A stretch of DNA of 28,023 nucleotides from the IMG/VR virus record IMGVR_UViG_3300023179_000411, positions 1 to 28,023 of that record; one strand, 5' to 3'. Positions 1 to 28,023 of the stretch are shown in pieces. The notes beneath the pieces were generated by a model. That model saw only the letters and a list, made by a program, of their open reading frames with translations. It was not told the origin of the DNA and did no database searches. Origin of the DNA: a virus. A program made the translations under genes and the position numbers. Numbering within the stretch: the first letter of the stretch is position 1; the number at the start of each line of letters is the position of its first letter.

Positions 1-1
1 G

Positions 2-688
2 TTAAATGTTCCACCTATCTGGGAGTTTGTTGGCGAAGAAGACGTCCGTATTACGCAGTGGGATGGCAATTATTATTTAATTGGTGTCCGTCGTGATACC
101 ACGCCCAATGGCCAGGGTCGCATGGAGTACTCCAAAATTGAGTTAGATAAAGAGAAGTGGACAGCCACTGAGGTGCAGCGAGTTCGTATCCCACCTCCTA
201 TAGATGTTAACTCCTACTGTGAAAAGAATTGGATGCCAATTCTTGATAAGCCTTATCACTTTGTTAAATGGGCTATGCCTACTGAAATTGTTGTGGCTGA
301 TCCTGATACTCCTGATTGTAAGCAGGTACAAGTAAAAGAAACTCCGCCGATTTTTCCTGATCAACGTGGTGGTACAAACGTAATTGCTTGGGGCGATTAT
401 TACATTGCATTTACTCATGAGGTTAAACTGTGGAAAAATTACTTGAATCAAAAAGACTCTGTGTATAGACATCGAATGATTGTCTGGGATAAAGAGTTTA
501 ACTTTGTTGGAGTTACAAATCCATTTGCATTTTTAGATACTCCTATCGAGTTCTGCGTTGGCGCTGCAGTTATAAAGAAGAATTTAGTATTAACTTTTGG
601 CGTTCAAGATAACTGCGCCTTTGTTCTTGAGGTTCCTAAGAAGGTTGTTAATGGAATGATTACGGAGGCTATGTCTTATGGACGTTAA
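2..688 (+). CDS. GH130-like glycosidase/phosphorylase (5' partial)
   Basis: The reading frame is open from base 2 to the stop at 686-688, so the N-terminus lies outside the window. The first ATG inside the window (122) is not the true start, because the residues before it (EEDVRIT..., then LIGVRRDT) already fit the family. The pattern resembles GH130-type five-bladed beta-propeller enzymes that cleave or phosphorolyse beta-mannosides: an EDxRI-like blade, a GQGRMEYS segment, a GGTNVI blade and a C-terminal EFCVGAAVIKKNLVLTFG stretch with QDNCAFVLEVP. Proteins of this type often sit in glycosyltransferase clusters, where they may act on, or simply bind, surface glycans. It is followed by TPR, methyltransferase and glycosyltransferase genes. 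Substrate and catalytic competence cannot be judged from the C-terminal part alone. Confidence 0.65.
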   Translation, partial: LNVPPIWEFVGEEDVRITQWDGNYYLIGVRRDTTPNGQGRMEYSKIELDKEKWTATEVQRVRIPPPIDVNSYCEKNWMPILDKPYHFVKWAMPTEIVVADPDTPDCKQVQVKETPPIFPDQRGGTNVIAWGDYYIAFTHEVKLWKNYLNQKDSVYRHRMIVWDKEFNFVGVTNPFAFLDTPIEFCVGAAVIKKNLVLTFGVQDNCAFVLEVPKKVVNGMITEAMSYGR

Positions 689-1241
689 AGAGTTTGCCTT
701 ACAACTGGCTGAAAAACCTAATGATCCTCAGATTAACTTTGATCTAGCATCTGCTTATGAAGAGCAGTTACAGTATGCATCTGCAGCAGGGTTTTACTTA
801 CGAGCCGCTGAACACGGGTATAAAACCCACCCATTAATTGCCTACACATCTCTGTTAAAGATGGCCCTATGTTGGGGTGCTCAAGGAGATAGAAACCGCA
901 CCGTGTACAACAACATCATGCAGGCTATCGCTTATTTACCAAATAGACCAGAGGCGTATTTTTTAATGTCTAGAATTAAAGAACGTAATAGAGATTATCA
1001 AGAGTGCTACACCTATGCAGAGTTAGGTTTACTATTTGCTACTAATGCTCATAACCAACCTCTTCCAGGGTACGTTGAGTACAACGGAACATACTGCTTA
1101 TTATTTGAGAAGGCTGTTGCAGGTTGGTGGATTGGGCGCAAAGATGAAAGTCAAAGTTTATTCCAGCACCTACTAGATGACCATAAGATGACACAAGAGT
1201 ATGTCAGTGGATGTCTTAATAATCTGAAATTGTTTATCTGA
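678..1241 (+). CDS. TPR-like helical repeat protein
   Basis: This 187-residue protein appears all-helical, with tetratricopeptide-like spacing: NDPQINFDLASAYEEQ with AASAAGFYLRAAEHG near residues 14-47, then RPEAYFLMSRIKERN and a following helix near 90-120. Such proteins are scaffolds that hold partners, and they often accompany glycosyltransferases in bacterial and phage glycan clusters. The ATG at 678 lies about nine bases after a GGAGG at 664-668 and overlaps the upstream gene by 11 bases, so translation is probably coupled. The stop overlaps the next start by one base (TGATG). A specific role is not visible. Placement within the sugar module is the best clue. Confidence 0.6.
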   Translation: MDVKEFALQLAEKPNDPQINFDLASAYEEQLQYASAAGFYLRAAEHGYKTHPLIAYTSLLKMALCWGAQGDRNRTVYNNIMQAIAYLPNRPEAYFLMSRIKERNRDYQECYTYAELGLLFATNAHNQPLPGYVEYNGTYCLLFEKAVAGWWIGRKDESQSLFQHLLDDHKMTQEYVSGCLNNLKLFI

Positions 1242-1774
1242 TGTTTCCTAATTGGTTTAAGGATGTAGAGAAGTACTTCAGACATGTACCAAGTGTTCCA
1301 CTTCGTGCACTGCAGATCGGCACCTACACAGGGGACGCTACGGATTGGCTAGTTAATAACCGAGAGATTGAATACCTACATGATGTTGATACTTGGGAAG
1401 GTAGCAAAGAGACTGCCCATGAATCTCTGGATTTTTCTTCAGTAGAGGCTTACTACGACTCAAGATTTAAAGATAACAATAAGATATTAAAGTACAAGAT
1501 GAGTAGTGATGAGTTCTTTTTAAAGAGTACGGATACATATAACTTCATATACATCGACGGTGATCACACCGCACTACAGACCGCTATCGATGGCTTAAAT
1601 GGCTTCAGGCACCTGGAACCAGGTGGGGTGATGGCATTTGATGACTACCTGTGGAACTACGGCGGTAAGGAGTACCTAGAGCCTAAGAGGGGTGTTGATT
1701 GCGTCCTTAACGTCTGTAAGGGTGAGTACAACATCATTGAATCTGGATACCAAGTATGGATTGAGAAGTGCTAG
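1241..1774 (+). CDS. Class I SAM-dependent methyltransferase (Methyltransf_24-like)
   Basis: The 177-residue protein shows a Rossmann methyltransferase layout. Residues 24-31 give the SAM-binding motif I (LQIGTYTGDATDWL), the acidic strand-2 end lies in DVDTWEGS near 48-55, YNFIYIDGDHTA near 100-111 is typical of the Methyltransf_24 group, and LEPGGVMAFDDYLW near 126-139 is the post-II loop. This group often methylates sugars or small molecules in polysaccharide and glycan clusters. The ATG overlaps the TPR gene stop by one base and the gene's end overlaps the glycosyltransferase start by seven bases. O-methylation of a glycan is therefore the likely job, by context rather than by direct evidence. 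Confidence 0.75.
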   Translation: MFPNWFKDVEKYFRHVPSVPLRALQIGTYTGDATDWLVNNREIEYLHDVDTWEGSKETAHESLDFSSVEAYYDSRFKDNNKILKYKMSSDEFFLKSTDTYNFIYIDGDHTALQTAIDGLNGFRHLEPGGVMAFDDYLWNYGGKEYLEPKRGVDCVLNVCKGEYNIIESGYQVWIEKC

Positions 1775-2499
1775 ATAACGCCTGCTTTGAGGTCTTTCAT
1801 ACTGATACTGGAAATGAACTAAGAAACAAATCTTATGAGGGCATTTTAAATTCTATGTCCTTCTTGCCACGCCTTGGCTCTGAGACTATGTATCTAAATA
1901 CAGCAGAGAAGGCTGAAGCATTTATTAATCAAACCCCAGAGTTTAAAGTAAATACGGTTACTGACTTCTGTAAGCCAGGAGAGACCTTCCCACCATCATC
2001 TGGAGTTATAGGAGTTTGGGCAAGTACTTACTTGGCTTATAAAAAGTTTTTAGAGTCTGATAAAAAGTTATTAATACTGTTTGAAGATGACATAGTCATA
2101 AGTAAAAACTTTAAAGGTATTGCAGAGTTATACATGAGCGAACTAATGCCTATCTGGGATTTCTTTTCTTTTTTTGTTCCTGATGATTCACTCTTTGCAT
2201 ATAATGAATCTGAACATGATTTAAGTGAAGAGCACATCTGCAAGTCTTATCAACAATGGTCTTGTGCAGGATATGCGGTAAGTAGACGTGGGGCAGAAAA
2301 AGCAATTGCAGATATTAGATTACAAGGAATTAACTGCCCTATAGATTGGTATATATTTAACTTTAGAATGAAGCAAGAAAAAAATCAAATGCGATTTAAT
2401 ACCTTTACAATAAAACCACAAATATATAAACCTATAAAGTTTTTATTAGAAGCGGCTCAACACAGCCAAATTCACAACGGCAGTACAGAACTACTTTAG
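1768..2499 (+). CDS. GT25-like glycosyltransferase
   Basis: This 243-residue protein follows the glycosyltransferase family 25 pattern. SGVIGVWASTYLAYKKFL near residues 78-95 matches the family's G-x-x-G-x-x-x-S-H-x-x-x-W block, LLILFEDDIVI near 101-111 holds the metal-binding acidic motif, and SCAGYAVSRRGAEKAI near 165-180 is the usual late motif. GT25 enzymes transfer sugars onto LPS or, in eukaryotes and some viruses, onto collagen-type proteins. The start is a GTG overlapping the methyltransferase stop; no better start is seen. The stop codon at 2497-2499 abuts the stop codon of the collagen-like fibre gene on the other strand with no intervening base. Fibre glycosylation is a reasonable but unproved role. 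Confidence 0.7.
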   Translation: MLDNACFEVFHTDTGNELRNKSYEGILNSMSFLPRLGSETMYLNTAEKAEAFINQTPEFKVNTVTDFCKPGETFPPSSGVIGVWASTYLAYKKFLESDKKLLILFEDDIVISKNFKGIAELYMSELMPIWDFFSFFVPDDSLFAYNESEHDLSEEHICKSYQQWSCAGYAVSRRGAEKAIADIRLQGINCPIDWYIFNFRMKQEKNQMRFNTFTIKPQIYKPIKFLLEAAQHSQIHNGSTELL

Positions 2500-3876
2500 T
2501 TACATTCCACCATACAACAACACTGTGGTTGTTGGATCTGCAGCAACTTGTCCAGTAGTTCCTTGTGTACCTTGAGTTCCGTTAGTTCCACCAATACCTT
2601 GCGTACCTACAGTTCCTTGAGAACCAGTTGTGCCTTGGCTACCTACCGTACCTTGGCTACCTACCGTACCTTGGCTACCTACCGTACCTTGGCTACCTAC
2701 CGTACCTTGGCTACCTACCGTACCTTGGGCTCCATTAGATCCTACAAATCCAGCAGTTCCTTGCGTTCCAGTAGTTCCTTGGGCTCCAAGGGTACCTTGA
2801 GTACCTTGAGTACCTTGTGCACCTGTATCACCCTTGTCACCAGTACGAGCAAAGGTAATTAAAATATCATCAGAGTTAAGTAATGTTCCATTTCCAGATA
2901 CATAAGAACAACCAACTGTAAACCAACCAGTATTATCTGTAAGAGATGAAATTGTATAAAGTTTAAATACACTTGTATCTAATTTCTTTGATACACGGAA
3001 GTGTCCTTTAATAGTTGAAGTAGAGTCATCAATTGTGTTTAAAAATGAGGACAAGTCTGTTACAGAGTCATCGCTTGCATCAATATACATAGCAGTTGCC
3101 GTTGTAGGAGATGCGTTAAATCTTAAATTTCCAGTTCCTGGATCAGCATTAGTAGTACTTGTTAAGAAAGTGTAATCAAAGGTGGCTCCACCAAAACTAC
3201 CAACAGTGCCTTGGGTACCTAGAGTTCCTTGAGTTCCAGTAGTTCCTTGAGTGCCTTGAGTACCCTGAGCGCCAAGTGTTCCTTGCGTACCGTTTAATCC
3301 CTGAGTTCCCTGCGTTCCTTGAGTTCCTTGAGTTCCTTGAGTTCCTTGAGTTCCCTGTGTTCCTTGAGTACCAACACCTACAGTACCTTGAGTACCTTGA
3401 ATTCCTTGTGAACCAACAGTACCTTGAATGCCTTGAGTTCCCTGTGTTCCTTGAGTACCAACTGTACCTTGAATTCCTTGAGTACCTTGAATTCCTTGAG
3501 CACCCTGTGCTCCTGTTGTACCTTGAACTTGAGTTACAGTTGTATTAATTACCTGTGTTCCAGCATCGTAGGTAAATGTAATACCTGTTTTACTGCCGCT
3601 ATTTAAGGCATTTGCAATACGTGAATTTGTAGCATATTTATTTACAGTACCTTCAGAAAGGTCATCTGTAGTATTTAATGCTGAACCTGAAATAAGTGCG
3701 GCAATTGCATCTTCATCAAGAAAGTATGGCAAAGTAGCATAAGCAGTACTACCATCACCAATTTTAAATTTATTATTTGTAGTGTCGTAACAAACTTCAC
3801 CAGCATATGGTGTTGGATTATTTGCAGTCCATTGACCAGCAGTTCCTCGTCGTATTTGAATGCGTACTGATGACAT
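2500..3876 (-). CDS. Collagen-like tail fibre protein with Mtd-type N-terminus
   Basis: This is a 458-residue phage fibre. Residues 1-52 (RRGTAGQW, then AGEVCYDTTNNKFKIGDGST) resemble the N-terminal attachment module found in many phage fibres and in the major tropism determinant family. Residues about 118-226 and 350-442 are Gly-X-Y triplets, mostly GTQ, GTV, GSQ and GAQ, with no proline. A globular insertion at about 228-346 carries [17 protein letters not shown] and ends in ITFARTGD. A two-residue register break (GTVGVGTQG) lies near residue 167. The C-terminus is short (AADPTTTVLLYGGM). It is the last gene of the minus-strand operon and overlaps the upstream gene by one base (TAATG). It probably forms a trimeric fibre; the receptor is unknown. 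Confidence 0.8.
   Translation of the reverse strand: MSSVRIQIRRGTAGQWTANNPTPYAGEVCYDTTNNKFKIGDGSTAYATLPYFLDEDAIAALISGSALNTTDDLSEGTVNKYATNSRIANALNSGSKTGITFTYDAGTQVINTTVTQVQGTTGAQGAQGIQGTQGIQGTVGTQGTQGTQGIQGTVGSQGIQGTQGTVGVGTQGTQGTQGTQGTQGTQGTQGTQGLNGTQGTLGAQGTQGTQGTTGTQGTLGTQGTVGSFGGATFDYTFLTSTTNADPGTGNLRFNASPTTATAMYIDASDDSVTDLSSFLNTIDDSTSTIKGHFRVSKKLDTSVFKLYTISSLTDNTGWFTVGCSYVSGNGTLLNSDDILITFARTGDKGDTGAQGTQGTQGTLGAQGTTGTQGTAGFVGSNGAQGTVGSQGTVGSQGTVGSQGTVGSQGTVGSQGTTGSQGTVGTQGIGGTNGTQGTQGTTGQVAADPTTTVLLYGGM
2633..2722 (-). repeat. Five exact 18-bp tandem repeats (GTVGSQ)
   Basis: On the plus strand the unit ccttggctacctaccgta occurs five times in a row without a single change, encoding the hexapeptide Gly-Thr-Val-Gly-Ser-Gln on the minus strand. 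Elsewhere in the fibre genes the same peptide is written with varied codons, so identity at codon level points to recent expansion by slippage or unequal recombination. Confidence 0.95.
3314..3349 (-). repeat. Four exact 9-bp tandem repeats (Gly-Thr-Gln)
   Basis: The 9-base unit gttccttga is repeated four times exactly and continues with near copies on both sides. It encodes the triplet Gly-Thr-Gln in the first collagen-like segment of the fibre. The array keeps the reading frame at any copy number, so it could change stem length without disrupting the protein. Confidence 0.9.
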
Positions 3877-4157
3877 TAAATTACTCCTCCACCATCATAA
3901 GTAAGGGCATAAACATCTGACCCACCTGCTTCATTTCCACCATCAATTGTTGCTGAATAAGAATCACTTCCTCCAGCCTCATCTCCGCCTTCAAGTATAT
4001 CTGCTGCTGCACTAGTAACAATCTCAAACCATTGCACCCCATCAAATACAAACAGATTCTTTGCATCTGTGTTGTAGTAGATATCACCAGCGTACCTGCC
4101 AGTAGGCGCAGTGCCTACGGCAAGTACGTTGATAGGTACTAGGGCTCTTTTACTCAC
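3876..4157 (-). CDS. Small fibre-associated protein
   Basis: This 93-residue protein starts with GTG at 4155-4157. Its N-terminus (MSKRALVPINVLAVGTAPTG, then AGDIYYNTDAKNLFVFDGVQW) parallels the N-terminus of the 918-residue fibre encoded just upstream (FLTPIDL..., [16 protein letters not shown]..., LRTWNGTAW). It therefore looks like a stand-alone copy of the fibre attachment module. The C-terminus holds two copies of GGDEAGGSDSY/GGNEAGGSDVY separated by a short spacer. It lies between two collagen-like fibre genes and shares a one-base TAATG overlap with the downstream one. It may be an attachment adaptor or a remnant of a once larger fibre. The exact role is not known. Confidence 0.6.
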   Translation of the reverse strand: MSKRALVPINVLAVGTAPTGRYAGDIYYNTDAKNLFVFDGVQWFEIVTSAAADILEGGDEAGGSDSYSATIDGGNEAGGSDVYALTYDGGGVI

Positions 4158-4160
4158 GTA

Positions 4161-6917
4161 TTAAGCCTTTACTACGACCCTGTAAATTTCACCTGATTGT
4201 GGAGCAACTGCAAATCCGATAGTTACAGCAGATGTAGTTGATGCAATTACATCAGTGACTACCTCGTTATAAGTAGCGTCTTGAACAGTTACTAACACAT
4301 CTCGTGTTCCAAGATTGTGTGTAATTGTAAATGTTGTTGCTGAGTATGGAGATACTGGAGTAATAGTCTCTGCATAAGTTCCAAGTTGACCAGAGGTACC
4401 TTGGGCTCCCAGAGTTCCTTGAGTTCCTGTTGTACCTTGAGATCCAACTGTTCCTTGTGCACCAGTTGTACCTTGTACACCAGTAGCACCGTCTAAGTTG
4501 ATTGACCATACAGCGTAGGTTCCTGAACCTCTAACGTCATTGACGTTTACAACAAGGGTGTCAGTTCCTGATGTGTAACTTACTACAGTTGCAGACATGT
4601 TGTTGTTTACATCGTAAGCAACTACTACGTCTTGACCTACTGAGTATGAAAGATTTGGATCAGCCAGTACAAAACTTACGTTATTTGCTACTGCAATTGA
4701 ACGTGAGGTTGTAGAGGTTGTCTTGTAGCGATCAGATTGTCCCTGAACACCTTGAGCACCAAGTGTACCCTGAGTACCTTGAGTACCAACAGTTCCTTGA
4801 GTACCTTGTGCACCTACTGTGCCTTGAGATCCAACAGTACCTTGAGCACCTACTGTGCCTTGAGCACCGACAGTTCCCTGAGCACCGACAGTTCCTTGAG
4901 CACCAACAGTTCCCTGAGCACCAACAGTTCCCTGAGCACCAACTGTGCCTTGGCTACCAACGGTACCTTGAGTACCATCTGTGCCTTGAGTACCTTGGGC
5001 TCCAAGAGTACCTTGAACGCCTTGAGTTCCTTGAGAACCGACTGTACCTTGAGTACCAGTAGTTCCTTGAGTTCCTTGTGCACCAGTTGTACCTTGGGCT
5101 CCAAGAGTTCCTTGAGTTCCTTGGCTACCGACTGTTCCTTGTACGCCTTGGGCACCTAAAGTACCTTGAGTACCTTGGGCTCCAACGTCACCAGTACGAG
5201 CAAAGGTGATAAGAACGGCATCGGTATTTGATAAAGAACCAGCACCAGATAAGTATGTAATATCTAAATCAAAGAAACCTGTGTCATCAACCATTGAGTT
5301 GATTGCATACATTGCAAACACAGCCGCATTAGATTTCTTAGATACTTTTACGTGACCTTTAATTGTTGAAGTAGAGTCATCGATAGTTGCTAAATATGAA
5401 GAGATGTTTGTTGCATTTACATCTTCATCATCAATTACAAGATGAGTTGCAGATGCTAAAGATGCATTATTAAATCGTATATTTGTTGAACCTGGGTCTG
5501 ACATTGCGGTGGTTGTACTGTATGCATATTCAACAGTTACGCCGCCAAAGTTACCTTCTTTACCTTGTATACCCTGAATACCATTAGCACCTTGAGCACC
5601 AAGAGTTCCTTGTGTACCCTGTGCACCAAGAGTGCCTTGAGTACCTTGAGAACCTACAGTTCCTTGTACGCCTTGAGATCCAACGGTTCCTTGAGTACCT
5701 TGTGTACCAACACTTCCTTGTACACCTTGAGTACCATCAGTACCTTGAGTACCTTGGGCTCCAACAGTTCCTTGAGAACCTACAGAACCCTGTGCACCAA
5801 GAGTACCTTGGCTACCAACGGTTCCTTGAGATCCAATTGTTCCCTGTGAACCAACGGTACCTTGAGTACCTTGAGAACCAACAGTACCTTGTGATCCAAC
5901 GGTACCTTGGGTTCCTTGTGAGCCAACTGTGCCTTGTACTCCTTGAGAACCAGTTGTTCCCTGGGTTCCTTGAGCACCAACATCACCTGTACGAGCAAAT
6001 GTAAATAAAAGTTCTTCGCCATTGGTAAATGTTCCGTTACCAGATACGTAAGCAACTTCTATATCAAACCAATTTGGTGCTGAGTCTGTAAGACCAGCAA
6101 TTGTGTAAAGTGCAAAGACAGATGTATCAAATTTCTTAGATACTTTTACGTGACCTTTAATTGTTGATGTTGAATCATCAATAGTCTGTAAGAAATTAGA
6201 AATATCGTAGTTACCATCAGAAGGATTATCATCTAATGCAATGTGTGAAACTAAAGTTAAGTTAGCATTGTTTAGACGAGCAAAGTTGTCGCCTGGGTCT
6301 GACATAGTTGTGTTATTACTATATGTATACTCAACAGTAATACCACCAAATGAACCTTCAGTACCTTGAGTACCTTGTGTACCGTTAAGACCTTGTGCAC
6401 CTAATGTGCCCTGTGTTCCTTGAGCGCCAAGAGTACCTTGTGAACCTAGTGTTCCTTGAGTACCTTGCGCTCCTAATGTTCCTTGAGTTCCCTGTGAACC
6501 AACTGTACCTTGTGCACCTAAAGTACCTTGGGTACCTTGTGCACCATTAGAACCGTCTAAACCTTGTGCACCAGCAGTTCCTTGAGAACCTACTGTACCT
6601 TGTGAGCCAACTGTGCCTTGTGCACCAACTGTACCTTGTGAGCCAACAGTACCTTGACTACCTACTGCACCTTGTGTACCAAGCGTTCCTTGGGCTCCAA
6701 GGGTACCTTGAGTACCTTGTGCTCCAGTAGTTCCTTGCGAGCCTTGACTTGCATTAATCCATGCAGTGCCATTCCATGTGCGTAAATATAGTAATACTGT
6801 GTCAAAGTAAACTTGACCAACTACGGGAGATGCTGGAGCGGTCGCTAAATTTTGTATTCTAGCATTTTGTAATTCTAATTTGTTTAAATCAATTGGGGTT
6901 AAAAACTTACGGGCCAT
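4161..6917 (-). CDS. Large collagen-like tail fibre protein
   Basis: This 918-residue protein has a mosaic layout: an attachment module at residues 1-57 and four Gly-X-Y segments dominated by [12 protein letters not shown] and GSQ. Two related globular insertions start at about 190 and 457, each with [17 protein letters not shown] and ending [13 protein letters not shown] or [14 protein letters not shown] different insertion ([10 protein letters not shown]...AVWSINLDG) follows near 730-815. The final ~65 residues contain [16 protein letters not shown] and YRVVVKA, a beta-rich fibre tip also present in the neighbouring 104-residue protein. A clear AAGGAG at 6928-6933 precedes the ATG. It is probably a trimeric receptor-binding or side fibre. 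The absence of proline means any triple helix would have to be stabilised in another way. Confidence 0.8.
4843..4950 (-). repeat. Six 18-bp tandem repeats (GTVGAQ)
   Basis: Six consecutive 18-base units beginning tgagcacc encode Gly-Thr-Val-Gly-Ala-Gln repeatedly. The units differ by one to a few bases, mostly at codon third positions, so this array is older or has diverged more than the exact array at 2633-2722. Confidence 0.85.
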
Positions 6918-6930
6918 TTACATTATCTCC

Positions 6931-7245
6931 TTAAGATAAATACGCTTTTCCTGAAAAGGCTTGAGAGAACGAGACCGTAAGTGAGTTCGAATTAGTGTAT
7001 GTTATTTCACCTTCATATATTGTACCCCCAGAGTCTACAACTGTAACGTTAGGCTTAAAGCCTAAATTATGAGTTATAACCCAAGAAGAACTAACTGCAT
7101 TTTGGACATGTTCATATGCTAACGCCTGTGGTTCTAAAGCGTTTTGAGCAGTTCCAAAATCTTGAGTTCCAGAAGGAGTTGTAATAAGGATGACATCATT
7201 TACTACAATGGGGACCGTAGATCCTGGGCGAATGTACTGACTCAT
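6931..7245 (-). CDS. Fibre tip-like structural protein
   Basis: This 104-residue protein has a C-terminal half (SWVITHNLGFKPNVTVVD, then LTVSFSQAFSGKAYLS) that matches the beta-rich tip domain ending the 918-residue fibre. The N-terminal half (RPGSTVPIVVNDV...) is unlike the fibre. Its start overlaps the upstream gene stop as ATGA at 7242-7245, indicating translational coupling. It could be a short tail-tip subunit, a fibre cap or a trimerisation protein. It sits between the adaptor-like gene and the long fibre, which fits a baseplate or fibre-attachment role. Confidence 0.55.
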   Translation of the reverse strand: MSQYIRPGSTVPIVVNDVILITTPSGTQDFGTAQNALEPQALAYEHVQNAVSSSWVITHNLGFKPNVTVVDSGGTIYEGEITYTNSNSLTVSFSQAFSGKAYLS

Positions 7246-8300
7246 ACTTCTGTTACCTCTTCCGTCTTAAAGATCTTTCCTCTAACGTATGTGTGGGTGA
7301 CTCCGTCTTTTGTTAACTGTACGTCATAATAAGATGTACTAGGTAACATTCGGGTCTGTGTTCCAGTGAGCGCTAATTTTAGAGTACGAAGGCCTGCTCC
7401 GTCTGCTGTACCGACATTCGGATATGTGATTGTAAAACTAGTAATTACTCCAGGAATACCTACTCCTAAAATCTCTGACTTTGCAGTATAAGTATCTACT
7501 TCAAAATCAAGAACAATAGTAAATTCGTAGGCATCTCCCTCATAGACAAAGAGGTCCTGAGTAACAATAGGTACTGGAGTTTCTACATTGCCATAGGTAG
7601 GGGTAGGTAGGTGGACACGGGTAGCGGCTGAACGGTCATCAATTTCTTGTGGTTGAAATATTGGAACATAATGATTTGTAGTTTTAGAAATTCTTCGGAA
7701 ACTAAAGACATCTATCTTAAACAGACCAATACCAAGTTGAGAACACAACTCTTTGTATTGTTGTTTCCTTGCTTCAATCATTTGCATTAATTGTTGATAA
7801 CGTTCAGACCTTGGGATAGTAACTCCGTCTGGAGCAAACACGTTTATATCAAATGCAGCATCATTTGCTAACGCATATAGGGCAAGAGTTGAAGCGTAAA
7901 TAATTACTGGGTACTCTTCAAGCGTTGGTAAATTTTGTAAACTGACACTACGGCCATATGCATCGGTATGGAAAGCGGAGTGTTCAAGGAAGGCTGTACT
8001 TATGTAAGTTTGAACTTCAGCAGTTGTAAAGTATCTAAAGTAGTTTCCAGCAACAATTATATCGTCACCATTAGCAGGCACATTATCAAAAACAAGATAG
8101 CCAGTTGCCTCTTCAACCTCTACATCCGCAGAAATATCTGAGCCATTCTTATTTACTATTAAATTTGCTCCATCAAGAGGAGAGTAGGGAACTAAAAACC
8201 TATTAGTAGTTCCATCTGTAGTAAAGGTGTAGACAAAAGATTTAGGAAAGTCGCCAATTTCAGATCTTAAACGATCTGCAAGGCTTGAAATTGTGGCCAC
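7242..8300 (-). CDS. Putative adaptor/baseplate-type virion protein
   Basis: This 352-residue protein starts with GTG (8298-8300) behind a good GGAGG. The N-terminal half (LADRLRSEIGDFPKSF, a beta-rich stretch to about residue 90, then helices FTTAEVQTYISTAFLEH and ARKQQYKELCSQLGI) fits head-tail adaptor-like or neck proteins. From about residue 245 (DLFVYEGDAYEFTIVL..., ending YYDVQLTKDGVTHTYVRGKI) it resembles the beta-sandwich found in BppU-type baseplate proteins, which recognise an applied load and display fibres. It is the first gene after the intrinsic terminator and precedes three fibre-type genes. The combination suggests a connector between tail and fibres; the assignment is tentative. 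Confidence 0.5.
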   Translation of the reverse strand: MATISSLADRLRSEIGDFPKSFVYTFTTDGTTNRFLVPYSPLDGANLIVNKNGSDISADVEVEEATGYLVFDNVPANGDDIIVAGNYFRYFTTAEVQTYISTAFLEHSAFHTDAYGRSVSLQNLPTLEEYPVIIYASTLALYALANDAAFDINVFAPDGVTIPRSERYQQLMQMIEARKQQYKELCSQLGIGLFKIDVFSFRRISKTTNHYVPIFQPQEIDDRSAATRVHLPTPTYGNVETPVPIVTQDLFVYEGDAYEFTIVLDFEVDTYTAKSEILGVGIPGVITSFTITYPNVGTADGAGLRTLKLALTGTQTRMLPSTSYYDVQLTKDGVTHTYVRGKIFKTEEVTEV

Positions 8301-8362
8301 GTAACCTCCGTTAAAATTCTATGCCAATCATCTCGTGTAATTTAACTTTATTCAGCGCAAAA

Positions 8363-8418
8363 TAAAAAAGGTCCAACTCCCAACTGGGAGGAGGGCGGGA
8401 ACCAGTTGAGAGTCGGAC
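8363..8418 (-). terminator. Intrinsic terminator between head and fibre genes
   Basis: Arms 8371-8387 and 8402-8418 form a 17-base-pair stem with a 14-base loop. On the minus-strand RNA all 17 positions pair (two are G-U); on the plus strand the same two positions are A-C and C-A mismatches, so the element is built for minus-strand transcripts. The stem is followed on that strand by C and then UUUUUUAUUUU. A second small hairpin (8420-8425 with 8430-8435) lies between the upstream stop codon and this stem. It would let head genes be made in excess over fibre genes. Confidence 0.85.
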
Positions 8419-8437
8419 TACTAGCGACGGCTAGTCT

Positions 8438-8809
8438 TTAGTTTGGCCGCCAAATGTAACCTAGTTGTTCTAGGTAATCAGCGAGTGATTTTGGAACTCT
8501 GTACTTAACTCCTGCTTTAAAGGTATAAGTATTTCCAACTCCATAACTCATATCATCAATGTCGGTGATTGTGCGAATGACAACCATGTCACCTGCAGTT
8601 GAAACTCCAACATTCTCGATTTCATCCAGTATTAATGGAGCATCTGGTTTTTTAGGATCAAAGACATCTTTTTCTAGACTCTCTGCCTCAAGTTGAGTAG
8701 CGATAGAAATTTCTTCTTTACGCTTTTTTAATGCTTCTGCATTTTTCTTTGCTGCTTGTTCCGCTGCTTTGCCTGTTGCATCAAGCGGACTTGTCTGTGT
8801 GTTTGCCAC
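8438..8809 (-). CDS. Small head-associated virion protein (hypothetical)
   Basis: This 123-residue protein begins with GTG (8807-8809), with TAGGAG at 8820-8825. Residues 1-50 are Ala/Lys/Glu-rich and probably helical (GKAAEQAAKKNAEALKKRKE). Residues 70-123 are beta-rich (GDMVVIRTITDIDDMSYG..., FKAGVKYRVPKSLADYLEQL). A stand-alone C-terminal domain with KYRVPKSLADYLEQLGYI looks like small proteins that often follow the capsid gene in phages. It lies between the capsid gene and the terminator, which suggests a head or head-completion role. I do not recognise a specific family. Confidence 0.5.
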   Translation of the reverse strand: MANTQTSPLDATGKAAEQAAKKNAEALKKRKEEISIATQLEAESLEKDVFDPKKPDAPLILDEIENVGVSTAGDMVVIRTITDIDDMSYGVGNTYTFKAGVKYRVPKSLADYLEQLGYIWRPN

Positions 8810-8836
8810 GGTGTTTATTCTCCTAAGTTAGTTAAT

Positions 8837-8877
8837 GATGGCTGGGAGCCAAAAAAGGAGTAAGGCTCCCAGACATC
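8837..8877 (-). other. Intergenic stem-loop after capsid gene
   Basis: The arms 8842-8850 and 8864-8872 pair perfectly over nine bases, and 8837-8840 with 8874-8877 add four more pairs after a single mismatch. The loop on the minus-strand RNA contains UUUUUU, but no U-tract follows the stem, so this is not a standard terminator. It may protect or process the capsid mRNA 3' end. Confidence 0.6.
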
Positions 8878-8892
8878 AGGTAAAGCGATTTA

Positions 8893-10020
8893 TTAGTTGG
8901 TGTAAACCTTAACAATTGCTTGATCGGTAATTACGCCAAGACCCCAGATTGCATACCAAGCAAGAGCGTGCTCACGACCGAAGTCAAGAACGCCACCATC
9001 ACGAAGTTCAACTGGAAGAGAGATTGCGTGACCAAATGCGTTGTCACCAATCATGATTGATTCGTAAACTTCAGCACCGTTACCAGTTGCTGATGTTAGG
9101 TAACCTTTTTCTGCTGTGTAATTTGCAGACTCTGGGTTTCCACCACTTCCTGGAGCAGTGTTAGCCTTAACAGGAACTTCAATTTGAGATGCTGGAATAC
9201 CAACAGAAGTTGAAGTTGTGTATGCAGCGTTAACTGATAGTTTTTTAACCTGTGTTGTTTCGATGAATACTACGTCGTATAGACGACCGATTTCACCTAG
9301 CATGAAGTTACCTGGAGCAGCGTACTTAGTTACTTCGATGAACTCTGGGTTCGAACGAATATCACGTGACTGCTTTGGGTGTACGAACTGTACGTATGTC
9401 TCGCCTAAACGAGGGATGTTCTTACCAGCAAGGGTAAGAGCAGCATCCTTTACAGCACCAGTTGATAACTTGTAGTTACCATCAAGGTCTGACATTTGTG
9501 TTGCTACTGTACCTTCGTTGTACCAGTCATTAACACCTTGTACTGATGAACGGTCATAACCGAACACTGCAGAAGTTGCTGCAGATAGAGTGTTACGTGC
9601 TTGTACATCTAGGTATTGCGCCATTTGGCGTCCTAGAAGACGAGATGCTGAAGCCATTACATCATCAAATGATGCATTAAGTAGCAACTCAGAAACAGCA
9701 ACGGCATAACCGTGTTCTGCTACTGTGATTGCAATCTGCTCTGCAGTAAGTGCGTTTGTTGTCATACGAACGCCTTCTGTCAAAGGAGTTGGATCTACTG
9801 CGAAGTTCTTGTAACGAAGGAAGTTCACACGAAGACCAGGTGCTACACCTAGTTCAGTCTTCTTAACTGCAAACTGTTCGAAACGAAGAATTGGCATTGC
9901 CTGGAACAAAATTTCTTTTGACCAGATTGTTTGAATTGCTTGGTTCAGGCTTGTATTTGAGCCTGAGTAAGCGGTTGGGGCGCCTGCGAGTTGCCCTGTA
10001 CCTGTAATTGCACTTGCCAT
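8893..10020 (-). CDS. Major capsid protein (N4-gp56-like)
   Basis: This 375-residue protein resembles the N4-gp56 family of HK97-fold capsid proteins. Visible landmarks are an N-arm (SNTSLNQAIQTIWSKEILFQ, then AMPILRFEQFA), LTEGVRMTTNALTAEQIAIT near residues 80-99, the spine-helix region SELLLNASFDDVMASASRLLGRQMAQYLD, and the late KNIPRLGETYVQFVHPKQSRDI with LGEIGRLYDVVFIETT. Length is usual for the family. It follows the scaffold gene and is followed by a stem-loop and small head gene, the usual order of scaffold, capsid, accessory. It assembles the icosahedral shell around the portal and scaffold. The assignment is firm in type and less certain in subfamily. Confidence 0.85.
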   Translation of the reverse strand: MASAITGTGQLAGAPTAYSGSNTSLNQAIQTIWSKEILFQAMPILRFEQFAVKKTELGVAPGLRVNFLRYKNFAVDPTPLTEGVRMTTNALTAEQIAITVAEHGYAVAVSELLLNASFDDVMASASRLLGRQMAQYLDVQARNTLSAATSAVFGYDRSSVQGVNDWYNEGTVATQMSDLDGNYKLSTGAVKDAALTLAGKNIPRLGETYVQFVHPKQSRDIRSNPEFIEVTKYAAPGNFMLGEIGRLYDVVFIETTQVKKLSVNAAYTTSTSVGIPASQIEVPVKANTAPGSGGNPESANYTAEKGYLTSATGNGAEVYESIMIGDNAFGHAISLPVELRDGGVLDFGREHALAWYAIWGLGVITDQAIVKVYTN

Positions 10021-10054
10021 TTAGGTCAAGTCCTTTCCTAGTAGTTGTTTGGGA

Positions 10055-10831
10055 TTAACCGAACAGTCCCTGACCACGATTGCTGGCTGCTGTGCCAAGT
10101 AATTTGGCTCTTTGTTTCGCATAATCCGCCAATGACATTTCCCTGATCGAATCAGGTGAGTACGATTTTTGTTCCGAATCATTATCGAGGGGTCCTGCGG
10201 CAGGATTAGTAATTCTTGTTCCTGCCATTTGTTGTCTTGCACTTTGCATTGCCTGTTGGGCAGATGCCAAGATTCGAGCAGATTTTTCTTTTAACATTGC
10301 GATGCTCTGCTCAATTTCATCTGCATTGTTTCCGTCAATTAAATCAATCAATTCAGGAACAATATTTTCCCGTTCTTGTTCAACTCTCTGTTGACGATAA
10401 TTCATAACTTCTTGAAACTTACGTTCTTGATCTAGAAGAGCAATAGCACGTTCTCTTTCAAGACGTTCAGCCTCTAATTGAGCCTGAAATTCTTGCTCCT
10501 TCTTTTTTAGGAGTTCTTTAAAAGAAAGTTCAGATTCTTCTTCTTCTTTCTTTTGTGCTTCTTTACGAGCCTCTTCTTCAGCAATTCGTTTTTCACGTTC
10601 TGCTTCTTTTAAGGCTTGTTCTTCACGAGCCTTCTTTAAAGATGCAAGTTCTTCTTTCATCTTTTCCATTTGTGGGTATAACTTTGCTTTCTCTTGCTCA
10701 CGAGCCTTAGCAATGTCATCTGCGCTATACACAGAACCTACCTCACTTGGATTTTCTTGTGCTGGAATTGCAGCCAGAATTTCTGGCGACAATAGATCAG
10801 CGGTTTCTACTGTATTTTCCATAGTTATCAC
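10055..10831 (-). CDS. Scaffold (capsid assembly) protein
   Basis: This 258-residue protein is extremely charged: residues 40-190 form a long Lys/Glu/Gln-rich coiled coil (EEQALKEAEREKRIAEEEAR and similar). The N-terminal section (ADLLSPEILAAIPAQENP) and the short C-terminus (SLADYAKQRAKLLG) are the likely partner-binding ends. Length and composition fit internal scaffolds that guide capsid assembly and leave before packaging. Its position between portal and capsid genes is classical. The first start is GTG at 10829-10831; an ATG three codons later (10820-10822) is also possible, since neither has a strong binding site. A reading frame in another phase inside the end of this gene (10021-10242) has no independent support. 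Confidence 0.75.
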   Translation of the reverse strand: MITMENTVETADLLSPEILAAIPAQENPSEVGSVYSADDIAKAREQEKAKLYPQMEKMKEELASLKKAREEQALKEAEREKRIAEEEARKEAQKKEEEESELSFKELLKKKEQEFQAQLEAERLERERAIALLDQERKFQEVMNYRQQRVEQERENIVPELIDLIDGNNADEIEQSIAMLKEKSARILASAQQAMQSARQQMAGTRITNPAAGPLDNDSEQKSYSPDSIREMSLADYAKQRAKLLGTAASNRGQGLFG

Positions 10832-10885
10832 TTATCTTTCTTGGGTCGTTGTCCGAATGCCTTTCGGCGTATCACTGGTTTTTAA

Positions 10886-10951
10886 CGAGATAATTGCATT
10901 CTATTAGAATGCATATGTCTCGGTAAAATCTGATTTTACATCAGAATTTTA
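10886..10951 (-). other. Cluster of inverted repeats between portal and scaffold
   Basis: The 121-base spacer between portal stop and scaffold start holds a hairpin with arms 10895-10902/10906-10913 nested in arms 10886-10890/10918-10922. Next to it lies an almost gapless palindrome with 8-bp arms, 10923-10930 and 10932-10939. The latter competes with a longer imperfect hairpin, 10924-10934 pairing with 10940-10951. Mutually exclusive structures of this kind suit an attenuator or a protein-binding site. No U-tract makes it a clear terminator. Confidence 0.5.
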
Positions 10952-10952
10952 A

Positions 10953-12698
10953 TTAATCTCTGTCTACTGTTCTTCTTTGTGGAATTTTTGTTCCATAAGC
11001 CTCAGTAACAAGTTTGTTTCTTATCTCAGCCTCTGCTTCAACTTCTATGCCTTTTATTTCTTGACTTGCTGGATTTAAAGGATTATCAGCATCTTGAGGG
11101 CCCTGCATTCCATCACCTACGACATCTCCGTCGCCTATAACGGTAGGCTGCATTGGAATGGCACTGCTGCCATCTGGTCCTGGCATCATGCCAGTCATGT
11201 CCATAATTTGTTTTTGAATTTGAATCTTTATAAGTTGTAAAGCACCATCAGCCTCGGCATCCGCCATAAGTTCTTTACGAATTTCTTGTAGTTTTTCTTC
11301 AGGGAATTCTTCACCAAGTTGACGTAAGGCACCTTCTTTAGACTCAAGTCCCATGCCTAATTTAGTTTGAATTTCATTAAGAACAATTAACTTATCAAGT
11401 GGAAGTGGCTGCGGGAACTGTGCATAATTGATGTAAGTAACAGGATCATTTGGGTCTAGTTGTGGGTACTGCCCATCTTTAATGGGTCCATCTTCATCTG
11501 GATTGTATAGAAAAGTTTGAGGTTCTTTAAATGCAAGAGTTTTTAAAACTAACTCATTTATTTTTTCTAAACCTGTTCCATATTGTGCAACTTTTTGAGA
11601 ATAACGATTCATTAGAGGTTGATATTGAATAGAAAGAGCAACACCTGATGTATTTGAAATTGGTTGAACTTGTCCCAGTGCGGTTTCTGGGATGTTCATT
11701 AGTTCATGCATTGAGCGCTTTAAAAGTTCTAGGTATTTCAAGGCTCCATCTATACCTTGTGCACCACCTTCTAAGTTGAAGACTTGAGCATCTTTTGGAA
11801 GACCGCCCCAAACCTTCTTAGCGCCTTTTTCTAAGTTAGAGGCTTTAGCACCCACGATTACCGTTACTGGTGATGCGTGGTAGTTAATGATGTCTGCAAC
11901 ATCAGTGCTAATTTCGTTGTATGCACGGTTTATAGTGATGATGTCGTGTGCGTCCGAGAGACCCCACGGAGATCCTGAAACAGGAATATTAGGAATATGA
12001 ACTACAGGAATTATGCCCAAAGGATTTGGACGTGAGTCTATTAGTTCATCATTTACGTACTCTTCAATAACGTCATCAGTAAGAATTTCAGTGTAAGTAA
12101 ATACTTGACGAGTACCTTCTAGAGATGTTCCCCAGAAACGATACTTTTGTTTAAATCTTAATAATCTTGTTCTATCATGTGGGTGAAATTCTGGGAAACA
12201 GAAAGAAGAGTTCATAGGAAGAATGCGAACACGACCAGGATGTAATAGTCCTGCAGAGTCTGTCCAAGGTTCTTCGTATGCTACTTTAACAAAACAATCG
12301 CCTGTAATTCCGCCTTGCTGTCCCATTTCGAGTAAGACACGCATCTTGTCATTGTCTACCGTCCAAACACGTTCCAACCTGTCAGGTACAATCGCTTCAG
12401 TCGCTTTCGGAGACCTATAATGAACCCCACGACCAAAAGTAAAACGGGAAAGATAATCATTAAACGCCCGATAGTAGTTAACAGCGATTTGCATTTCGCC
12501 TTGCTCACGACGGTACCCCCAATGGTGTCCTAAATACATCGCCCAATTAAGCGAGTAACGATTTAAACGAGGTCCATGAACTTCAAATCGTCAGAACTCT
12601 TCATCCGCTAACTCTACTAGTCCGAGTGGACTAATTGAAATAGTTAGGTCTGAAGAGGCTGCACGATAAGACGGTGGTGAAAAGTCTAAGAATGACAT
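10953..12698 (-). CDS. Portal protein (SPP1-type), interrupted by in-frame TGA
   Basis: The intact-looking portal runs from ATG 12696-12698, with a GGGGGT binding site about ten bases before it, to TAA at 10953, about 581 codons. Codon 36 is TGA (12591-12593). Sequence on either side fits a portal N-terminus: MSFLDFSPPS... before it, and NRYSLNWAMYLGHHWGYRRE after it. The 528-residue part starting at ATG 12539 is complete for the rest of the portal: LEMGQQGGITGDCFVKVAY in the wing, HIPNIPVSGSPWGLSD, and the C-terminal MNIPETALGQVQPISNTSGV. The ATG at 12539 has no convincing binding site, so it is unlikely to be the normal start. Portals form the dodecameric DNA channel with terminase, whose gene lies upstream. 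Possible explanations are readthrough, reassignment or a sequence change from TGG or CGA. Confidence 0.8.
12591..12593 (-). other. In-frame TGA within the portal gene
   Basis: This is a single TGA inside an otherwise open portal frame. The local reading is Glu-Glu-Phe-TGA-Arg-Phe-Glu-Val. The stop is followed by C, which is reported to be the least efficient termination context in bacteria. Many other genes in the window use TGA as a normal stop in ATGA overlaps, so general reassignment is unlikely. Confidence 0.85.
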
Positions 12699-12704
12699 GT
12701 GCGA

Positions 12705-13370
12705 TTACACCCCCAATCCGTCCCGAACAGGAATGGTATGTTCCTGTGGAGTACGTAATGCCCGTACTTCTTCAGCAATTGCATTTTTTATTTTGTCTGT
12801 AAAAGGCCATGTTGCATTTTTGCGAGAATTGCAAGGATTACACGATGGACGTAAGTTACTTAACGTGTGTGCGCCCCCCTTAGCAAGGGGTTGTACATGA
12901 TCCCAAAAGACTTGTGTTAACTCTACTTCGCATATCCAACATTGGTTGTTGAACTCTGCAAGAATCCTTTTATAATCTTCTTTAGTAACTTTTTTAACCT
13001 CTGTTTGTGCCTTTTGAGCACGACGTTTTTGACTGCTAATTAGATTAATTTCACGGCGATATTCACGAAACTCAGGCTCCAAAATAAGGCGTTCTTTAAC
13101 CTTAGCATATCTACGATCTCTATTTTCAACATGCCATTTTTGTTGAAATTGTTTACTCCAATCAAGATTAGCAAGATGGTACTCACGAGTTTTATTAATT
13201 TTCTTTTTAGGATCTTTAGCATATTTTTCACGAAGACGTGCATTATTGCACTCTCGACAATAGGTCTCAACGCCATCTAATCTGGCTTTGTTTTTTTGGA
13301 AATTTTCAAAAGATTTTTCAATGCCACATTTACTGCATGTTTTTACAGTAAGTGTATTATGCATGGTCAT
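12705..13370 (-). CDS. HNH homing-type endonuclease
   Basis: This 221-residue protein has an N-terminal zinc-finger-like motif (C12, C15, C38, C41) of the kind that accompanies phage HNH enzymes. The middle stretch (55-130) is basic and charged and may contact DNA. The C-terminal HNH domain shows CWIC at 144-147, the DH pair at 157-158, N172, and CNPC at 177-180 followed by N181. Free-standing HNH genes of this form behave as homing elements, nicking or cutting DNA near their insertion site. It starts with a one-base TAATG overlap on the previous gene and ends seven bases before the portal ATG. It therefore sits inside the packaging-head operon without breaking it. Confidence 0.8.
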   Translation of the reverse strand: MTMHNTLTVKTCSKCGIEKSFENFQKNKARLDGVETYCRECNNARLREKYAKDPKKKINKTREYHLANLDWSKQFQQKWHVENRDRRYAKVKERLILEPEFREYRREINLISSQKRRAQKAQTEVKKVTKEDYKRILAEFNNQCWICEVELTQVFWDHVQPLAKGGAHTLSNLRPSCNPCNSRKNATWPFTDKIKNAIAEEVRALRTPQEHTIPVRDGLGV

Positions 13371-13633
13371 TACTTCTTGCCTTTATCTTTTTCTTTTTTA
13401 GAATTTTTTGTTTCTTTTTTACTTTCACGTTCTTTGTTTCTTGCGTTTTCCTGTTTTTTCTTAGCCATATTTGCTCTACGACTTGCTTCAGTTGTTTCAA
13501 CATACTGCCCACCTGCTTGTTGATACTTTTTGCTTACCCATGCGGATGCTCCAGGATTTGGATAGTTAGAATATTTTGCTCGTGCTTGAGCAACAAACAT
13601 TGCATATAGTTTTGGGTTAGCAGGCTTACGCAT
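13370..13633 (-). CDS. Small basic protein (DUF5872-like N-terminus)
   Basis: This 87-residue protein opens with RKPANPKLYAMFVAQARAKY, NPGASAWVSKKYQQAGGQYV, a pattern I associate with DUF5872-type small phage and viral proteins. Residues about 50-87 form a Lys/Glu/Arg-rich tail that looks disordered or DNA-binding. The function is unknown; a packaged nucleic-acid-binding protein is one guess. It overlaps the HNH start by one base. Confidence 0.5.
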   Translation of the reverse strand: MRKPANPKLYAMFVAQARAKYSNYPNPGASAWVSKKYQQAGGQYVETTEASRRANMAKKKQENARNKERESKKETKNSKKEKDKGKK

Positions 13634-13659
13634 TTACGTCTCCTCCGTAGATGACCGAT

Positions 13660-13689
13660 CTCCGTCCATACCCTATAGTATGAACGGAG
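13660..13689 (-). other. Intergenic 12-bp stem-loop
   Basis: Arms 13660-13671 and 13678-13689 enclose a six-base loop. On the minus-strand RNA all twelve positions pair, one as G-U; on the plus strand that pair is a mismatch. No U-tract follows. It sits just after the stop of the 131-residue gene and upstream of the 87-residue gene, and may mark mRNA processing. Confidence 0.6.
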
Positions 13690-13708
13690 TTAGGTGTTAA
13701 TAAGTAAC

Positions 13709-14104
13709 TTAGTCGTTTACGACTGTTGGGGACTGACGTTGAGTCCGTCCACCTGAACGAGCAACTGTTTCAATTTGTGCTGCTGAGTAGTCGTTCATTG
13801 TTCCATGAGCAAACTCTCCAAGAAATGTTGGTGCTTCTGTCCAAGATGCAGAGCCTACGTGAGCACGTTCAGCAAGTGTTTCAGCAGCAGGCTTTTGCCA
13901 TACTGGTGCATTGCGATTTGGACGTCCTGCAGCAACGGCTGAACCTTGTTGCATTCCTAATTGAAAATCATTTGGAATGTCGGTATCAGTTGCGACACCT
14001 TCTTCAAAACGAAGTGGTCCACGACGAGTTGCATTGTCTGCACCTTTGCGCTCATAAACCTGTGGTGCACGCTCTGGAAAGCGAGGTGCTGGTGATATTG
14101 TCAT
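13709..14104 (-). CDS. Hypothetical head-operon protein
   Basis: This 131-residue protein begins behind a clear AAGGAG, with ATG at 14102-14104. It is rich in Ala, Arg, Pro and Gly with little hydrophobic core, so it is probably partly disordered: RFPERAPQVYERKGADN, NDFQLGMQQGSAVAAGRPNR, EAPTFLGEFAHGTMNDYS. No family is recognised. Its place, between terminase and portal, suggests a virion or assembly protein. The plus strand has an open frame opposite it; this is a shadow. Confidence 0.45.
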   Translation of the reverse strand: MTISPAPRFPERAPQVYERKGADNATRRGPLRFEEGVATDTDIPNDFQLGMQQGSAVAAGRPNRNAPVWQKPAAETLAERAHVGSASWTEAPTFLGEFAHGTMNDYSAAQIETVARSGGRTQRQSPTVVND

Positions 14105-14186
14105 TATGACTCCTTAAGGATTAATTTGGGAAAGGCCTTTTCCTTGGTAATAGTTTCCACCCTTTTTTACCTTCTGTGTTGTTTAA

Positions 14187-15773
14187 CTAGAAAAAAGGAT
14201 TGCTAGAGGCTACTACTTCAGGCATTACTAAATCTTGAGTTAATGAACAGGCAATTGCTAAAGAATCTACAAAATCATCATGGGCATAAGATTCGTCAGG
14301 GGCTGCTACAAGAAAATTTGGACCCTTGTACTGCACCTCTGCATCGACCATTTGTTGATAAAACCGTTTCCATGTCCGTAAGCGCCTAGTTTTTGCATGA
14401 GCAGGCCATGCAATCATTTTACGCTGAACTAGTGCTTGCAGATGTTTCCATCGTTTTGACTGTTCAGATGGACTAGAAGTTAAAGACATGACTTCTGCTC
14501 TTGGTAATAAAAGTTTTAGACGTTGAGCAACAGCGTCACCTACACCATTTGCATCTACACCAACAGCAAGAACGTCATAGTTACTTAAAAAATTTACTAT
14601 TTGATAGTACTGTTCTTCCCAATCATCGCCTTGCATTTCTAACCAATTAAGGATTCGATGATCGAAATAACCAAACTCATCAGGACGATCCCAATCAACC
14701 CAAACAACAGTAACAACTGTACTATCAGTTTTGCGAGCAGGATCAATACCTACAACAACTGGAGTCTTGTGCCATACCTTAACAAGTTCTTGAGAAGTAT
14801 CTCCTAGATCATCCATAATTGATGAAGTAATAAACATTCCTCTTTCTAATAACCATTTACAGTTATAAGACATTTGAAACTCATCGGATTCTTCTCCAAT
14901 ACGCAACATTTCTTTACGAATAAACTTTTCATAGTTTGGATTAAATTTAGATACATCTTTCCAGTCCCATTGAAAATGATTTTGTCTATTACCTTTAGTT
15001 GTTTGACGTCTACGATTTAACTGAATAGATCTATAGAAATTATTTTTACTTGTAGTTGGTGTTCCTGTTTTTACCATTGTTCCTGCATAATATGCAAGCA
15101 TAGGTGAAATAGATTTAGAAACAACAAAATCATCTGCTTCTTGACACTCATCTACTACAATCAAATGAAAAGATTTAGATTCAATTTTTGCTCGTGGATT
15201 TGCAGTCATCATAGTTATTGTTGATCCTGATTTTTTTAATTTAAGTTGTCTAGTTACTCCACCTACTCGAATTGCAGAATCATCAATTTCAACATCTCCC
15301 ATAATATCTACGGCTCTTTCAGATGTTAGTCTAGTTACAGCACGACCAAATAAAGTTTCAGCCTGAGATTCAGTTGGTGCAAATAATCCAACCCAAACTC
15401 CATCTTTAAATTTTCCTAATAAATCTGGATATAATTTTGCAAGACGAGGCAAGAGAATCATTAAAGTTGCGACAGTGTCTGCCACAGTTTCAGATTTACC
15501 AGATTGACGTGAGGCAAGAGCAGTTATTTCTTCGCCATCATTAATGATTACTGATTCCATAATACGACGGGCTAGAGGTTTTTGATAAGCATGTAAGTCA
15601 TGTCCTACAAGAACTTTTAAAAAGTCCATCATTTTATCTATTAAAGTATCTACAAATTTTTGAGATAATTCATCCAATAAGTCTTCAACAGGATCTTCAA
15701 TAGGTTTTTCTTCAGCCTGATAGAACTCGGGATTAATTTCCTCAAACTTATCTTTATCGTATTTAGATTCCAT
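14187..15773 (-). CDS. terL: Terminase large subunit
   Basis: This 528-residue protein is the packaging motor. The Walker A variant is ASRQSGKS at 87-94, Walker B is LIVVDE at 204-209, and the coupling region KTGTPTTSKNNFYRS lies at 235-249. The C-terminal nuclease domain has the RNase H-like acids: GIDPARKTDST at 342-352, GVDANGVGDAV at 405-415 and SYAHDDFVDSLA at 495-506. It docks on the portal and pumps DNA using ATP. Length is typical. It leads the packaging-head part of the operon and is followed by the 131-residue gene. Small terminase is not identified. A short unit immediately upstream may fill that role, with no evidence beyond location. Confidence 0.9.
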   Translation of the reverse strand: MESKYDKDKFEEINPEFYQAEEKPIEDPVEDLLDELSQKFVDTLIDKMMDFLKVLVGHDLHAYQKPLARRIMESVIINDGEEITALASRQSGKSETVADTVATLMILLPRLAKLYPDLLGKFKDGVWVGLFAPTESQAETLFGRAVTRLTSERAVDIMGDVEIDDSAIRVGGVTRQLKLKKSGSTITMMTANPRAKIESKSFHLIVVDECQEADDFVVSKSISPMLAYYAGTMVKTGTPTTSKNNFYRSIQLNRRRQTTKGNRQNHFQWDWKDVSKFNPNYEKFIRKEMLRIGEESDEFQMSYNCKWLLERGMFITSSIMDDLGDTSQELVKVWHKTPVVVGIDPARKTDSTVVTVVWVDWDRPDEFGYFDHRILNWLEMQGDDWEEQYYQIVNFLSNYDVLAVGVDANGVGDAVAQRLKLLLPRAEVMSLTSSPSEQSKRWKHLQALVQRKMIAWPAHAKTRRLRTWKRFYQQMVDAEVQYKGPNFLVAAPDESYAHDDFVDSLAIACSLTQDLVMPEVVASSNPFF

Positions 15774-15849
15774 TATGTTCCTATTAAACAGCGAAACCCA
15801 CCACTAAGGATGGGTTAACGCCTGACCTGTAAGAGAGTAAGACAGTTAA

Positions 15850-16035
15850 TCATAACACAGATTTAGATCGGCGTTTTAATTCTTTAGCAATTGCATAGAA
15901 TGCTTCGGCACCCAAAAGAACCTCATCAAGATCTGCTTCACTCTGTTGTTTTTGCCAAATCGTAATGTGTTTTCCAATCGTATACATCGATTGCTCCATC
16001 CATAAAATCAAATCTGGAGTAGCGATTGTTGCCAC
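15850..16035 (-). CDS. Small helical protein overlapping upstream gene
   Basis: The frame ends at TGA 15850-15852 and is open back to an ATG at 16092. I favour the GTG at 16033-16035 with an AGAAG-type site, giving 61 residues that include the helical TPDLILWMEQSMYTIGKHIT and DEVLLGAEAFYAIAKELK. Another possible start is ATG 15985-15987 behind GGAG. It overlaps the 132-residue gene by about 98 bases in a different frame. The helical, amphipathic composition resembles small proteins encoded beside terminase in phages. No function is assigned. Confidence 0.5.
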   Translation of the reverse strand: MATIATPDLILWMEQSMYTIGKHITIWQKQQSEADLDEVLLGAEAFYAIAKELKRRSKSVL

Positions 16036-16336
16036 CCGCTTCTCTATCCGAGTCTGGGGCTGGTGTCCATCCTGCTTCTTCCGTAAAATCATCGTAAGTT
16101 ACTTCCCGCTTTCCTAGTGCCATTGTTAATGCTTCTTCTTCATTTTTTGTGCCAGTCCATTTCCCAAACACTAGCGCTTTGTATCTTGGTAATCGTACTA
16201 TAAAAGGAGTTGATGTGCGAAATGGGTGCTCAATTTCTTGAGTCCAACCACGTACAAAGAACTTAAAACCCCATTTAAAAGGAAAGTTTGTTAATTGTAT
16301 AAAATGTTTTGGTCCGACTTTATGTACCTTGGGCAT
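15938..16336 (-). CDS. Hypothetical conserved-looking phage protein
   Basis: This 132-residue protein is rich in aromatics: HFIQLTNFPFKWGFKFFVRG, IEHPFRTSTPFIVRLPRYKA. The first ~85 residues look like a compact beta-rich domain; the tail (EAGWTPAPDSDREAGGNNRY) is polar. The start overlaps the upstream gene stop by one base (TAATG). The family is not recognised. Its position before terminase and after the KTSC-domain gene suggests packaging or head assembly. Confidence 0.5.
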   Translation of the reverse strand: MPKVHKVGPKHFIQLTNFPFKWGFKFFVRGWTQEIEHPFRTSTPFIVRLPRYKALVFGKWTGTKNEEEALTMALGKREVTYDDFTEEAGWTPAPDSDREAGGNNRYSRFDFMDGAIDVYDWKTHYDLAKTTE

Positions 16337-17094
16337 TATGTCCTTTTCTTAGACTGACGTCCTCCATAGTGTAATTGAGCAGCACGAGTAAACTTGTAGA
16401 AAGTTTTTCTAGCATTTGCAGATAAACTAGAAACATCTGCAGCACCACGAGGTTTATAATCTAAAAACGTATAGATATAACGCCCCTTAGATACTACAGA
16501 TTTAAATTTTTGCCAATCTCCTGCTGAACACTCGTAGTAATTGTAGAAGGTTCCGTCTCTAAACACAACTGTAATAACCTCACGATTACGGTCGTAACCT
16601 GCAGCCACAGTTCGTGGCCGTGCTGGATCAGTTGTGCTAGTTGGAACAACTGTTATAGGAGCAGGAGCATCAGACTCCCCAAATTGAGGACCTTGTTCAC
16701 CTGGAACAATTAATTCACCCGTATCTTCATCAACATCATATGACTGACGATAAACAGACCTATCAACATAATTTCCATCTTTGTCTATATAGTAAGCATC
16801 ACTATCAATATTTGGCGCTAATGCTTCTCCTGCTAAATTTGCAACTTTGTTTGTTCCAGTGTAGTAACGCATTGTGTCATTTGCTTTAGTTAAAGAGATA
16901 AACTCACTGTATTCACCAACAGAACTTGCTGTTGGCAGACCAGCAAACATACTGGTACCTGATCCTGTTATCTTAGAAATTCCTGCGGTTTGTTTAGAGC
17001 CTAAACCGTAAAACGCTCCTAATAATTCTTGAGCAGAAGGAAGAGCAGCCCGTCTATTACGACGAGCCGCTCCCCCACCTGATATACGTGCCAT
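16336..17094 (-). CDS. KTSC-domain protein
   Basis: This 252-residue protein carries a C-terminal domain (about 165-225) that fits KTSC: AGYDRNREVITVVFRDGTFYNYYECSAGDW... and SKGRYIYTFL, which contains the small beta-fold with G-x-x-Y and YxYY pattern. KTSC is thought to bind RNA or other ligands, and it occurs in many phage proteins. Residues 1-30 are basic (RRNRRAALPSAQ). The middle part is polar and probably flexible. The gene lies upstream of the packaging genes. A virion location is plausible but unproved. Confidence 0.6.
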   Translation of the reverse strand: MARISGGGAARRNRRAALPSAQELLGAFYGLGSKQTAGISKITGSGTSMFAGLPTASSVGEYSEFISLTKANDTMRYYTGTNKVANLAGEALAPNIDSDAYYIDKDGNYVDRSVYRQSYDVDEDTGELIVPGEQGPQFGESDAPAPITVVPTSTTDPARPRTVAAGYDRNREVITVVFRDGTFYNYYECSAGDWQKFKSVVSKGRYIYTFLDYKPRGAADVSSLSANARKTFYKFTRAAQLHYGGRQSKKRT

Positions 17095-17113
17095 TTAGGT
17101 AGTTAGAATCCGA

Positions 17114-17785
17114 TTAGGATGCTGCTGCCCAAGGTGTAATTGTTACTGCTGCACCTACAGAGATATTGTTTGCTCCTGCTGCAACTGATTGGGTCTTAAT
17201 AGTTCCTGCAACTCCAACAACAGTTCCAGAAAGACCAGACGCATTGTATGCAGTGGTTGCAGTTGTTGTTACGTTAATTTGGTTTGCACTTGGAACTGTA
17301 GTAACTGAATAAGTTCCATTGAAATCAGCACTAAGTCCTGCAAGTGTTACCTTTTGACCAATAGCATAGCCGTGACTTGCTACAGCAACTTGAAGAACGG
17401 TTGTACCTGCAACACGTTGCAGAGCAGTTACTGTCTTTGTAGCGTTTGCTGCTGCTGCTGCAGTTGTTGGAACAAGGCTTGCATCTTTCATTGCATCAGT
17501 TGCATCTGCTGTTACAAAGCCAACTACGCTTGGTACAAGTACATAATCAGTTGGACCTGCTACATCTTCTCCTGCACTGTTTGCGGCAAATAAAGGATAT
17601 CCACCCCATCCAGATAGAGCGGTGATGTGATTATCTAATAGTGGATCAAGACGACCTGGTGTGCCAACTGCACTTACGGCATTTGGACGAACGTCGTTTG
17701 GTTGCATAGGAAGATTCCCCCATACAAAATCAATTGCGACTTCACCAGCGGTATCTAAAAGATTACCGTTGTTATTTACTGCCAT
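17114..17785 (-). CDS. Putative virion surface protein
   Basis: This 223-residue protein is low in charge and rich in Ala, Thr, Val and Gly. Residues 12-35 contain VAIDFVWGNLPMQPNDVRP, seen in phage structural proteins. The C-terminal half (QKVTLAGLSADFNGTYSVTT, then QINVTTTATTAYNASGLSG) is an Ig-like or decoration-type beta domain also found in other virion proteins. It starts behind a purine-rich site (GAAAGAAGAAAAC) and its upstream spacer holds a promoter-like sequence. High expression as a decoration or tail protein is a reasonable guess. Confidence 0.5.
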   Translation of the reverse strand: MAVNNNGNLLDTAGEVAIDFVWGNLPMQPNDVRPNAVSAVGTPGRLDPLLDNHITALSGWGGYPLFAANSAGEDVAGPTDYVLVPSVVGFVTADATDAMKDASLVPTTAAAAANATKTVTALQRVAGTTVLQVAVASHGYAIGQKVTLAGLSADFNGTYSVTTVPSANQINVTTTATTAYNASGLSGTVVGVAGTIKTQSVAAGANNISVGAAVTITPWAAAS

Positions 17786-17845
17786 GTTTTCTTCTTTCTC
17801 TAGAGAGGTTTAATTTCCCCATGCGCTTAGGGGACCTTGAAAGTA

Positions 17846-17874
17846 AGTATCCAAGAAGATAGGTAAAATGTCAG
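17846..17874 (-). promoter_or_regulatory. Sigma-70-type promoter candidate
   Basis: On the minus strand CTGACA (17869-17874) is followed after 17 bases by GATACT (17846-17851). The -35 matches the consensus at five of six positions and the -10 at four of six. It would start transcription near 17838, about 50 bases before the 223-residue gene. A small TCCCC/GGGGA hairpin lies in that leader. Confidence 0.45.
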
Positions 17875-17877
17875 GGT

Positions 17878-18117
17878 TTAGTCATCCCACTCATCACATT
17901 GGTGTTCCTCTAACTCTAATTCTTCTAAAATACGTTCACAATCTTTGCATTTAAAAAACCTAACATCATCTAATGCCACATGTAAAGAATCAGCATGTTC
18001 AAGATCTTGCTCCATTTGTGGTCCTGCTAAAACTTCTGGAGGAAACGGACCCCTAGGAGTATGAGAAGATTTTGGAATAGCATGGCCTTGCACTGCAAAT
18101 TTGCGAATTAACTTCAT
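17878..18117 (-). CDS. Small zinc-finger-like protein
   Basis: This 79-residue protein has a C-terminal C56-x-x-C59 followed by H72 and C74 (FKCKDCERI...EEHQCDEW), a plausible zinc site. The rest is hydrophilic (SHTPRGPFPPEVLAGP). It begins directly after the preceding stop (TAA immediately followed by ATG). It could be a DNA-binding or regulatory protein. No family is assigned. Confidence 0.5.
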   Translation of the reverse strand: MKLIRKFAVQGHAIPKSSHTPRGPFPPEVLAGPQMEQDLEHADSLHVALDDVRFFKCKDCERILEELELEEHQCDEWDD

Positions 18118-18369
18118 TTATTTTGCCGACTTTTTAGATGTAGCCTTCTTCTTTGTTGTTTCAACAGGATCAGGAGTTGCAGGTGTTAATGCTGCAAGGG
18201 CTGATGCTTGATCTTCTTTATACTCTTCAGTAATAGTTAATAACCCTGCTTTTTTACGCTCATTTAAAAAGGAAGGCAAACACTTGCCACAATACAAAAT
18301 AGATTCTAATTTTGAGATCTTATACTCAAACATTGCCCGTCTGTCACAATTGACACATTTCATTACCAC
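18118..18369 (-). CDS. Zinc-ribbon protein with Lys-rich tail
   Basis: This 83-residue protein has C5-x-x-C8 (MKCVNCDRRAMFEYKISK) and C27-x-x-C30 (YCGKCLPSFL), a four-Cys zinc ribbon. The tail (residues 57-83) is Ala/Pro/Thr and then Lys-rich (TTKKKATSKKSAK), which resembles histone-like or nucleic-acid-binding tails. It overlaps the upstream gene by seven bases. The zinc ribbon is seen; nucleic-acid binding is inferred. Confidence 0.55.
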   Translation of the reverse strand: MVMKCVNCDRRAMFEYKISKLESILYCGKCLPSFLNERKKAGLLTITEEYKEDQASALAALTPATPDPVETTKKKATSKKSAK

Positions 18370-18713
18370 TCCACTCCATGAGAAAACTGTTTACCATAAA
18401 CATCTATAGGTGCCCCACCAGTCATTGGTCCTGGACGTGATGGTTCAGAAAATATCCTAGACAGTTGTTCTTTAGATTGTGGGTCAACCTCTGGATGATC
18501 TGACAGGTTTTGAGCACGAGTCCAGAACTCAGGTGGATACATACCAAAATTACGAAGTATCTGTCCGTGAGTCTTTATTGTTGGATTTCTTGATGTTCTT
18601 ATAGCAAAATCTAACATTTTTTTATCAATTGCAGATAAGGGTGCTTGTTTTGATTCAACACCAGAATTAAAATCATTGTAAGACTGATGGCTTTTATCTA
18701 TTGCACCAGCCAT
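18363..18713 (-). CDS. DUF3263-like helical protein
   Basis: This 116-residue protein contains a domain near residues 25-85 (LSAIDKKMLDFAIRTSRNPT, then HGQILRNFGMYPPEFWTRAQ) that resembles DUF3263, a short actinobacterial helix-turn-helix-like family with the pattern LDxxxLDFxxxxxxxxxxKxxxIxxxFGxxxxxYxxxLxxL. The C-terminus is GKQFSHGVEW. The domain supports an actinobacterial host. DNA binding or regulation is inferred. It shares a TAATG overlap with the upstream gene. Confidence 0.55.
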   Translation of the reverse strand: MAGAIDKSHQSYNDFNSGVESKQAPLSAIDKKMLDFAIRTSRNPTIKTHGQILRNFGMYPPEFWTRAQNLSDHPEVDPQSKEQLSRIFSEPSRPGPMTGGAPIDVYGKQFSHGVEW

Positions 18714-19102
18714 TATTGAACTTTCTTTCCGCCTCTTACTTTCTTAACAGGAACTCTTCCTGGTTTTGTTACAGTTGGCGTTTTGGATGTGTAACTTGCA
18801 GATGCATCTCCATATTTGATAGATACCTGTGTTCCTGGTTGTGCAAAAGCATGAACGCTCTCTGCAAAGTGCATTGTTCTTCCATGACTTGCTTTTGCCG
18901 ATCTTTCAGCAAGACGTGCTTGTTGAGCAGTGCTTCTGGTTGTGGCCTCATGTTGAGCCGCATGCATTGCTAGAGTTGTTTGAGTTAAATGCATTTGATC
19001 AGCGTCACGTTGAGAACGTGCACCTTTTTCGTATAATTTTCCAACAAATCTACTTGCTATACCAAAAGGATTTGGTCCACCTGAATAGTTCTGCATGCTC
19101 AT
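18713..19102 (-). CDS. Hypothetical phage protein
   Basis: This 129-residue protein has a helical N-terminal two thirds rich in Ala, Gln, His and Thr (TQTTLAMHAAQHEATTRSTA) and a basic C-terminus (GRVPVKKVRGGKKVQ). No domain is recognised. It may be a coiled-coil or internal virion protein. It lies between a membrane protein and the DUF3263-like gene. Confidence 0.45.
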   Translation of the reverse strand: MSMQNYSGGPNPFGIASRFVGKLYEKGARSQRDADQMHLTQTTLAMHAAQHEATTRSTAQQARLAERSAKASHGRTMHFAESVHAFAQPGTQVSIKYGDASASYTSKTPTVTKPGRVPVKKVRGGKKVQ

Positions 19103-19116
19103 TGGTATATCATCCC

Positions 19117-19488
19117 TTAAACTGATTCTTTAGACTTGTTAACTGTCAGAGATTCTTCAATATTTATAAGTCTTTCACCCATCTCAACAAAGGCTTCCAT
19201 AAGGATTCCTTGGTTATCATACAACTTATTTACTATATCTTTTGTTGATTTTCCGCCATTACTGGAAAGTTCTCCATCTAGGCGATTTAATCTCTCCATA
19301 ACTCCTGGAGTACGATCTCGGCCTGGAGACTCCTCTTCTCCAGACCAATCTCGTTTAAAATCCTCAAACCAACTAATGACATTTTCAAACTTTTTTTTGT
19401 ACGGTTCTAGTAATTGACGTATTCCTAATAAGGCTGCGGTTATTACTCCAACAGTTGCAAAAATAGTAAGTATCATGTTATTGGTCAT
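19117..19488 (-). CDS. Membrane protein with coiled coil (DUF2746-like)
   Basis: This 123-residue protein has one N-terminal membrane segment (residues about 5-24, ILTIFATVGVITAALLGIRQ), then a charged helix (YKKKFENVISWFEDFKRDW) and a second helical section (MERLNRLDGELSS; MEAFVEMGERLINIEESL). The layout resembles DUF2746-type proteins near lysis genes in actinobacterial phages. It precedes the DUF3263 region and follows holin. An accessory lysis role is inferred from position. Confidence 0.5.
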   Translation of the reverse strand: MTNNMILTIFATVGVITAALLGIRQLLEPYKKKFENVISWFEDFKRDWSGEEESPGRDRTPGVMERLNRLDGELSSNGGKSTKDIVNKLYDNQGILMEAFVEMGERLINIEESLTVNKSKESV

Positions 19489-19512
19489 CCGACTTATTTG
19501 CCTTTCTTGGAG

Positions 19513-19707
19513 TTACTTCTTAGCACCAAATCCATAGGACGGATCCTTTGGATTGAGTGCTTTGGCTAATGGGCCAAGAAGACCTGCAATAAAAGCATTT
19601 GCTAAAGTCTTTGGGTCCGTAATACCGCTCATATACAAAGCGGCAACTGCAGCCGCTGCTGCACGTAGATAGGTACCTGCTGCGGCTTCAAGTGTTTTCT
19701 TATCCAT
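19513..19707 (-). CDS. Holin-like small membrane protein
   Basis: This 64-residue protein has a strong AAGGAG site before its ATG. The central hydrophobic part (LRAAAAAVAALYMSGI, then LANAFIAGLLGPLAKAL) makes two short membrane segments around TDPK, and the tail reads NPKDPSYGFGAKK, a pattern common in small phage holins. Holins form membrane lesions that release endolysin. The endolysin gene lies about 5 kb upstream in the same operon; a 55-residue membrane protein is directly upstream. Confidence 0.6.
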   Translation of the reverse strand: MDKKTLEAAAGTYLRAAAAAVAALYMSGITDPKTLANAFIAGLLGPLAKALNPKDPSYGFGAKK

Positions 19708-19748
19708 ACTTCTCCTTACAATGTGCCAACCTCAGAGTAAATGGTCCC

Positions 19749-19916
19749 TTAATCTTCTCGATTACGCAGTGGATACGTAACTGTCCATGCAACTAAAGTT
19801 CCCAAAATTGCATATCCAACAACAGTTTTGGCACTTCCATCAAGAACTACCCAAGCAATGAACATTCCTAAAAGTGTCCATAGTTGGTCAGCCATATCCT
19901 TTAACAATTTAATCAT
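19749..19916 (-). CDS. 55-residue membrane protein
   Basis: The ATG at 19914-19916 forms an ATGA overlap with the stop of the 760-residue gene, and TAA lies at 19749-19751. The protein begins MIKLLKDMADQLWTLLGMF and has two hydrophobic stretches (LLGMFIAWVVL; VGYAILGTLVAWTVTY) before LRNRED. Two membrane segments and position beside the holin-like gene fit a holin partner or antiholin. The role is inferred. Confidence 0.65.
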   Translation of the reverse strand: MIKLLKDMADQLWTLLGMFIAWVVLDGSAKTVVGYAILGTLVAWTVTYPLRNRED

Positions 19917-22195
19917 GTTTCTCGTCTTCTCCTTATACCCTTGCTCTCAGATGTGCCTCCGCTACTTCCACCAGATGGTGCTCCACCACCTGTACTGCCT
20001 CCAGTTCGTGTTGCTGTTGCTGCACCGACTGCGTTTAATGCTGCACCTGAAGCAATAACAGTTGCAACAACCATCTTTGTTGCTTCTTCTCTTTCTTCAG
20101 GTGACATATCAGCACCGATATTTGCTAACGCTGCTAATACTTCGCATTTTTGTTGTTCAGTTAATTCTGCAGTAACATCTTGCGGAGTAATGCAACTAAA
20201 AATTCCACTAATAAGTGCTGCTGGACTTTCTAAAAGTTGTAAGGCTGATGCTACTTCTGCAGTAATTATAACTTGATTACCATTTTCATCTTGACGAACT
20301 TCTACAGGAGTTTCTGGTGGTAAGTCACTGTACTCAAGTCCTGCTTCTGCAATTGCTTCAGCGGTAACTGCTTCTCCATCTGCTGATGCAATTAATGCTT
20401 CTGCAATTAAATCTCTTTCTGCCTCTGTAAGAACTCCATCTTCTGCAAGAGTTTCAGCAAGGTTAACTACCTCTTCTTGAGTAGTTTCCCCATCTGCATC
20501 TAAAGATTCTAATATTGCTTCAGCATCAGAGTCTGATATTTGACCATCATCTGTAAGATCATTTACGATAGAGTCTTGTTCTTCTAAGGAGATTTCAGAT
20601 GAATCATCAGGAGTTAATTCAGGCTCTGGAGAAGGCTCAAGAACGTCTTCTGAATCTTGCTCAGGCTCAGTCTCAGGTTCTGGGGTTGGTTGTGTCTCTT
20701 CTTGAACAGGTTCGTCAGGAGAAGGTTCAGGCAATTGCTCAACAGGTTTTGGTTGAAAATCAGGAACTTCTACAAAGATTGGCTCTGGTTGAGGCTGAGG
20801 AGCAGACTGAGGTTCTTGAACCTCGGGAAGTAAACTAATTGCGGCAGTTAATGCTGCTGATTTAGTATCTAATTGTGATTGAAGATTTGTTTTTGTTAAT
20901 ATAGCAGTATTTAATGTATTAGTTAATGATGTTGTATTAATAGTATTTATGGCTGATGTATTTAAAGTATTTTGAGTAACAACTGGGCTAAGACTTTGAT
21001 TTAATTGTAAAATAACAGCATTTGCTGCATCTACCGACGCTTGAACAGTTGATATATTTGGATCTACATAAGGAGTAAATGCTGCACCTTGACTTATTTG
21101 TCCAGCAAAACCAGAACCAGTATTAGTATCTTCAATTGGAGTAATTGTTCCATTAGTAGTTGGTCTATAATTAAATCTAGCGCCATTTGGTATTGGTCCA
21201 GTAGCAGTTACATTTGCCATCCAGGCACCATCAGTTGGATTAACATCAGCATTAAATCTTATTTGAACCATCTGTGTTGAAGCATCCCATTGTGGATATG
21301 GACGAACATCCCATGCAATATCTAAAGAAGTTCCAGTTGTTGAATATGTAATTCCAGTTCCAGTGCTCCATGTAGTCCAGTCCCATCCAGCAATAGATAC
21401 TGATGGGGCATTTGGTGTTGTGTAATATACCCAACCTTCATCTACACCAAAAGTAATTGTGGCATTTGAACCAACATAAACATTATTATATAAAGTTCCA
21501 CCCATTTGTAAACCAAATGGAAGATTCATACGAATACCCGCATCATCTACACCAGCAAGAACATTTGTTGTAGTTCCAATAGTTGCTTGTAAATTATTTA
21601 CTGCTGTTTGAGCATTATCAATAGCAATATTTGCTTGAGTTAATTCTGTCTGTGCTGTGGCTTGTGCTGTAGAGGCTGCTGTTCGTGCTGTTATTGCTTG
21701 AGTTAACTCTGTCTGTGCTGTAGTTGTATTTATATTATTTATTGCTGTTTGAGCAGTTACTACAGTTTCTTTTGCATCATTAACAATTTCAGAACCTTGA
21801 TTTATTAAAGGTGTAATTAAATCTGCAGCACTTATTGTTGTAATTGCTGTATCAACTAAAGCAACGCTTGTTTGTGCAGCAGTAACTGATTGTGTTACTT
21901 GAGTAATAGCAGTAGAGGCTTGACTTAATTCTGTTTGTGCAGTAGTTACTAGTCCTGCCGCAGTATTTGTTGCATCAATAGCCTGTTGAACCTCTGTAGT
22001 TGCTGTAGAAAGTGCAGAGTTTACTGCTTGTTGTGCAGGACTTACAATTACTTGTTCAGAACTTGTAGGATCTGTTGCATAAGCATCTTGAGACATGCCA
22101 AAAATAAGGAATAGAGTAACTATTCCTCCACAAAGTAGAAGTCTTCCAGTGTTTAATGCTACAGATAGTGCTGCGAATGTACGCAGTTTTATCAA
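19913..22195 (-). CDS. Large exported protein with EF-hand-like repeats
   Basis: This 760-residue protein starts with TTG (22193-22195) behind GAGGGG at 22201-22206. Residues 1-40 form a signal peptide (RLLLCGGIVTLFLIFG, then AYA at about 40). Residues 41-210 are helical Ala/Thr/Gln repeats (AQTELTQA, AINNINTTTA). About 215-390 is a beta-rich domain with repeated aromatic residues (GWDWTTWSTG; WDVRPYPQWD). About 460-533 is Pro/Glu-rich, and 546-620 has four DG-containing acidic repeats of about 20 residues. Two cysteines lie near 668 and 684, a hydrophobic segment near 708-730, then a Gly/Ser linker and RRRRET. This is a secreted or anchored design, unusual among phage operon genes. It may be a host-surface or virion-associated protein; function is unknown. 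Confidence 0.65.
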   Translation of the reverse strand: MIKLRTFAALSVALNTGRLLLCGGIVTLFLIFGMSQDAYATDPTSSEQVIVSPAQQAVNSALSTATTEVQQAIDATNTAAGLVTTAQTELSQASTAITQVTQSVTAAQTSVALVDTAITTISAADLITPLINQGSEIVNDAKETVVTAQTAINNINTTTAQTELTQAITARTAASTAQATAQTELTQANIAIDNAQTAVNNLQATIGTTTNVLAGVDDAGIRMNLPFGLQMGGTLYNNVYVGSNATITFGVDEGWVYYTTPNAPSVSIAGWDWTTWSTGTGITYSTTGTSLDIAWDVRPYPQWDASTQMVQIRFNADVNPTDGAWMANVTATGPIPNGARFNYRPTTNGTITPIEDTNTGSGFAGQISQGAAFTPYVDPNISTVQASVDAANAVILQLNQSLSPVVTQNTLNTSAINTINTTSLTNTLNTAILTKTNLQSQLDTKSAALTAAISLLPEVQEPQSAPQPQPEPIFVEVPDFQPKPVEQLPEPSPDEPVQEETQPTPEPETEPEQDSEDVLEPSPEPELTPDDSSEISLEEQDSIVNDLTDDGQISDSDAEAILESLDADGETTQEEVVNLAETLAEDGVLTEAERDLIAEALIASADGEAVTAEAIAEAGLEYSDLPPETPVEVRQDENGNQVIITAEVASALQLLESPAALISGIFSCITPQDVTAELTEQQKCEVLAALANIGADMSPEEREEATKMVVATVIASGAALNAVGAATATRTGGSTGGGAPSGGSSGGTSESKGIRRRRET

Positions 22196-22227
22196 TTATT
22201 CCCCTCGGAATATTAAAGCCCAACTAT

Positions 22228-22233
22228 ATTATA
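22228..22233 (-). promoter_or_regulatory. Possible -10 box before the 760-residue gene
   Basis: A perfect TATAAT lies on the minus strand 32 bases before the TTG start, overlapping the stop codon of the upstream gene. No good -35 is present at 16-18 bases, so it is only a candidate. Confidence 0.25.
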
Positions 22234-22444
22234 GCGGTTTCCAATTTCTATTTATGATTAACTTACTTGCATTATTTTGTGAGTTAACAGATTCTCCTTG
22301 TACACCTTTACCACGAGATGCCCAAGATACAACGCTTGGATTTGCTTTTGATTTAAATCCTAAATTACTATTAAAATTAAACTCTTGTTTTCTAGTACGA
22401 CGATTTGGATTAACAGTTAAAGGTTTACGATTTAATTGTGCCAT
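22229..22444 (-). CDS. Small basic hypothetical protein
   Basis: This 71-residue protein is rich in Asn, Lys, Arg and Ser (RKPLTVNPNRRTRKQEFNFN; KSKANPSVVSWASRGKGVQG) with little hydrophobic core. It shares a TAATG overlap with the upstream gene. It is likely disordered or nucleic-acid binding. No family is recognised. Confidence 0.45.
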   Translation of the reverse strand: MAQLNRKPLTVNPNRRTRKQEFNFNSNLGFKSKANPSVVSWASRGKGVQGESVNSQNNASKLIINRNWKPL

Positions 22445-22809
22445 TAATCTAATCCTCCAACAAATCCTGCAGCAGTTCCACCACTTCCTAAACCACTGTT
22501 AGTTGAAGCAGATTCTTCTGAATTGTTCATTCCTTGTTCTCTTGCAGGTATAGTTTCTTCACGAGGATCAGTTCCAGAACCCATTGCCCCAATCATGTAA
22601 GGATAATTGCTAAACCAGAATCCTGCGCCAGAATATCCTGATTCACGTTTACGTTTAAATCTACGTCTTTGAACTTCTTCAGTTTTTTCTGCCTTACTAA
22701 ATTGAGATGATAAATTACCTGCCATTTGACTTACTCCATATCTTCCATATGTACCACCTGGTCCGCCAAATATTCCTTTGCCAGTACGGTAATAATCACT
22801 GCCTGCCAT
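22444..22809 (-). CDS. Gly/Ser-rich hypothetical protein
   Basis: I place the start at ATG 22807-22809 (MAGSDYYRTG) with GGAG nine bases before it, rather than an upstream ATG at 22824. The 121-residue product has Gly-rich ends (GIFGGPGGTYGRYG; SGLGSGGTAAGFVGGLD) and a central basic stretch (VQRRRFKRKRESG). It overlaps the preceding DUF7455-like gene by 14 bases. It is probably a virion or accessory protein; no domain is seen. Confidence 0.5.
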   Translation of the reverse strand: MAGSDYYRTGKGIFGGPGGTYGRYGVSQMAGNLSSQFSKAEKTEEVQRRRFKRKRESGYSGAGFWFSNYPYMIGAMGSGTDPREETIPAREQGMNNSEESASTNSGLGSGGTAAGFVGGLD

Positions 22810-23002
22810 AGTTAAATACTCCATTGGGATCGAATACTTGAAGTGAGTTTAAAACTAACTTGTTACCTGTCTTTCTTGCATGGTGTCCACAAAAGTATAA
22901 TTCTCCATTTGCTAGTGTCGCTCTAACCATTGCTTGGGCGCCACATTTGTCACAGCGCTCTGTAACTGCGATAGGTCTTTGAGTATCTAAAGCGATTGAC
23001 AT
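22796..23002 (-). CDS. DUF7455-like zinc-binding protein
   Basis: This 68-residue protein fits the actinobacterial DUF7455 pattern: TERCDKCGAQAMVRATLANG followed by ELYFCGHHARK. The Cys-x-x-Cys plus Cys-x-His-His arrangement should bind zinc. These small proteins are typical of Actinobacteria and their phages, and their role is unknown. The divergent FmdB-type gene starts 56 bases away on the other strand. Confidence 0.65.
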   Translation of the reverse strand: MSIALDTQRPIAVTERCDKCGAQAMVRATLANGELYFCGHHARKTGNKLVLNSLQVFDPNGVFNYGRQ

Positions 23003-23011
23003 AGGTTAATT

Positions 23012-23039
23012 TTGCCTTCTTTATCAGTTACTGTATGCT
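23012..23039 (+). promoter_or_regulatory. Plus-strand promoter candidate
   Basis: TTGCCT (23012-23017) and TATGCT (23034-23039) are separated by 16 bases and lie in the 56-base divergent spacer. They would start transcription about 12 bases before the ribosome site of the FmdB-type gene. Both boxes match the consensus at four positions. Confidence 0.45.
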
Positions 23040-23058
23040 CATACCGTAAGGAGCAATA

Positions 23059-23238
23059 ATGCCAGTATATCAGTACTCTTGTATAAGTTGTGATCTTGAT
23101 TATGAAAAAGAGCGCAGCATAAGAGACCCAGAATCAAAATACTTCTGTGAGAAGTGTGGCTACGCTCTAATTAGAACTTACTCTCCTGTTACCGCTGTTT
23201 TTAAAGGCAAAGGTTTTTATAAAACAGATAATCGTTAG
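23059..23238 (+). CDS. FmdB-type zinc-ribbon protein
   Basis: This 59-residue protein is encoded opposite to the surrounding genes. It has MPVYQYSC at the start, C8-x-x-C11 and C30-x-x-C33, and the family's closing KGKGFYKTDNR. FmdB-type proteins are small zinc ribbons of unclear role, first linked to amidase regulation. A strong AAGGAG (23047-23052) is placed well for ATG 23059. Its stop overlaps the stop of the 116-residue membrane gene on the other strand by four bases. It is under 60 residues, so it is easily missed by length filters. Confidence 0.8.
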   Translation: MPVYQYSCISCDLDYEKERSIRDPESKYFCEKCGYALIRTYSPVTAVFKGKGFYKTDNR

Positions 23239-23585
23239 TTGTAATCAGGATCATCTACTTTTGCTACAGGAATATCCTCTATTTCTGAATTAATAACAGG
23301 AACAGATTCAGTAACTGTAGTAACTGTAGGAATATCTACGGTTTTAGAACCGCTGTTACCAATAAGAAGACCAGCAAGTGTTCCTGTAATAAAAGTTGCT
23401 ACACTACCTAGAACATTAAAGAACATTTTGTCGTTTTCAGATTGTCCAGTAATAGGTTGAGTAACAAATATAAGAGCATACATAATCCCAGCAGCAGTTA
23501 TAAATAAAATTGAACCTAATGTAATTCCCAGTATAAACTTTAATCTTGCATCTAAATCTTGTGGTGATAATCTTTCTCTAGCCAT
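23235..23585 (-). CDS. Two-segment membrane protein
   Basis: This 116-residue protein has two membrane segments (ILGITLGSILFITAAGIMYA; FFNVLGSVATFITGTLAGLL) and an acidic C-terminal tail (VINSEIEDIPVAKVDDPDYN). The N-terminus is charged (RERLSPQDLDARLK). It overlaps the lipoprotein gene by eight bases. It may be a membrane partner in lysis or exclusion. No family is certain. Confidence 0.5.
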   Translation of the reverse strand: MARERLSPQDLDARLKFILGITLGSILFITAAGIMYALIFVTQPITGQSENDKMFFNVLGSVATFITGTLAGLLIGNSGSKTVDIPTVTTVTESVPVINSEIEDIPVAKVDDPDYN

Positions 23586-23778
23586 TTTGTGTTCCTTCTA
23601 TTTCTTTTTGACTAACTAAATCTTCTGGACATGCCCCATTGGCTGTACAGACTGGTGGTTTGCACTCTGCATTTTCCCAGTTTTTAGGATCTTGACAAGG
23701 ATATCTAAAATGCCCATCATAACCACAACCAGAAAGAAGGGCTGTCAAAATTACCGTAAATAGTATTTTTTTAAACAT
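23578..23778 (-). CDS. Small phage lipoprotein
   Basis: This 66-residue protein has a short hydrophobic signal (KKILFTVILTALL) ending in a lipobox with LSGC at about 15-18, so Cys18 would be lipidated. The mature part (YDGHFRYPCQDPKNW, then CKPPVCTANGACPEDL) has five more cysteines. Small lipoproteins with RYPCQDP occur in other phages, including phages of cyanobacteria as I recall. A membrane or envelope role is likely. It overlaps the membrane gene by eight bases. Confidence 0.65.
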   Translation of the reverse strand: MFKKILFTVILTALLSGCGYDGHFRYPCQDPKNWENAECKPPVCTANGACPEDLVSQKEIEGTQNG

Positions 23779-23788
23779 AGACTAATTA

Positions 23789-24052
23789 TCAGTCTTGTTG
23801 GATGCCTAGTCTTTCTAAATACCTTTCTTTTTCACTCATTATATACTCTTCAATACGTTTATATTGAATTTGAGTCTGTTCTTCAGTTGCCTTTATTTGT
23901 TCTTCAGTCATTTCTCCATTTAATTCTTTAAAGGTTTGAACAGCAAGATCTAACTGGTTTTTAATTAGAGCCGCTCTTAATTGAGCCTGATTCCATAAAA
24001 ATTCAGCATGTTCTTCTTTTCTTTGTTTTCTCTTATCTTGAGTCTTAGACAT
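23789..24052 (-). CDS. Coiled-coil hypothetical protein
   Basis: This 87-residue protein is nearly all helix: KRKQRKEEHAEFLWNQAQLR, then QTQIQYKRIEEYIMSEKER. Nothing indicates membrane insertion. It may be a small adaptor or chaperone. The 86 bases between it and the next gene hold a hairpin-rich spacer (24053-24138). Confidence 0.45.
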   Translation of the reverse strand: MSKTQDKRKQRKEEHAEFLWNQAQLRAALIKNQLDLAVQTFKELNGEMTEEQIKATEEQTQIQYKRIEEYIMSEKERYLERLGIQQD

Positions 24053-24122
24053 GGTTAAAGCCTAGCATATATTTGAATGAGCAGTTTTTGCGTCCTCATG
24101 CTCAGGAGGCGCATATTAAGTT

Positions 24123-24138
24123 GTTACTCTAGAGTAAC
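24123..24138. other. Perfect 16-bp palindrome
   Basis: The sequence GTTACTCTAGAGTAAC is its own reverse complement, begins just after the stop codon of the Ntn-hydrolase gene and has no U-tract beyond it. It could be an operator half-site pair or the stem of a small hairpin. Confidence 0.6.
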
Positions 24139-24684
24139 TTACTTATACTGTTCTTTCTCAATGTATGGACCTGAAGTAAAGGCTGTGAGTTTTGCGGCAA
24201 TATCCATAGCCTTCATTGGTTTAGCACCCGCATGTAGAGCGCCCAAGGCATAAGAAGCACCAGAACCAACTGCATAAGTTCCATCCATACTTCTCATTAC
24301 AGCCAGATCTTGATCAATATCAAATAGTTCTCCACCTACAGCCATTAGAAATTGAAATCGTAATCCTTCTTTAGATTTATCGTGATCTTCGTTAAAATCA
24401 TATCCATTTTCAATTAAACATTTCCGTAGAGATGGCATGGCTTTTGCAATCATAAAGTGGTAGACATCTTTAGAATCTTTAGCAGTTAATTTTGGCGGAT
24501 TCCAGATGTGCTGTGCAATATCGCATGGGGATACTTCTCCAGAACCAGCAATTAAAAAGTCACCACGTTCAGTAACCTTTGTCATTTGTGGATGCCTATA
24601 AATACGTCCACTATCATCTGTTACTTGATTATCTGCAAGTAAAATACAACGATCATCGTACTGAACCCCAATAATTGTTGTCAT
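24139..24684 (-). CDS. HslV/proteasome-beta-like Ntn hydrolase
   Basis: This 181-residue protein has the HslV-type layout. After Met removal the N-terminal Thr2 would be the nucleophile (MTTIIG). D18 lies in LLADNQVTDD, K36 in MTKV, and a GSG loop follows at 47-49. Residues 138-150 (AVGSGASYALGAL) match the late Ntn motif. HslV cleaves proteins in a ring driven by HslU; actinobacterial 20S beta subunits use the same chemistry. No unfoldase gene is in the window, so it may borrow a host ATPase or act alone on virion or host proteins. Its AAGGGG ribosome site lies in a predicted stem (24688-24746). It lies downstream of the endolysin. Confidence 0.75.
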   Translation of the reverse strand: MTTIIGVQYDDRCILLADNQVTDDSGRIYRHPQMTKVTERGDFLIAGSGEVSPCDIAQHIWNPPKLTAKDSKDVYHFMIAKAMPSLRKCLIENGYDFNEDHDKSKEGLRFQFLMAVGGELFDIDQDLAVMRSMDGTYAVGSGASYALGALHAGAKPMKAMDIAAKLTAFTSGPYIEKEQYK

Positions 24685-24687
24685 GAC

Positions 24688-24746
24688 ACCCCTTCAGTAG
24701 AAAGCCCTCCAAGAATACCAGATGGTTCTTAGAGGGCTATAGGGGT
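24688..24746 (-). promoter_or_regulatory. Structured leader masking the ribosome site of the Ntn-hydrolase gene
   Basis: On the minus-strand RNA, ACCCCU (24741-24746) can pair with AGGGGU (24688-24693), which contains most of the AAGGGG ribosome site four bases before ATG 24682-24684. A 13-bp hairpin (24703-24715 with 24726-24738, ten-base loop, one G-U pair) is enclosed. The inner hairpin is followed by UUUCU, so partial termination is also possible. The fold would expose or hide the start of the protease gene. Confidence 0.5.
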
Positions 24747-24758
24747 AATTTGTCCGAT

Positions 24759-25499
24759 TTATAGGAATTTAATCAATTCCGCCCAAGTCTTAGGGCCAAT
24801 TATACCATTTGAGTCGATATTGCCGTGATTGTCCTGAAATGCAATTACAGCCTTTTTTGTGGCTGGACCGTAATCACCATCAGACATTAACCCAAGTGCT
24901 CTTTGTACAATTTTAACTGCAGAACTCTTATCTCCAGGTTTAATTCTTCCTGGAAAGGCTGGAATATCTGAAACAGGTACTGTAGCCTCAACTTCATTTC
25001 CAGAATAATTTGGTCTACCAAAACCTACAATACTGACCATAACTTTTTTCTTGTTAGGTATATAACCTCTAACTTTTTTACAAACTTCTCCACCGTTGCG
25101 TTGATCGCCCTTTGCATTACCAGCAGTATTACCTTCAATACAGGTAACAGTTCCATCATTATTATTAGATACAACAATTCCTACATGAGAAATACGATCT
25201 ACACCATCTCCTGGAAAATCAAAATAGGCTATGTCTCCTGGTTTTGGAGATGCCTCTTTTGCATCTGTCCAGGTGCCCATTTTTTTAAATGCTGTAGCAC
25301 CTGCAACAGTTGAAACTGTATTAGGAACCTTCACACCTGCTTGATTGGCGCACCACATAACAAATGAACCACACCATGGTAAGAAATCGGCCTTAGTAAA
25401 TTTGCCGTACTTAGTCTCATTATCTTTAGGACCTTCAATAGTTCCTACTTCTTTTTCAGCAATCTCAATAATTGCTGCTGCTGTGCCTTTATCTGCCAT
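24759..25499 (-). CDS. CHAP endolysin with peptidoglycan-binding domain
   Basis: I start at ATG 25497-25499, since TAGGAG (25505-25510) is five bases upstream; an in-frame GTG precedes it by one codon. Counting from the GTG, the CHAP domain has Cys44 in LPWCGSFVMW, His106 in RISHVGIVV and Glu123 in CIEGNTAG. It is preceded by IAEKEVGTIEGP. The C-terminal ~55 residues (IKPGDKSSAVKIVQRALGLM, DGDYGPATKKAVIAFQ, GIIGPKTWAEL) form a PG_binding_1 repeat. It cleaves peptidoglycan peptide bonds to release phage. There is no signal peptide, so a holin is needed; the candidate lies at 19513-19707. Confidence 0.85.
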   Translation of the reverse strand: MADKGTAAAIIEIAEKEVGTIEGPKDNETKYGKFTKADFLPWCGSFVMWCANQAGVKVPNTVSTVAGATAFKKMGTWTDAKEASPKPGDIAYFDFPGDGVDRISHVGIVVSNNNDGTVTCIEGNTAGNAKGDQRNGGEVCKKVRGYIPNKKKVMVSIVGFGRPNYSGNEVEATVPVSDIPAFPGRIKPGDKSSAVKIVQRALGLMSDGDYGPATKKAVIAFQDNHGNIDSNGIIGPKTWAELIKFL

Positions 25500-25507
25500 C
25501 ACATCTC

Positions 25508-26002
25508 CTAGCCTGGAATAGTGTCATTGAATTTGTCCAATGGAATTCGCCAAGAATTCTCTGGAGCATAATGATACTCATCCTTTGTGCACTCTTCAGT
25601 GGGAAGCCACCCATAAACCTCAATCTCTGAATAATAATCACGATCTAATACTCTGGCTCCAACAAGAATGACCCCTGGTCTGATGTCTTTGGGAAATACT
25701 GGAATCTCATCTTTGGTCCTGACTGATTTGACCTCATAGACTGGCATTACATCTGGGAAGTCTTTTCTAAAGTAATGTTCGTCGTTGGTATAAAAGGGAA
25801 ATACAAAGGGCTGCTTATATAACTTGGCCACAGCATATTCAGCCACAATAGTACGAACATTGGCTGAAATTTCAGGTTCTAGAAATCTCTTATTATCTCC
25901 AGCATAGTTAGGGCGATCAACAGAACCCCACTTCATCATCCAGCGATTTAACGCAATATCAGCGCAGGCACGAACTTCTTCTTTAGATAAAGTAACAATC
26001 AC
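25508..26002 (-). CDS. Hypothetical protein, possible PD-(D/E)XK fold
   Basis: This 164-residue protein starts with GTG (26000-26002) behind TTAGGA. A glutamate in the helix NVRTIVAEYAVAKLY near residue 54, then an aspartate (FPDVMPVYEVKS) and the E-x-K triad near 89-91, fit a PD-(D/E)XK nuclease core. The remaining part (GVILVGARVLDRDYYSEIEV) is beta-rich. The TAG stop is part of the endolysin ribosome site, so the two are coupled. Nuclease activity is inferred only from the pattern. Confidence 0.45.
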   Translation of the reverse strand: MIVTLSKEEVRACADIALNRWMMKWGSVDRPNYAGDNKRFLEPEISANVRTIVAEYAVAKLYKQPFVFPFYTNDEHYFRKDFPDVMPVYEVKSVRTKDEIPVFPKDIRPGVILVGARVLDRDYYSEIEVYGWLPTEECTKDEYHYAPENSWRIPLDKFNDTIPG

Positions 26003-26026
26003 TGTCCTAACCTATCACATAAATAG

Positions 26027-26383
26027 TTAAGACTTTTCTCCCATACGATTCATTAAGATTTTTGCACGTTTAGAAGGTTCTTTAGTTAAAAATCCTCTGC
26101 CCTTTGCCTTCTCATATGGAACTGCAGTTGCAAATTGATCTGAAGTTGCATCAAGTATCTTTCCTGATGAATGTTTTAAAAACCAGTGACTAGTTCCTTC
26201 ATGAGTTACCTGCATCGGTGTATAACCTGCGGCTTTACCACCTAGTGAATGATATACCGCTTCACTGGCTACGTAACAATGGCCAGCAGTCTTGCACTCG
26301 TGTCCACGAAACTTTGGCTTACGTAGGTCATCACTAAGATGCTCTCTAACGTTAGTAACTATCTGATGATCGTAATTATTCAT
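26027..26383 (-). CDS. Putative Cys-His-Asp enzyme
   Basis: This 118-residue protein has a possible triad: Cys36 in AGHCYVASEAVYHSLGGK, His67 in HEGTSHWFLK and Asp78 in KILDATSDQF, in the order Cys-His-Asp used by transglutaminase-like and papain-like enzymes. The tail (GFLTKEPSKRAKILMNRM) is basic. The start overlaps the ParB-like gene stop as ATGA. Together with its sibling (26889-27407), which also ends its catalytic stretch in D-x-T-x-x-Q-F, it may be a small host-directed protease or deamidase. Substrate unknown. Confidence 0.5.
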   Translation of the reverse strand: MNNYDHQIVTNVREHLSDDLRKPKFRGHECKTAGHCYVASEAVYHSLGGKAAGYTPMQVTHEGTSHWFLKHSSGKILDATSDQFATAVPYEKAKGRGFLTKEPSKRAKILMNRMGEKS

Positions 26384-26892
26384 TGAAATTGCTTAAAGTG
26401 TCCAGGATGAATATTTGTAGGCACGTACTCTTTGCCCATACGTTCTTCGTAACTTCCTTTATCAGTAAAGTTAGTTGTCATTGCTAGGTGACCACCTATA
26501 AATTTTTCTTTTCGTTCACCTAATCCTGGCTGACGATAAACTGTCACGGGCACATGGGAGACGCCCTCTGCCATTGCAGCCTCTAATCTATGGTGACCTT
26601 CACCAACAACGCCCCATTTATTAGCATGATCATATGCAACCATAATTGGATTGTTAATACCTTTGCCACTCTTAATATCGGCCCTAATTCCAGCAACGGT
26701 CTTAAAACTAGATGGCTGAGCATCAGCACCAAGACGTCTATGTTCCATCAAAGGAATTAGGCGCTCAGTCCTAACCATGCCAGTAGCACTCTCAGTTGGA
26801 TCACCTTCAAGATGACCTTTACCGCCTGCTTTTCTTTGTTGCACGTAGTCAGGAACAGGAACACGAAATTGTTTTTGATTTAAATTAATCAT
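26380..26892 (-). CDS. ParB/Srx-like protein
   Basis: This 170-residue protein has WGVVGEGHHRLEAAMAEGVS near residues 93-112, the signature of the ParB/sulfiredoxin-like domain, followed by HVPVTVYR. ParB domains hydrolyse CTP or nick DNA; in phages they are sometimes attached to toxins and methyltransferases. The N-terminal third is polar. ATGA overlaps join it to both neighbours. Partitioning is unlikely without a ParA gene nearby; regulation or an effector role is more plausible in this context. Confidence 0.6.
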   Translation of the reverse strand: MINLNQKQFRVPVPDYVQQRKAGGKGHLEGDPTESATGMVRTERLIPLMEHRRLGADAQPSSFKTVAGIRADIKSGKGINNPIMVAYDHANKWGVVGEGHHRLEAAMAEGVSHVPVTVYRQPGLGERKEKFIGGHLAMTTNFTDKGSYEERMGKEYVPTNIHPGHFKQFQ

Positions 26893-27407
26893 TGTTCTGG
26901 GTAAATGTTCCCTTCTTTATCAGCACGGTATAGATCAACACGGTTGCTATGCATTGTGTCAAACTTTGACATAGATTTTCTATTTTGAAACTTACCCATC
27001 TTTTCTACAACAGGAAACTTTGCTCTAGCATTAAATTGTCTTTGAGTATAATCAACAGCATACATACCTTCAGTAGTTGGTACATGATGTACAAAGTGAT
27101 TAGCAAACTCATCTTTGCCAGTATGGTCACGTCTATATTCAACTACATGTGATCCATGTGGCAAATGATCGTGAGCGTAACGACAAGCCCTGTCGCATTC
27201 ACCTTGTGCAGATTCTTTATTTCCACCTAAATATCGTAATTGATTGTTATAAGGATCTTTTAAATCACCTGTAGCGCCATGCTCTCCACCAAGTTCAGGA
27301 TGGTCTTTATCTGTAAGACTCTTTGCAATATGAGTTAACTCTCTTGGTGTATGAATTAATGGCTCTTGTTTCCAGACTCCGTGAGAAAACTCTTGACCTC
27401 TACTCAT
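26889..27407 (-). CDS. Putative Cys-His-Asp enzyme, second
   Basis: This 172-residue protein has a possible Cys-His-Asp set: ECDRACRYAHDHL supplies Cys70/74, ANHFVHHVP supplies His, and YAVDYTQRQF supplies Asp. This resembles polymorphic-toxin papain- or transglutaminase-type folds. Its end reads FPVVEKMGKF, then polar sequence. It starts MSRGQEFSHGVWK, similar to the last residues of the 116-residue protein at 18363. ATGA overlaps link it to the ART-like gene before it and the ParB-like gene after it. Enzyme activity is inferred. Confidence 0.45.
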   Translation of the reverse strand: MSRGQEFSHGVWKQEPLIHTPRELTHIAKSLTDKDHPELGGEHGATGDLKDPYNNQLRYLGGNKESAQGECDRACRYAHDHLPHGSHVVEYRRDHTGKDEFANHFVHHVPTTEGMYAVDYTQRQFNARAKFPVVEKMGKFQNRKSMSKFDTMHSNRVDLYRADKEGNIYPEQ

Positions 27408-27736
27408 TTCAACACCGATGCCACTTGTCGTTTTACCTTAAATCCTTTTCTAGAAGCAACTGTTTTAACTATACCTGAAAATGCTGCCTCTTCTAAAGAA
27501 GTATCATTAGGAAAAGGTTCTACCTCATAAATTTTTCCATGAGATACATCCTTACTTTTATCACCTAATCCCATACCAGTACCAAGTCTGGTTTGAGTAT
27601 GAGCGATTGCTCCTCCAAGACTTTCTGTAGCAAAAGCATGACCGCTCTTTGTTCTAGGAGTAATTATTGCGCCCTCTTTTATATCTTCAATACTTCCATG
27701 AAATAACTGTTTAGATAAGTTGTCTTCTGCAGCCAT
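27404..27736 (-). CDS. Arr-like ADP-ribosyltransferase
   Basis: I start at ATG 27734-27736 (MAAEDNLSKQ), which forms a TAATG overlap with the preceding gene and has GGAAAG before it; a GTG four codons earlier (27748) is open but less likely. The 110-residue protein follows the rifampin-ADP-ribosyltransferase pattern: LFHGSIEDIKEGAIITP, then HAFATESLGGAIAHTQ, GKIYEVEPFPND, and SRKGFKVKRQVASVL. Arr enzymes use NAD to modify rifamycins; phage relatives may modify proteins or nucleic acids. It ends in an ATGA overlap. The family is moderately certain; the target is unknown. Confidence 0.6.
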   Translation of the reverse strand: MAAEDNLSKQLFHGSIEDIKEGAIITPRTKSGHAFATESLGGAIAHTQTRLGTGMGLGDKSKDVSHGKIYEVEPFPNDTSLEEAAFSGIVKTVASRKGFKVKRQVASVLK

Positions 27737-28023
27737 TACGCTTTCCACTTCCTTGGTGGATTGTATGTGCGTGTGCGATCTCTCTTATCACTTAATTTAG
27801 TAATAGCAGTTACGTGCACGGTGCTGCCCTTTTTAACAGGAATCTCATTTTCCCAATACTCATCGTAAACTTGATTCTTCTTTAAAACATCAGGACGAGT
27901 CTCACGACTCTTTTTAGCCACCTGTCCTTCAATCACAACGCCAGGTCCACGCCGAATAGGATTTCTTGCAAACCCGACGGCTCTTTCTGGATCTTCTGTC
28001 CAATGCATACCTAAAGGCTTTTT
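27736..28023 (-). CDS. ART-like protein C-terminus (5' partial)
   Basis: The frame is open to the right edge; upstream codons continue KKPLG before MHWTEDPERAVGFA, so the ATG at 28006-28008 is internal. The visible ~95 residues have GMHWTEDPERAVGFARNP and NEIPVKKGSTVHVTAITKL, a layout seen at the ends of ADP-ribosyltransferase-like and other toxin domains in phage head proteins. The end is basic (TYNPPRKWKA). It could be the tail of a larger head or effector protein. The fold assignment is uncertain because the catalytic N-terminal half lies outside. Confidence 0.5.
   Translation of the reverse strand, partial: KKPLGMHWTEDPERAVGFARNPIRRGPGVVIEGQVAKKSRETRPDVLKKNQVYDEYWENEIPVKKGSTVHVTAITKLSDKRDRTRTYNPPRKWKA

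Follow-up and report, generated by a model that had tools for sequence, protein, structure and literature searches.

The betaproteobacterial proteasome homologue, BPH (5ovs, 5ovt and 5ovu), is an HslU-free tetradecameric double ring with an elongated acidic pore loop. In the passages of its description drawn on here (PMC5777263), its reading begins MTT, as does that of the peptidase described below, the start Met was found to be removed, and no protease activity was recorded on the model substrates tried. Proteasome homologues of phages are also already in print. In the parts of the 2021 survey used here (Fuchs et al. 2021, PMC8665760), no genomic context hinted at a specific function, no AAA+ partner was identified, and no Actinobacteria-specific phages carrying the homologue AAH were reported; AAA+-free action with housekeeping chaperones was raised by its authors as a possibility.

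We compared with these systems a gene in an IMG/VR record of 28,023 bases that is probably part of a longer viral contig; this whole stretch of DNA is called the window here. The gene occupies positions 24139-24684 on the minus strand and encodes a proteasome-like Ntn peptidase of 181 aa in the BPH/HslV group, as indicated by a PHROG match, a structural model and alignments. ORFs were called mechanically. The plus strand of this interval is stop-rich, and coding is confined to the minus strand, on which the ORF runs from 24684 to 24139.

Fold, active site and signals of the peptidase gene

PHROG 1040 ("peptidase HslV family") matched residues 1-175 of the peptidase at 1.4e-27, while the Pfam Proteasome model reached 20.1 bits (5.2e-4), just under its curated cut-off of 22.4. 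An AlphaFold2 monomer model, computed from a 31-sequence alignment, had the proteasome fold with a mean pLDDT of 90.1 and a pTM of 0.86. Among the VIA-align matches listed, BPH 5ovt came first (Z 18.3 over 158 residues at 2.3 Å), but the Z values of archaeal proteasome beta (17.9) and HslV (17.4) fall within 1 of it and hence count as ties; the listed matches to BPH, HslV and 20S beta had Z of 16-18 over 154-171 residues. In a profile search, the closest solved chain was BPH 5ovu (9.7e-12), with query position 2 placed on BPH residue 1, followed by HslV (4.9e-8 and weaker) and the best proteasome beta chain (2.7e-5). Two curated HslV models gave 22.7 bits (cut-off 137) and 22.1 bits (cut-off 157.75), far too little for true HslV, which was set aside. 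The archaeal proteasome beta model scored similarly (22.7 bits), and the bacterial 20S beta model was absent among the NCBIfam matches. The PHROG match, the model and the residue conservation described next also rule out a chance resemblance. The protein is thus a proteasome-family Ntn peptidase of the BPH/HslV group and not HslV proper; of the original prediction, which called it HslV/proteasome-like, the proteasome fold stands and the HslV name is too narrow, BPH being nearer.

Relatives of the peptidase were gathered from IMG/VR with several seeds, giving 207 distinct sequences from 325 ORFs once 11 ORFs shorter than 150 aa had been left out and the starts trimmed to the TTI motif. T2, D18 and K36 were invariant in all 207, the window's protein included, and G49, present in the window, was kept in 204; T3 was found in 201. 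Within the late GSG block (140-142), G140 and G142 were invariant (207/207) and position 141 was S or T in 202. An earlier, untrimmed alignment of 163 sequences, with 9 shorter ones left out, agreed (T2, D18, K36 and G49 identical in 163/163, T3 in 160). T2, D18, K36 and G49 correspond to the catalytic set of proteasome-like Ntn peptidases, a Thr/Ser nucleophile with Asp17, Lys33 and Gly47. Because T3 varies, we marked T2 as the nucleophile, and the putative active site comprises Thr2 after removal of Met, Asp18, Lys36 and the oxyanion residue Gly49. The N-terminus has no propeptide. The conservation of Thr2, D18, K36 and the GSG block had been noticed from the window alone and extends across the family; together with the proteasome-fold model, it upholds the accompanying view that the protein looks catalytically able, and judged by its sequence the peptidase looks intact.

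The model contains both helices, 51-60 and 74-92, and its strand at 37-40 connects directly with that at 43-48 (taken here as S3 and S4). A 14-residue segment at the position of the pore loop is net acidic, with a mean charge of -2.8 in 30 endolysin-linked peptidases (the window's group) and -1.75 in 75 portal-linked ones; it is modelled at a pLDDT of about 60 and is less acidic than in BPH. The gene is under purifying selection: among 83 equal-length genes, using pairs with dS of 0.2-1.5, NG86 dN/dS had a median of 0.069 (1138 pairs), or 0.039 when restricted to the 44 pairs containing the window's gene, with one outlying pair at 1.27.

A ribosome-binding site, GAAGGGG (24689-24695, minus strand), can be read before the ATG, and a G-rich stretch is visible at this position in most of 23 aligned loci. 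Between the endolysin and peptidase genes lies a conserved hairpin (24703-24738, minus strand) with 13-nt arms that are 92% complementary and a folding z of -3.8. Changes in the hairpin are compensatory among the 23 aligned loci: five of its ten predicted pairs have at least one change on both sides. The hairpin also holds a nearly invariant TGGTATYCT. It could be a terminator, a leader element or, by way of TGGTATYCT, an extended -10 promoter. It was not listed by a consensus terminator scan, a consensus promoter scan did no better than shuffles, and an Rfam scan of the window gave no matches.

The upstream neighbour encodes an endolysin with CHAP and peptidoglycan-binding domains (24759-25502, minus strand; Pfam/PHROG), and the downstream neighbour is an ORF for an 87-aa protein (23789-24052, minus strand). 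In 17 of 25 endolysin-type relatives with downstream DNA, an ORF of 320-327 aa stands between the peptidase and 87-aa genes (copies at L012:9188-10171, L044:9881-10843, L046:10710-11675 and L052:3011-3994). Its product has a signal-peptide-like start and is missing in the window; the L012 copy had no match in Pfam, PHROG, NCBIfam or PADLOC. Upstream of the endolysin, window positions 26027-28023 hold a run of small genes, YunG-like and ParB-like ones among them, whose number varies among relatives, and positions 27404-27748 gave a very weak Arr (ADP-ribosyltransferase) match.

Host and genomic contexts

The terminase, portal, scaffold-position and capsid genes of the window all lie on the minus strand, and terminase and capsid point to actinophages. 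The terminase large subunit (14187-15773) is 53% identical to those of Streptomyces phages and the major capsid protein (8893-10020) is 62.6% identical to that of Streptomyces phage LuckySocke; the Streptomyces phages near the window by terminase (53%) and capsid (62%) include BRock and LuckySocke. Between the portal (10953-12539; Pfam/PHROG annotation) and the capsid, an E/K-rich protein that looks coiled-coil by eye (10055-10831) takes the scaffold position; it had no Pfam or PHROG match, and LuckySocke has an annotated scaffolding protein in the same place and the same order of portal, scaffold and capsid. The gene whiB, called exclusive to Actinobacteriota in the part of the source cited (PMC10202952), was found in 13 of 17 records, including the window-type records G010 (95.5 kb), G012 and G028 (81 kb), and was not found in the window, G011 or G026. 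The nearest peptidases in the annotated phage collection belong to OX376641 and OX376640 (43.6% and 40.3% identical), whose assembly names are LanE43-AprF5 and LanE43-AprE7; the same portion of PMC10202952 describes these as phages cultured on 'Ca. Planktophila' strain LanE-43. The expectation of an actinobacterial host, here among freshwater actinobacteria, is therefore backed by terminase and capsid, by whiB in relatives and by the Planktophila-phage alleles. Elsewhere in the window, glycosyltransferase family 25 and methyltransferase genes lie beside long collagen-like tail-fibre genes (678-6917), possibly a set for fibre glycosylation, and a KTSC-domain protein (16336-17094; Pfam 3e-9) is encoded just upstream of the terminase.

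In a first census of 166 loci, the portal gene was directly upstream of the peptidase in 97 (gap 5-18 bp), an endolysin in 63 and another gene in five, with one locus cut. This census was mostly seeded by the peptidase itself and samples near relatives (the best 80 loci per seed), and some contigs were counted under several locus ids. The window belongs to the endolysin group, its peptidase adjoining the endolysin at 8.4 kb from the terminase gene. The portal group includes the two phages cultured on Planktophila; its genes run from terminase through portal and peptidase to small genes, a protein of 1500-1700 aa, a scaffold-like protein and capsid. On the peptidase tree, rooted at its midpoint, endolysin-linked genes are nested with portal-linked ones in a 17-member set (support 99/98), and a single clade of endolysin-linked genes is weakly supported (50/39).

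A terminase search (best 80 loci of at least 600 matching stretches) provided window-type records. Of the 14 whose DNA upstream of the terminase measures 9.5 kb or more, 13 keep the peptidase gene, at changing places: nine carriers were seen in the locus, two lie on contigs known to hold the gene and two were found by record search (one 29% identical). The exception is the record of L260, which has no peptidase. Within the window's lineage the peptidase can be found elsewhere, as in G026 (the L280 record), which has a terminase 90% identical to the window's. A third context was seen at L063:8214-13784, where a 76%-identical peptidase stands beside an 85-aa gene, away from portal and endolysin, and also adjoins what by eye appear to be DNA cytosine methyltransferase genes. 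A scan of genome contigs added one distant locus (L086), and no portal gene was annotated within 4-kb flanks in five other phage records (D'Alembert, Pumpernickel, E3, MTATph1 and EF1-1).

Partners and possible roles

The original prediction had found no HslU-type gene in the window, and as the window is a fragment, absence there alone says little. The search was taken beyond it, and the HslU/Clp-type ATPase family (Pfam AAA_2) was absent from all 18 phage records, the window included. The wider Pfam AAA family matched in 13 of 17 records, eight over the cut-off, and not in the window. In the portal-linked phages (L083), the match is a 260-aa AAA_25/DnaB-like protein, and a protein 53% identical to it occurs in G016, a record without the peptidase; this match was accordingly rejected as a partner. 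The window-type records G010, G012 and G027 gave weak AAA matches below the cut-off, and G028 gave one at it. Unfoldases of other families, or those of the host, may be partners of the peptidase.

In one sub-type of the window's lineage, a chaperone gene accompanies the peptidase. At all 17 loci of this sub-type (L350-L366), an Hsp20/alpha-crystallin gene (Pfam 4.8e-18) comes next, 88-165 bp downstream on the same strand. Viewed from the Hsp20 side, 18 loci have an Hsp20 with 61% or more identity to the query, and in 16 of them the peptidase immediately precedes it; of the remaining two, L422 is cut and L420, with only 235 bases of upstream DNA, had none in view. Among 25 more distant Hsp20 loci (41-53%), the ORF was recovered in 23 and none had the peptidase within the locus. 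Hsp20 was found in four of 27 records, all carriers of this peptidase type and three of them chosen as carriers; it was not found in the window fragment or in 23 of the 27 records. One contig (L035 = L350) carries two peptidase genes, one linked to the endolysin and one to Hsp20 (pair at L035:1672-2812), while a single peptidase was found in each of three records of 86-97 kb. The peptidase of L364, of the Hsp20 sub-type, is 61% identical to the window's. Since the Hsp20-paired peptidases are 90-100% alike, the pair is probably one event in one lineage of near relatives.

Our leading reading, held tentatively and at slightly short of even chances, is an accessory, ATP-independent, late-expressed BPH-like peptidase acting on unfolded or short substrates. 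The initiator Met would be removed and Thr2 exposed, and the subunits would assemble as in BPH into stacked rings enclosing the active sites; by analogy, such a self-compartment, one of the assemblies first proposed, is the most likely for this peptidase. Without an ATP-driven unfoldase, the cylinder would accept short peptides, proteins that have lost their fold beforehand and proteins bound to a chaperone. In the one sub-type this chaperone would be the product of the adjacent phage Hsp20 gene, and in the window's phage one of the host. Unfolded and incomplete proteins would in this way be removed or recycled towards the end of infection, the late expression being suggested by the portal or endolysin neighbours. 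As no unfoldase was found, the protein lacks a propeptide, the fold is BPH-like and a holdase gene is adjacent in one sub-type, ATP-independent degradation is the simplest mechanism. In its favour, too, the gene is retained by 13 of the 14 window-type records counted above, although the Streptomyces relative LuckySocke lacks it. Against it, the Hsp20 pair probably goes back to one event and was seen in few records, BPH itself had no protease activity on the model substrates tried, the pore loop is less acidic than that of BPH and modelled with low confidence, and the repeated allele exchange described next would suit an arms race no less than housekeeping. A broader proposition, that actinophages carry an ATP-free module in which a proteasome-like barrel is fed by a phage Hsp20 or a host chaperone and travels as an exchangeable cassette, seems to us rather improbable as a whole.

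The strongest rival, which we consider doubtful but well short of negligible, is a host-takeover or counter-defence protease that cuts particular host proteins, with hosts or their defences selecting new alleles. It is kept in this place because of the rapid allele exchange. The portals of L067 and L083 are 85% identical and their terminases 78%, but their peptidases only 43%; the peptidases of L067 and the window share 73% identity, while the capsids of the window and L083 share 24%. The peptidase also evolves faster than its neighbours, with 52-57% identity to that of L083 in loci whose portals are 80-89% identical (L125, L127, L130, L144, L147 and L164), and near relatives differ in having the gene present, absent or exchanged. 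We typed the alleles by short sequence motifs (W, B, C and X, the last a mixed remainder) and counted absence as one type. On a quick portal tree of 97 sequences (147 portals, 119 distinct, 97 after thinning), the type changes 20 times by parsimony, where the least possible is four and the shuffled mean 55.8; absence alone changes three times. Many forks are weak; if only well-supported branches are counted, 2-5 changes per type are still required. The gene behaves like a cassette that passes from one phage group to another. The counter-defence role has no known target, however, PADLOC, whose library holds defence and not counter-defence proteins, gave no match for the peptidase, and the Hsp20 neighbour points instead to protein quality control.

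The slot behind the portal is the usual place of prohead proteases, and the original prediction had allowed for the maturation of virion proteins. The 5-18 bp spacing behind the portal in 97 of 166 loci, mostly found through the peptidase itself, speaks for such a role, as does the census seeded by the portal (78 loci that could be evaluated, from the best 80 of at least 600 matching stretches), where the peptidase adjoins the portal in 67. The slot would also be free: Peptidase_S78 matched in only one of 18 records (DSL-LC01) and ClpP in none of 17, both weak absences, since the annotated capsid protease of Microbacterium phage WaterT likewise escaped the S78 search, and S78 and ClpP were the families covered. 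However, 11 of the 78 portal loci lack the peptidase, and none was found elsewhere in those 11 records, mostly fragments with only three above 30 kb; in the two longest, of 39.9 and 37.5 kb, a scaffold-like protein (65% identical) and the capsid (68% over 257 aligned positions) are retained. The Streptomyces relatives LuckySocke and FlowerPower have no such peptidase either, the capsid maturation protease of WaterT is a separate protein, and the window's gene is placed beside the endolysin, 8.4 kb from the terminase gene. Since 11 of 78 loci lack the gene, alleles switch repeatedly and the window's lineage carries the gene elsewhere, head maturation is unlikely, with a small chance left to it, and this part of the prediction is disfavoured. 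From the portal to the next conserved gene, 71 loci have the peptidase (49), the peptidase and a small gene (11) or a small gene only (11); small genes sharing or replacing the slot were seen at L083:20534-20788 and as 73-79 aa ORFs in L182-L229. LuckySocke gp42, annotated "peptidase", was rejected as an orthologue, being a different protein by sequence in a record with no peptidase match.

Many actinobacteria have a 20S proteasome, and the peptidase shares the fold of its beta subunit, but a protein that joins the host proteasome, as the original prediction allowed, or blocks it is very unlikely: the profile is nearer to BPH and HslV than to proteasome beta, the bacterial 20S beta model is missing from the NCBIfam matches, and archaeal beta scores no differently from HslV. 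A literature search on a Planktophila proteasome listed one paper, and this was on nitrite reductase. A specific ligase or transpeptidase like connectase, for which the fold is capable according to the part of PMC8665760 cited, is the most improbable reading, as the model has strands 3 and 4 joined directly and would thus lack the connectase-type two-helix insertion between them.

Comparison with known systems

With BPH, the window peptidase shares the fold, the catalytic residues, the absence of a propeptide, the lack of any partner ATPase found and an acidic stretch at the pore-loop position. It differs in its identity of only 21-25% in structural alignments, in its less acidic loop and in being phage-borne, and it is described here from its sequence and a monomer model. 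The fold and active site are also common to HslV (ClpQ), whose curated cut-offs lie far above the window's score and whose HslU-type ATPase was not found in the phages. PHROG 1040 is a broad family, and its most numerous hits, in phAPEC8-type Escherichia phages, are 29% identical. As described in the parts of PMC8665760 used here, PPH and AAH are likewise phage-carried proteasome homologues without AAA+ partners. PPH has about 140 residues and no helix H2; with 181 residues and both helices in its model, the window protein is not PPH.

The window peptidase is a further case of an already known sort of phage proteasome homologue, and our literature search, which covered the peptidase gene and not the Hsp20 pair, found no paper on it in actinophages. 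If the protein were AAH, these phages would be Actinobacteria-specific carriers of a kind missing from the survey. The role of unfoldase-free proteasome homologues is an open question that two of the contexts make testable: the fixed, allele-swapping slot behind the portal, occupied in the two cultured 'Ca. Planktophila' phages, and the peptidase-Hsp20 pair. According to the cited part of PMC10202952, the LanE-43 phages and their host strain exist in culture.
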